Shown here: positions 1 to 64,000 of the stretch, piece by piece | Layout: the number at the start of each line of letters is the position of its first letter | Numbering within the stretch: the first letter of the stretch is position 1 | Origin: Polytrichum commune | Taxonomy: Eukaryota; Streptophyta; Polytrichopsida; Polytrichales; Polytrichaceae | NCBI GenBank assembly: GCA_950295325.1 | Contig: OX485808.1 | Location: forward strand, 36,846,527-36,910,526 | Direction: 5' to 3' | Length of the DNA stretch: 64,000 bases | Notes under the pieces: model-generated | The model's database searches: none | What the model saw: the letters and a program-made list of their open reading frames with translations, nothing else | What the model was told of the DNA's origin: nothing | Program-made: the position numbers and the translations under genes

Positions 1-36
1 CGGGACGACTTCCTCGTCCATAGTGTAAATTGGCCC
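1..36. mobile_element. Right end of a Harbinger-type MITE cut by the window edge
   Basis: The first 36 bases match the right terminal inverted repeat of the element at 60069-61516 (a stretch around GTCCATAGTGTAAA ending in GGCCC). They are followed by TTA, which fits the TWA target site of PIF/Harbinger elements. The rest of the element lies outside the window. Confidence 0.55.
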
Positions 37-47
37 TTAGTGTCGAC

Positions 48-765
48 TTCCATGTAGGTCGCTTGTCCACTAGATTCCAAAAAAATAATGGGTCGGAGGT
101 GTTCTCGTGTACTTAAGCGAAAACCGGCATCCAACTATATTATGGCAATTTGTTAGACTAAGGAGGGTTGTGGACATGGGCTATAAGACTTCCATGCATC
201 CATGAAAGAATCTTCAACCTACAAATTTTGATCACCGAAGGTTTTTAGGATTAGTTTTAGGAGGAGGAAGAGGTCTTAATTTGGAGGAGGAGGTGAGTAG
301 GTGGGCGTGGATTTGAGAAGATGGGAGTAGCTACTTGGCGCATGTGAACCTTACCCCACCAAATTCCCTTTACATTTGGACAAGTTTGTTCCTTAGGATG
401 AGTTTTCATGTAGGCCACTTGCCCACTAGATTCTAGATAATAGACGGTCGGAGGTGTTCGCATGTAGTTAAGCACACCCCGCTATCCAACCACATTATGG
501 TGGTCTACTAGAATGTGGAGGGCCATGAAGACAAACATGTAGACTTGCATGTGTCCGCTAAAGAATATTCAACTTTCAAGTGCCAGTCATTGAAAGATTA
601 AGACCGGTTGAAGACTCATAAAAAACCAAGGTTGGTCTAGACCTCCATCCTTGATAACCGGGAGGGGGAGGTTAGAAGGTGGACCCGGGTTTCAGAAGAT
701 GGGAGGTAGCTAGTTGGTACATACGAACCCTACCCCACCATATTCCCTCGACATTTGGGCGGGTT
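48..765. repeat. Tandem pair of a ~356-bp repeat
   Basis: Bases 48-400 and 404-765 are two diverged copies of one unit. Shared landmarks are CATGTAGG, CCACTAGATTC, GGTCGGAGGTGTTC, ACATTATGG and the CCTACCCCACCA-like stretch near the end of each unit. A third partial copy lies at about 27705-27780. No coding potential was recognised. It could be part of a degraded retroelement, but no protein domain supports that. Confidence 0.65.
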
Positions 766-1251
766 TGTCCTTATTCACACTAAAATCTGGTAGGCGACCG
801 GCCTACATGGAAACTCACCCTTAGAGCATCCCCAGGAGAGATAGTAAGCAACCCGCCAAAAATAATATATTATATGGTGTTTAGGAGCCCTCCATCTTGG
901 GCGGGGCAGCTCATCTTGAGTCAGAGCCCACCAAAGCCTAGGCATACCCCCGGTATAATTAGGAAGCAATCAATAAGACAACGACACCTATTATCTGACA
1001 TGGGATAAAGTAGGATATCGGAGTATCTGATATTAAAGTAATCTCTTGGCGGGCCGGAGGAGGGTCGCCATATGAACCATTTATGGCGTTGGAAGGCCTT
1101 TACTATACCCGGGCCGGTTCTAAATTATGCCAGACCGGACATTGGTGGGGCTCAATTTATGCCGGTACCGCCACCTAAGAACCCGGGATGCCCCATTTTT
1201 GGCGTTGGCATGCCCTATGGCGAGGCTGCTGGGGACGCTCTTAGCCGACCC

Positions 1252-1450
1252 ATTTGGCATCTGGAGACTGGAATCCAGTTTTGTCGATGGTGGGCAGTTT
1301 ACCTCACCATAGCCACGGTATTCTGTCAGCATCACTGGACTTAGTTGCCAGTGTATTCTCTCGCCATCGCGAATGTACTTTGTAGGCATTGCTTAGTAGT
1401 GGCAGTGGGTTCTGTTGCCATAATCAAAGCGCTTTGTCGGCATGACTTAG
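1252..1450. repeat. Minisatellite-like repeat shared with 27783-28325
   Basis: A block beginning CATTTGGCATCTGGAGACTG recurs almost exactly at 27782. It is followed by diverged ~55-bp units built on 'CGCCATAG(T/C)CAAAG..CTTTGTCGGCAT(A/T)ACTTAG'. At 1447-1449 TTA is followed by GGGCCACTTTACAC, resembling the terminal repeat of the MITE at 58503-59734, but no partner end was found. Confidence 0.55.
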
Positions 1451-1779
1451 GGCCACTTTACACCTAGAGGCCGGGCCAATTCCCCTTGAGGCTGATTGCA
1501 TGAAATTTCAGCCCCTTTTGGGTTGGAGGCCAATCTCAACTATACATTATAATAAGAGTATAATGTGGGTCAATTTTTTCATATGTAAAGGCCTTAGAGT
1601 CAAGAAGCTACGCCGATTCAATAAATCTAGCATAATCCAACTGATCTAGTATAATATAACATAGAGCCGTTCATATTTCCACATAATCCAATGGATATAG
1701 TTCGTTGAAAAAAGCATATTTTATTAAGAAAAGTTTTTTCTAATTGAAATGTGGTATTGGCCCCGAGGCCAAGAATTGC

Positions 1780-2770
1780 CATTAGTGTACACAAATGAAA
1801 CTTGCCATTAGTATGCTCAAGAACTACGTCCAAGAAGAACCGGCGGTTAGTTACAGATGAACCGGTTGCGTTCGAGAAATAACCGGTTGAAGTTGGAGAC
1901 TTCAAGAGAATTACCGATCATTTTGGAGGAATCTATAGAATATACCTCAAATGAATAAAGCAAAAGCGGAAGATGTCAACATGTAACTGGTTGTATTTAA
2001 AATCACTAGGATCTTGACTGACTATGCCCAACAACTTCCCAGGCACAACTCAAGAATATCTTCCTCTTCTATACGAAAATGTGGAGACATGGCACTTGCC
2101 ATTAGTATGCTTAGAAATATCTTCCCGTTGCATACTAAAACGCAAGACTATCTAAAGTACTACTCTAAATGCCATACTGTAAATATATTCTCACATAAAG
2201 AAGTAACTTATGTTGACAAATATAATCATATTGGTGATTAGTGGGTGTGGCACTTTGAGACCTCTAGACGACCTCTGGGCATCTATTTGAAGCCCTTCGC
2301 AAATAGTGGATGTTACTTTAAATACCATAAATACTGCAATGATCTGGCTTGAAGTGTGGAAAAACAGAATATGTTACGGAAGTTATGGGAGACTCAGACA
2401 CTTCTGTCGGCATGTAAGTTAAGTTGGACGGAGGCCTTTGAAAAGTCAAGGCCAGGAGGTACCAGTGCCCAACATTCCCTATGCCACCATGCCCACTTGG
2501 ACTTGGCAATATTTATTTTATTTCTTATTTCTTTTTGCACAAATTGAAGGCTTACTAATGTCTTGGCATGAGTACGTTCAACAATGTTATAAAGTGTATG
2601 CCTATGTTACACAATGGTCTACAACTTGACTAAAGTGTACACAAATGACAGTTGCCACTAGTATGCTCAAGAAGAATATCTTCCTCTTGTATATTAAAAT
2701 GTAAAGACATGACGCTTGTCATTATTACGCTCAAAAGGTTAGACCCTTTACATGACACTAAATACCACAA
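1780..2770. repeat. Diverged dispersed-repeat region
   Basis: Several stretches recur here, for example GTGTACACAAATGA, CTTGCCATTAGTATGCT and ATATCTTCCTCTTGTATA. They occur about three times in the segment and again in opposite orientation at about 21790-22190. Bases 1880-2015 also carry the 'ACCGGTTGAAGTT...TAACTGGTTG' sequence found at 16430-17480, 20244-20630 and 49370-49530. No gene was recognised. Confidence 0.5.
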
Positions 2771-2791
2771 ACGGTGTAGTTTGAAATTTGT

Positions 2792-3106
2792 GTGAATCCC
2801 ACAATTTGTTATTCTAGAAGATTGATTTGGACAATTTTTTTAATTTTATGCTACTTTTGTCCTTTAACTAACATTCAAGGTGTTGGTGGAAAGTCTTTGA
2901 GAAGAATAGAAGAAGATCCGGGGTCTTTTGCCCACACTATATCCAGCTCGATTGATTATACCCACATTGATATCCATGCAAATTGTCCACCCACACTAAT
3001 AGACGATTTAGTGCAGTGGTGTGGCAACGACGAAGTCGTGGGTTGCAAAATTCTATCAGGAAGAGGTTCTGTTATCATGTGGAGTCATCTTGCTTCGGGC
3101 AAATGA
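2792..3106 (+). other. Short open frame of unknown nature, possibly a gene relic
   Basis: An open stretch of about 100 codons starts with a hydrophobic segment (IFLILCYFCPLTNIQG) and continues into a soluble-looking part. I recognise no family. Its DNA (TGCTACTTTTGTCCT...TGTTGGT...CCGGGGTCT...) resembles, with many changes, the DNA directly after the LRR array at 15995-16170. It may be a relic of the 3' side of a related LRR gene, or simply a shared repeat. Confidence 0.25.
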
Positions 3107-3169
3107 ATGGATGACAAGTCGTTGTGATTTCATCCACAAATGGTCATGTAATCCAAACACACCTAATAT

Positions 3170-3530
3170 GTGTAAGATCACATTTGTGGAACCAAAGTGC
3201 ATGTGATATCAAGGAGTTTTGTAGTGTTAACACGGATGCATGATGAAAGACAATTAGTGCAACGTGATGTTAGTAAAAAGCATATGACATTATGGAATAA
3301 CACAAATTCAACATTGCAATAATGACAATAAATACAATGATGACAAGTGATCCGTGTGAGCGTGTGGTTTGATTTCTTTGGTGGTTTATTTTAATGTCAA
3401 AACCCGTGATATATATGGGAATGTAAAGGTGACAACAAGGAGTGAAATTTCTATTGGGAACACCCATTCCCTAGGGTTTCGGGATATAAAAGGAGTAACG
3501 TAAAGGAGGTCCATATTACGGAGTATTGAG
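3170..3530. repeat. Dispersed repeat, copy 1 (partner at 50515-50945)
   Basis: The stretches GGAACCAAAGTGCATGTGAT, TTTTGTAGTGT, TTCTTTGGTGGTTT and TAGGGTTTCGGGATAT occur in the same order and orientation at 50515-50945. This is about 360 bp of clear but diverged similarity. No terminal inverted repeat or coding region was seen. Confidence 0.6.
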
Positions 3531-4512
3531 CATATCGGTGTGCACGTGGACTTGGCAAATTGCAATGAGTCATCGAGCCCTAGGCAGCTCATGTGGGGTA
3601 CGTAGTACGCCGAGTCCACATGTATTATTTCCACTTGGCTTAAGTTCCACGCAAACTCATAGACTATTCAAGTGGCATAACTAAGATAGTGATGTAACAT
3701 TCATGCCGGCTTGAATCCTGTAAAATGTAAGATATTATATTGCAGATGTTGAAATTTGAGCTGGACCGAATCCTCGAAGAAGCCAAGTCTGGGACGGACC
3801 ATCGCCCACAATTCTGTGTGCCACCATAATCGGCTATTCCGATACTGATACTGGAGCCCATTCACTCGGCAAGTTGCAGTTTATTGAGCCATAGCCACCA
3901 CCACCGTTTCCGCTTGCTTGCTCCTGGTTACTCCTTCCTCCTCTTGCCATGAACATGTTCATGATCATGTTCATGTTCATGCAAATTGATCCAGTATTGT
4001 AGCGCAACACGCCACACGCCACACCAAGCAGCTTGTGGGATGTGAGGAGTTAGTGACACGGGTGCGTGGATGTGGTGTTCATGAGGTTTGCTCTGTGTGG
4101 CAGCAAGCACGTACTTAGTCTTATGACTCCGGGTTTGCAGTATAGTTGGGCTTCGATCGCCACCGGGGGAGGTTCTGCTCACTCCCCTTCCAAATCCGTG
4201 GGTGCGGGGGAAGTCGTGTGTTGTGTGTTGGGTTGGAAATAGCGGCGAGAAGGATCGAGAAGGATCCGGGATTGTCTGGGCCATGTTATGAGATGCTTTG
4301 TGATTGTTGTAGCATGTGGTGGCATGGGGTTGGATTCGTGGCGCAGGTGTGGGTCTTGGTGAGGGGAGGGGGTAGCTTGACGCTATTTGTAAATATGTGA
4401 TGTAGGTGCCATGCGTTTTGGTGATGAAGGGTGTGTGGGTGGTTTGCAGTGGGTTTGTGAAAGTGGGGAGCAATTTTCTGCAAGCAAGAAGAATGTGTGA
4501 AGAGATTGGCGC

Positions 4513-4590
4513 ACAAACGGGTGATGAGTACGACGATCTGTTCAAGGTAGTGTTGATAGGAGACTTCGTAGTCGGGAAGTGTGATCCACG
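4513..4590 (+). pseudogene. Rab (Rab11/RabA-like) GTPase exon relic
   Basis: The plus strand reads GDEYDDLFKVVLIGD followed by FVVGK. This matches the N-terminal start of plant RabA/Rab11 small GTPases, where the P-loop normally reads GDSGVGKS. Here the loop has two substitutions and the similarity stops right after GK. The remaining G-motifs and the C-terminal prenylation cysteines are absent. The stretch abuts a minus-strand copia segment that starts near 4600, so the gene was probably split by insertion or carried here as a fragment. Only about 25 codons are preserved, so the subfamily is uncertain. Confidence 0.6.
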
Positions 4591-4599
4591 TGTAACGAG

Positions 4600-5570
4600 T
4601 TTTGCGTGGAGTCCCAATCGCCGATTGGTGTACAGTTTGCCACTCGTTCCATCCAGGTATTGTCTCCCCTGTATTAAGACTTTGTCAAAATATCAACAGT
4701 TTGTAATGCTGTTGGAATATATTCAAGGTCTATGACCTTATCCTGAAACTGATCTCATATAAAGTGATATTGGATGTCCACGTGCTTAGTACGCTTGTAA
4801 AATTCAAAATTCTTTACAAGACGTGTAGCAGATTGATTATCACTACGAATCAATATTGGTTTAGTGAGGTTGATACCGAAAGTCCCCAACAATCGCATGA
4901 GCCATACAACTTCTTCCGTGGCTGCACAAGTTGCAATGTATTCTGCATCTGTAGTACTTACAGCTGTGCATTTCTGCGGTTGTGAGTTCCAAGCAATGAA
5001 GTTGTCGTCGAGTTTGAACAAATATCATGTTCGTGATTTGCCAGTATCAATGTCACCTTTGAAGTCCTAGTTGCAATAACGTGCAAGTACAGGTGCACAT
5101 GCACATTGTTTATATATCAAACCGTAATCAGTTGTCCCTTTGCAATAATGAAAAGTTTGTTTGATAGTTGTCCAGTGCATCTGTCAAAGATATTCGGCAT
5201 ATTTAGCCACAGTGTGCACAGTGTTTGGGCGAGTGAACAGGGATGCAAACATTAGGCAGTCAACGACTTCCTTATAGGGAACTGAAATTGGTGCATTGCA
5301 TTCAGAGTCATCTGACTGCATGGACGAATGAACGTGAGGGCCAGCATGTATTGAAACGGGGATGCAATCTATCATATGAAACCGTTTGAGCACTTCATTA
5401 ATATATCTTGTCTAGTGAAGAAAAATGATCCCTGCTTCTTTGCGATTTATAACTTCAAAACAAACATAATAGTCACCATCTCTTGTTGTGGCGAGCATTG
5501 TCCTCATGGAATTTGACCTTATTACATGAGAGTACGTGTCACTGTATTTATACTTATCAACGTGTCATGA
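4600..5570 (-). pseudogene. Ty1-copia polyprotein relic: end of reverse transcriptase plus RNase H
   Basis: On the minus strand, 5570-5184 encodes the end of a copia reverse transcriptase (EVINRKEAGIIF, then NEVLKRFHMIDC). Bases 5021-4660 encode the RNase H region with WNSQPQKCTAVSTTDAEYIA, SDNQSATRLVKN and KHVDIQYHFI, then a degraded DILTK end. In-frame stops (after IIFLH and after HFI) and frame changes break it. No gag, protease, integrase or LTR pair was found, so this is a truncated, inactive copy. It lies next to the Rab relic. Confidence 0.8.
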
Positions 5571-8409
5571 AGACTTATATTTCACCTTAAAACCCGATTT
5601 TCTTTTGAGAGCGAAGGAAAACATGGGAAAGCTCACAGGGTGCCCTCTCTTGTGAATCGAACATGCCGTTCCAAAAAGGGTGAACTTGGTGAGTTGATGG
5701 CTGACGCACAAGTATGGTGGCCTCATATCGTCGCTCATCTAGAACAGACATCTATATTTACGTTATACATAATAAGGCTAAAGTTTTGAAACAATCACTA
5801 CAAGGACATGGGTTATGCTGAGATTTGGACTATGTGCAAATGCAATTCATTTTATTGTATTTGGACTATGTGCAATAGGCCGCATACCTTATGCAGAGAA
5901 GCGATTCGGAGAACGGGTTAGCATCGCACTTCCGTAATTTTTTTTGACATGATTGAAGTACACATCTCTACTTAGTCCCTAGTTTTCACATAGAAATCTT
6001 TGATTGAACACACTTGAAATTTTATGGACGAACTCTCACATGTGTGGAAATGTAGGATATCTCTGTACACAAACTCAATCACTTTATATTACATAGAAGT
6101 GGCCATTTGTTAAATTGCATAGATGCAAGTCATGAAGCAGGTTGGCTAAGTTTTAGCTGAATTTGATTGCCATCCATGGTGTTCCATTCTAATGTCTTCT
6201 TTTCTGCGACATCTTTCAGGTGGACAAGTTTGAAATAGACAAGGTGCTTGTGAAGGATATTCAAACAAGGTGCCATTAAATACATCCAGGGTTACTTTTC
6301 TTTCTTGTAAGGTATTGCATGTTGGGGATGATCATTTACATGAAATCGTGGCCTTTGGTTGATGTAAGGTTTGGGATAATATTTGTAAATCAATGTTAGA
6401 CTCATTTGTGTATTGGGCTGAAAGAGTTTTGATGAAAGAGAATGTGATCTCAACAATAAAAGTAGTTGTAAGAGTATTCCATCTTGCACTTGGACATTAA
6501 GGATGATTGACCATGTTGGTGATGCCTTGCAAGGGGAAGCTGAAAATTCAGTGCAATAGTATGGTTATTCAAAAATGATTTATCTTGATTGTCGTTCCTA
6601 GTAACAAATGTTTAACACAAATTGGTGAAGTGAGTCATAGTTTATGTGGAGAGATTTGTTTATCTATTTCATCTTTTTGGCTTAGGAGAGTTGATGCCAT
6701 CATTTTCAGTGGAACCCATGAATTTGTTTCTAACCATGTCCAAGATTGGTCTTGTTATGAATAGGGATTGTAATGGCACTTTGGTTCATTGTGGATGAAA
6801 ATTGAAAAAGGGTGGTGTGTTAAAATCAAGTTTTACTTTTCCATTGAGTTGAGCACAAAAGGCCGCTATGGCAAAGTATGGTAGATTGCATGTGACAACA
6901 TCAAAGTATGCTAGAAAGCAAGGCCTGGTTAGTGAAGATCATTGAAATGACAAAATGAAAGTTGGACTAAAAATAAATTTGAAAAGATGGTTGTTTGTAT
7001 TGCAGTTTGAGGTCCACGGATGAGATGATACGAAGGATTAATAGACCACTTTGGAGAATTTAATCTTTCAAGTTTTGGAACTCTAAAGCTGCATTCAACA
7101 ACATAACCAAGAGTACACATAGGTGTTTGAAAGAGGCCATTATGCAAGAAAGAATTGAAGGTTCATCCCCCTTGACTTAGGTATTTACATCCCCACAACA
7201 TGTCTCACATGCTCAAAGAACTTGTAAAAGTTGCTTTAGTATTTTACAATTGCAGTTTTTGAAACTTCTCATTATGTTGTTGATGACCTTCAGTGTTTTG
7301 TTAAACAACCAATTGTTGATTCTTCCAGAGTTGTTTTGAATGGTTAAATAAAGGAATTTGATTTATTTGCTCTTTTTAGTTGTCAGTCACATTGTTGATA
7401 ACAAGGGTTATGCTCAGATTTTCTTGTTGGCTATGATTCTCAACGCGTTAGGGATAAGAGTGGGTTTGTGGTTGTGATGAACAGTGAATTCTTGTTGAAA
7501 TTTCACTTCAATTTCACCACCTGATAGGTTATATTGTTCTCATCTTTTGTCCCTCCAAACTTGAATTTGACAACATTTTGAGTAGTAATAATTTTATTGA
7601 GGCCATAGTAATTTGATGTGGATATTTAATTTTTTTGAAATTATTCACATACAAGAAACAAATCATTAGACTTTATAAATTTGAACTTGGAATTTTTATC
7701 TCTTATAATTGTGGTGAACAAAGAAATACTTTGATTTATGTGTCACACACAACTTTATGTGTCACACATAGCTTTATGTGCTTTCTTATATATGTTTTAG
7801 GTTTACAAGACATAGTCAGTAGATTTGAAAAATTCTCTACAAAGTTTGGATAGGCAAGGAACTTTATATCGTATCCACTTAGGAAGAGCTTATTTGCACC
7901 TCATGGTACTCCAACCGTATTGGGTGTGCACAATAAGTTGGTATTCGTTTCATGCTGGATGTCATATGAAGTCTATAGTAATTTAGTGATACATAAAGCA
8001 CCTAAATTTGCAAGGGATTAAGCATGTTATTCATCTTGGGCTCATTTTTATGTTGTAGACATCAAACTGTGACAATGCAATGTTATGTATTGTATATTGC
8101 GAACCCAAATTGTCAATAAATGCCATGTGATGAATCATAGTGAAATTCAAGGTTGACATTTTAGTTCAATGTACACTATCAAGTTATGTGCTAATTTAAG
8201 ATGTTGATATGCTAGGTGTGTTCCATATAAAGTATTGTTTGAAAACAACACAACAATGACACCAAGTGGGCATCAAACATAAAAAAAAGTCTAGCAATAT
8301 GTATACAAATTATGCCAAATGCTATTGTCTTTTCCTTTGTGTGATGTGGCATTGAATTTGTAGATGCAACGTGACTCTAATTCTTACCCTTTTTTTGTTC
8401 TACATGCAG
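5571..8409. other. No gene recognised; upstream region of the kinase-NLR gene
   Basis: About 2.8 kb of AT-rich sequence without a convincing coding region. The last ~20 bases (CCTTTTTTTGTTCTACATGCAG) form a good 3' splice site directly before the first coding ATG. A 5' UTR intron and an upstream non-coding exon are therefore likely somewhere here, but I could not place them. Confidence 0.4.
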
Positions 8410-8412
8410 GAT

Positions 8413-11400
8413 ATGATGGCTAATCAATCCAATATCTTGGGGCTTTGTATATTCAACACTGACTACATACAACAAATTGTGCATGAGGGGGGTGCCAAGT
8501 TTGCATTGAATCAACGCCAATGCACATGTCTTGCACAAACGCTCAAAAAATTCACCAGTACTATAGAAATTATTTTCTCCCATACAAATGAGTTTCTTAA
8601 CAATTGTGACTTGTTCTTGAAGGAGTTGTTTCTAGTTATTGAAAGGGCCAAGTTGTTGGTACAAGAGTGTTATGGTGAGAAATGGTGGCATGTAGCATTG
8701 CTCCAAATCCACAATGAAGAGGCATTCCAAGACTTGTTCATGAATCTCAAATCTTGTCATGATGATATTTATCGACATTTAAAAGGCCAATGTGTTGGAC
8801 AGTTGGACCAATTTCAAGATGATGTGAGTTTTTCACTAAGCACCATGAGTGAATTGGGAGTTGAAGATCATCTCGAATTGGTGAGGCGATTACAAGCAAG
8901 CGTAGAATCCACGCATTCATCCTCTAAGAACAAGGTCACTAGCAAAGAGTCAACGATTGCGGCATACTTGTTGAAAAGATATGACAATCAAGGTTACTAT
9001 GTGAATGGTGGACAACATGTGGAGGTTGATGCACGATTGGGTTGGCGAGGCTCAAGCCCACTTGGAGAAGGTGCGTGTGGCAATGTAGAGAAAACAACTT
9101 GGTTTGGTTTGCCGTGTGCAAAGAAGGTTCAAGTTTTGGGTGATATGGAAGATGGGGACAAAAGCTTCAAGAAAGAGGTAGGCATACTTGCAAGCGCCAA
9201 TCATCCAAATGTCGTGAAATTCATATGTTGTGGCCGAAAACCAGAGAAACGCAAATGTTTCATTGCTATGGAGCTTCTAGACACAAGCTTGGAGGCATTG
9301 ATGGAGGAGGTATCAAATGGCGGAACAAAAACACCCTTCCCAATTCAAGTAGCTATGGACATCATCTTACAAATCGCGAAGGGCATGAGTTATCTACATG
9401 GGAAGAAAATTGCACATCGGGATTTAAAACCTGCCAATGTGTTGGTGCATAAAATCATGGTGGACGAATTGCACAAGGACAACTATGTGAATGTGAAGTT
9501 GGCCGACTTTGGACTTTCAAAAACGGATGTGCATAGCAACATTTCTGAGAAATTAAGCCAAGGTATTGGGACGAGGTTGTATAAAGCACCTGAGCTATTC
9601 CACTACACCAACCAAAAGACAAAGAACACGATGTCTTTTGCAGTGGAAAAAGTGAATGCACATGAAGCCGATGTATACAGTTTTGGTGTGATGTGTGCAA
9701 CTATACTCTCAGGAAACCAACCATTTGAAGGCGATGGTCATGATCTTCCTACAAGGCTAAGGTCAGGTGAGAGGCCATGGGTGCCTGATGATTGTCCCCA
9801 AGCTTTGGTCTCCTTGATCAACGAATGTTGGTCATTAGAACGAACAAAGAGACCCAAGTTCAAGGAGATTTGCACAACATTAAAAGAATTGAGAAGTTCC
9901 ATTTTATGGGGAAATGTTGCACTTAGAAATCAAAAGGTGGAAAATGAGACAACCTTGTTTCAAAGGATTTCAAATTTGCCTCATGACGTTATATATTTGT
10001 GCAAACGCTTCTGGAGGACACCGAATTTGGAGGGGAGAGAAGCTAATGAGGCCCAACATACAAGTCAATTTCATACCAAGGTATTAATCCTACCAATATA
10101 TTAAATGGTTTAGAAATTAGTTCACATCAACTTTCAAATGGGCTAACAAATACAATCAATTTATCTTGTTGTATTCATTTTCATCAAATATTGGATCCAA
10201 ATACAAATTTGAAATCTTGTTAAAAGAGAAAGCGTATTCTTTTAAATGAGACAATCAAGGTACTTTGATAGCACTCATAGAAATCATACTCTTTTGCATT
10301 TATTGTAACTTATGTGTCAAAGCAATATCTAATATCAAATTTTGTATGTAAAGGGTTTTCAACTTTTTGCACCATTGTCATGGGCAAACCGAATACTTCC
10401 ATCACAAGTGCGGTCCACACATTCATTACCATCACTCCCGGTTCACTTTGTCAATATTGATAAGAAAATCTCAAACGTGTTATTTCAACTAGAATCCAAT
10501 CAAATTCTAGGCATCGTCGGGATGGGTGGAAGTGGAAAGACCACTTTGACAAAGGCCATTCTTCATCGTGTGCATGAAGGCTTTGAAGCAACAAGCTTTG
10601 TGGCAAATATGAGAGACTCCAAAAACATCTTGGATATACAAAGACAATTGTTGGAGGATCTAAACTACAAGAGGTACATAAACACCACAGAAGAAGGGTT
10701 CAAGGACTTACACGAGATATTTGAGAGGAAAAAAGTCTTTGTTGTCTTTGATGATGTTGCCTCTCAAGAACAACTCCATGGGCTAGTTTCATCTAAGTGG
10801 AAGTTTGCTAACGGTAGTAAGATCATTGCCACAAGCCGAAATTGGCAAGACTTAAAAACAACTTGTATCTCACACAATGGAAAGATGGACATGGAGTTAT
10901 TGGACGAAGATGAAGCAAAGGAGCTATTCTACAAGCATGCATTCTTACAACAACAATCTCAAGGGCCACAATTTGAAAAAGTTGCCAACAAAGTCATCGA
11001 AGCATGTGGTGGTCTGCCTTTGAGTTTGGAAGTATTGGGAAGTTATTTGTGCGGAGTTCAAAGGCTTAGGGTATGGCAACAAGCATTGCGAAGATTACAG
11101 AGGGGACAATGCCTTGGTGGTAGTTGGGACAACGAAAGGATATGGAGAACGTTGAGGATAAGCTACGATAATTTGGATGGAGAAGAGAAAAACATGTTTT
11201 TGGACATTGCTTGTTTTTTTTGTCGGGATGTTCTCAAGCAAGGGATGGAGGAAGAGAAGGCGTTAAAAATATGGGATTGTGATGATAGTAACGCACATTC
11301 TGCACTTTTGAATCTCATGGACCGAAGTCTTGTGCGAATGGATTTGGATGGGATGTTGACAATGCATGATCATTTACGTGACATGGGACGTATGATAGCA

Positions 11401-14397
11401 TGCAAAGAACATATTGGAGGACAAAGAATTTGGAATTTGGATGAGTTTGAGCCCACCAAATCTAATGCGAGCATGGTAAATGAATATATCCATCATCTTT
11501 GTCTAGTTTCATAATCATAAAGCGTCCAAATTTGATGAAATTGAGTTTGCACTTATAAGATTCTTTGTAGAAATAATATAAGGAAGTAAATGTATATGTT
11601 TGAAGTTTTTTTAATCAATTGAGATAATATGAAAAAATCCACACACTTAATGGATTGCCATAAACAATGATTTATAACATGGTTGATGCAGATGATGCAA
11701 AACGTGGAAGGTCTTCATGTGGCTGGATCTCATTGTAATTATGATATGATTACAAGTTTGGATATGACAAACATAAGGCTCTTGGATATCAACGATTGTG
11801 AGAGTTTGGATTACTTTTACAAAACAATGAAGAATGCGAATAAATTGAGGTGGATGCGGATAAACATGAGCTCAACCCTATATAGAGGAGAAAAAATTGA
11901 AGAGTTGCAACCATCATTTTTCATTCCATTCAAACAGTTGCGTGTGTTGGAGATGAAGAGCTTTGTGCACTTGCAACAATTTCCACTTGAAATTGGAACC
12001 CTTAAGATGTTACAATACCTTACCTTAGTTGATTGTAACGCATTGGAATTCATACCAGAGACATTGGGCAACTTGACTTCCTTGGTGACATTGGATTTGG
12101 GTGGTTGCTCGAGCTTGAGGGAAGTACCGGAGACATTGGGCAACTTGACTTCATTGGTGACATTGGACTTGGATGGTTGCTCGAGCTTGAAGGAAGTATC
12201 GGAGACATTGGGCAACTTGACTTCATTGGTGACATTGGACTTTAGTCATTGCTCGAGCTTGAAGGAAGTTCCGGAGACATTGGGCAACTTGACTTCATTG
12301 GTGACATTGGACTTTAGTCATTGCTCGAGCTTGAAGGAAGTTCCGGAGACATTGGGCAACTTGACTTCATTGGTGACATGCAACTTGTTTGGTTGCTCGA
12401 GCTTGAGGGAAGTACCTAAGACATTGGGCAACTTGACTTCATTGGTGACATTGAATTTGGATGGTTGCTCGAGCTTGAAGGAAGTACCTGAGACATTGGG
12501 CAACTTGACTTCATTGGTGACATTGGCCTTGTGTGCTTGCTCGAGCTTGAAGGAAGTACCGGAGACATTGGGAAACTTGACTTCATTGGTGACATTGCAC
12601 TTGAGTGGTTGCTCGAGCTTGAGGGATGTACCGGAGACATTGGGCAACTTGACTTCATTGGTGACATTGAAATTGTGTGGTTGCTCGAGCTTGGAGGAAT
12701 TACCGAAGACATTGGGCAACTTGACTTCATTGGTGACATTGGACTTGGGATATTGCTCGAGCTTGAGGGAAGTACCAGAGACATTGGGCAACATGACTTC
12801 ATTGGTGACATTGGACTTGGATGATTGCTCGAGCTTGAAGGAAATACCTGAGACATTGGGCAACTTGTCTTCATTGGTGACATTGGACTTGTGTGGTTGC
12901 TCGAGCTTGAGGGAAGTACCGGAGACATTGGGCAACTTGACTTCATTGGTGTTATTGGACTTGGATGACTGCTCGAGCTTGAAGGAAGTACCTGAGACAT
13001 TAGGCAACTTGACTGCATTGGTGACATTGGCCTTGGATGGTTGCTCGAGCTTGAAGGAAGTACCTGAGACATTGGGCAACTTGACTTCATTGGTGACATT
13101 GAAATTGAGGGGTTGCTCGAGCTTGGAGGAATTACCGAAGACATTGGGCAACTTGACTTCATTGGTGACATTGGACTTGTATGGTTGCTCGAGCTTGGAG
13201 AAATTACCGGAGACATTGGGCAACTTGAGTTCATTGGTGACATTGGAATTGTATGATTGCTCGAGCTTAAACGAAATACCTGAGACAATGTGCAACTTGA
13301 ATTCATTGGTGACATTGTCGATGAGTGGTTGCTCGAGCTTGAAGGAATTACCGGAGACATTGGGCAACTTGACTTCATTGGTGACATTGGACTTGTATGG
13401 TTGCTCAAGCTTGAAGGAAGTACCGGAGACATTGGGCAACTTGATTTCATTGGTGACATTGTACTTGAGTGGTAGCTCGAGCTTGAGGGAAGTACCGGAG
13501 ACATTGGGCAACTTGACTTCATTGATGACATTGGACTTGCGATGGTGCACGAGCTTGAAGAAGGTACCGGAGACATTGGGCAACTTGACTTCATTGGTGA
13601 GAATGGGCTTGGGTGGTTGCTTGAGCTTGACGGAAGTGCCGGAGACATTGGGCAACTTCACTTCATTGGTGACGTTGGACTTGAGTGGTTTCTCGAGCTT
13701 GAAGGAATTACCGAAGTCATTGGGTAACTTGACTTCATTGGTGAGATTGCACTTGAGTGGTTGCTCGAGGTTGAAGGAAGTACCACAGACATTGAGCAAC
13801 TTGACTTCATTGGTGACATTGAAATTGAATGGTTGCTCGAGCTTGGAGGAATTACCGAAGACATTGGGCAACTTGACTTCATTGGTGACATTGGACTTGT
13901 GTGGTTGCTTGAGCTTGAGGGAAGTACCGGACACATTGGGCAACTTGACTTCATTGGTAACATTGAAATTGAATGGTTGCTCGAGCTTGGAGGAATTACC
14001 GAAGACATTGGGGAACTTGACTTCATTGGTGACATTGAAATTGAGTGGTTGCTCGAGCTTGGAGGAATTACCGAAGACATTGGGCAACTTGAATTCATTG
14101 GTGACATTGAAGTTGAGTGGTTGCTCGAGCTTGAAGGAATTATCGGAGACATTTGGCAACTTGACTTCATTGGTGACATTGAAATTGAGTGGTTGCTCGA
14201 GCTTAAGGGAAGTATCGGAGACATTGGGCAACTTGACTTCATTGGTGACATTGGACTTTAGTTATTGCTCGAGCTTGAAGGAAGTTCCGGAGACATTGGG
14301 CAACTTGACTTCATTGGTGACATTGGACTTGCGATGGTGCACGAGCTTGAAGAAGGTACCGGAGACATTGGGCAACTTGACTTCATTGGTGATATAA
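8413..14397 (+). CDS. Kinase-NB-ARC-LRR immune receptor (PNL-class NLR), three coding exons
   Basis: Proposed exons are 8413-10080, 10354-11475 and 11692-14397, all phase 0 (AAG|GT, ATG|GT; acceptors AAAG| and GCAG|), giving about 1831 aa. Residues 1-190 are helical and WW-containing, resembling the DUF1221/HeLo region of plant MLKL-like proteins. A kinase domain (about 210-520) keeps GEGACGNV (218), Lys237, HRDLKPAN (335), DFG (365) and APE, so it should be catalytic. NB-ARC has GMGGSGKTT (~612), VVFDDV (~686), GLPL (~776), TNL-like FLDIACFF and MHD (~893). The LRR part has about 33 units of 24 residues with a CSSLKEVPETLGNLTSLVTL-type consensus. By family it should be a cytoplasmic immune receptor. 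The first ATG follows a strong acceptor; an upstream ATG at 8371 would add 14 aa. The stop lies inside the LRR array, so the protein may be shortened. Confidence 0.85.
10081..10353 (+). other. Intron 1 of the kinase-NLR gene
   Basis: The donor follows CATACCAAG at 10080 (GTATTA). The acceptor ends ...TTTTGTATGTAAAG at 10353. Reading phase 0 is kept on both sides, and the kinase frame closes shortly after the donor (at about 10104). The AAAG acceptor is weaker than usual, so the exact 3' boundary is less certain than the donor. Confidence 0.65.
11476..11691 (+). other. Intron 2 of the kinase-NLR gene
   Basis: Donor GTAAAT follows ...GCGAGCATG at 11475. The acceptor TTGATGCAG ends at 11691. 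Both flanking exons are phase 0. The intron separates the NB-ARC/ARC2 region from the LRR exon, and the MHD motif lies about 110 bp before the donor. Confidence 0.75.
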
Positions 14398-15990
14398 GAC
14401 TTGAGTGGTTGCTCGAGCTTAAGGGAAGTATCGGAGACATTGGGCAACTTGACTTCATTGGTGACATTGGACTTTAGTCATTGCTCGAGCTTGAAGGAAG
14501 TTCCGGAGACATTGGGCAACTTGACTTCATTGGTGACATTGGACTTGCGATGGTGCACGAGCTTGAAGAAGGTACCGGAGACATTGGGCAACTTGACTTC
14601 ATTGGTGATATAAGACTTGAGTGGTTGCTCGAGCTTGAAGGAAGTACCAGAGACATTGGGCAACTTCACTTCATTGGTGGCATTGTACTTGAGTGGTTGC
14701 TTGAGCTTGGAGGAATTACCGAAGACATTGGGCAACCTAACTTCATTGGTGATATAAGACTTGAGTGGTTGCTCGAGCTTAAGGGAAGTATCGGAGACAT
14801 TGGGCAACTTGACTTCATTGGTGACATTGGACTTTAGTCATTGCTCGAGCTTGAAGGAAGTTCCGGAGACATTGGGCAACTTGACTTCATTGGTGACATT
14901 GGACTTGCGATGGTGCACGAGCTTGAAGAAGGTACCGGAGACATTGGGCAACTTGACTTCATTGGTGATATAAGACTTGAGTGGTTGCTCGAGCTTGAAG
15001 GAAGTACCAGAGACATTGGGCAACTTCACTTCATTGGTGGCATTGTACTTGAGTGGTTGCTTGAGCTTGGAGGAATTACCGAAGACATTGGGCAACCTAA
15101 CTTCATTGGTGACATTGGACTTGTATGGTTGCTCGAGCTTGGAGAAATTACTGGAGACATTGGGCAACTTGAGTTCATTGGTGACATTGGACTTGTATGG
15201 TTGCTCGAGCTTGGAGAAATTACTGGAGACATTGGGCAACTTGAGTTCATTGGTGACATTGGACTTGTATGATTGCTCGTGCTTGAGGGAAGTACCGGAG
15301 ACATTGGCAACTTGACTTTATTGGTGACATTGAAAGTGAGTGGTTGCTCGAGCTTGAAGGAAGTACCGGAGACATTTGGCAACTCGATTTCATTGGTGAC
15401 ATTGTACTTGAGTGGTTGCTTGAGCTTGAAGGAATTACCGGAGACATTGGGCAACTTGACTTCATTGGTTACATTGATCTTGGGATGGTGCACGGGCTTA
15501 AAGGAAGTACCAGATATCTTGGGCAACTTGACTTCATTGTTTACATTGAAAGTGAGTGATTACTCAAAATTGAAAGAAGTACGGGAGACATTGGGCAACT
15601 TTACTTCATTGGTGACATTAGTCTTGAGTGGTTGTTTGAACTTGATGGAAGCCCCGGAGACATTGGGCAACTTGATTTTATTGAGAACATTTCACTTGGG
15701 CGGTTGCTCGAGCTTGATGCAAGTACCAGAGATTTTGGGCAACTTGTCTTCATTGGATACATTGAGCTTGGGTCGTTGCTCGAGCTTGGAGAAATTACCG
15801 GAGATATTGGGCAACTTGACTTCATTGGTGACGTTGCACTTGGATGGTTGCCGGAGCTTGATGGAAGTACGGGAGATATTGGGCAACTTGACTTCATTGG
15901 TGACATTTTACTTCAATGGTTGCTCAAGCTTGAAGGATTTTACCGGAGTCATTGGGCAACTTGATTTCATTGGTGACATTGCACTTGGTG
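12043..15990 (+). repeat. 72-bp tandem array encoding 24-residue LRRs (about 54 units)
   Basis: The array has an exact 72-bp period marked by ACATTGGGCAACTTGACTTC in nearly every unit. About 33 units are in the open LRR exon and about 21 more lie downstream of its stop. Some neighbours are identical (12241-12312 with 12313-12384; 15121-15192 with 15193-15264). A 360-bp block at 14401-14760 is repeated at 14761-15120, differing only in its last 12 bases. The variable positions are mostly those just after LVTL, the surface-exposed beta-strand residues. This pattern indicates recent unequal exchange within the array. Confidence 0.95.
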
Positions 15991-16019
15991 GTTTATTTTG
16001 TGCTATTTTTGTCCTATAA
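14398..16019 (+). pseudogene. Decayed 3' part of the LRR array
   Basis: The same reading frame continues beyond the stop at 14395-14397 but is cut again by stops ending at 14613, 14757 and 14973. Each stop is the same change, GTGATATAA in place of GTGACATTG. Near 15306 one G is missing from ACATTGGGCAAC, which shifts the frame. After that an LRR frame (NLTLLVTLKVSGCSSLKEV onward) runs to 16019. The last units are the most diverged and end in a non-LRR tail. This was probably coding in an ancestral, longer receptor. A spliced or alternative transcript that uses it cannot be excluded. Confidence 0.8.
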
Positions 16020-18201
16020 TTAATCATTGATGTGTTGGTCGGAGGTTGTTCATGAAGGCTTAGGTAAACACCCGGGGTCTCAAACCCAGGTTAATTCCCC
16101 ATTGACAAGAGACCTAGTGTATTGCTCACTAAATATTTCCACACTAAATTTCCAGTCATACTAATACGACTATTTGGGGTAGTTATCACCAAAAACCCAA
16201 GCACTCATGGACAAAATATGAAAATATGGATGACACCGTGCCTCCATTGATGGATGAATTTTTTTAACAAATGTATTTTAGGGTGTAATAGTATACCATT
16301 GTTAATGTATATAATTCTGTGTGTTTCAGTATGGACATACAAATGCCATCCGAAGCATATGAATATATGATGGTATATGAATCAATGAACACGGAGAACC
16401 GACTATTGGTTATAGATGAATTGTTTGAGTTTGAAAAATAACCGGTTGAAGTTCAAGACTTCATGACAACTACTGTGAGCTCGAGTTTTTGGCTATAGCT
16501 TGGCCTATAGGCTAAATATCATAGATAAGTGAGAATTAACAAGCAATAGGCAGTTAGAAAATCATCCTAAGTGGGTTCAAGGGGCTATTGCCATTTCAAG
16601 ATGGTTGTTGTAACCACCTTATCCTCTCCTCTAATAAGAAGGAGGTCGGCCATCGGAGAATCATGCTATTTTCTTAAGGTAGAATCCGGCATAGTCTCAA
16701 CTTAGAAGCAATAGACTTCCTTGAAGGTTCAACACTCAAGGATTAAGGTTGAATGCTTAACATTAGGCAATGTTCAAGCAAGATGCTTGTAGATGTAGAA
16801 TTATTTTGAAAGAGCCAAGTGATTCGGACACTTAATTATCTTGTAAACTCTGACATTGAGAGTAAAAGTTTGTCAAAATGCAATTGACTTTGAAGTGGAA
16901 TTTTGATTGCTAATTATGTTGCTGAATGAAAGTATGTATTGGAAGAATGCCCAAATGACTGTAAGTTGAACTAAGAGGATTTAAATTTGAGAATATTGCA
17001 AAGCATAATTCATGACATTTACAAACGATGTGGTATTCAAAGACATTACCCCAGACTTTGTCGTGAAAATTAGCCATTGACAATTTGCCAAGTTATTGAG
17101 CTTCGTGATTGATTACAGGATGGTATTAGAGTGATAGAAGTCCACATGTACCTAGGACGGAATTCACACATGACCAAGAATACACAAGGAATTATAAGAG
17201 CAGAGATTAAGCTTAATAAAGGAGTGAAGGGATGGAAAGACCTAGATTGTTTTCTAATCCTTCATCCAATGTGACATTACCCCTTATAGACACTAGCTTA
17301 GTCTTCCTTGTGATCCAATACCCTGGGTTGGTTTTGTTTGAGTATTTGAGTGATAGCAAAACCCTAACTATAATAACCCATCATTTTCGAGGAATCTATG
17401 GAATATACCTTAACTCAATAAAGAAAAAACCGAAAGATCAAGACATGTAACTGGCTGGACTTGGAAACACTAGAATTTTGACCGAAATAATCTCCCCGGA
17501 CACTGATTTGTATGTATTTTGGGTCTGGTTGAGGTGAGTGCAAGATGCCGTCAAGAATCACGCTTTTGCCCAAGGTCAGAGTCAAACACTGAGAAACTTA
17601 GGGTTTTGTCATCAACAAGAGACCATAAGCACCAAATGCCCCAAGTGATCCGCCTATCTTCATGTTACTGATAAATTGTAAAATCATTTACACACATACA
17701 ACCCTTTTCTATTTTTTGAAGAAATCAAATACCTCAAAGGTGGAGTTAACAGCTAGCTTGTACTCATTCAGAAGTCGGGAAACATGTGAGTTCACCTTGT
17801 TGGAAATGTAGGCTGTTCACTCGATGCTGCATGTGGAACAGAAGAAACAAATCTCCGCTTCGATAATGAATAAGATGTTCATACGAGCTCCAGAAACTAT
17901 GAGGAAGAATGGCTACAACCTCAATTTGGATTTGCTAAGATCATTTTATATTATTCAAAATTTTAATGTTCTAGGAGAAGTGGGAAGTTTTAAAACTTGT
18001 GAGTATACTAGAAGTTGTGTGGAATGATTTGAGCACCAATGTGCATTTATTGTGTAGGCCAGGTACCAAGTGTGCATTACGAAAAAAGGCTTTTTGACAC
18101 CGTCTTCATGTACTTCTAGTCCCATAAGTCATTTGGCTTCCTGGACCTTAACAACAATTCCAAATCATTAGAGTGAGCCTTTAATTTGAACATAGTTTGG
18201 G
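16020..18201. other. No gene recognised; dispersed repeats
   Basis: Bases 16430-17480 hold copies of the 'ACCGGTTGAAGTT...GGAATCTATGGAATATACC...TAACTGG' repeat also seen at 1880-2015, 20244-20630 and 49370-49530. Bases 17850-18000 resemble 61800-61950 (GATAAGATGTTCATACGAGCTCCA-like stretch). No open frame has recognisable similarity to a known protein. Confidence 0.4.
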
Positions 18202-18476
18202 TTGGAAGTTAATTGTTTTGCATACAAAACTTTCCATGTTCAGTAAGTTTTCGGTGCATGCTTGGAGTCAGTGTGGAGTTCTCATTGAAGAACTTTCTAT
18301 ATTGGTTCTTCAAGGACCAAACTAATTTTGGCATGCCAAGAGGTGCTAAAATGAGTTTGGTTCCCAATAAACCAATTTTAAAATGCCGTTTGTTTAAACC
18401 TCCACATTGACTCCAAGCATGTGCCGAAAACTTACCGAACATTGAAAGTTTCGTATGCAAAACAACCAACTCCCAA
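18202..18476. mobile_element. Short foldback/MITE element with ~77-bp inverted repeats
   Basis: Bases 18202-18280 and 18396-18476 are inverted copies. The left arm reads TTGGAAGTTAATTGTTTTGC and ends at CTTGGAGTCAGTGTGGAG; the right arm is the near-perfect complement. The loop is about 115 bp. I could not identify a target-site duplication, so the superfamily is unknown. Confidence 0.75.
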
Positions 18477-19653
18477 TCGAAATTATGGGTGAAATCAACA
18501 ATAACTCTATTGGCTTAACAAAGACATCATGCTCCTGCTTACATTGCCGTAACATAGTCTCAGGACGCGAACCATGAATGTGGATATATGTGACATATTT
18601 GAGCGTAACGAGCAATTCCATGTGCTTTCTCGAGGATGGGAGTGAAGGAGAGATGGACTGTGGAGTCCACCTTGATGACAACCCTCCCGCTTTGCAAATC
18701 GAACCCCCTATTGGTAACACCTTCACAAAGCAAGCAACTGTAGAGAGATAGATGAACCCAAAACTTTTAAGAAGAGTTCCACACTTACCTACAAATCAAT
18801 CAAATTGAAACCCCGTAGTATGATCCCTGGTTCAACACCAAAAAATCAAGTTAGATGCATTTTGCCATGTGACATATCTGCATTGGTCAAGACCATGCTC
18901 AATCTGTCATGGAAACTAGCTTTCAACACTTGGAAGTGTTGAACCAAACATCACTCTCCGGTAATGAGAAACTAAAATGAAATATATTGAAATAATTCAC
19001 ACATGCAGCAATAGCCCAAATGGTAGCCACCAATTCGACCATGGGCCATCCACAACAATAAATTGTTCCTGTAAGTGCGACCGTGTCTTGAGTTCCTGGT
19101 AAGTACCGATCTCCATAGGAAGTGGGAAGACTCGAGCAAATTGTTGTATACCATGTGTACTAAGACCTCAATTTCGTCAACACAAGGAAACCGGCAGAGA
19201 TAAGACAAACACCTCAAGTAGGAACAGAAATAATATTATTTGGAGGAAGAAAATACAATACAAATTTTCATTGAGCGTGAATAGATCTGAGACAACTTGG
19301 GGAATTGTTCTCCAGAGATTTTGGGCAGGGGGCAGAAAATACCAACCTTTTGCAAGGCCACCCAACCAAGCCTTGTGTTGAGGTTTCTCCATCAGTGCCA
19401 TCAGTGGCCGACTTTGTGATCCCAGGCAAGATGCCTTGCTCCTTAACAATGTCCACAAAAGGCACTCCCGCCCTGGACGACCGAAGCAGGGTCTCCTCAA
19501 ACATAATTGTGCCACTAATGGACTGCACCCACCATAGAGAATTGAAAACTTGAGTACCATTCTGGAGACAACATCCCAGGCATGTATTGATCCCCATCTA
19601 CAAATGGGGACATCTGACCGCTGGTTCCAGATGGGCTGCTTCGGGGAGATTTA

Positions 19654-20238
19654 GGGGCACTTTGTATTAGGGCCCATTTGGAGTTGAGCCCACTTGGACT
19701 TGAAGTGGGCCTTAACTTTAGCCCTACTTTACAAAGTGGGCCGTAGAGTGGGCCTTGCAATATAAAGTCCATAGGCCCACTTGTAGGGCCCAAATTGGAA
19801 ATTCTACTTTAAAGTGGGCCTTCCAAATGGGCCTAGGGACTTTATATTGTAAGGCCCAATCCACGGCCCACTTGGGCTTAAATGAATTATGCCCTTGCTT
19901 GAACTAAAGTCATAAATTCATAAAGTCATAAAACCATAAAGTCATAAAGTCATAAAGTCATAAATGACTGTACGACAGAAGTTGGGTGAAGTGGGCCGAA
20001 GGTGCGAAGTGGGTCTCCATACACCCTCGACCCAATTTTTTGGCATCGGCCCATTTTTTCCCCTCCAAAACGCCGCCATGTCACCCGCCACGTAAGCTTT
20101 AGGAGAAGTGGGCCGACTCTCAATATAAAGCCCTTGGGCCCATATTAGGGCCCATTTGGGCAATCTAAGCACTCTCATTGGTTGATGCCTAGGGTTTGGA
20201 AATGGGCCCTAGAAATGGGCCCTAATATAAAGTGCCCC
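19654..20238. mobile_element. Tourist-like MITE (585 bp) with TTA target duplication
   Basis: The terminal inverted repeat is GGGGCACTTT(G/A)TATTAGGG followed by CCCATTT. The left end starts at 19654 after TTA (19651-19653) and the right end stops at 20238 before TTA (20239-20241). A 3-bp TTA duplication is typical of PIF/Harbinger MITEs. The interior contains many short GGGCCCA/TGGGCCC inverted motifs and the repeat CATAAAGTCATAAA. There is no coding region. Confidence 0.85.
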
Positions 20239-20243
20239 TTAGG

Positions 20244-20630
20244 GCACGATCGGTCGAGATCTGAGCGTTTCCAAGCACAACCGAGTTACATGTTGATATC
20301 TTTGGGTTTTCCTCTCTTCATTCAATTAGGTATAATCTATAGATTCCTCTAAAATGATGGGCGATTTGCCTAAAGTCTTGAACTTGAACCGGTCATCTCT
20401 CATACCTAACCAGCCCATCTGTAACTAGCAGCCGGATCTCCCCATTCGTAGGGCTGGGTAAGTTTGAGAAATGACTGGTTCAAATGCAAGGTTTTAGTTA
20501 AGGTGTCGATCATTTCAAAGAAATCTAAATAATACATCTTAAATTAATAATGGAAACCCGAAAGGTATCAACGTGTAACCGGTTGGACTTGGAAACACTT
20601 GGATCTTGACAACCGATTGTGCCTGAAACC
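20244..20630. repeat. Foldback repeat of ~390 bp
   Basis: Two arms of about 180 bp are inverted around the centre near 20440. The left arm runs GTTTCCAAGCACAACC...TTACATGTTGATA...TCTTGAACTTGAACCGGTCA. The right arm is a diverged complement ending CAACCGGTTAC...CCAAGTCC when read in reverse. Single arms of the same sequence occur at 1880-2015, 17380-17480 and 49370-49530. It lies immediately downstream of the MITE ending at 20238. Confidence 0.7.
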
Positions 20631-21560
20631 TTTCGAGAAATTGATTTCCACCTCCTAAAAGAAGTGATGATTTGCTATTTCACAAAGAGTCGAAGCAACA
20701 TGCTTGGAAAGAAAGAAGGCAGTGAGAGGAATCCATTGATCAGAACATTTGTGTCTAAAGTAGAAAAAATTGCACTTTCAAATGTCGATGGTTCTCCAAT
20801 TTGAAGCATTTTACCTAAAGCAAGGGTCACCATCCAGATCTAGACCTCCCTAGGTATTTGATTTTTCACTTCTAGAAAATTCAATTAGCTTCTCAAAATT
20901 TGTAGTCTTTAGAGATAATTATGATACAAAAGCAGCTCCATAATAATGCATATGCTCAAAAATGATGTTTTGGCAGCTCTCGAGTAGGCTCTAAAGACAC
21001 TCACCCTCAAGGATGCTGCAGATAGTTATCACGCTAGGGAAGAATGTGATCTTCAGTGGCACACTCAAACACTTTTGTTGTATACTTTCCATATAGATGG
21101 CTACAACAACATGTGCAATTAGGTTCCCCCACAATAATACATCAACATCCCAAACTATTTTATTATTATTTATCACCACAATAACAAGCAAAAACATAAA
21201 TTAGGTTTTTTACTGTAGTTTCTATACAGATGAATGACAAAGTTCTAAGTTTCTTCCCGATCTGGTTTTAACCCAAACTGATTTGCATGGGTAAAGAGGC
21301 AACCTAATTGCACAGTCTATCAGTGGAGCTCATTCTACTCGCATTGCAGCTAATATGAAAAGCAAGTACAAAACTCAAGAAACTCAAACATACAGGGAAG
21401 CAGGGAAGTTACGTTTCTGAGGCCAGGAGCGGAGTGGAGAAGCTCACGCCATGCTTGCCAGTTTTTGACAGTGTTGTCAAGCCCAATTGTTGTCGACCTA
21501 CAACAATCCATTGCCATACTTCCACCAAGGATCAATCCCAGTTCCACTTCAACAAAGCAC

Positions 21561-24500
21561 TAAACCTCTACACAGGCAAGTTCCCCCTTCACAACAGTTC
21601 TTAGCTAGAGCGAGGGAATTATCGCATACGAGTGTACCTCTCTTGCATTCCACATAAAAGCCCTCAAATGGTATGCAGCCCGGAGGGGAATACATCTTGT
21701 CAATTTGACACCTAAACTAGATGCCTACATAGAGGTTTCAAAATGTCACACCTGCAAACTACTAATATGATTTCATTTTTCAACATAAGTAAATTTTTAA
21801 AGTGAAAAAATATCTACATTGGGGTACATTAGATGATAATCTTGCGTTTTAGTATGCTAGAGGAAAATATTTTTTAGCATGCTAATGGCAAGTGTCATGT
21901 GTTTACATTTTAGTTAGCAAGCTGAAGATAATCTCAAGCATACGCATGGCAAGTGTCATTTGTGTAAACTTTAGTCAACTTGGAGACCATTGTGTAACAT
22001 AGGCATGCATATCATAACACTATTGAACATACTCATGTCAAGATATTAGTAAGCGCACTTGATGCCAATTTTCATGAGTTCACATTTATAGTGAAGGTTG
22101 TTAATCATCAATATAACCTAGGATTTGCCTTAAAATACAGCAAGTGACACTAAATACCATAAATGGTGTAGTACACTGATACATGCAATACCGTTGCCTT
22201 TGCAAATAAGTTGCCCCTTTGCACATCTAAATTACCTTGGATGAGAACCACATCACAAAAAAGCCTTGTAACTTTGTTTATTCATCTATGTGGCACCCAC
22301 AGTAGAAATAATTACTACTGTATTTGATCACTGTGGTAGCAAATACTGAAAATAGTGTAGAATGTCGGTATATTAGTGTGGGCCAACCTAATTGCAGATA
22401 TCAGTGCACTAAACCACTTTGCCGACATTTATCTGTTGTCTTCCATGCACAAGATTTGTATGTGTGGTGGCATTTGACGGGGGTTGTAGAACTTTGGGTG
22501 TGGAGATCTTGTCGTTGTGAACCATAGCTATAAAAAGGGCGCTCTGTTGTATCCTTACTACACCTACACTAAAATTGTCCTATTAGTACAGTGGGCTAGA
22601 GTAATTATCTATACCAATCACATTAGTTTTGAATCCATGCTATATCTCTAGTTTGAAATATGTGTAATTTAAAAAAAATCACATTATGAACTCATTGTCC
22701 AAAACTATTGACAAAAACAAAAGAAGAAGGAAAAAAAGGAGTTGGGCACCGTTTGGAAATGACGTTTGGAAATGACGTTTGTAAGCCTAACTTCAAAGTT
22801 GAAGTCCCAACTGCAAGTAGAGTGGATTTGTGGTAGTTTGAAATGGGCAGGGTAGCTCTGTCTAGTTTTGGTGGGTCCACATTTTGAAAGAACATGACCA
22901 ATATTGGGAGCCACAAATTTTTATGTTGTTAAATTTACCAATTTAAAAATACAATTTGCCTCAAGATAGGCGGAAGCCCTTAAAATGGGCCCCAATTAGC
23001 CCACTCCTTCTTCAGGCCTTGGGTCTTCCTTGGCCTTGCGCGGCCAAAGGCTCACCCCACTCATGCTCTTCTCTTTATACAACAAGGTAAGTTAAGGCAA
23101 GTAGGGCACACTTACTCGGATGTTTGATATGAGATTACTCATATGCTTGCCATGACATTACTCAAATGCATCTCTCTCTTCTCTTTCTATTTCTAAGTAG
23201 TGCAATACAGGGAGACTCAAATTCAATTTGGTCAGCTGCAAATTTCGGCATCTTGGCTCTTTGTGCCCAAATCTTATGTGGCAATTTGCCAAGCTTATAG
23301 AACAATTGAGAGACCGTGGGTAATGTTATCATGGCCCAAGACTGACACTCCCCCCCCAAAAAAAATATAAACTTATGTGTGGCCAACGATATGATCTTCT
23401 TTTTTTGATGGTATCACAAAACTTGAAGTGGCTTCAAAATAAAGGCCCCACACAATATGACACTTTCAGTTCAATATAATGTAGGTTCTTATAAATTCCA
23501 TGAAAATTTAAGATATCAATCATATATCAAATCAATCTATGGTTCCATAATAAAAGAAATTCATGTTGTTCTTGAGTGCAAATCTTTTTTGTGTATGTAT
23601 TGTTTTGTTTTGTATTGTACATTTCTAAAATTGCTCAAAGGCTAATCTGCATTGCAATGAATTATTGGCCTTGCCTTTTGAGATGGCTTTTGAAATGAGC
23701 CAAAGTTTGGCCTTAGTTGGACAACCAACTGGGATTGACCATGTGTGGAGGATAATCATAGGGCATAGCACTCTTTCGACAAGCCGCTTGTTAATTTATA
23801 ATAAGCACATAGTACATGAAAATGACTCACCTCATCCTTTTAAAGTAATTGAAAGGTACTACAAGATATGCGCAATTAAAAAATTTACCAAATCAAATGT
23901 GTCATTTAATTGTTTGTCACCAAGATAACACCCCTCAAACAATTATACCCTTGCCACACATGGTTCCTGGAAGTCACACTAAGTGTCAGCCTCAGGGGTG
24001 CTTGCGACAATGCGTCTAAAGTATGTGGGTGTTACTCAGTTTGCTTTTCATGTTCTCCAACTTTTTCCAATGAGAGTTACTAGAAAAAAAACTTTGTCAC
24101 AATAACAAATCATTGATATAGCTTCAACAAAAATCAGATTGAAATTAGACCTCCCCTTAATACAATTATGATCATCGGAAGTGCATGTTTGTTGATTCTT
24201 TTACTAAATACGTGGTGAGATCCTTGCAATTGTGTTCATAGTGAGTAAGGAAAAGTTAATAAAATTCGAAGACTTGACCTCTTAATATCCTCCTAAACAT
24301 GCATCTTTTATGGTGTTTGTTCTTTGGTCTTCACCAAAGTGTACACCCATCAAATATAGGGGTCCAATTATTAAGAAAATTAATCAAATAACACCCGCAC
24401 TGTCTGTACCTTAAGTCCTAACTCATAAGGGTTCCCTCCATATTATAATACAAATGTTCAATTTTATGCTCTATTCCATTATATTTGCCTATTTCTCTTA

Positions 24501-26310
24501 TAGTAAGACGTTAATACATACTACACTAAATAGTCTTACTAATGTGGATATTGAATTAATGTGGAAATAATTAACGTGGGTTGCTCTAATTGTCTAAGCA
24601 TGGTGGAAATAACGTAGGTCCAAGATATTAGGTCTTCCCATGATTCTTCATGAAGACTTCCAACCACAAGGATAGAGTGTCATGGCAATAGTTCTAAGAC
24701 CAAAAATATAGCATAAAATAAAATAGTCACCCTTATCAATTTCTAAAATAAACCAACATGGTCCACATTGATTTTAAATTGAAGATTTGATGCCCATTTG
24801 ATGTCAGTTGAAAAGCTATGTGGGGCCCATTAATTTAAACCAAAGATATGGTGTGGGTTGAAATTCAACATGGCCCACTTTGAGTGCATTACGAGTATTA
24901 ATGTGGGTTCTAGAGAATTATTGTGGACCACAGTAATAGGACTACTCAATGTAGGTCCTCCCTAGTTCCAACTCTAACTTTAAACAAACACCTACATATT
25001 GAGTGTTATAAAATGTATACTTACTTATTATATATAATAATGATTCTAACTCCTTAGTCTCCAAGATGGCCAATCCGAGTTTTTTTATGCAAAAATAGGT
25101 GTACTTGAGCTACATACTTTCATGTTGAGCTAGTTGTGTATGATCCTATAATCTAAAACAATTCATCATTCATGTGCACTTCTTGAATTGCCTGAATACA
25201 TATTGTGATTGAGCATTTATGTTGAAACAAAAAATAAGGGTTTTCTTCAAAGCTTGTATTTAAGCAAATATGGACACATTCATAATACCTGGATTCTTTG
25301 GTTGCCTTAATTGTATGGGCGGATCCATCAACACACTTTTACTATACTTGATTTTGTGGGAGATGTATGAATCCACAAACATTATTTGAATGCAATGCTA
25401 TCAAAATATGATGGGAAATACCAAATATTTATTTTTTGATGTTAAATGGGTGCAAGCATATTAAAGTGGACAATTCTTGATCCTTGGAAAGGTTTAAGTG
25501 AAAGTGATTCAAAAGTATATTCTAGCTTTGACTTTTGTGAAAAATATCATAAAGTTTTTTTAAAAGCTCATTGTTTACAAAACCAAGCAATGTATGTTGT
25601 CAAAATCAATTAAAAAAATACACAGATTTTGGAATACAATGCAAGTGGTGTGCAAGTAGGTGTTGTTGAACAAGTCATTGTCTAATATCTATACAAACTA
25701 TGATAAAACTACATGAAACAGTTAATTGTCTATATTTCATGATGCCTTTAAGTTTATAATGAATTAAAAAAATATGAAACAAAATTCCAAGTTCAACGTA
25801 TTTAAGGTAATGAAATTTACATCCAAACCCAAATTTAGCCATTTGCTTTTGAGCATTACTTTTAATGATAAGTTGGGAAGTTGGACTTAGTCCAATCTTA
25901 CGTAAACAGTGGCTTCAACTCATAGCATCTTCTTCAACTCTTAAATTCAAAATCAGGCTATAAAAGGTTTTCCACATTAAATTTTCTGGTGCACTACAAC
26001 AATGAAAAATCGGGAAGTTGAGGTGATTTGCACTTCATAGGTGTTGGAAACTCAAGTCTAATACTCACGTGATTCATGCGTTGTAAGTGTGGGAGAGGTG
26101 GCCCTGAATTTGGTCTTCCAAAACCAGTTGCGTCAAACATCATAATATACCTCATGATGTTGAACGAAAAAAAAAAAATTCTTTTTCCAGTATAATAGTC
26201 AATACTAAACAATGTGGTTGTGGGAACAGTATTCCCTTATTGCCAGTGCAACTTGCAGACAGAAACGTGTGCAGACAGTGAGTGCAGGTAAACGTGTGCG
26301 TAGTTTGCGG
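21561..26310. other. No gene recognised; repeats only
   Basis: Bases 21790-22190 are an inverted, diverged copy of the repeat at 1780-2770. Bases 24630-24720 resemble 53540-53660 (CTTCATGAAGACTT...ACACAAAATAAAA-like). Bases 25490-25730 form an inverted pair with 38590-38840. Apart from these I see no coding similarity in about 4.7 kb of AT-rich sequence. Confidence 0.4.
25490..25730. repeat. Dispersed repeat, inverted partner at 38590-38840
   Basis: The shared stretch is (A)AGTGAAAGTGATTCAAAA, then GTGTGCAAGTAGGT, then ATGATAAAA(C/T)TACAT in the same order. It appears here on the plus strand and at 38840-38590 on the minus strand. Divergence is considerable. Confidence 0.55.
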
Positions 26311-27543
26311 CAATTTTTAGGGCAGACGTTAAGTCCCCCCACGAACTTTTTGGGGGAGGAATATTCGGGCAGGGGCAGGACCCGACTGAAAACTGCTGCC
26401 CGCCCGCCCGACTTCGAGAAAACTATTGTCTTTGCATTCTTGAAGGTCAGTTATCCACAAATTCCATATTGAGTGTACTTCATTTTCAAGGTCCCAAATC
26501 CAACATATATGTTCACTTCCATTGAGTAAATAAGCGATTGATTGGATCATATCATTTTCAAAGTAAAACCGCCAAATAAGCATGTAACTAACTTGGAAGT
26601 CAAAAATATAACAAAATCCTCATTAGCACTGAGGTTATAATTTTTGTGACTTACAATTGAAAGGGTCTTTGTCATTCTAAAATGGAACTAATATGAATGA
26701 TTTTTTAATATTTTATATTTTATAGTGAATACCTTCTACTATCACAAAGTTTTCATACGCATTTAAACTAGTTAAGTGTGATTGAATGCAACTAAGTCTA
26801 ATAAATTTTGATTAATCTTGATTAATTCTAATTAATTCAGAAAATATGCTTACCAAATTAATTAATCCTAATTAATTATATATTACGTTTACTGGAGTTA
26901 ATTCCATTAAATCATGATTAATTCCACTAATTATATTTTATATTTAATCAGGCTTAATTATTTTGGTTAGCATGCTCTTTGATTTAATTGGGCTGAATTA
27001 GAATTTATCAAGATTAATTAGAATTTATTAGACTTAGTTGCTTTCAATCACACTTAACTAGTTTAAATGCGTATGAAATCTTTGTGATAGTAGAAGGTAT
27101 TAACTATAAAAAATTAAAAATTAAAAATAAATCGTTAATTTTAGTTTCATTTTAGAATGACAAAGACCCTTTCAATGGCAAGTCACAAAAATTATAACCT
27201 CAGTGCTAATGAGGATTTTGTTATATTTTTGACTTCCAAGTTAATTACATGCTTTATTGGCGGTTTCACTTTGAAAATGAAATCCAGTCAATTGCTTATT
27301 TACTCAATGGAAGTGAACATATATATTGGATTTGGCACATTGAAAATGAAGTGCACTCAATATGGGATTTGTGGATAAGTGGCCTTCAAGAATGCAAGGA
27401 CAATAGGTTTTTCAATGTCGGGCGGGCGGGCAACAGTTTTCAGTCAGGTCCAGAAAATCTGACGGGCGGTTGCGGCCGCCCGAATATTCCTCCCCCGAAA
27501 AGTTCGTGGGGGGGGGGGAACTTGACGTCCGCCCAATTTTTAG
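26311..27543. mobile_element. Mutator-type foldback element (1213 bp) with 10-bp target duplication
   Basis: The direct repeat CAATTTTTAG flanks the element at 26311-26320 and 27534-27543. The element, 26321-27533, starts GGCAGACGTTAAGT and ends with the complement of GGCGGACGTCAAGT. Its two arms of roughly 560 bp are inverted copies about 85-90% alike by eye, meeting near 26930. The outer ~100 bp are C/G-rich and the inner part is AT-rich. A 10-bp duplication and very long inverted repeats fit a non-autonomous Mutator-like element. No transposase is encoded. A related single arm lies at 63355-63600. Confidence 0.9.
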
Positions 27544-27704
27544 GGGTTGGTGGTAACCCTAAACTCTACACACCGCCTACATAATGCAAATATGGAGTAG
27601 GAGACCTGCACTTGGACTTGGACCCAAGGCAGGCGTAATTGTTGGTAACTATTGAGCTCCATCTAATTAGGCTTGGGATCCGGGTCCCATAGTTGACTTA
27701 GAGT

Positions 27705-28325
27705 GAGTTTTCATGTAGGTCGCTCGTCCACTAGATTCTAGGAAATCATGGGTCGGTGATGTTCTCATGTATTTAAGCGGCATTTGGCATCTGGAGACTG
27801 GAATCCAGTTTTGTCGATGGCGTGCAGTTTACCTCGCCATAGCCACAGTATTCTGTCGGCATCACTTAACTTAGTTGCCAGTGTGTCCTCTCGCCATCGC
27901 CAAAGTACTTCGTCGGCATTGCTTAGCAGTGAGTGCGATCTCTCGCCATAGTCAAAGTGCTTTGTTGGCATAACTTCATAGTAGCCAGTGTGTTCTGTCG
28001 CCATAGTCAAAGCCCTTGGTCGGCATAACTTAGTAGTCGCCAGTGTGTTCTCTTGCCATAGCCAAAGTATCCACTCGTCATGTTCAATTCATACACATAG
28101 ATAGTTGCTTTGGCAGTTCTTAGGCATTGCTTAGCAGTGAGTGCGATCTCTCGCCATAGTCAAAGTGCTTTGTCGGCATAACTTAGTAGTAGCCAGTGTG
28201 TTCTGTCGCCATAGTCAAAGCCCTTTGTCGGCATAACTTAGTAGTCGCCAGTGTGTTCTCTTGCCATAGCCAAAGTTTCCACTCGTCATGTTCAATTCAT
28301 ACACATAGATAGTTGCTTAGGCAGT
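27705..28325. repeat. Composite repeat with a 208-bp tandem duplication
   Basis: Bases 27705-27780 match the tandem unit at 48-765. Bases 27782-27830 match 1252-1300. Then two 208-bp units (27916-28123 and 28124-28325) follow. Each is itself made of ~55-bp sub-units around GCCATAGTCAAAG and GTCGGCATAACTTAGTAG. The two large units differ at only a few bases, so this duplication is recent. Confidence 0.75.
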
Positions 28326-28795
28326 TCTAGATTGATCTCGAGGTTTGTGTTGTGGCTTACCACGGCTGCACTTCCCTGGAACCCAAGCGTTGTATGATTA
28401 CTTGAGAAGGGACCGCAATTGTGTGAATTAATTCCCACGCACTGCGATGGGGGCTTGTGGCGCGAAAGAAGATGGCGCTCGACAGCGAGGTAATTATTCT
28501 TAGAACTTCAAGCTTTCGACCAGTGGGTTCTTTCTTAATCATTTGAAGACGTTTGTCATATTCTTGGTTCAAACGTCTACCTGCTTGGTTTATCTAGATG
28601 AGGGTTTGCGATTCTTATTTATGTTCCTCTATTGTGACGGTCGGTCTTTTTTATCTCGGTATCTTTTGTTGCCAAAGGCCAAGTTCGTAGAAGGTATAGA
28701 TCCATCTCATCGGTGTGCAAAGAGGTGAGGAAGTTGGAGTTTTTATCTGTCTGTTTATTGCTCCACATGTTGGCGAATTGGACCATTTGCACATC

Positions 28796-28797
<2 letters not shown>

Positions 28798-28858
<61 letters not shown>
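28798..28858. repeat. (CT)n microsatellite
   Basis: An uninterrupted CT dinucleotide run of about 60 bp. Open frames across it are low-complexity Ser-Leu or Glu-Arg runs and are not credible genes. Confidence 0.98.
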
Positions 28859-28862
<4 letters not shown>

Positions 28863-29279
28863 GGTTGGAATCTGTTGAAGTGAAACCATCTTGGTCTGAC
28901 ATTTATTTATTCATATTACAATGTTGAAGCTCCAACGCCATCTTTAGGAAATTAGAGATCTGTGAATTTATTGGGCAATTTGAACATGTTTATGAAGAGT
29001 CGGGATCTATGTTGGTTGTTCAATTAGGTTTGTTGTTGGTTGCAGACACTCGTACAAAGGATGTGTGTTCAAAATTTGAGCACCTAGTTTCCATAACCCT
29101 GCCCGAGTCCACCTTCTTGGCCCATGGTGGAACCTATTAGTAATTTGCTTCCTTTCCTTCGCACAATTTTGTTGGAATTCCCTGGGGCAGATGATTGTAG
29201 TACGCATGATTGTAGCACCTTTAATCTCCCTGTAGTCTGCAGCCTCCTCTTGTGCCCTGGACTCTAGTTGTTGTGCTCA

Positions 29280-29890
29280 TACAAGTCATGGATCTTATGG
29301 GCTAAGGATCTTTTGCAGTATATTTTTCATGAGGCATTTGGTGTGTTCTTTTGGGATCTCGAGAGTGTTTATTTTAGTGATGAAGTGGTGTAGGTGTAGT
29401 GATCCTCCATATTTGGCAGCGATGTGTTTGGTGAGTCCTAGGTAGATGGTTTCTGGTTGCCCTTGATCATTGAGGGCTTGTATGAATTGTTGCATGATAC
29501 AATGTAGGTAGTTGGGGAGGAGGGAGGTTGTGTTGATGTGAAAGTCTTTGTTGATTAGGTGGGTGAAGATGTTGGTTGTGCTTTTGGGTATGTTGCAGAT
29601 TTCTTTGGTTAGTTTATTGAGTATTTAGTCTAATCTTTTGATATTGGGTTTGGAGAAGGGGGCGGCATAGTAGGTTAAGTGATTCCGGATTTTATTACTG
29701 TGTTGAGAATTTTTGATTTTTTCGTTTGAGCTAGCTGGGGAGTTTGTGAGTAGTTCATTTTTGTTGGTGAGAAGCCTTTGGAATATCTTTCATTAATTGT
29801 ATTGGTGTGAGAATCATCAAAACCTAATATGGTATGTAGTGTAATTTGTAGCACATGAGAATTGTCATGGAGTGTCATTTTATTCATTTT
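29280..29890 (-). pseudogene. Non-LTR retrotransposon (LINE) relic
   Basis: On the minus strand, one frame of 29690-29295 reads NHLTYYAAPFSKPNIKRLD, ILNKLTKEICNIPKST, TTSLLPNYLHCIMQQFIQAL and GLTKHIAAKYGGSLHLHHF. This is typical of the region downstream of reverse transcriptase in plant LINE-type elements. Bases 29887-29675 carry a further fragment ending SKILNTVIKSGIT. At least one in-frame stop is present, and the endonuclease and catalytic RT core are missing. The strand is strongly A/C-rich, like the related relics at 46980-48520. Assignment to a LINE clade is not possible from this piece. Confidence 0.6.
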
Positions 29891-30455
29891 GTTGGTATAT
29901 ATAATTTATAGAAAACTTAGTTAGTTCCATTTTGTAGTTGCTTCGGGCGATTGACCAAGAAAAACCTAGATTCGCCCCATTTAGGGCACACTTGATTGTT
30001 GTTTTGCTAAAACTATTCAATGGAAGTGGCAATGTGTATCATGTACATTCTTGCATATTATGTATATGTGACCTATATACATTTTGTATGTGAAGAGTAT
30101 AGCATTTTGTAACTCCAAATGGTAATTGACACTAAATTATGCTTTTTGTGTAGTTTGAAGTTGTGCAACTACCATGACATTCACTCTTGAGATTATAATA
30201 AGAAATTTATTATTGAGATTGTAGATTTTTTCATCCCCAAGTTTGGAGCTTGAATGTTGACCAAATTTGAATTGTTTTTTGGAGGGAAATTTAACTACTA
30301 TTGTTGCTAATTCTTAGGAAATTCTACTAAATCTACCTTGTCCAAATTTTGTTATTGCAGATTAGGACAATCACTATTCACTTTCATGGTTATGGTGTGC
30401 AAATCATCCCTTTATGTATTGGTGGACTGTCTTGGTGAATAACAAGTGTTTCATC

Positions 30456-33400
30456 ATGGCCAAGATTTTGCAATTCGTTCGCATGATTTGGGATTTCATA
30501 AGTATTTGGTTCGTAAAGTTTAGAACATATGTACGAAAAGTACAAAAACAAAGCAATGAGGTTGGAGATATTTTGAAGTGGCAAAGGGAGGAAGTAACCA
30601 AACTTCGAGAGGTTCTCAAGACGGAGCAAGTGTTAAATGAGAAACAATGCATAAATCTTGTCGATAAGCTTGACCAAGTTGTGCTTTATGTGAATGAGAT
30701 GATCACATCCACTAAGGAGATGACTAATAAATTTGGGCTTTTGCTTGGGGAGTTACATCGCATTACTCAAAAAGTAAGAGAATTGGTCCAAGATTGTGGG
30801 AAGCAAGAATGGTGGCATGCAGCAGTATTCCAAATAAACAATACGGAGACCTTTCGAAAACTTGTGGATGATTTGCATTGTCTTTGGGACGCAATGTGCG
30901 AAAAGTATTTGGATATCTTACCAGTATCGCAATTTAGAATCCCATGTATTGATTTTAGTGTGGCCACTTGTGACGAAATTGAAAGTGATGACAAAGCCTT
31001 GGTGGAAAGGCTTACGAAACGACTTGAAATGATGCCCAATGATTTTGAGGACCATATATTGGAAAAACATTTATTGAGGAGATTGCAATTTGGATTGCCC
31101 CAAGTGAAAGGTGCAATATTGGATGCCTTGGAAATTCCAAAGGATGTCATAAAACCAAAACTTTATCGAAGAATAGCATGTACATCATCCGGGGAGGTGC
31201 ACATATCAAGTTGGTTGGGAATTCAAAGTGCAACAAAAATGTTGAGGTCCCCCCGTCACAGAGAGGCTCACATCTTAGCATGCTTGGGCCATCCAAACTT
31301 CGTCAAATTCATTTGTTTTGGAAGATTCGAAGAAACTCATGAGGGAAATCTGGATGGAACGGACAATGTCTCAAGAAATGTTTTTCTAGTAATGGAGCTC
31401 ATGGAGACGAGCTTGAGCAATTTCTTGAGAAAGCGGAAGATGCGTTTACCGTATCTTGTTGCCATTGATATGATGCATGAAATCGCAAAGGGCATGTGTT
31501 ATCTTCATGACATGCATGTTGCCCATCTTGATTTAAAACCAGCTAAGGTGCTTCTAAGCTCCATGCCAAGACTTGCAGGAGTCAAAGAATATAGTGGTTG
31601 TGATTTTGTCAAATTGACAGTTTCTGAATGTTCCAAAACGGAGGTTGAAAACAAACCGGTATTACAAATGTATACTACTGGTACACCACAGTACAGGGCA
31701 CCTGAGATGAATAGGAAATATTCAAATTCAAATAATATGGTATGTCTTTTTCAAGCAGATGTATGGTCATTTGCTATGACATGTTCAGAGATCCTTTCTT
31801 TGAAGGAACCGTTTCCAGACACCTCCATATTCATGATCATGCATAAAATAAAAGATTGTTGGAGGCCTAAGCTACCTATCAACTGTGAGGAGCTTACCAC
31901 GTTGATTGAAGAATGTTGGATTGAGGATCCTTCACAAAGGCCAACATTTTCGAACATTTGTGAGAGGCTCGCAACCTTGAAGAAGAAGTTCATGGTAGGA
32001 GTATATTCAAATGATATACCACAGTTTGACAAAGGTGGGACTTCTTCCTCAAGCACCCAACTGAAGAAGGTCTCTAACCAGATGAATATCTCTGTTTCCA
32101 AGAAGGTAAGAACACATTCCATTACAATATCCGTATTGTGTATTTTGAGATGTCTTTTTTTAGTTTTTATAATTACTTTTGGAGTTGAAGACATGATAAT
32201 TGAACCACAACATAGGATTTGGTGCAAGCATGGTCAACTGGACCAATAGATAGGTCATGTATGCTGAAATCACAAATATCTTGGTCAAAGGCTATAAAGT
32301 AGCACCAAACAATCTTCCTAGTAGATTTTGGCTATATGTAGACCTTTATATAATTGTTACAAATATTCAAATTTACAATATCAAAATGCTATCTTCAAAA
32401 TTTATCATCAAAAATATGTCCACAAACTAATGACCACATTGGATTCTAGGAGCAAAATTCATGACCTTACATGTGATTGTGACTGTTCAAATATATAATT
32501 TGAGTAAGTAGGTAACTTTGTTTTGGGCATATATTGAATCTAATTGCTAAAAGGTGCTATTGCACAAAATGGTGAGAGGCTTAAAGTCTTTATTTCGAAA
32601 TTCTTTTTTTTACCAAGTCTAGGATTTGCCAAATTGTGAAGTTTGTTAGTCTTTTCAGCAATTGAACATGCTTGGATCCGCTGTGTTTAGTGATTAGTTT
32701 TCATGAATTAGGGGAGTTTCTCAAAAATGATTTGGTCATGGAACTTTTGGAAGGGATGTCACTGTTGGGGTGGCTAGTATGCAGATGCTTTCGTTGGATG
32801 ACAACAAGACTTCTTAATTACTATGATTCGCAGGAATTTTGAGTCATAATCACTATGTATGCTAGTCTTGAGTTTAATGTCCGCCATGTGTGGTTCCCTT
32901 GTGGGGTAGGACTTGCGTTTGTAATCATCTACGTGAGATGGGCCCTATTGTAGGCACTTCACACTCGTCCACATACAATTTTAGTTGTTTGATTGGATCC
33001 TGAACTGTCTCAACTAGTTGGTTACCAAATGCAAGCCACAAAGATTTTCAATTCGAGTACTGTTCTCCCTCTTTAGTATGGCACGTTTCGGAAACACAAA
33101 AAAGTCGTACTATTGAGGTGTCGTCTTCTCATTAATATGACAAATGGCGTAAAGTTGTTGTATTATTATTGAGGGAATACAAAAATATAAGTAAAATGGG
33201 CTTAAAATATATACAACGAGTTTAAGCAATATAGATGGTATGAAATAATAACTTATAACTCCAACCAAATACAAAAAAATTCAAGAACTCTTGAAATAGG
33301 AGTCCAAAGATCTTTGGTGTTGCCTACCCAAGTTAGCAACTGTCATCTTATCTAAATTCCCTACTAACTTTTGAAAACTAATCACTTCATTAACACCAAA

Positions 33401-36104
33401 ATATAAAGGGTTCTCTAATAAGAAACTAGACAACAATGATGCATGACGTTTAGCCATAACCACTCTAACCCTAATCATGTCCATTCTACATTGTAACCCT
33501 AATTCTCATTAAGTTTCCTATGATAAGTGAAGTTCCCACGTAGTTTCCAAATGAAAATGGATGTATTTTAGATGTACATAACATAGATGAAAGGAAATTT
33601 AACATTAACTACCTCTTCAATATGGCAAAACGGAGATTTTAAATGTCGCACTTATTGAGTGTCGTAATCGTATAAAATAGGGAGTTTTTGAACTAAAAAG
33701 TTTGGTCTCGCAAAAATGTGTCGTAATATCGAGGGTGTCGTATAAACAAGTGTAGTATTAACGAGGTTAGATTGTAGTCAAGATACAAAAGTCATATGAG
33801 GTCACAGTAGAGATTCTCATTTAAGTGATCACACAAACCCTCCAATCGTGTACACTATTGAACCTAGAATGGTGCATACGTTTGAAGGACATCGTCCAAT
33901 ATTCTCATTGTGACACATGATGTCTTTCTGGTCTTTGTTCTCCACTACAAGCTCTTGTCATATATCGGTTGAGTTAATGTGTGTCTGGTGAAGAACAATG
34001 ACCACATAAGGCCCACATACCTTAGTAGTACTTTGGAGCTCTACCAAATTAGAACTGATCTTTAAGGCAGCTCAGTCTCAAAGCTGTCGATTTGTCGGGA
34101 GAGAGACCCCTAGGTAGAGGAGCGGCTGATCATGTATAAGATTTTATCTGAGCGATTTAACTGCATGAAGGATCGGCACTCAGCTCCAACGAAACCCCCA
34201 AAATTTGTTATTCAGATGACTTACTGTTTTGACATGCTTGTGAGTATGCATGATTTGGGAACGAGCTAGACCAAATCCTTTGTTGACATTCTCTCGTTGT
34301 TTTCTATGCACAGGCTTTGGAAGCTGCTGGCAATTTGATCAAGCCCGGAAATACAGAGTCTCCGACCAGTTCGAAGGAAAGTTTAGATCGAGCACAACAC
34401 GATCCTATGGAGTCTTGGGAAAAACTCAAGAAAGCTAGGGGAGGAAGTGACCGTAGTACGCTCACAATGCCAAGAACATGGCAGCCCCCAAAGATGGTGT
34501 GGGAACAATTCTTGGCACTTCTTGGTGTGGGAACAATTCTCCTTCTTTGGTTAGCTTATTTCATCGGTGGCCACGAGCCCTCGTTTATACTTTACCTGTT
34601 CATCACACTGTTCAGCGCACTGTTTACGGTAAAGCTATGCCTACATTATCCAGAGCCAATAGGAGAGGGATCTTCGTTAGACTCTCTTTTGTCGCTGGGA
34701 CATGTGATCATGGCATCATCATGGGACATTGTACCCTTTGTGCTGATTGCTGCCTTGGTGTGCATTGAGGCGCCACCCTCTTTTACCTTTTTCCTTTTAA
34801 CCTCCACTATACTCGGAGTGGTGCTCGTTTTGGAGATGAGAAGAAGCGTGCACTTACGCTTGTTATGGTACAATACTACGGGCAAATCATTGAGGCCATG
34901 CAACATGTTGAAGGCCCAGTATTACTCACAGAATCTCCGTGGAGCTTTGTTCATATCCAAAGATGCTCCAGATGGATGTTGGTCATACCATCCTGATTTT
35001 TCTTTGACTGGGCAGAGGCGTGAGAATGATAAGGATCTCGAGGATGAATTTGAGGTGTCTGGATACACATATAAATGTAGATATGAATATCCCACGAGCT
35101 TTATTGAAGTGACCATGCGGGGCAAGTTAATCAAGTCAATGAAGACTCCCCTTGAACGTGAGGTTCATGACATGTTCATCAGATTGATTCGTAGGTGGAA
35201 ACGCAAGGCTGAGGATGGTGTCTTTTATGGCATGCAAATAGTTTGGGGAGTCAATGTGACCCATTGCTTGGACGTCGAGGAACTTTACAAGCTTCTAGTG
35301 GAAGGCCACCTACCTGTCCGGTATGTCAACGGCCCTTATACGAAGGCTTTGGTGATGGGCGAAAGAGAGATACTTGACAATATCATCAAGGTTATCACAA
35401 CAATCATAGGTTCTTTTGGTGTAATGTATGTCAATTATGGAGGTCATGTGGTCATCAATGGGATGGCATTCATAATTCTCCTCATAGCAGGAGGTATGCA
35501 TATTCGGAACCTTCACTCATCCACTTATATGGACGTTGAGTCAAAGATATTTTCATACAAATACTTGCGTTTGTTCAAACTCTGGGAATACCGGGGACAG
35601 GTGCTATGCCCCTACAGGTATTGTATGGAGGTCATGGGTCATCCCGTGCATGTAAAAAGTGGCGAATACTACGCGGAACTTACGAGTGATCCCGATTCCA
35701 ACTCAATGCCTGCATTCGAAAGTGTGTCTTGGTTTCGGGTTGAAATAGGCAAATGCTTTTGCTCAGTCACACGGACTCCGGAGGGTTTTGTTTCATTTAT
35801 TATATTTTCCAAGGTACACAATTGTACACGTCAATACAACAGCTACGGCATGTCCGAAACATGCCAACAGCAGTTTACAACGTTACTAACTCATTGGGGA
35901 GAGGGGAGGATTTCCTTCGTCTCGTCAGAAGCAATAAAGGGGGGCCAACAGAGTGCTCATTGTACATCACTCCTGGACATTTTCTTGTGGTTCATTGATG
36001 ACCCTGATCGTTCCCTGGATGAAATCTCTCATTGTCATGCCTACAGATTTCGTAAATTGGTATATGGTTTCGAAAATGGATTATGGCTAGTTCATGGTGG
36101 GTAG
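30456..36104 (+). CDS. MLKL-like N-terminus + pseudokinase + polytopic membrane domain, two coding exons
   Basis: Proposed exons are 30456-32105 and 34314-36104, joined in phase 0 (AAGAAG|GTAAGA; TTTTCTATGCACAG|), giving about 1146 aa. The N-terminus (about 1-190) parallels that of the 8.4-kb kinase-NLR: EWWHAAVFQINN against KWWHVALLQIHN. The kinase fold keeps the beta-3 Lys (SATKML) and alpha-C Glu, but the glycine loop is lost, HRDLKPAN is HLDLKPAK (~357) and DFG is SEC (~390), so it should not catalyse phosphotransfer. Exon 2 adds hydrophobic helices near 616-636, 641-660, 689-724, 906-926 and 930-948, with a charged region between and a long soluble C-terminus of no family I recognise. 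The ATG at 30456 has a strong context (ATCATGG); an in-frame ATG at 30414 is the alternative. Exons hidden in the 2.2-kb intron cannot be excluded. Confidence 0.7.
32106..34313 (+). other. Proposed intron joining the pseudokinase and membrane exons
   Basis: The donor is AAGAAG|GTAAGA at 32106 and the acceptor TTTTCTATGCACAG| ends at 34313, after a pyrimidine-rich tract. The pseudokinase frame closes at 32249 if unspliced. The 34.3-kb frame has no ATG at its start, opening directly after the acceptor, which supports splicing. The interior is AT-rich with no recognised exon. Bases 33060-33780 hold short GTCGTA-type repeats. Confidence 0.6.
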
Positions 36105-39100
36105 TCTCATCTCGGACGGCTTCCCATCCAGTTTCTACATCAGGAGCTCGCGTGGCATGTGGTGGGAAAAGTTCACCGTTGGGGATCTTGCGGATAGGGG
36201 CTCTAGCAGATCGACCCCATTGAATCAGTTCTGGACCCGGCTAAGTTCCACTTGTCACCTGCTAACTTTGGTACGATAGTAACCATCGTAACTTTTGGTA
36301 GCCATTAGGTAGTCAATAAGCAGCCATTGGGTAGTTATTTCTATGTTATGGGTATACATTTTGGTGGCAAGATGACCACAACGTGTCTTTTTGAAGCACA
36401 CTTGTTGTAGGACGGGATTAGTCACCGAGGAGGATAGCAATTACCATAAAACACAATGCATTTGAAACTTTAGACATTGCCATCATCCACCTCCCTCCTC
36501 TTTATTGTTGTTATTATTCCTCCATTCTCTCTTGTCCTTGCAACACATGGTCTTGGTGCTCTTGGTCGTGTTGGTCAATGTGTTGGTGTTTTTTGACATA
36601 GTGTTAGTTGTGTTGGTCATCTTCAAGGTAACTTCTCTTCTTCCTTTATAGTTTGTGTTTGTTTGGTTTTTTGTATTTGATTTTGGAGGTCAAATATGTG
36701 TTGATGCTAAAAATGTGGATTTTGGTTATTTTGGAGGTATACAAGGTCAAGTGTGTGCCGATGTTGAATGTTCGATACATATTATGAAGTCCAAGTACTA
36801 TGTTTTTGTGGGTAATAGTTTTTTGAAGGTGTATGAGGTCAAATGTATGCTAATGTCCAATTATTGATGCATATTTTGAAGCCCCATTTTTTTTAAAAAA
36901 ATTGGAATAAAATTTAATAAAATATTTTTTTCCATTTTTTTTTCAATTCTCTATGGATTGGCTTTGCTATGTTTTTGAAAGTTTGGTTTCTTGAAGGTGT
37001 AGATATCAAATGTGTATTAATGTTGAATGTTTGATGCATATTTTGAAGTATACGTTTTATATTTCCAGAGGTTTTTTGAAGGCTAACATAGTTAAATCAT
37101 TTCAGGGGCATTAATGCAAATGAAGCAATGAAAGCCCAATCTTGCACATTAAAGGTTGTCACTTTAAAACGGTCTAATTGAAATCGTATTTCTTTTGAAT
37201 TTTGCAATTTATGTATTAACTAACCACTAATAATCATCATGTATCACCCAACAACAACCAAGAATACCAAATCAGCCACTCAATCACCCAACAATACCCT
37301 ACACCATTACTCCCACCAATACCCAACCCAAAAACTACCAAACACCAACCCGGTGGCACCCATGATCCACTTAACATCCCACCAAGTAACACCCAAAACC
37401 CACCCACTCCTTACCAGTAGCACCCAACATCCACCAAACAATACCTAGTATACTTAAGCTTTATAAACTTGAACCAACGCCCATGATGAGGTGGAGAGGT
37501 GCACTCCAAATTCAATACATTCACCCTTCATCTGTGTATTTGGCATTTCATATGCATCACCCACAATGAAGACACTCACCCTCACATCACTCCATGTCAC
37601 TAGAACATTGAACACCACCGTAACACCTACCCTTTGACTTGGTTATCTAGACTATACCCGGTATTGCACAAACTAGCTACAGGTGACAATTTCCACTACA
37701 ATTTCAACTACCCTACAAGGTTCTTTTGGACATGATATCCTTCAGTATGAGGTGGTAAGACCACATTTATGAGATCTACCTGTGTTTATTTGGAACAATG
37801 TGACAACATTGTTATTATGTATTTCCCAAAATGGATTAAATGAATACATTTTTGTAAATAATTTATTATTACATAATTTCAATATATTTTGGTCTGCTTA
37901 AAAAATGACTAGAGTTATAAATTATTCCAACAAGCACACTCATGTGTAGGTTAGAGGTTAGTGGGGGCTATGGAGATAGGGTACTTGCACTTGGGAGTTC
38001 TTTGGCTTTGAACCTTCAAACTAACAAGGTAAGTAGGTCATGTGACCATTTAATGGTTGTTCTATCAATTTAGAGTTGTTTGGACGTAAACATTAGAAAG
38101 GCAACACCGGAGTACTAAACAAACACACACACACACACCCCCACCCACATGTTAGCTTTACATATGCATGAGTTTTATCTACAAAAAGAAAAGGATATTT
38201 GGAAGCTTAGAAAGCTTCTCTACTGTACCTCACAAAGCCCCCTACAGGGATGTACATGAACACTTTTGGTATCCATTATTACTTGTAAAAATTGCACTAA
38301 GTATACTAAAACCATAAATGATTTGGTCAAATGCCTAAAAGTAGTAGCAAAGTGTTGTTGAAATTGGAGTTTTTTTTCTTTGCGGCCTTTATTGTTGTGT
38401 TAGCTACTTAAATATAGAATATCAAGACAAGATCTTCAAAACTTATCATTCAAAGTACAGCGCGCTCAAAAGGTAAGGGCTAAATATGGTTTTGGACGTA
38501 AATTTCATGACCTTAAATATTTTGAAGTTGGGATTTTTTTCAAAATCCTTGAATTCATTATAAAGTTAAGGGCACCATTACAAAATTTTGTAAGAAAACA
38601 TCAATTTGATGTAATTTTATCATATTCTAAACAAATTCTAGAGAACTACATGTTCAATATACCTACTTGCACACTACTTGCACCGTCTTCTAAAATATGT
38701 AGACTTTTCTTGAAAAAAGAGTTGTCAACATAACTTGCTTGGCTTGTAGATCAATGTCTTTTTCAAATGTTTGTGATGTTTTGTTCACAAAATTCAAAGT
38801 TAATACATAGTTTTGAATCACTTTCACTTAGACCTATGCAGGGTGATAAAATTGTGTACTTGACCATGCTTGCGCCTAACATTATTTTCACCACTGCAGT
38901 GGTCAAATGATGGTGGGTATGGCTGTGGAGTTGGAAGTGCCCATAAGTGGGCTAGATACCTTAAGGTGGAGGATGCTAAAACCAACACCCCACCCAAAAG
39001 CAACACCTATAAACACCTCCCAATTACCACCACTCTACTACTTTGAACCACTCTATCTTTGGAGTTTTCTCGGCTCCAAACAAATTAAGCCTAGTATGTT

Positions 39101-39217
39101 TGCAGGTGTTCCTTGCTACATACTCTATCATTATTTCAGGCTGCTGCTTAGTGTCCTAAATGGTCAAAGTGGCTCAAATCGGAATCTTGTCCTTTTATTA
39201 TTGATTGTTTTGACCAG
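36105..39217. other. No gene recognised; includes diverged tandem repeats and an A/C-rich tract
   Basis: Bases 36680-37060 hold four diverged copies of a unit around GAGGTCAAATGTGT, TGATG and GCATATTTTGAAG, spaced about 60-160 bp. Bases 37220-37620 are strikingly A/C-rich on the plus strand (an ORF of about 69 codons, rich in Thr, Pro, Asn and His), like the LINE relics, but without a recognisable domain. Bases 38590-38840 pair with 25490-25730. A short CA run lies near 38125. Confidence 0.4.
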
Positions 39218-41988
39218 GATCAACAAAGTAAAGAGCTCTCACAAGGATATGTAAAGATGCGTGGGCGCGCACTGCATATGAAGGTATGGTGTTCCTTTTG
39301 CTGCTCTAGCTTATGCAGAATCCTAGCATTTGATTTGCATGTGATATATCCATTTAGGTGACAGAATCAACGCCATTTTGAACATGGCTGTGCTTCTCAA
39401 ATAAATCAACTATATCAACCAAATCTAGTGCTTCTCAACTAATTCTATCAATCTGTTAATATGTTCAAAAGTACAAACTTTTGACAAATTGCAAAATCAA
39501 GGTTGCACAAATAGTCTATCCTCTTCCTACCCAGCACCTAACTGTGAAGAGAAATTTTAGAATAAGCCCTATATATTGAATTACGCTTGACCTCGCCACT
39601 GAAACTTTCGTCCTCATTCTTCAAGTCTAGGGTCTTATTTATGTGCCCTGAAGTGCTAACCTTGGACAATTTTGCAGGAGGAAGACCTGAAACTGCCACC
39701 TGTCATTGCCTCTGATCCAGGTATATTATTTTCACTGTCCAATATTATGTGATGCTTGCCCAGCTTGTTGTGCTCCACCTGGTTATTGACATTGTTGATG
39801 AATCGGTTTCGGTGAAGATAAGAGAACGAGACTGGTGTAACATTGTGACCTGTCATTTGGACGAAAGTGTGGCATATTCATGGCGTCTTCAAAATTTTGC
39901 AGTAGGCGAGCCTGTCCTTAGACCCTCCAGTGATGTCCCAACTCCTGTCAAGGTTAGCTCTTCACCACCATTTTGCAGACACAAGAGCTTTGGTATATAA
40001 TTATCTCCACTGCTGGTCACATAGTTGAGCTTCCATGGTTGCACCGGGTTGTGCATCCTCTGATTATGGCAAATTAGTTCTCTATCACTGAGACCTTTAC
40101 ATGAAATCTTTTTTCTGTTGGAACATATACATTATCTGATGGAAAGAGCATGGAGGAGCTGATTTTGCTTGTGACGTGTCACAGAGTTGTGCAATTTCAG
40201 CGAGTGGTGATTTCGCAGTGTTTGCACAGAAGGAGGCTTAATAGAGAGATTCAATCTGCAGTCAGGATTGAGTAGGGGTGTCTACGAAGATCCTGCTGTT
40301 GGATCTTCCTGTGCACACAATGCGTCTATAAATGGACTTGCTACTGATAGTACAAACACACTTCTCACCAGCGGTGGCTACGATGGACTACTTAAGGTCA
40401 GTTGTCTTGCACTTCTTTTTGTCTTGAGTAGGTGTGTCTTCCATCCTGTCATCGGTCTCACATCTTCACAGAGGTCCTAATGATCAATCTAATAAGGGTG
40501 TTATTGGATACTTCTTGCAGGTATGGGATTTCAAGAGACGGACATTGAAGTCCACCCTAGTAGTGGGATCTCCAGTTGGAAAGATTGCTGCTCACCGTGG
40601 AAATGGTATGCAGTTATTTCTACTACATATTTCTAATAGTTGATGTGTTGGGTTATGCTGATGCTATGGCATTGTTTTTCTTGTATTCGAATGGGACGCA
40701 AGGTTCTTGTATTTAATCACTTTTCTCTTTGGAAAATTATTTCTCCTGGATTATTTATGGATGTCTGTAGGTTGCTCACATCCTAACAAATTCAAACAAT
40801 GTATCTTTCTGTTGTAGGCTTGATTGCGGTTGAAGCAGATGACAAGGTGCTCCGTCTTTACGATGTGGTCGCTGCGCGACTAGTGAGAATGTTTCATGGC
40901 CATACTGATCGAATAACTGTTATTTGCTTCAGCGAAGATGGCAAGTGGTTATTGTCGTCCGCCATGGATTCCACGATTCGAGTCTGGGATGTGGTAGCCT
41001 CCAAGCAAATTGATGCAATGCATGTGGGCACCGCTGTCACCGCCTTGTCTCTATCACCAGCCATGGACTTGTTGGCCACTTCACATGTTAATCGCAACGG
41101 TATCTACTTGTGGTGAGTTCCCCTCATCAACTTACTGAAAGATGCAGTCGGAAACATTCCAAATATGAGCATAAAGACATGTCATTAACAGAAGATATTG
41201 GTTGCTTGGGGTTTACAATGTCATCCAACTCAATATCAGATTCTGTGTTTTTGTAAACAGGGCAAACAGATTAATGTATCTGGATTGGGAGACTCGGCAG
41301 CAAAGGGAACCGGTGATAATACGAGGGTTGTAGCACTCCCAACTATAGGCCTTACTGCAGAAGATGGGATGGATGAGGATGAAGAGGTGCCAGAGGTTGT
41401 GGCTTCAGAATCTACACCTGCTGTGATCAGTGATGAAGATGAAGAGATGTTGATCCTTGCATTGGACCTATCAACCCCCAGCCTTATCACCCTCACTTTA
41501 CTTCCAAAAACGCAATGGAAAGGGCTTGTCAACTTGGACATCATCAAGGTGCCACTTGTTTTGTTCATCTATTCCATGTGGAGCTTGATTAACTTACGTT
41601 GTTGTTTGGTGTCGCTCTTCTGTCCCCTGCGAGGAATTTTATAATGGTGAGTATAAGTTTACGGTTTAGGGTTAGTGAGGTTGATGTCGTTGTCCTCCAA
41701 TTCTAAGGGCCATTGAATTGACTCGTTGAGATCGCAATGGGTTACCTGTAATTGCATATTGCAGGTAAGAAACAAGCCCACTGCACCACCCAAGAAGCCA
41801 GAAAAGCCCCTTTCTTCCTACCTACTGTACCATCACTTTCAGGTGATCATCAGTTTATAGCTCCAAGTGGAAATGGACCAACAGAAACAGGAGTCGTAGT
41901 AGGGGCTAAAACAAATCGGCACAACAAACCTGAGCACCGCAATTTTCAAACCATATTTTCTGGAGCATCATCATTCGTGCTCAAATGA
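39218..41988 (+). pseudogene. UTP21/WDR36 relic (WD40 U3 snoRNP protein), introns retained
   Basis: Exon-like pieces follow the order of the second half of plant UTP21, a tandem WD40 protein of the small-subunit processome: 39218-39283 (SKELSQGYVKMRGRA), 39678-39720 (EEDLKLPPVI), ~39811-39951 (IRERDWCNIVTCHLDES), ~40189-40396 (IERFNLQSGLSRGVY), 40521-40604 (VWDFKRRTLKS), 40818-41115 (GHTDRITVICFSEDGKWLL), ~41260-41546 (LTLLPKTQWKGLVNLDIIK) and ~41764-41975 (RNKPTAPPKKPEK, APFFLPTVPSLSGD). The first propeller and the C-terminal Utp21 domain are absent. Single-base losses shift the frame near 40230, 41300 and 41803. Retained introns show it arose by DNA duplication or gene breakage, not retrotransposition. 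Confidence 0.85.
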
Positions 41989-43798
41989 TGAAGAGTGTAA
42001 GTTTCTGGCTTATTCATCTGTTCCTCACATAAACATCATGTTCAGAAATGTTGTCTGCAATGGGAGAAATTGATGGTATCAGGGAGTAACCGGTGTTGTG
42101 CCACTGGAAAATTGTATAACCTTGCAACTTTTGTGGAGATTTACCCCTAGGCATTTTAGGATTAACCTTTCGAGACTTAGCATGTGATCAATCATACATC
42201 TAAAACTACGTCGGGCATAGTATTAATGACCTTTAAGATTCAGTAGTTAGTGATTAGAGATCCAGAAGCTTTAAGCTTTAATTTTACAGTCTATTGAGAA
42301 ACAAAACTTGCAATTTGTAAACTGCAAACTGCAAACATGACTTTTATATTGCATCACATAAAGCGCTAATCCTCATGCTCCCTCAACCTAGGAAGGAGAA
42401 TAATATAACCAAGGGCCGGGGATGAACAAGTTATGATTCTTTAAAAACAGCAGCCTCAGTCTTAGTCTGGCAGCTAGGTCCCCACAGAACATGGAATCTC
42501 TTTTATTTGGAAAAAATGAGAGAGCTTGAGGATTAGCAATGTTAATATAGGTGGATCAATCTAATCAATGTTCTTTGAGGTTTGTGGATGGTAAAATGAT
42601 CATTCCAACCACTAACCATTGAACAAATCTATTGGATGTTAGTTTAGTAGTAGTGAACTCATTTGAGAATTCCCTTTCTGCAGCCTGGCCGCATCATTAG
42701 ATTGTGTGTGCAGATCTATGCAAAGCATATTAGTAGGCAAAGGTGAAAGAACGGCAAGCGTGCACATTAATTGTTATGAGCGTCTTAATGAAGCATTGCA
42801 AATTATGATGTAGAAGGTGATCATATGGTTCTTCATTTGTGTTTTCATGCTTCATACGATATATCATAAACCTCAGGACATACATAATAGCTTGGTGCTT
42901 CAGCTTCTAATCAGCGAGGCTCCTGATTCTCCCAATTCTAGATAGGTCAGCTTCCCTGTTGCCGAAGTTGGGATCCACATATCCTCCACCCAGGATAAAT
43001 TTCAATCTACATGCCCCAAGGTATATTTTGAGGCTTAGGATGTCCTCAGCTTTCAGGAAGAAAGCCTCAAGAAGGTGCATTCTGGGAGAATGTTCTCTGC
43101 CTAACCACAAACTAAGTCGTCAACATATAAGTTTGCAAAACAATAAGATATCCTGTAGTCAGCATAGCATCATACCATTCCTGTTGGACGCAAGTTGAGG
43201 GAGTCAGTATTGTTAGACGTGCCTAATTCCAACACAGCAATAATATGGACACCTATATTGGAGTGGTATGTGGCTAGATGTGGATCTAAAAACGGACACC
43301 CAAATGACATGTTTGTAAAAATGATTGGACTACATGGCACTCAAAATATGCTAACTATTATAAGCTCAATAGTCAACATGATCGGGAGGACCTATGTGAC
43401 CACTTAATGAGCTCTAAACTCGTGTTTCATATCTTACTTGAAAGTGGGGGCAGAGAAAAAAGTATCAGAATTACACATGTCTACCTTAATGCATAGCACA
43501 CACGAAATTCAACCTTGAGCCCACTGAGGCATGTCCACGCCCACTGAGGCATGTCCATAACACAAATATCATCACCCTATACACACCCAATTAAGTTGAG
43601 ATGTAGTATGCCCTTTGGTTACAATAATCCATGAACATCTGAAGATGGCCATGAATAAATGTAAGAAGGCTCCACAACTGTAACTTTGATCATTGAAGCA
43701 AATTAGAAGGTGCCTACCTTTGAATGTTTGACGTGGCTGCCCATAATTTGCTTGAGCAGATTAATAACATAGAAACCCAAGACCACAACAGAACATAG
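41989..43798. other. No gene recognised; dispersed repeat at 43200-43520
   Basis: Bases 43200-43520 and 61600-61990 share TGGTATGT(G)G(C/T)TAG(A/G)TGTGGATCT, GACATGTTT and GACCACTTAATGAGC in order. CCCACTGAGGCATGTCCA is repeated in tandem at 43520-43560. No coding similarity was recognised; the C-terminal UTP21 domain that should follow the relic was looked for and not found. Confidence 0.4.
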
Positions 43799-44095
43799 TC
43801 AAACAACAGGGGTCCACCCAGTCCAGCAACGGTACTGCAATCTGATCTGATTCACTGTAAAGAATATCCCCAGAACAAGAGCAATGAGCAACAAATTCTG
43901 GTGTTGAATGTGGATTCTAGGGGTTGCCTTAGCCCCATTGCATGTGTTGAGCGGATCATCTTTCTTAATCCGCATCTGCTCGGACTTTCCCACCAATATC
44001 CCAGACTCCAAATCCAACCTCTCAGAGTTTTCTGGAGGGAATAGAGTGGTGTTCCACAAGTCTGCGTTAGACGATCTATGACCCACGGATCTCAT
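43799..44095 (-). CDS. Small hypothetical protein with one predicted membrane helix
   Basis: An ATG-started frame of about 98 codons on the minus strand. It contains a polar N-terminal part and a hydrophobic segment NLLLIALVLGIFFTVNQI near the C-terminus, with Arg/Trp residues after it. Upstream on the same strand, a CT run at 44263-44240 resembles plant 5' UTR sequence. The same frame stays open about 45 codons before the ATG without another ATG. No family was recognised. It could be a real small gene, an exon, or chance. Confidence 0.25.
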   Translation of the reverse strand: MRSVGHRSSNADLWNTTLFPPENSERLDLESGILVGKSEQMRIKKDDPLNTCNGAKATPRIHIQHQNLLLIALVLGIFFTVNQIRLQYRCWTGWTPVV

Positions 44096-44238
44096 TGACA
44101 AGTCCCCTTTGTCTTCGATATCTGTGCACTCAATTACTCTATCTGCACACAGATTTGCTATTGCATACGATGACCAAGTTCAACGTAGGCACGACGGCGA
44201 TTGCAACAGATGTAGATTCGGAACGTGAAATAGCAGAT

Positions 44239-44269
<31 letters not shown>

Positions 44270-44470
44270 GAATGGAGAAGCTCATCGTGCCATCATCGAG
44301 CCTCCACATAGAGAGCATAGGGCTCCTAATCGGACGATTTCAGACGACGATATATTAAAGTGTTGGATTTCAACTCCATTCTCAGCAATTGTGTTGCAAA
44401 GTTTCCTATAATTATGTTACTAATCAGTTATGAAGCTCACTAGGCACGGTGTACAAATTGAATATTATTG

Positions 44471-44963
44471 AATCGGTGTACAAATTGGTGGGTACCAGTT
44501 TCACTCACTTTGTTGATGTCTATTGCTCTCATCATAGCCACATACTACAAGCTCTACAAGTTGGGCGGCACTCGCACTGGAACAAAGGTACGCATCTCAA
44601 AATCCTTACAATCCCTAATCTCAAAAATTATGTCCTCTGATATCACATGTTGTAAATTTGCTAACTTACAATGGCTATAAATTATTGCATGTTGATCACT
44701 GAGCAAAGTCCGTGGCCATCATGGTCCCTTTTGAATTGCGTACGTCAAGAGAGGTTATGGTTTCGTTTCTTGGAAGTGGCTGGTCAATGTATCATTTCCA
44801 GGCATAAGAATGCGAAGGCTAACTCAAACTGAGTTGTGTCCAACAGGAGTGGGCATTTTCAGTGGTTCCAGCCTACGTAATGTGGTTGGCACTGGTGGAA
44901 GTCACACTTTATCTCTATTTGTACTTAGGATACAATGTGATTAACAGCCCGCCCATTGGATAG
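44471..44963 (+). CDS. Two-exon fragment of a small two-helix membrane protein, unknown family
   Basis: Exon A (about 44471-44587) encodes WWVPVSLTLLMSIALIIATY then YKLYKLGGTRTGTK and ends at a donor AAG|GTACGC. Exon B (about 44847-44963) begins after TCCAACAG| and encodes EWAFSVVPAYVMWLALVEVT then LYLYLYLGYNVI with a stop soon after. Both junctions are phase 0. Each exon supplies one hydrophobic helix. Part of exon A is kept in the decayed copy at 45945-46075, which supports it being a true coding exon. I found no start codon or upstream exon, so it may be a 5'-truncated gene. Function unknown. Confidence 0.4.
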
Positions 44964-45944
44964 GCAGGTCTGCATAGATCTCTGAGCAATATTTAGTATG
45001 TGAGCTTCTGTGTTATATACTAATGGCAATTTATGATGTAGATCAACCAATCCATCCCGTATGATATGGTGCATCTGATAGGGTTTGGTGACAACACTAC
45101 TGTAGTAATCACTTCAAATGAGATAAAATTTGTGGTGGTCTCCGACTATGACGTTGAATACGTATATGGACCTCTGAACTTGATTTAGGAGGAGGATTAA
45201 CTTCCGGTTGCATGATGTTCAATGATGATTACCCACTAGAATGTAATCCACAGAAAAAGTATTCTTTGCTTCATTGGTGGCCATGACAAACAGATGTTTG
45301 CTCATGGGTATTGCTCTCATGGTTAACACTCTCGTCCCTCAAGATTAGAGTAACAAATAGAAATGTGGGGGACCAATATTGAGAGCATTGCCAATGCAGA
45401 TACCGAAGTGCACAAATTATGTAAAATTCATAATATTGTCAGATCCAATTGGAGTGAATGTAACCATTGCATTGACAGGAATCCAGTGACAAGAATTGTA
45501 GGATTCCTCAAGTGGACCTGACCTGTGACCCATTCAGATTCTTTCTTTGATTGGATCCATTTGCCAATTCGAAGACATTTGCAATTCACAAGACAATTAC
45601 CAATTCCAGTGGGGTCAGGAAGCAGTAATTAGTGTTGTGCCACTAGAAATTTGTGTAACCTTGCAAACTTCACTCATCGTTTGTGGAGGTTTGCTCTCAA
45701 GCAATTTAGGGTTAACCTTTTGGAATCTTGCTTGCAATCAAGCATACACCACGTTCCACTATGTTGGGCATACCAACGACCTTTAAAATCCAACAGTTCG
45801 TGATGAGAGGAGAAGTTAGAAGCGTCACATTACACAGATTATGGAGGAACAAAAATTGCGACGTATCAACCAAGAGGATCCATAAACGACATGACACTTT
45901 GTTTGCTTGTGAATCTGGCGCCGATGTTCTTTGCTATAGAAGAC

Positions 45945-46337
45945 ATATCCTTTAATCGCTCCACAAGTTGGTGGGTACCAGTTTCACTAACTTCATTGAA
46001 GCCTGTTGATTTCACCATAGCCACTTTTTCCAACCTTTACCAAGTTGGATGGCACCATCATTGGAACAAAGGTAGGCATCTCAGGTTCCCTAAACCCTAA
46101 AACCTAATCACTAAACTCAGAATATCTGTTCTCCGATAACAATGGTATATCACCATTGTTACAAATTTGGTACAATGGCTATCATCTTTTGCTTCGTAAT
46201 CACTATGCAAAGTCCATGGCCACCATAGCCACTTCCTGAATGGGGTATGCAAGCCAGATTTCGATTTCAAATCTCGGAAGTTGTTGGCTTATTATTTCAT
46301 GTCTGGGCATAAGAATGTGAAGACTAACTTAACTGAT
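45945..46337 (+). pseudogene. Decayed duplicate of the 44.4-kb membrane-protein locus
   Basis: Bases 45945-46337 repeat 44465-44838 in the same orientation. The exon reads NRSTSWWVPVSLTSLKPVDF and then shifts frame by one base near 46050 (YQVGWHH in place of YKLGGTR). The homologous intron follows, then a MITE at 46338-46845, then sequence matching 44840-44990 in degraded form. Confidence 0.6.
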
Positions 46338-46845
46338 GCCCCCTCCCCACTTGACATTAGCAAATAACCAAAGACTTCCCTAAAACCCGGGTAAAGCTCC
46401 CTCGGTTATAGTGGACACGTCCGGCTATCCCAATGCACCTACAAGAACTTGCTCCAGAGATTTTTAAGTAGCTTTTAGTTAAGTAGCTTTCACACATGTT
46501 CATTGTTTTATCTACCAACCAATGAATGTTGGATAGTTTTTGTTCCATCCCCAAATGCATTAATACTTACCATCGGTTTTTGTTAATGGAGCTCCTCATG
46601 CCCTCATAGCTAAGACTAAAAGCAACCACTCACAAGAGCGGGAGGCAACACTTTTAGAGGTCCTACATTCTTGCCTCATGTCTAGGTACCGATGGGAGGG
46701 TCGGTAGTTTTAGCTTAAAACCTCCACTTTTAAGCCATGCCACATCATTTGCAACTAGGCTCGGCACTAGATAATGTTGATGGTGTGAACGCTCATTTTT
46801 AAGAACCCACTTTTAGGCTTAGCTAATGTCAAGTGGGGAGGGGGC
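46338..46845. mobile_element. MITE (508 bp) with 24-bp inverted repeats, inserted in a duplicated locus
   Basis: The ends are GCCCCCTCCCCACTTGACAT + TAGC at 46338 and its complement ending at 46845. The uninterrupted sister copy at 44835-44845 (AACTGAGTTGTGTCC) acts as an empty site. The flanks suggest a 2-3 bp duplication (AT or ATG). The superfamily is unclear, and there is no coding region. Confidence 0.8.
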
Positions 46846-46979
46846 ATGAGTTGTGTCCAACAGAATTAGGTTACAAGTAAAAATTGTCGCAACCTATGGA
46901 ATGTGGTTTTCACTTATCTTTATTTGTGGTAAAGATCCAGTGCATTTAGTGGTCTGCATATTGAACAACATACAATTGC

Positions 46980-47460
46980 ATGAGGTATGGGTACCACTAA
47001 TTACATGCACAATGGACCACCCACAAAATTGCAATACAAAAAGTCAGGGCACACACATGCATCAGACAACAAAATAGCAGACCAATTAGCAAACGACGGC
47101 ACAACCAAGGCACAACCAAGCTCAACTCCGCAAATACACATTGCGCACATCACACCCTATTGGCTACATGGAGTCCCAACAAAAAGCCCATGATGGAGCC
47201 ATCAAATACCTAGACTTGTTATTAAATAGGGAACACTAGGGGAAAACATTAGCAATAGCTAAAGCCAAATTCTTCTACGTAGATAAATGGGTATCCAAAT
47301 GAATAAATAAAAGTAACGTTGGGGTTTGGTTTATACACCGACATGAATGGGAGCCCGTTCCTCTATACCGTGTTCATGTTTAACTGAGCGTCACAGTAAG
47401 GGTACTTCCTCCCTCTCAGAAGGTGGGCTTCTTTAGTTTTAAAAGCACGGAACCTAACAT
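46980..47460 (+). pseudogene. LINE relic: RNase H region
   Basis: The plus strand reads GHTHASDNKIADQLANDGT, then HITPYWLHGVPT and, after a frame change, HDGAIKYLDLLLN. This looks like the RNase H domain and following segment of a plant non-LTR element; the SGI-x-GNE-x-ADQLA core is recognisable but altered. The strand is A/C-rich. Stops and frame shifts are present. Confidence 0.55.
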
Positions 47461-47868
47461 CTAGGGGGGGTCTATTGGGGGTTGTTTGTTGTCTAGCTTC
47501 CTTTTGTTTTGTATTAGGTATGTGAGGTATTTAATGGCAATTAGATGTAATTGTTTCATGAGTGCTTTGATCTCATTTTTGGGTATTTTGAGTTTTTCTA
47601 TATCTTTAGTATGGTGTTCGTGGATAGCCCCTCTAACACATGTTGTGATGGTGATAAGGGGGTTGACTTGCCAGCCAACTATTCTAAGTGCTTGTATGAG
47701 TGGGTTGTATTTAGCGGTTTTTTTGTTGTGGGTGTGGGTATCCAACAAGGACACCAACCATAAACTCTCCAATGGCTTTCGGACGTCAAAAGACATCTCA
47801 GTAGCACAAATTACACAAACACTCAAACTGTGATACGCCCAATATATGGGCAACCATTCTAGAAACAC
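47461..47868 (-). pseudogene. LINE relic: C-terminal domain, inverted fragment
   Basis: On the minus strand the frame reads KYNPLIQALRIVGWQVNPLI, ITTCVRGAIHEHH, then LKIPKNEIKALMKQLHLIAI and YLTYLIQNKRKLDNKQ. The same domain occurs in broken form on the plus strand at 48270-48520. Both are the terminal part of a plant non-LTR element ORF. This piece is open for 135 codons but lacks the rest of the element. Confidence 0.6.
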
Positions 47869-47869
47869 A

Positions 47870-48520
47870 TTCTAGCCAACAACTCACCCCAACCCAAATT
47901 GCACATTGTGCCCAAACAAGGCATTCAACACATGGCCACACCTACTATCCACATGTCAAACCAATACATCAAAGGCCTCCACATAGCCAAACACAACAAA
48001 GTAGTCCATCAAATTGTTTACACACTACAATCTAACAAACACACTCAATTTTATACCCTAGTCAACGCTTGAGCTCAAAACAACAAACCCCAAGAAGTAA
48101 TAGTCCAAGAATGGCTACAAAACTGCACATGTGGCCCCATCCCATGTTCCGACCCAACATCCTCTTTGTACTAGGAGCCCCAAATAATAGCCAAACACCA
48201 ATCACCCAATTATCATCCCACACTATCCAATTCATCGAATTCACCTATGGCCACAACAAATTCCCAGCCACAACGACTAATGAAAAACACAACAAATACA
48301 ACCCACTCATACATAAACTCAGACTCGAAAACTAGAAAGTCAACCCACTTGCCACCAATATCACATGGTTAAGAGGTGCCATACACAAACATTTGATCCA
48401 AAACACTTCTTAAAAACACCGTAAAATACCCTTGAATGAAATAAAAAGCTAAATCCATCAAATAATTTTAAAAGATCCACACGAGTAGTTGCCTCCAATT
48501 AAAAGTCATTGGCAATATTA
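47870..48520 (+). pseudogene. LINE relic: C-terminal region, second fragment
   Basis: The plus strand carries IQHMAT..., HISNQYIKGLH-like and LQSNKHTQFYTLVNA. Then NNSQTPITQLSSHTIQFIEF and KYNPLIHKLRLEN, and past a stop KVNPLA...WLRGAIHKH and KIPLNEIK. The order matches the end of a plant LINE ORF, including a likely zinc-knuckle-type cysteine region (CTCGPIPCSD). Many stops show it is dead. It lies tail to tail with the inverted fragment ending at 47868. Confidence 0.6.
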
Positions 48521-48554
48521 TATTTGTAATAAAAAAACTTTTTTTAATTGAAAA

Positions 48555-49369
48555 GCCCAAAAAGTTGGGTAGTTTGACCTATGGTACATGTATTTAAAAA
48601 ACTCATATAATTAGGGCTTTAATACAACTATATGCTTCAACCAAAATTCATTTCCTATGTATAATTGCATTATTGGATTTCTTGTTAGAAGAGCTACAAG
48701 AGTTTCCTACATTAAAATAAATTATATCACTGGAGATTGGACTAAAATGCATTATAAGTGATTATAATCATGGCCATATAATACAAGAGTTGCGTACCCG
48801 CCCCCCCCCCATCCTTTTGTAAATGGAACTAGGAATTACTTAATACATGGAGCCCACCTAGTGTCCGGGGAGATTTTTGGGCATAACTGGTCGAGATCCC
48901 CGGGTACGCAACTCCCATATTATACGCAGGGGGCATCGTACTTAAAACGGCTTAGAGGACGGCTTTTGTAAAAATTATATCAAATTATATCAAATTAAAA
49001 TGATCAAAAAGTTGGGTGAAGACCAAATTAAATAAAATGAGATGAAAAAAAAGTTGGGTTGCATATTTATTAAGCCTCCCATTAAAATTATAATTCATTC
49101 ATAATGTTAAAATTTTATTAAAAAGTCCAAAAAGTTGGGTAGTTTGACCTATGGTACCTGTATTAAAAAAATCATATAATTAGGTTTTTAATGCAATTAT
49201 ATGCTTCAAAATATATTCATTTCCTATATATAATTACATTTTTGGATTCCTTGTTAGAAGGGCTACAAGGGTTTCCTACATTAAAACAAATTGTATCACT
49301 CAATATTGGACAAAAACGCATTATAAGTGATTATAATCAGGACCATATAATACGGGAGTTGCGTACCCG
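48555..49369. repeat. Direct repeat pair (~240 bp, period ~575 bp)
   Basis: Bases 48555-48802 and 49131-49369 are about 85-90% alike by eye. Both start AAAAAGTTGGGTAGTTTGAC and end near GGGAGTTGCGTACCCG. The spacer holds an inverted copy of the last motif (CCCGGGTACGCAACTCCC, 48900-48918) and poly-C at about 48800. These are not convincing LTRs, since no primer-binding site or coding region lies between them. Confidence 0.7.
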
Positions 49370-49536
49370 GGTTGAAATCCTAGTGTTTCCAAGTCCAACC
49401 AATTACATGTTGACATCTTTCGATTTTTCTTCATTAATTTGAGATATGTACTTTAAATTCCTCTAGAATGATTGATAATTTTCCTGCGGTCTTGAACTTC
49501 AACTAGTTATTTCTTAAACTCAATTGGTTCATATGT

Positions 49537-50016
49537 AACTACACTAGATAGGATATTTACTATTTGATTATATTTAATGTTGTTACCACCCTACCTTCAT
49601 AACATTATTCAGATCCATAACAATGTTTAGTGGGACTGACGGTATTCTACAAAATATTTCCCACATTCAGACTAAATACGAGGAACATTCGGGATAATAC
49701 TGTCAATCCCACATAACATTGTTATGGATCTGAATAATGTTATGTTGCTCAATACTAATTTTTAATTCTTTGATAATTAGTTTCAGAAGATTTGCTAGAA
49801 GATATGTTGGAATTCTCTTTTTATCATTGTTATTTTTATTTTTTTCATATCCTTACTAACAATAAATTCAAACATGTAGCTTCCACATATTACCATAGTT
49901 GATATTCAGTGTTTTCTTTTAAATTTAATGTTACTTACTTTCATAAGGTTGTTGATATTTAGTGTATGCGTTTGTATTTAGTGTCTCAAACACTAAATAT
50001 CCTATTCAGTGAAGTG
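49537..50016. mobile_element. CACTA-like MITE family, copy 1 (with a nested MITE)
   Basis: The ends are CACTACACTAAATAGGATAT-like (left, from 49537) and the complement (right, to 50016). TTTAGTG motifs recur inside. Partial copies are at 58199-58502 and 60477-60764. The interior is interrupted by a 147-bp element at 49598-49744. I could not confirm a 3-bp target duplication, so the CACTA assignment rests on the terminal sequence only. Confidence 0.65.
49598..49744. mobile_element. 147-bp MITE nested in the CACTA-like element
   Basis: Perfect-looking ends CATAACATTATTCAGATCCA at 49598 and their complement at 49744. The related elements at 58240 and 60530 lack the insertion (TACCTTGCTCAACAC), giving an empty site. 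TT flanks it on both sides, a possible 2-bp duplication. A second copy of this MITE is at 53858-53998. Confidence 0.85.
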
Positions 50017-50148
50017 GTCAGTTCTCCCCATTCATTGAGCCCACCTCCGAAAAGAGAGGAATTAGCCCTATCTTGATGCTTGGCAACACATGATCAACGA
50101 AAGGGAGAACGGGCTCCTATTCATGTCGGTGTACAAGAAACTCTGATG

Positions 50149-50176
50149 TTCTTTTCTTTTCTTTTCTTTTCTTTTT
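50149..50176. repeat. (TTTTC)n microsatellite
   Basis: About five or six tandem copies of TTTTC. It lies within a stretch with no recognised gene. Confidence 0.9.
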
Positions 50177-50514
50177 ATTGTATTCCACATCCAAATATAA
50201 CATCTAGACGCCAGCCTTGGTTTTGTAAGCCCCGGGTTTTTTTTTTTCCATTCTTTATTGACGGCCGTGGTACATCTGATATTAGCGTGCCGTTGATTCC
50301 GTTGGGACATCATGGGATTTGTATCGATCCAACGGCCACAACACCTCCGGCGCTTTAGCTGTGATAATGCCCCAAGAGCTATGGCATTGCATAAATAAAG
50401 GGCCACTCCTCAGTGCGGGTCCTTATCACACAACGCCAGGCCTGCTCTTGGGCACTATCTACCACCACATACCTTGCCCTAAAAAACATTGCTACACTCT
50501 AAACTCCATAGTAT

Positions 50515-50945
50515 CACACATGTGGCAACCAAAGTGCACGTGATATTACAAAGTTTTGTAGTGTAAACATGGATGCGTGATACTAGTGAATTAGTGTGGC
50601 ATGTGACACTATGGAATAACACAAAGTGCATCATATTACATGGTGTGGTATGGTCCACTCCACTTGGCCTTCCCATGTGATGTGGCATATGCATGCACCA
50701 ACATTCAACAAGTGGCATAAGAGGAAGAAGAAGAAGAATCAGAAGGTGACACTCCACATATTGACACATGGCGCAATGCAAGGGTGTGGGTTGACTTCTT
50801 TGGTGGTTTGCATTAATGACAAAATTTGTGGTATAAGGGAGAGAAAGGTGACAATAAGGAGTGAGATTTGAACTACGAACATCCGTTCCTTAGGGTTTCG
50901 GGATATTAGAGAGTGAGTGACATTATGGAGGTTGATATTACAGAG
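50515..50945. repeat. Dispersed repeat, copy 2 (partner at 3170-3530)
   Basis: Contains AACCAAAGTGCACGTGATAT, TTTTGTAGTGTAAACATGGA, TTCTTTGGTGGTTTGCATTA and TAGGGTTTCGGGATATTAGA in the same order as at 3170-3530. No coding region. Confidence 0.6.
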
Positions 50946-51904
50946 TTTAGGGTGTACCTAATATATGTTGGGGGATACATGCGAATTTGCAGGGTTGGGG
51001 TTGGGGGTTGCACGCTAGATCACATCTGCATTCGGCTGGGCCCCGTCCCTCCTACGCCTCCTTCACTACCCGGTCTTCATGCCCACACTTGCGTGGGAAC
51101 TCTTCCCCGTTGGGAACCAGTGTGATAATACCCGGTCAAAATTACAAATATTCAAGTTGACATCACTTCCATAATAATTCTATCTCAAACTCAAAATGGG
51201 ACCCAAGCTTGAAGAGTGGGTTCTCCAAGTAGGTGGAGTATTTATCTGAGTTAAGACCGCCGAAATCTGGCAGGATAGTGATGCCACATTAACACTACTC
51301 CCATTTTTCATACCTTGGACGTGGACCCTAGTGTCCGAAATTCTTGGGTCAAGACTTTACTCTCGACCAACATGATTGCTCGATTTTGCAGTGTCTTTGA
51401 TCTTGGACGCTTTCCCTAGCATACAATGGGTACATTGGTATGTGCAATTTGGCTGCTCTTTACACATGCAAATCACTTTGGGTCAAAATCAATATACCAA
51501 AACTACAACTTTGTTCATTCATACCCATAAAAACCACAGTAAGAAAATAATACTTGTGTTTAGTTACCGTAGTACTAAAAAACTCAAAGTAGTTTGGAAT
51601 GCTGATAAATGAACGTGGGACAACCTAATTGCACATGACATTGGTGCAAATAGATAGATAGAAGTGAGATCAATAGAGCGAGGTAATGCCTCTTGATAAC
51701 GAGGATTGAAATGGCGTATTAAGAAATTACTATGATTGGGTCCCCTAACCTTCACTATGCATTCCACGACCATGCCTCCTTAAGATTTGGACGAACCAAC
51801 CCATACACTCATTCCTTGTTGGATGCCTAAACCCTTGCCTCCAAGGAACCAATGTATGGGTTGGTTTGCCCCAGCCGCCTCTCTAACCCTTGGTTGAAAA
51901 CGCA

Positions 51905-52180
51905 AAGGAGAGAGGATGTCTAGAAGAGGGGAGATGAGGCCTAGAGAGAGGAGAGAGGATGACTTGAGAGAGGAGAGAAGATGCCTACATCAAAGACATA
52001 GGAGAGAGGAGAGAAGATGCTAGAGCAAGGATAGAGGAGAGAAGAGGTCTAGAGAGAGGATGACTAGAGAGAGAAAAGAAGATGCCTACACCAAAGACAG
52101 AGGAGAGAGGATGACTAGAGAGAGGAGAGAAGATGCCTACAGCAAGGATAGAGGAGAGAGGACGGGTAGAGAGAGAGAGA
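51905..52180. repeat. Purine-rich minisatellite
   Basis: Imperfect tandem units of roughly 50 bp are built from AGAGAGGAGAGA, AGATGCCTACA, AAGACAGAGGAGAG and GATGACTAGAGAGAG. The strand is almost free of pyrimidine runs. Open frames across it (Glu/Arg-rich on plus, Ser/Leu-rich on minus) reflect composition and are not taken as genes. Confidence 0.8.
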
Positions 52181-53155
52181 TGCATGCATGCAGTCGGGTG
52201 GTGGTGGAGATGCAACAGACTATGGTGGCTGGCTATGGAGTTTCCGCGTTTCCGCCATAGCCAGCCAAGAAGACAGCAGTGGAGAGTGCAGAAGAGCAAG
52301 GCAGAAGAGCTCCGAGCCCATAGGTAGAAATACCATAACCCATGAAAATAAGGTGATTCGCATTCAAGATCTGGTCTGCCAATCATGAGATAATTTCCCA
52401 ACATAGACGAGAAGGATTCATGAAGTATGCAAGTTGTTTCATATTTTTCTGCCCCATACAAAAAATGCTACAATTTTTCAAAGTGGAAAGTTGTCCCACC
52501 CCCTGCTCGTTCACTACATTCTCCCTACACCGAACACGGTAATCCACATTTCCATACAGAACATCGCCTACATCGGTTACCTCATGAGTACATTAACTCT
52601 TCACTCTCATTAGTTACACTAAGTGTACACGCACTGAAGTTGCCGCCGAGCCATGATCGGTTTTAGAAATGGCACTTCACTATTATGATGGCAGTCTAGT
52701 GCACAACTAGGGGGTGGTTAACGGGTTATGATATTTCTACCTTAGACCTCGCCACGCCACTCTTTTCACGTTGAAGCCAAAAGTTGGTTTGAACAAATTA
52801 TTAATGTCTAGAGGCTGCCATAACGGCTTATTTCAACCGTTAATTCCTCCTCACTTTAGCACTCACAACCATGACATATGTCATGGCATTATTGATTCCG
52901 ACTTGATTGAAATTCAATCTCAACCATGCTGATCGAAATTTTTGGTACCCTATAAATTGCCAATGGGGTCATGGTCGGGAATAAGCGCCTCTACTACATA
53001 CGAAGTTACTACAACAGAGGGTTCTTTATTCCAATACAACATGATTATTTTTTCCTTCAATTTATGTCACATTCAATCCTACATTGGTTGAGACCCATTT
53101 AAATTCCACGTGAAAAGTACATCCCATAACTAATATAGGTGAATTCTATCTTGGG
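52181..53155. other. No gene recognised
   Basis: About 1 kb between the purine-rich minisatellite and the inverted repeat at 53156. The open frames are short and lack recognisable motifs. Confidence 0.4.
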
Positions 53156-53400
53156 GAGTTCACTCTATGCTCCTTGTTGTCTATGATGTGTGTTAACCAT
53201 GTACCTATTACCATGAGGGATGTCAATTAATATGGATTTTCTCATGATTTTTTTTATGAAATGAGATTGATTTTAAAGTCCGGGAAGCCGAAAAAACTAA
53301 TGACACTAAATATATGTTAGGATGGATTCAAACCAACTAATCCTCTACAGTGGCAAAGTGCGGTAGCCTTTGTGAGAAAGAATTCATGAGTACTTCATAA
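53156..53400. repeat. Inverted repeat arm, partner at 63785-64000
   Basis: The sequence from GAGTTCACTCTATGCTCCTT to GCAAAGTGCGGTAGCCTTTG is found as the reverse complement at 63785-64000, about 85% alike by eye. The partner runs into the window end, so its full length is unknown. Confidence 0.8.
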
Positions 53401-53857
53401 GTATCATATATAGCATTTTTTCCTTTTCTTTTTGTCTAAATAGTATACTTAGCGGGAGTTGAACCTAGCAAAGCCCCTACCATCTTAGGGCCAAGGATGT
53501 AGCCACACTAATTTGCTAGTCAAGGTGGAATTAACATGAGTCCAAGACCCCGGGTCTTTCCCCAAGTCTTCATAAAGACTTTCGACCAACACATTGAATA
53601 TTGGTTATAGAACAAAAGTAACACAAAATAAAAATAATTACCCACATTAATTCTCTAGAAAAAAAATTGTTGTGGTGTGCGCTAAATTGTCTACTATAAA
53701 TTTAGCATGGCCCACAATAAAATTTATGAAAAAAAAACTAATTAATGTAGTTGGCATGCACACCAAAGAATATGATATAACTTAGTTGAAGAAAAACAAT
53801 AATGTCGGTAACAAGTTAGGAAAAAAAAAAAAAAAAAAACTCGCAAGGGTTACATAA

Positions 53858-53998
53858 CATAGCATTATTCAAAACCATAACAATGTTTTGTGGGACTGAC
53901 AATATTCCACAAAATATTTTTCATATTCAGATTGTCACACATATATTCATGTTGTGTCAGTCCCACAGACCACTGTCATGGATCTGAATAATGTTATG
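53858..53998. mobile_element. 141-bp MITE, second copy of the 49598 family
   Basis: Left end CATAGCATTATTC, right end GGATCTGAATAATGTTATG, with GTGGGACTGAC near the left and GTCAGTCCCAC near the right. It is more diverged than the copy at 49598. AA flanks both sides. It follows a poly-A run of about 20 bp at 53820. Confidence 0.75.
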
Positions 53999-54933
53999 AA
54001 GGAAACTCATGGACCGCTTACCATTCCCGTTAGCGGCAATGACCACTTCTCCATTCGTTAACCCAATAGAGAGCCCCTGTCCCTGCATGCCAGGCTGGCA
54101 CACGGTGTCACGCCACCTAGGTCCATTTCCATGCTGGCTGAAACGGTGAACATTTTCCAAGGTCCCAATGGGCCAACCACAATTTAGGCCCCATAAATTT
54201 ATCCAGCGTGGCCGGCCCTGCCAATGCTTCCCCAAGCACAGCACACTTAGGGCGGTGCCAGACGACCGGCAGGCAGCCGGAAGCTGGCCCCGCTATTGGA
54301 CGAGGCGGCCTGCCATCCACCACACTGCTGGTGGTCTAGGGGCCGGCAGGTTGACGTGGCCCGGGTAGCAGTCCCCGAGAACTTCCGGCCTCGTGACACA
54401 GGAAACCCGTGGACTTCGGGGTTTAGGCGGGCCCGCTCACAGGTAAGGACCTCGCTGGCTCCGTCGGTCGGCTCCCCGCCCACCTGCCCGCTCACCTCGC
54501 CCAGCTTCCCTTCGCGAGAGTGCTCCCTCCTCCACCCTCCTCCACCTCCTGCCCTCGACCACCTCCCGCCCTCCTCCACCCTCCCCACCTCCGACAACGA
54601 GTTCGGTGGCCAGCAACGAAGTGGGTTTCGGCGAAGTGGATTTCGGAGAAGGCCTCTGGAGCATCCGCCTGCTGCCCACCTGCTGCCTCTGGAGCATCTG
54701 CCTGCTGCCGTGCATCCGCCACCCTCCCCACCTCTCCTCATCCTGTCCATCTCACCTCATCCTGCACATCTCTCATCTTCATCCTCCACACCTCTCCTCC
54801 TCTCTGCGCACCAAAATTCACATGAGACTGAACTCTGCGATCAAAATTCAGGTTTTTTTCCTTAGTTTTTTTTCCCCTTCACACGCCCAATTCCACTGAT
54901 TTGCTTTTGATTTGGTTTGTGCTCCAGCTTGCC

Positions 54934-56482
54934 ATGGACTTCCAGGGGCACCCGCGAGACCCTCCTACCGGCAACTTGAATGCCGCCACAGGCAACACCT
55001 TGAATGTGGGTGGGAATGACTTCCGTGCAGTGCGGCCTGGAATTCCTCAAATTCCATTTTTCCAAGGATTTCCGCCTATGGGGAGTCAAATGCCATATTT
55101 GTTTCCCCATCCCTTCCTTCCTACATCTTCAGGCGCGGCGTACACCTCTCCCACCCACGGCATTCCTAACGCGCCCATTGACCTTACGGAAGACACTCAA
55201 AAACGCGCATCACAAGAGTGCGTCACCGAGCAATCCAAACCAACCAAGAGACGGAGAGGCAAGGCCAAGAAATCGGAAATTGTTGACCTGGACGCTGTGA
55301 AAGAGGATGCCGAACTCTTGAAGTCTGCAGGTCATTGGAAGGACCATTGGGTGATACAACTCATCACCATCCGCGGTGAGATGCAAAATATCTTCAGCGC
55401 TCCACCAAAGCAAGGTATCCGTCTTCCTTCTCTCGTATTTTCTTGTCATTTTTGTATGATTTTTTTTTTGAAATTCGCAGCCTGCATGAATTGGCCACCT
55501 CGCATACAAAAAAGATTGCTGGAATTCGCAACAATGTGTGAATTCGCGGGCTGCAATGAATTCACAGTCTGCTGAAAATTTTTGTGTGCTGGAATTTCCT
55601 GAAGCTGCAGACTGCTGGAATTCGCAGTCTGCTGTAATTTTCGGTCTGCTGGAATTTCCTGATATCTGCAGACTGCTGGAATTTTTTTTCTTCTGGAATT
55701 TCCTGAAATCTGCAGACTGCTGGAATTCGCAGTCTGCTGGAATTTTTTGTATGCTGGAATTTCCTGAAGTCTGCAGACTGCTGGAATTCGCAGTCTGCTG
55801 GAATTTTTTGTATGCTGGAGCAGTCTGAAATCTGCAGACTGGTGGAAATTTTTGTATGCTGGAATTCTATGCCTGCTGAAATCTGCTGAAATCTGCTGTA
55901 ATCTACTGCTGAAATCTGCTGAAATTTGATTGAATTATCGTGTTTGTAGAACAAAAGTTTTCATTTCAATTTGCTTACATTTGAAATTCATGTGCAGGTG
56001 TGGACAATTGGTCCCTACTCCACACGAAACTTGTTTCGTTATGCCCGGATTTTACAAAAGATAGCGAGGCATGTAGGAAGAAATGGAGTGCAATTTACGG
56101 CGATTACAAGGAGGACAAAGCAATGAATTTGAAATCCGGGTCTCAGAGATCGGAGAAGTGTAGGTGGTATCAACTCGTTGACGAATTTATGTTTGACCGT
56201 GCGCATGTGGTTGCACATGCGCATGCGAGTGCCGCGAACCCCGATGGACCCAAGTGCGCGACAACTTCGGACACGCAAACCACGGAGCAACGGAGTGGCG
56301 AAAGCACGTTGAAGTCACCCGATCCGAAACGCAAGGATGACATCTTCTTGGAGCGGTGTATTGGCGAGATAAGAGATAGTAGTAGGACACTTATGGAAAG
56401 CATGAAAACTAGTGAGGAAATGAAAATGGCTTCATTGTTGAGCATGCAACAAACAATGCTCAAGTTGGTAGAGAAGTTGTAG
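54934..56482 (+). CDS. Harbinger ORF1: Myb/SANT-like (trihelix-type) DNA-binding protein, two exons
   Basis: Proposed coding exons are 54934-55414 and 55998-56482 (CAAG|GTATCC; TGTGCAG|), joined in phase 1, for about 321 aa. The ATG has a strong context (GCCATGG) and lies just after a likely acceptor (GTGCTCCAG). The N-terminal ~75 residues are Pro/Gly/Phe-rich; then comes a basic patch KRRRGKAKK. The Myb/SANT-like domain (about 115-205) has WKDHWVIQLI, CRKKWSAIYGDYKE and KCRWYQL, and the intron cuts it after its first helix. A predicted coiled/helical end follows (SLLSMQQTMLKLVEKL). In PIF/Harbinger elements this protein binds subterminal DNA and helps the transposase enter the nucleus and act. 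The frame appears intact. Confidence 0.8.
55560..55925. repeat. Tandem repeat inside the Harbinger ORF1 intron
   Basis: About six imperfect units built on CTGCTGGAATT(C/T), GCAGTCTGCTGGAATTTT, TGTATGCTGGAATTTCCTGA and ATCTGCAGACTG, with a basic period near 60 bp. A related short piece (CAGTCTGCTGGAATTTTCAG) occurs near the right end of the transposon at about 58005. Confidence 0.85.
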
Positions 56483-56495
56483 GTACATGTAGAAA

Positions 56496-57901
56496 TCAGT
56501 CAGTATCCATTGTGAAAGTTTGTGCAATGGTTGCTTTTGTTTTTGCCATCCAAAGGCTCTTTGCTATTCCATTTCTACGTGCACATAGCTCCTTGTATGT
56601 TTTCCCACCGGTGCCCATTGCAATTTGAAATTCCTTTGCAGCTTCTTGCTTGTCGTATTCCAAGGATTCCCTGCTATTGTTGTCAATTGCAGCTAGGCTG
56701 TGCAATGCGTGGTTGGCCACCGCCAATCTCTCCTGCCTATTTGTACCTGGAATATGTGCAACCGACATGCCGTTGTGTACCTCACATGTAGCCTCTTGCA
56801 TCCATTCGGTCTTCCAGAAATTGTCTCCGAATATGATGCACATGTTGTGTAGTAGTAGGCACACCGTTACCAATTCAGGCACACTTTTTAAATGAACGTC
56901 CATCCTCTTTAGAAGAATTCTCCACCTCCCCTTAAGCATACCGAATGCTCGTTCAACGCACATGCGCGTTGAACTTTGAACGAAATTCCAATGGTACTCC
57001 TCCCGTGAGAGCCCATCCTTATGGCCCTTGTAGGGTGCCAACATCCAGGGTCTGCACGGGTAAGCAGCGTCGCCAACAAGAGCGTACGGCAATAGGCTCC
57101 CAGCCTCGCAGTACTTGCCGATGTCCGACCTAGCCCATAGGTTGGCGTCGTGCATTGACCCTGCCCAACCTATGTCGTAATCCCAAAAGAGACACTTGCT
57201 AGAAACAACACCTTGAAGAAGTATGGAATGAAATCCTTTACGATTATAGTAGTCAGCAGCATGTAGCCGGGGAGCAATGATGGGTTGTGGGACCCATCAA
57301 CGGCCCCCACCACATACGGAATTTGGTGTAAGTTTTGAAATTCTTGGGCGAATTTCTCCATGACTGCTGAAGAAGGCCACCTAATGAATTTCTTGAGCAA
57401 TACCGATTTCATAGCACCGCAAAATTGAGATACAACTGCTTGACTGCTAGAGAGCCCAATCCTATACAAATCCGCTATGCTTTGCATGGAATTACCTGTG
57501 GCCAGCCGCGATATGGATACGGCAACTTTGACTTGAACCGGAATGGCTAACCGCATTGCCGTATCCTGCCTTTGTAACAACGGAGCGAGAGTGCTACACA
57601 AATACTCAAAAGTCGAGACATACATCCGCATTCTACCCTTGAACTCCCGCGCATTAAAGGACCCCAACAAATTTTGATCAAAGAAACCTGGTTCATGTAG
57701 ACCTCTTTCGTGTGCCCACAATCTTCGTGGTTGCCTCCCCCGAAGCCGCACAAAACCCTGGAACGCCATTGTCATACAACAAAGTTGTTGCCAATGCCAC
57801 ACGGCAATCGCAGCTTCATTGCTTGATATGGTCTCCAAAGTGATGAACAAAGTGATTTGGAATGCAAGACACACAAGGAGCCTTTGTACTTCGGGCTCCA
57901 T
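56496..57901 (-). pseudogene. Harbinger DDE transposase, disrupted by a one-base frameshift
   Basis: The minus-strand frame starts at ATG 57901 (MEPEVQ). It runs through an HTH-like N-terminal half (KVAVSISRLATGNSMQSIAD, SSSQAVVSQF) to the first catalytic Asp in VVGAVDGSHNP. Near 57280-57290 one base is missing, and the following residues (IIAPRLHAADYYNRKGFH...) are in the next frame. The downstream frame (57272 to 56496) keeps the second Asp (VGDAAYPC) and the Glu (CVERAFGMLKGRW), plus the LLHNMCI signature. Total size would be about 468 aa, normal for this family. All three DDE residues survive, so the frameshift is probably recent, or a sequencing error. Confidence 0.88.
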
Positions 57902-58198
57902 ATTCACAAACACAAATACAAGTCTTTAAGCTACCTTCAAATCTAGCCCTGTTCGGTAAGCAGAGTGCCCTGTTTCTGTGAGTGAGTGCCCTGGTTCGAA
58001 GTGAGCAGTCTGCTGGAATTTTCAGAGTCTACTGGCCGAAAGTCAGCAGTTTCGGTGAAGTTACATGTGGCTCAGTGCCGGCTGGGCAGAGCCGCCGGTG
58101 TGGTGGCTGCCACTGCCCTCATCCTCCGTGGCCACCCTACTTGCTGTCTAACCCTAGCCCGGACGACCTGCCTGCCTGCCGGTAGTCTGGCAAGGCCC

Positions 58199-58502
58199 TA
58201 AATATGATATTTAGTGTCTGATTATATTTAATGTTGTTACCACCCTACCCTTCCCAACACCAATTTTCAATTCCCTGACAATTAGGGTTAGAAGATATAA
58301 TGTTGGAATTCTCTTTTTATCATTGTTATCTTTTTTCTCATATCCTTACTAACACTAAATACAAACATGTAACTTCCACATGTTACCATAGTTGATATTT
58401 AGTGTTTGAGGTTACATTAAATGTTTACTTACTTTCACCGGGTTATTGACATTTAGTGTGTGCATTCGTATTTAGTGTATCAAACACTAGATATCCTATT
58501 TA
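58199..58502. mobile_element. CACTA-like MITE family, copy 2, interrupted at both ends
   Basis: The interior matches copies 1 and 3. Its left tip (CAC, 54244-54246) is separated from it by the Harbinger element, and its right tip (TTAGTG, 59735-59740) by the MITE at 58503-59734. Joining the pieces gives the expected CACTAAATA...CCTATTTAGTG ends. Confidence 0.75.
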
Positions 58503-59734
58503 GGGTCACTTTATACACGGCTTGGGACTGGCCCGAGCACCAGCCCAATTCATGTCCTTTAGGCCCTCAATCCGGCCCCACTTTATGAACTTTTTTCGGG
58601 CCCAACCTTGTCCCATGTAAAGTGATGAGGCCTGGTTCTAGGGCCCGATGATCTTGAGGGTTAAGTTTCATGAAGCTTACCATGATCAATGCCGGGTGTT
58701 CTCAACAATTAAGTTTCACGACACTTACCATGGGTTGTGATTAGTGAATAAAAATTGGGTCCCACTAGACTAAATAGGGGCCTTCGAATCTATTATGGCG
58801 TGAAAATGCTCCTATCAATTTATCTATCATGTTCAATGGATTAACCAATGGGTGCAGTTTAGGAGGCACACCAAATTCTTGATTAATGGCTTAAGTGTTT
58901 CATTTTTATCTTAAGTGTGTGATGAGCACCCTGATTTTTGCATTATTAGCCTAATGCTACCATATTTGTGCTAATTATTGTGTTACTGGACTAACCCATT
59001 GCGTAATGCACGCTAAATTCTTGATTAATGACTTAAATGTTTCATTTTCATTTTCATCTTAAGTTTATGGTTAGTGCCTTAATTGTTGTGTTATTAGCCT
59101 AGTGCTAACATACTTATACTAATTCTTGTCTTTTTAGACTAACCCATAGCCTAAGCCATACCACGTGCTTAATTAAATGCTTAAATGTTTCATTTTCATT
59201 TTTGTGTTGTGTGTGATTAGCGCCTTGATTGTTGTGTTATTAGCCTAGTGCTAACACATTTATACTAATTGTTGCCTTTTTAGACTAACCCATAGCCTAA
59301 GCCATACCATGTGCTTGATTAAATGCTTATTGTTTCATTTTTACCTTAAGTGTGTGATTAGCACCCTAATTGTTAGCCTAATGCTATCATATTTATGCTA
59401 ATTGTTGTGTTATTAGAGGAGTGGAGAGGAGAGGAAAAACATTTACCCCCTAAAGATTGAGGGACAAGATGAGCCCAATCCAACGGATGAGCCCAATCCG
59501 GCCCTAGATGAGAGTTCGGGCCGAGGAAAAGCTCGTCCCGATTTCCTCACTAAGGCCCGATGGTTTGGCGCCAAAATTGTGCCACCTAGGACGCCACATG
59601 GGATGAGTGAGTGTTCGGGCGAGCCCCTAGTATAAAGCCCTTGGGCCCGATTTGATGAAATCGAGCGATCTTATTGGCCCAAATTTTGAGGGTTCGGGCC
59701 GGCCCTCAATCCGGCCCCAAGTATAAAGTGGCCC
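58503..59734. mobile_element. Tourist-like MITE (1232 bp) with TTA target duplication
   Basis: Left end GGGTCACTTTATAC after TTA (58500-58502); right end GTATAAAGTGGCCC before TTA (59735-59737). Bases 58850-59415 inside are about four tandem units of ~145-150 bp around AACCCATAGCCTAAGCCATA and TTAAATGTTTCATTTT. The outer parts are GGCCC-rich. No coding region. Confidence 0.85.
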
Positions 59735-60068
59735 TTAGTGTACTTATCGGAGTCCCGAATCCCAAGTCCCACTCACATTAGCAAGTCCTAACATGGAGGC
59801 CAAGTCCCAACTTGTGAGCCTGAAAATACCATTGGCATATGATTTAAATTCATTAAAGTCGGATCTTGATTATTTTATGTACAAAAAAACTCATGGGACT
59901 TGTGTTGAGAGTTGGGTCTAGTTTTTGTTCAACCCAACCCTCAACATAAGTCCCACGCCTCACCTCCCAAAAGTGTTGTCATGTAGGCATCCATGTCATA
60001 CTTGGGACTTTAAACGTGAGACCCCGTGTGAAGTGGTAAGTCCCAACTTCCATGCTCTCAACGGCTAA

Positions 60069-61516
60069 GGGCCGGTTTCCACTATGGACCATGAAAGAGG
60101 GCATTTTTCAATGGTCCGAGTTCGTGGTCCAACTTCCATGGTCCGACTTCTTAAAAAAATAGTTTTGAAAGCCTTGGGCCCCTCACTAGGTGTAAACTGA
60201 ATGTGGACCAGGAAGAATGACCATGCACCAAAAAATGAATGTGCTGACTTTTTTTTTATTACATTCCCAAAAAGGATTGTTTTGAAAAAAAATAAAATTC
60301 AAGTTTGACCATTCTCTTGTCTTCTCTTGGGCTTCACTTGTCTTCACTTCTTGTTAAATGTGTCGAAGACGTGGCTTGCAAATCTTCTCACAACAATTTT
60401 TACCCAAAAAATGAGTGATTTAATTTGTACATGCTCAATGTAATTTACATGTGACATGTACCTTGTGTTGTCACTACACTAAATAGGATATTTAGTGTTT
60501 GTTTAAATTAAATGTTGTTACCACCGTACCTTGCTCAACACTAATTTTCATTTATTTGATGATCAATGTTAGAAGATTTGCTAGAAGATATGTTGGAATT
60601 CTCCTTTTATCATTGTTATTTTTTTTTCATATCCTTACTAACACTAAATCAAAACATGTATCTTCTACATATTACCATAGTTGATATTTAGTCTTTGACT
60701 TTACATTTTATGTTACTTACTATCATAGTGTTATTGTTATTTAGTGTATGTATTCTTATTTAGTGTATTACAAAACTATGCAAAAAAAAGAACTGCAATC
60801 GTTTTCCCATTGTAGTTCTTTTGACCACCCTGATCTATAGTCGCTAGACGACTACAAAATTTTCTTTTTCGTTTTGCAACTGTAATTCAAAAGAAAAAAA
60901 TTTGGGCGTGTAATATGCCGTTGGAAAGGTAATGTCAAGACCTTTCTAATGGTATATTACAAGCCCATAAATTCCAAAACTTTCAGCTGGTAGACCAAAA
61001 AAACAAATTTGCACTCAAATTCTTGAATTTAGATGTCCCACACTGTTTGATGAAACATGTGGGAGCAAGTTTAAGGGGTAGGGCATGAAAGAAATGATGT
61101 GTCTCATGGGCTATGATATGATTTAGGCACATAGAGGGCGGACTTGCTTCTCAAGATTTATTACATCACATAGATGTTGAAAAATGTCCCTTGTGAGCCT
61201 TGCCTAGTGGGGGAAGAGTTGTATATAAAGCCCCCCAATAAAAATTCCTTGAAATTTTATTATAACAACATTTCTCTACCATGGGCCCTTGCCTTTTCCT
61301 ACCATACCATCTCTTTTGCCATCGCAAAACTCATTGGACCATGTCAGTGCATTTATTTAGCCTTGAAAATTGTATTTTGGGGACCTTGACCTCCATGATC
61401 CCTCTTCCATTTTTTTCATAGTGTAAACCGAAGTGGTTTTGGGACGAGTTCAACAGCCAATCAATGCTCTTAAAGCGCCCTGGCCCGACTTCGTGGTCCA
61501 TAGTGTAAACCGGCCC
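60069..61516. mobile_element. Harbinger-type MITE (1448 bp) with TAA target duplication
   Basis: The ends are GGGCCGGTTTCCACTATGGA + CCA at 60069 and the complement of GGGCCGGTTTACACTATGGA + CCA at 61516. TAA flanks both sides (60066-60068 and 61517-61519). The CACTA-like fragment at 60477-60764 lies inside it. The right end of another copy is at 1-36. The open frames inside are short and unconvincing. Confidence 0.88.
60477..60764. mobile_element. CACTA-like MITE family, copy 3, right end missing
   Basis: Starts CACTAAATAGGATATTTAGT and follows copies 1 and 2 to TATTTAGTGTAT near 60764. It then changes to an unrelated sequence with a small hairpin (GAACTGCAATCG...ATTGTAGTTC, 60789-60820). 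It is nested in the MITE at 60069-61516. Confidence 0.7.
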
Positions 61517-61599
61517 TAAGATTGCATGAATTGACCTCAAATGACTTGGAAGTTAGGACTTGGGACCTCGTGTGAACTGGCCCCAAGCCTGGTAAAGTA

Positions 61600-61990
61600 A
61601 ACGCACCTGAATCGAACACAACAACAATTTAGAGACCCACATTTGAGTGGTATGTAGTTAGGTGTGGATCTGGAACTGGCACCAAAAAGACATGTTTTTA
61701 AAAGAGATTAGACTATGTGCTCAAAATATCTTGAGAATCATTCTAGGCTTAACTGTGTGCATGATTGGAAAGACCTATATGACCACTTAATGAGCATGAG
61801 AATCTTCACTTTGATAATTGATAAGATATTCATATGAGCTCCAAAGATTATGGGAGGCAAATGGCTATGGGCATGGTTTGGCTTTGCTAATCATCTCACA
61901 CTAATTGCATGTTTCATATTCTATGAGAAGTGGGTGTAGAGAGAAAAAAAAATCCAAATAACGCACATGACACATCCACCTTAGGGCAAG
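61600..61990. repeat. Dispersed repeat shared with 43200-43520
   Basis: Shared in order: GAGTGGTATGT, GTGTGGATCT, GACATGTTTTTA, GACCACTTAATGAGC, GTTTCATAT and GAAGTGGG. Part (61800-61950) also resembles 17850-18000. No protein similarity recognised. Confidence 0.55.
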
Positions 61991-62249
61991 TCCATCAATG
62001 ATGGAGAGTTTAGACCACTATTGGCATGGTGTTGTTTTTTTTTGGCACCAATTGGGGATCTATAATGAGGACTTCATTTTTATGCATATTATTAGGGAAT
62101 GGTATTTGAGGATATTTTTGTTTTTTGATATCATGAAATCGGGTCTATACACCATACCTAGATAAAATCGTCCTAGTATCAATATGGTTTAGAATGATAT
62201 TGACCCAAATAATAACCCTGGCATACAAAGTTTCTCTCACCTTGACATA

Positions 62250-62956
62250 CCCAGGGGGTGGACTCTTTATTGGAAACCTAAATGATATGCGTGGATCACT
62301 ACATAATCAAAACCCCTATATATGAGAGGTTTGTAGTAAAAAAAACAAAAAAACAAATGTATATGCACTAACACCATGCTAGAAAATGGACTCATGTATC
62401 TATATGACGCTTTTCAATTTAACATGATCAATGCCTCTACTACATATACAAAATATAAATTAAGAACTAAGTAGGTCTATATCACATATAAAAGTCACTT
62501 TCACTTTTCAATGAGTAAGTCACTAGAACATTTTTCATTTGTAGCATGGAACTCAACAATTGCATCAAACAAACAAAGATAAGAGCACAATAACTTAGCC
62601 ACAATTTGGAGAGCAAAACTCCAAGAGCCTTCACTTTGTGAAAACCTAAAACCCAAATGCAAACCCTAACAAGAATGGACATGGTAGTCATTCAAGATTA
62701 TTACCATATGACAATAATGGGTGAAAATATGAATTGGTTGAAACTAACACATCTATTGCCAAATTGTTTTCTACACCTCAGGGTCCCCTTTGTACATCTA
62801 CCTCTACTTCAAAATTCTTAATCGCCTTTTGAAATGTACACACTAGAGAAAAGTAATAACTCTCCCATATGTATACTATGTACTACGCCAATAACTCAAA
62901 TAGTACCCATTCTTACACATTAGTTCATATGTAGTATGAAGAGTCCACCCCCTGGG
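62250..62956. mobile_element. Possible MITE (707 bp) with ~21-bp inverted repeats
   Basis: The left end CCCAGGGGGTGGACTCTTTA at 62250 and its complement at 62956 face each other. No target-site duplication could be identified and no coding region lies inside, so the boundaries are provisional. Confidence 0.5.
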
Positions 62957-63354
62957 CTCTAGGATTTCAAAAATCCCATATACATTACATGAGAATAAAT
63001 TATGTAGTCGTCTTTGTGGTCGTGGAATTTATGTATACATGGGGTTTCATAAGGGGTCTTGCGTACACATGGCTCCCACTCACAAAGAAGAGTGTCCTCC
63101 CATGTGAGCTTATCAATCATGACCGATAACCAACTTGAGGAGGGGGATGACTTGCAACCGCACCTGCATTGGTCATCCACTCTGCTCTCGTTGGTTATTT
63201 AGTCCTTAATCATTTTTCTCATGACCTAATTTCATGTGTGTTAAGAAACCCTAATCTAAGGTATGTGGGTCTCTTTTGAAAATTTATTTTTATCGAAGAC
63301 CTATAATTGAGGGGTGTGTGGTTTAGTTATATCTAAGAATAGACACCTATATCA

Positions 63355-63600
63355 AATGGTAAGTCACAAAATTTATCTCCTCATTGCCAACAAGAATTGT
63401 TTTCATATTTATTACTTCCAAGTTAATTACATGCTTTATTGGCAGTTTCACTTCAAAAATGAATTCCCAATCAATTGCTCATTTATTAAGTGGAAGCAAA
63501 CATATATATATTGGATTTTGGGGCCTAGAAGTTGAGGTGCACTTGATATGGGTTTTGTGGACAAGGCAGTCTTCAAGGATGCAAGGAAACATTGTTATGC
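63355..63600. mobile_element. Single arm of the 26.3-kb Mutator-type foldback family
   Basis: Matches the right arm of the foldback element (27180-27400) in order: GGTAAGTCACAAAA..., CTTCCAAGTTAATTACATGC, TTTATTGGC, CAATTGCTCATTTA, GATATGGGTTTTGTGGA and TTCAAGGATGCAAGGA-like stretches. No second arm or GC-rich terminus was found, so it is a solo or truncated copy. Confidence 0.7.
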
Positions 63601-63784
63601 AATATCTAAATTTGACTATACAAATGTAGAGTCCCACCAATTATTTCACCTAAAATTGCTAATGCATTGTAAACAAATCAAAAATAATATAGACTTGAAG
63701 ATATACATTTTGAGAATATTCTAAAAGCAAGCCAACATTTTTCTTCCTAAATATATTTCATGAAATATTCATGGACTCTATCTC

Positions 63785-64000
63785 ACGAAGGCTACCGCAC
63801 TTTGCTACTCTAGAGAATTAGCTGGTTTGAAACCATCCTAACGTACTTTTAGTGTCATTAGCCTTTTCGGCTTCCCGGACTTTAAAATCAACTTCATTTC
63901 ATAAGAAAATCCATGAGAAAATCCATATTAATTGACATCCCTCATAGATAGGTACCTGGTTGACACACATCATAGACAACGAGGAGCATAGAGTGAACTC
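63785..64000. repeat. Inverted repeat arm, partner at 53156-53400
   Basis: Reverse complement of 53156-53385, from GGCTACCGCACTTTGCTACT to the window end GAGTGAACTC. It probably continues outside the window. Confidence 0.8.

Follow-up and report, generated by a model that had tools for sequence, protein, structure and literature searches.

A candidate NLR-derived chimera in a moss genome, with a predicted pseudokinase exon in phase with an orphan membrane-protein exon

Two open exons in the same phase were found within a 64,000-nucleotide stretch of the genome of the moss Polytrichum commune (hereafter the window), and we give slightly better than an even chance to the explanation that this locus is a chimeric, NLR-derived gene. 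Homology assigns exon 1 to the moss PK-NB-ARC-LRR receptors (PNL, or Pkn-NLR) as their N-terminal exon; NB-ARC and LRR are missing here. Exon 2 encodes an orphan polytopic membrane protein module. The best reading of these sequences is that phase-0 exon shuffling produced NLR-derived chimeras with a new membrane module, and this suggests that immune receptors can swap in such a module. Bryophyte NLRs are little characterised.

Results

The features of the locus are as follows.

30456..32105, + strand: exon 1; ATG at 30456, donor AAG/GTAAGA at 32105/32106; 550 aa, helical N-terminus and kinase domain (Pfam kinase)
30456..31163, + strand: N-terminal region, residues 1-236; RPW8/MLKL_N-like through weak matches in some family members
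31164..31973, + strand: kinase domain, residues 237-506; glycine loop, catalytic-loop Asn and DFG Asp lost; predicted pseudokinase
32106..34313, + strand: presumed intron, phase 0, 2.2 kb; homologous to PNL paralogues as far as about 32472
32941-33057 and 33779-34028: intronic dispersed repeats, probably two parts of one element, with a second repeat (33058-33778) lying between them
34209..37423, + strand: 3.2-kb segment common to the window (chromosome C6) and chromosome C5; carries exon 2 and its 3' flank
34216..34239, + strand: possible 24-nt mini-exon (ATG...), phase 0, weak donor; candidate for an additional in-frame exon or for the start of an independent membrane gene
34314..36104, + strand: exon 2, preceded by TGCACAG; stop at 36102-36104; 596 aa and stop; orphan polytopic membrane protein module
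34509..34838, + strand: first membrane block; four hydrophobic helices, two in the C5 copy (198-nt length difference)
34854..35363, + strand: conserved soluble block, residues 181-350; dN/dS 0.39 between the two copies
35361..35507, + strand: second membrane block, residues 350-398; one or two hydrophobic helices
35508..36101, + strand: C-terminal soluble block; dN/dS 1.46 between the copies over residues 346-596

The first-pass annotation had noticed two open exons in the same phase, and this was borne out: the phase is 0, the splice signals are good, each exon length is divisible by 3, and the joined frame stays open for 1146 aa up to its stop. According to a rough generic splice profile, all ranks of which are likewise rough, the exon 1 donor is the top-scoring GT in 30456-32300 (6.49) and the acceptor at 34314 is second among 131 AGs. 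The top scorer of the intron is the acceptor at 32834; its use would lead to a stop at the third codon, which counts against a chimera. The donor position of exon 1 is conserved in all eight aligned paralogues, with GTAAGAACACATTC in seven of them and GTAAGTCCACATTC in L012. Phase 0 holds at both loci that carry exon 2, which speaks for the chimera, although such agreement would arise by chance with a probability of 1/9. Rfam and tRNA scans of the window returned no match, and inverted repeats of at least 12 are absent from positions 32900-33900.

The origin of exon 1 is indicated by its relatives, which give at least 75 matches in the same genome. Among 73 places with a PK exon, an NB-ARC lies downstream at 71, at 70 of them within 0.9 kb. 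The window is one of the two places without it; another PK copy, C3:28954076, is plainly truncated. NB-ARC and LRR exons come next in five exon 1 paralogues whose downstream sequence was followed, and the nearest (group A) copies, with 69-74% identity to exon 1, lead into NB-ARC. Downstream of exon 1, no NB-ARC match occurs within 8 kb; positions 16101-64000 of the window hold neither NB-ARC nor TIR matches, and their one LRR match is at chance level (E 0.08) on the other strand. Further, the phase-0 intron between PK and the next domain matches the character of the PNL class: according to PMC3352924, the PK/NBS introns of PNLs and the NBS/LRR introns of PNLs and TNLs are in phase 0 in the species surveyed.

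The kinase of exon 1 matches Pfam strongly (3.7e-29). The motifs earlier described as altered are indeed so in the glycine loop (IACTSSGEV), in the catalytic loop (HLDLKPAK, Asn to Lys) and at DFG (replaced by SEC), and the beta-3 Lys (SATK) and alpha-C Glu are kept. The Leu at the HRD Arg position, by contrast, is a family trait present in 41 of 42 other copies and does not reflect decay of this one. Joint loss of the glycine loop, catalytic-loop Asn and DFG Asp occurs only in the window copy among 43 compared, while most paralogues retain their catalytic residues; by its residues the window kinase is thus a predicted pseudokinase. Group-A invariant columns are changed in it at 8 of 104 positions of the N-terminal region and at 21 of 137 of the kinase domain. 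Exon 1 carries 29 private changes at 250 group-invariant columns (at most 8 in 20 other copies), and its branch has a dN/dS of 0.64, against 0.27-0.49 in six other copies. Because of these private changes and the raised ratio, decay of exon 1 would also fit. Nevertheless, it is free of stops on a branch of about 205 changes (a length estimated from branch rates), an outcome reached in 0 of 2000 simulations.

In exon 2 of the window, hydropathy (threshold 1.6) places five helices: a group of four near residues 66-175 and a single one at 373-391. Only the C5 copy has a sixth above the threshold, at about 350-371, where a poor model also shows a helix (the AlphaFold models have a mean pLDDT of 38.1 for exon 2 and 32.6 for exon 1). 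This agrees with the five or six hydrophobic helices noticed at first. In place of a single large soluble tail there are two soluble blocks: one, of about 175 aa, separates the two membrane blocks, and the other, of about 200 aa, closes the protein. Exon 2 has no match in Pfam or NCBIfam at E up to 5, C2 included, and its best PDB match reaches just E 0.069 over 52 residues. In plant-free collections, no relatives were confirmed among bacterial/archaeal or viral contigs and none were found in phages. Two copies were found in the searchable part of this genome, in the window and on C5; searches with pieces of exon 2 led to the same two places, and everything else had E 1.5 or worse. By eye, exon 2 looked like two TM-plus-soluble repeats. 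An internal duplication of this kind was not significant, its score being reached by 280 of 500 shuffles for the window copy and 38 of 500 for C5.

Comparison of the two copies argues that exon 2 is protein-coding. Firstly, their 138 differences include no stop (P 0.001 by simulation). Secondly, the indels are multiples of three in 7 of 7 cases within the coding part, versus 1 of 7 in the flanks (p 0.005). As far as sequence comparison can show it, the frame has been maintained since the copies diverged. With two copies this maintenance is not assignable to the window or the C5 lineage, and if a single lineage is taken by itself (69 changes), the probability of no stop is 0.047. The first 58 codons, with 8 nonsynonymous and 0 synonymous differences, give no sign of constraint. 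Positive selection across the whole exon was rejected, dN of 0.098 versus dS of 0.078 being not significant (p 0.33). Relative to the 3' flank, nonsynonymous change is in excess (p 2.5e-07), but so is synonymous change (p 0.015), and conversion or a local rise in the mutation rate could be the cause.

The segment shared by C6 and C5 consists of BLAST pieces of 89-92% identity, with noncoding flanks at 96%. Its C5 copy lies, in phase 0, inside the NB-ARC/LRR intron of a TIR-NB-ARC gene without LRR. There, TNL homology (90%, and 81% in the last 0.3 kb) stops at L010:7532, and the shared segment starts at 7531. No LRR resumes past the insert: over 9.3 kb beyond the segment neither LRR, NB-ARC nor TIR is matched. 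The partner gene has lost about 60-65 aa in frame late in its NB-ARC exon and may consequently be broken, which counts against the chimera. A mobile element with terminal repeats as the carrier of exon 2 was considered, and the aligned segment ends showed by eye neither terminal repeat nor target duplication. In this genome the membrane exon would not always be a separate gene: the only other copy found stands behind TIR and NB-ARC exons, to which it is predicted to be joined.

Discussion

We propose that splicing of exon 1 to exon 2 would yield a membrane-tethered protein. Its N-terminal region would remain the signalling or cell-death part, and the dead kinase might serve as a switch or bait. 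The membrane module would be the anchor and, as the part of the protein that changes fastest, presumably the surface that faces pathogen molecules. Instead of relying on an NB-ARC switch, such a chimera would operate in the manner of a kinase fusion protein, or of an NLR that carries an integrated domain. A broader scheme, which we find rather doubtful, is that exon 2 is a portable module captured at least twice via phase-0 introns, by a PNL after its kinase exon and by a TNL after its NB-ARC, replacing the LRR sensor. NLR executor halves would thereby become membrane-anchored immune proteins that lack a classical sensor, and the second half of exon 2 would diversify as the pathogen-facing surface.

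If the chimeras are expressed, intron-phase exon shuffling has put a membrane protein where NLR genes had their sensor half, and one module serves in two receptor classes. The parts list of plant immunity would then gain a membrane module without known relatives, and the locus would offer a direct test of signalling by a membrane-tethered N-terminal exon of the moss kinase type.

The strongest competing explanation, unfavoured though quite possible, assumes two adjacent genes: a truncated PNL exon, which either stops at 32249 or continues by splicing into a short end, and an independent orphan membrane-protein gene, a copy of which came by chance to lie in a TNL intron. The membrane gene would start at the ATG mini-exon at 34216 or at an ATG within exon 2, where in-frame ATGs occur at residues 32, 52 and 61. 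The C5/C6 segment indeed begins about 8 bp before CAG/ATGACT..., and 24 nt further on comes the GTGAGTATG donor, which is in phase 0 relative to exon 2. The 2.2-kb intron with its dispersed repeats is also long beside the usual PK-NB-ARC gap given above. However, just about 105 bp upstream of exon 2 are common to both copies, so that no promoter was evidently copied to both sites with the segment. The mini-exon donor has no AG before its GT and scores 2.55 against 6.49 for the exon 1 donor (rough profile), and both exon 2 copies stand directly behind a conserved phase-0 NLR donor.

It is unlikely that the locus is NLR debris, in which exon 1 would be a decaying receptor fragment, exon 2 a passenger, and the pair would make no working protein. 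The lost catalytic residues and the 29 changed group-invariant columns fit this, as do the missing NB-ARC and LRR, the truncated copy on C3 and the repeats in the intron. Yet 550 codons persist without stop or frameshift, where about 8 stops are expected under neutrality, the window-branch dN/dS of 0.64 is below 1, and the exon 2 frame survives 7 indels. Decay during the last part of the branch would fit, since 10% of simulations with 50 neutral changes keep the frame open.

The original proposal, in which a genuine plant MLKL (HeLo plus pseudokinase) gained a membrane module, is very improbable. The closest PDB sequences to exon 1 are 6lba (7.2e-26), an MLKL protein (PMC10881975), and 6ka4 (9.7e-20), and among 23 family members scanned RPW8 is matched by 4 (best 5.1e-05), DUF1221 by 3 (best 0.014) and MLKL_N by 1 (0.037), but the window copy matches none of these three models, most paralogues keep their catalytic residues, and the exon family to which it belongs leads into NB-ARC in 71 of 73 cases. 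What survives of that proposal is that a polytopic membrane exon lies in phase with an N-terminal exon of immune type whose kinase is degraded, and that 6lba is the best PDB match of the latter; the MLKL gene with a membrane tail is replaced by the first exon of a moss PK-NB-ARC-LRR receptor. Plant MLKLs (AtMLKL, Pm13; PMC10951266) do combine a helical N-terminus with a (pseudo)kinase, as exon 1 does, and 6lba is its nearest solved structure by sequence. Exon 1, unlike them, would descend from NLRs, its DUF1221/MLKL_N matches are weak or absent, and any link of its N-terminus to a four-helix bundle is weak.

The statement that no described family has this order was too strong, because wheat Pm4 joins a kinase to C2 and transmembrane regions (PMC12830362). 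By analogy, we regard Pm4 as a functional analogue of the locus, an immune gene in which a kinase is joined to a polytopic membrane region as proposed here (PMC12830362, PMC10951266); the likeness concerns layout. The same sources describe two splice forms of Pm4 and a demonstrated kinase activity, in contrast to the predicted dead kinase of the window. Pm4 has C2, TM and PRT-C domains, whereas exon 2 matches no C2. The definition of a kinase fusion protein (KFP) in PMC10951266 includes one apparently functional kinase domain, and the only kinase of the candidate gene is without key residues. A tandem-kinase resistance protein with a TM domain is likewise kinase-based with a membrane part, but has two kinases, and its source mentions no NLR-derived exon. 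NLRs with integrated domains (NLR-ID), Pkn-NLRs among them (PMC11218826), have captured foreign domains, likewise proposed here; the foreign exon of our locus encodes an orphan membrane protein and would stand where the sensor half was, not in addition to it. In comparison with moss PNL/Pkn-NLR genes (PMC3352924, PMC11218826), the locus differs in the lost catalytic residues and in the membrane exon that stands in place of NB-ARC and LRR. It shares with them the class of exon 1 and the phase-0 intron after the kinase exon, and their copies are dispersed and clustered, as they are in this genome.

Exon 1 and the PK-NBS-LRR family

The locus comprises two exons, whose positions in the first-pass annotation are borne out:

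30456-32105, plus strand: kinase exon (exon 1), with an open frame running from 30456 up to the donor at 32105
34314-36104, plus strand: membrane-protein exon (exon 2), open from 34314 to a stop ending at 36104

Joined, they give 1146 aa, with phase 0 in both. Pfam kinase models match exon 1 (best 3.7e-29), and in the genome surveyed (408 Mb, 64 contigs; window at C6:36846527-36910526) the best candidates scored include at least 75 matches to it. In the five paralogues read further (L011-L015), the same exon is followed by an NB-ARC-like exon of ~350 aa and then by an LRR exon; a Pfam check of one of them, L012, gave NB-ARC (5.2e-33), WHD_ROQ1 (2.5e-13) and LRR_14 (1.1e-76). This PK-NBS-LRR (PNL) class is known from Physcomitrella, where the intron between PK and NBS is in phase 0 (PMC3352924), and was later named Pkn-NLR (PMC11218826). 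Exon 1 belongs to this class and descends from an NLR. Its donor is kept in all eight aligned paralogues, as GTAAGAACACATTC in seven and as GTAAGTCCACATTC in L012.

Leaving aside two partial pieces, the 75 matches define 73 places with a PK exon, the window included. Among the matches listed, an NB-ARC lies downstream on the same strand at 71 of the 73, within 0.9 kb in 70 cases and at 3.8 kb in one; the two places without it are the window and C3:28954076, a truncated copy. In the latter (L036, C3:28947500-28956200) the PNL kinase exon does not end at the usual donor but reads on into different sequence, with no NB-ARC match within 8 kb. Because the genome search for NB-ARC gave best candidates, the window was checked directly: positions 16101-64000 hold no similarity to NB-ARC or TIR, and a single LRR match (E 0.08) lies on the opposite strand. 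NB-ARC and LRR are absent behind exon 1.

Kinase residues were compared between the window copy and 42 other copies, those retrieved of the 72 other places. The annotated loss of the catalytic-loop Asn, the DFG Asp and the glycine loop holds, and the joint loss is unique among the 43 compared; the Asn is present in 41 of the other 42, Asp at the DFG position in 40, and the beta-3 Lys and alpha-C Glu in all. The HRD Arg is altered as well, but since 41 of the 42 have Leu there, this is the family state and not peculiar to the window. L043 lost the Asn, the DFG Asp (NFD) and the catalytic Asp and retains its glycine loop, and L040 lost the DFG Asp (NYG); moss PNLs may thus have evolved pseudokinases on more than one occasion.

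In the closest group of 21 copies, the window carries 29 private changes at 250 otherwise invariant columns, against 0 to 8 in the other 20; in the wider family of 39 copies it changed 5 of 110 invariant columns, the others 0 to 3. The 29 changes are denser in the kinase (21 of 137 columns) than in the N-terminal region (8 of 104; p 0.08). By three-point distances, dN/dS on the window branch is 0.64 versus 0.27-0.49 in six other copies. For the kinase region the values are 0.62 and 0.23-0.60; the N-terminal value of 0.66 is not exceptional, because the others span 0.31-0.66. Under ~205 neutral changes (branch estimated from substitution rates) about 8 stops would be expected in exon 1 and none is found, and none of 2000 neutrally simulated frames remained open. 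Exon 1 is altered, yet for the greater part of its branch it was not evolving as a free-running pseudogene.

The membrane exon and its second copy

Exon 2 has no match in Pfam up to E 5 and none in NCBIfam, its best PDB hit has E 0.069, and no relatives were confirmed in bacterial/archaeal, viral and phage collections; with respect to these family and structure databases and non-plant contig collections it is an orphan. By hydropathy, a cluster of four hydrophobic helices is predicted around residues 66-175, and a fifth at 373-391. Of the "five or six" helices originally proposed, five stand in the window copy, while the sixth (~350-371) passes the threshold only in a second copy, on contig C5. 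The genome search found exon 2 at just two sites, the window and C5:27092335-27093933, and searches with two separate pieces of the protein bear this out.

Over 524 codons the two copies differ by 112.5 nonsynonymous and 25.5 synonymous changes (dN 0.098, dS 0.078), the excess of dN over the whole exon not being significant (p 0.33). No stop interrupts the frame, which has P 0.001 for 138 neutral changes, or P 0.047 if one lineage alone (69 changes) was free. All seven indels are multiples of three, versus 1 of 7 in the flanks (p 0.005). Residues 181-350 are constrained (dN/dS 0.39) and residues 346-596 unconstrained (1.46); their nonsynonymous rates differ (p 7e-09) and their synonymous rates agree (p 0.82). 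Exon 2 is thus protein-coding, with a conserved frame and a fast-changing part. Compared with the 3´ flank, exon 2 has more nonsynonymous change (9% vs 4%, p 2.5e-07) and also more synonymous change (p 0.015); residues 1-58 hold 8 nonsynonymous and 0 synonymous differences. Diversifying selection on exon 2 is suggested.

On C5 the copy sits behind TIR (6.2e-26) and NB-ARC (8.1e-35) exons. Over positions 4875-7236 of the C5 stretch (L010) it shares 90% identity with a TIR-NB-ARC-LRR (TNL) gene on C2, and 81% over 7240-7532; the homology ends, at 7532, inside the NB-ARC/LRR intron, and the shared exon 2 segment begins at 7531. Downstream, the C2 gene carries an LRR-like exon with a match (5.2e-30) to the LRR exon of the PNL gene in the window; at C5, no LRR, NB-ARC or TIR match lies within 9.3 kb past the shared segment. 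The C5 donor after NB-ARC (AAG/GTAC) is common to C2 and in phase 0, the phase given for TNL NBS/LRR introns in PMC3352924. Exon 2 has been reused behind TNL exons at C5. From both loci together, it therefore follows a conserved phase-0 NLR donor in two NLR classes, both breakpoints being intronic. Because its NB-ARC exon lacks ~60-65 aa in frame, late in the exon, compared with relatives, the C5 gene may not be a working receptor.

One gene or two

Judged from the sequence, it is roughly an even chance that exons 1 and 2 form one chimeric gene. In favor are the strong, conserved donor of exon 1, the good acceptor of exon 2 (second among 131 AGs under a rough generic splice profile), the identical phase of exon 2 at both loci, and the mere ~105 bp that the copies share upstream of it, which therefore leave no evident common promoter. 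Against it count what may be an ATG mini-exon right where the shared segment begins (34216-34239; in phase 0 and with a weak donor), the 2.2 kb intron with dispersed repeats, and the top-scoring intronic acceptor by the same rough profile (32834), which gives a stop at the third codon. In this intron, DNA homology to PNL paralogues ends at ~32472. A dispersed repeat of ~0.72 kb (33058-33778; at least 40 other matches, 81-89% identity) was probably inserted into another one (32941-33057 and 33779-34028).

If the chimera is made, the fusion protein would be membrane-anchored, its N-terminal region might serve as the signalling part, the predicted dead kinase might act as a switch or a bait, and the half of exon 2 that varies could be a surface exposed to pathogen molecules. 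Signalling by the exon 1 family is plausible, because a moss Pkn-NLR kinase gave a cell-death response in N. benthamiana, described in PMC11218826 as modest and variable. For a kinase-membrane fusion, the closest functional analogue known appears to be wheat Pm4, which combines kinase, C2 and transmembrane regions and needs both of two splice forms for resistance (PMC12830362). The types of part are already known. What was not found in the literature searched is the pairing of an orphan membrane exon with the N-terminal exon of an NLR, absent from the titles and abstract openings of the matches listed on NLR integrated, transmembrane and kinase fusions, and the recurrence of that membrane exon in another NLR class.

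Neighboring elements

Other features of the window are:

8356-16019, plus strand: PNL gene ~14 kb upstream, whose kinase exon keeps HRD and DFG and is accompanied by NB-ARC and LRR exons; N-terminus matching RPW8 (5.7e-05) and MLKL_N (0.04)
12318-14261, minus strand: open frame of 647 aa, overlapping the LRR exon in antisense
55985-57925: transposase remains: a minus-strand DDE_Tnp_4 nuclease (1.5e-32) and, next to it, a plus-strand frame whose Myb/SANT-like match is below threshold (0.0044)

Judged by its repetitive translation, the antisense frame is probably no gene but a by-product of the LRR repeats. Transposases of the kind seen here go by the name PIF/Harbinger. Four PNL copies (L005-L008, on C6, C6, C7 and C5) share ~95-96% identity along the whole 4.8 kb compared or most of it, which on three chromosomes points to recent dispersal as a longer unit.
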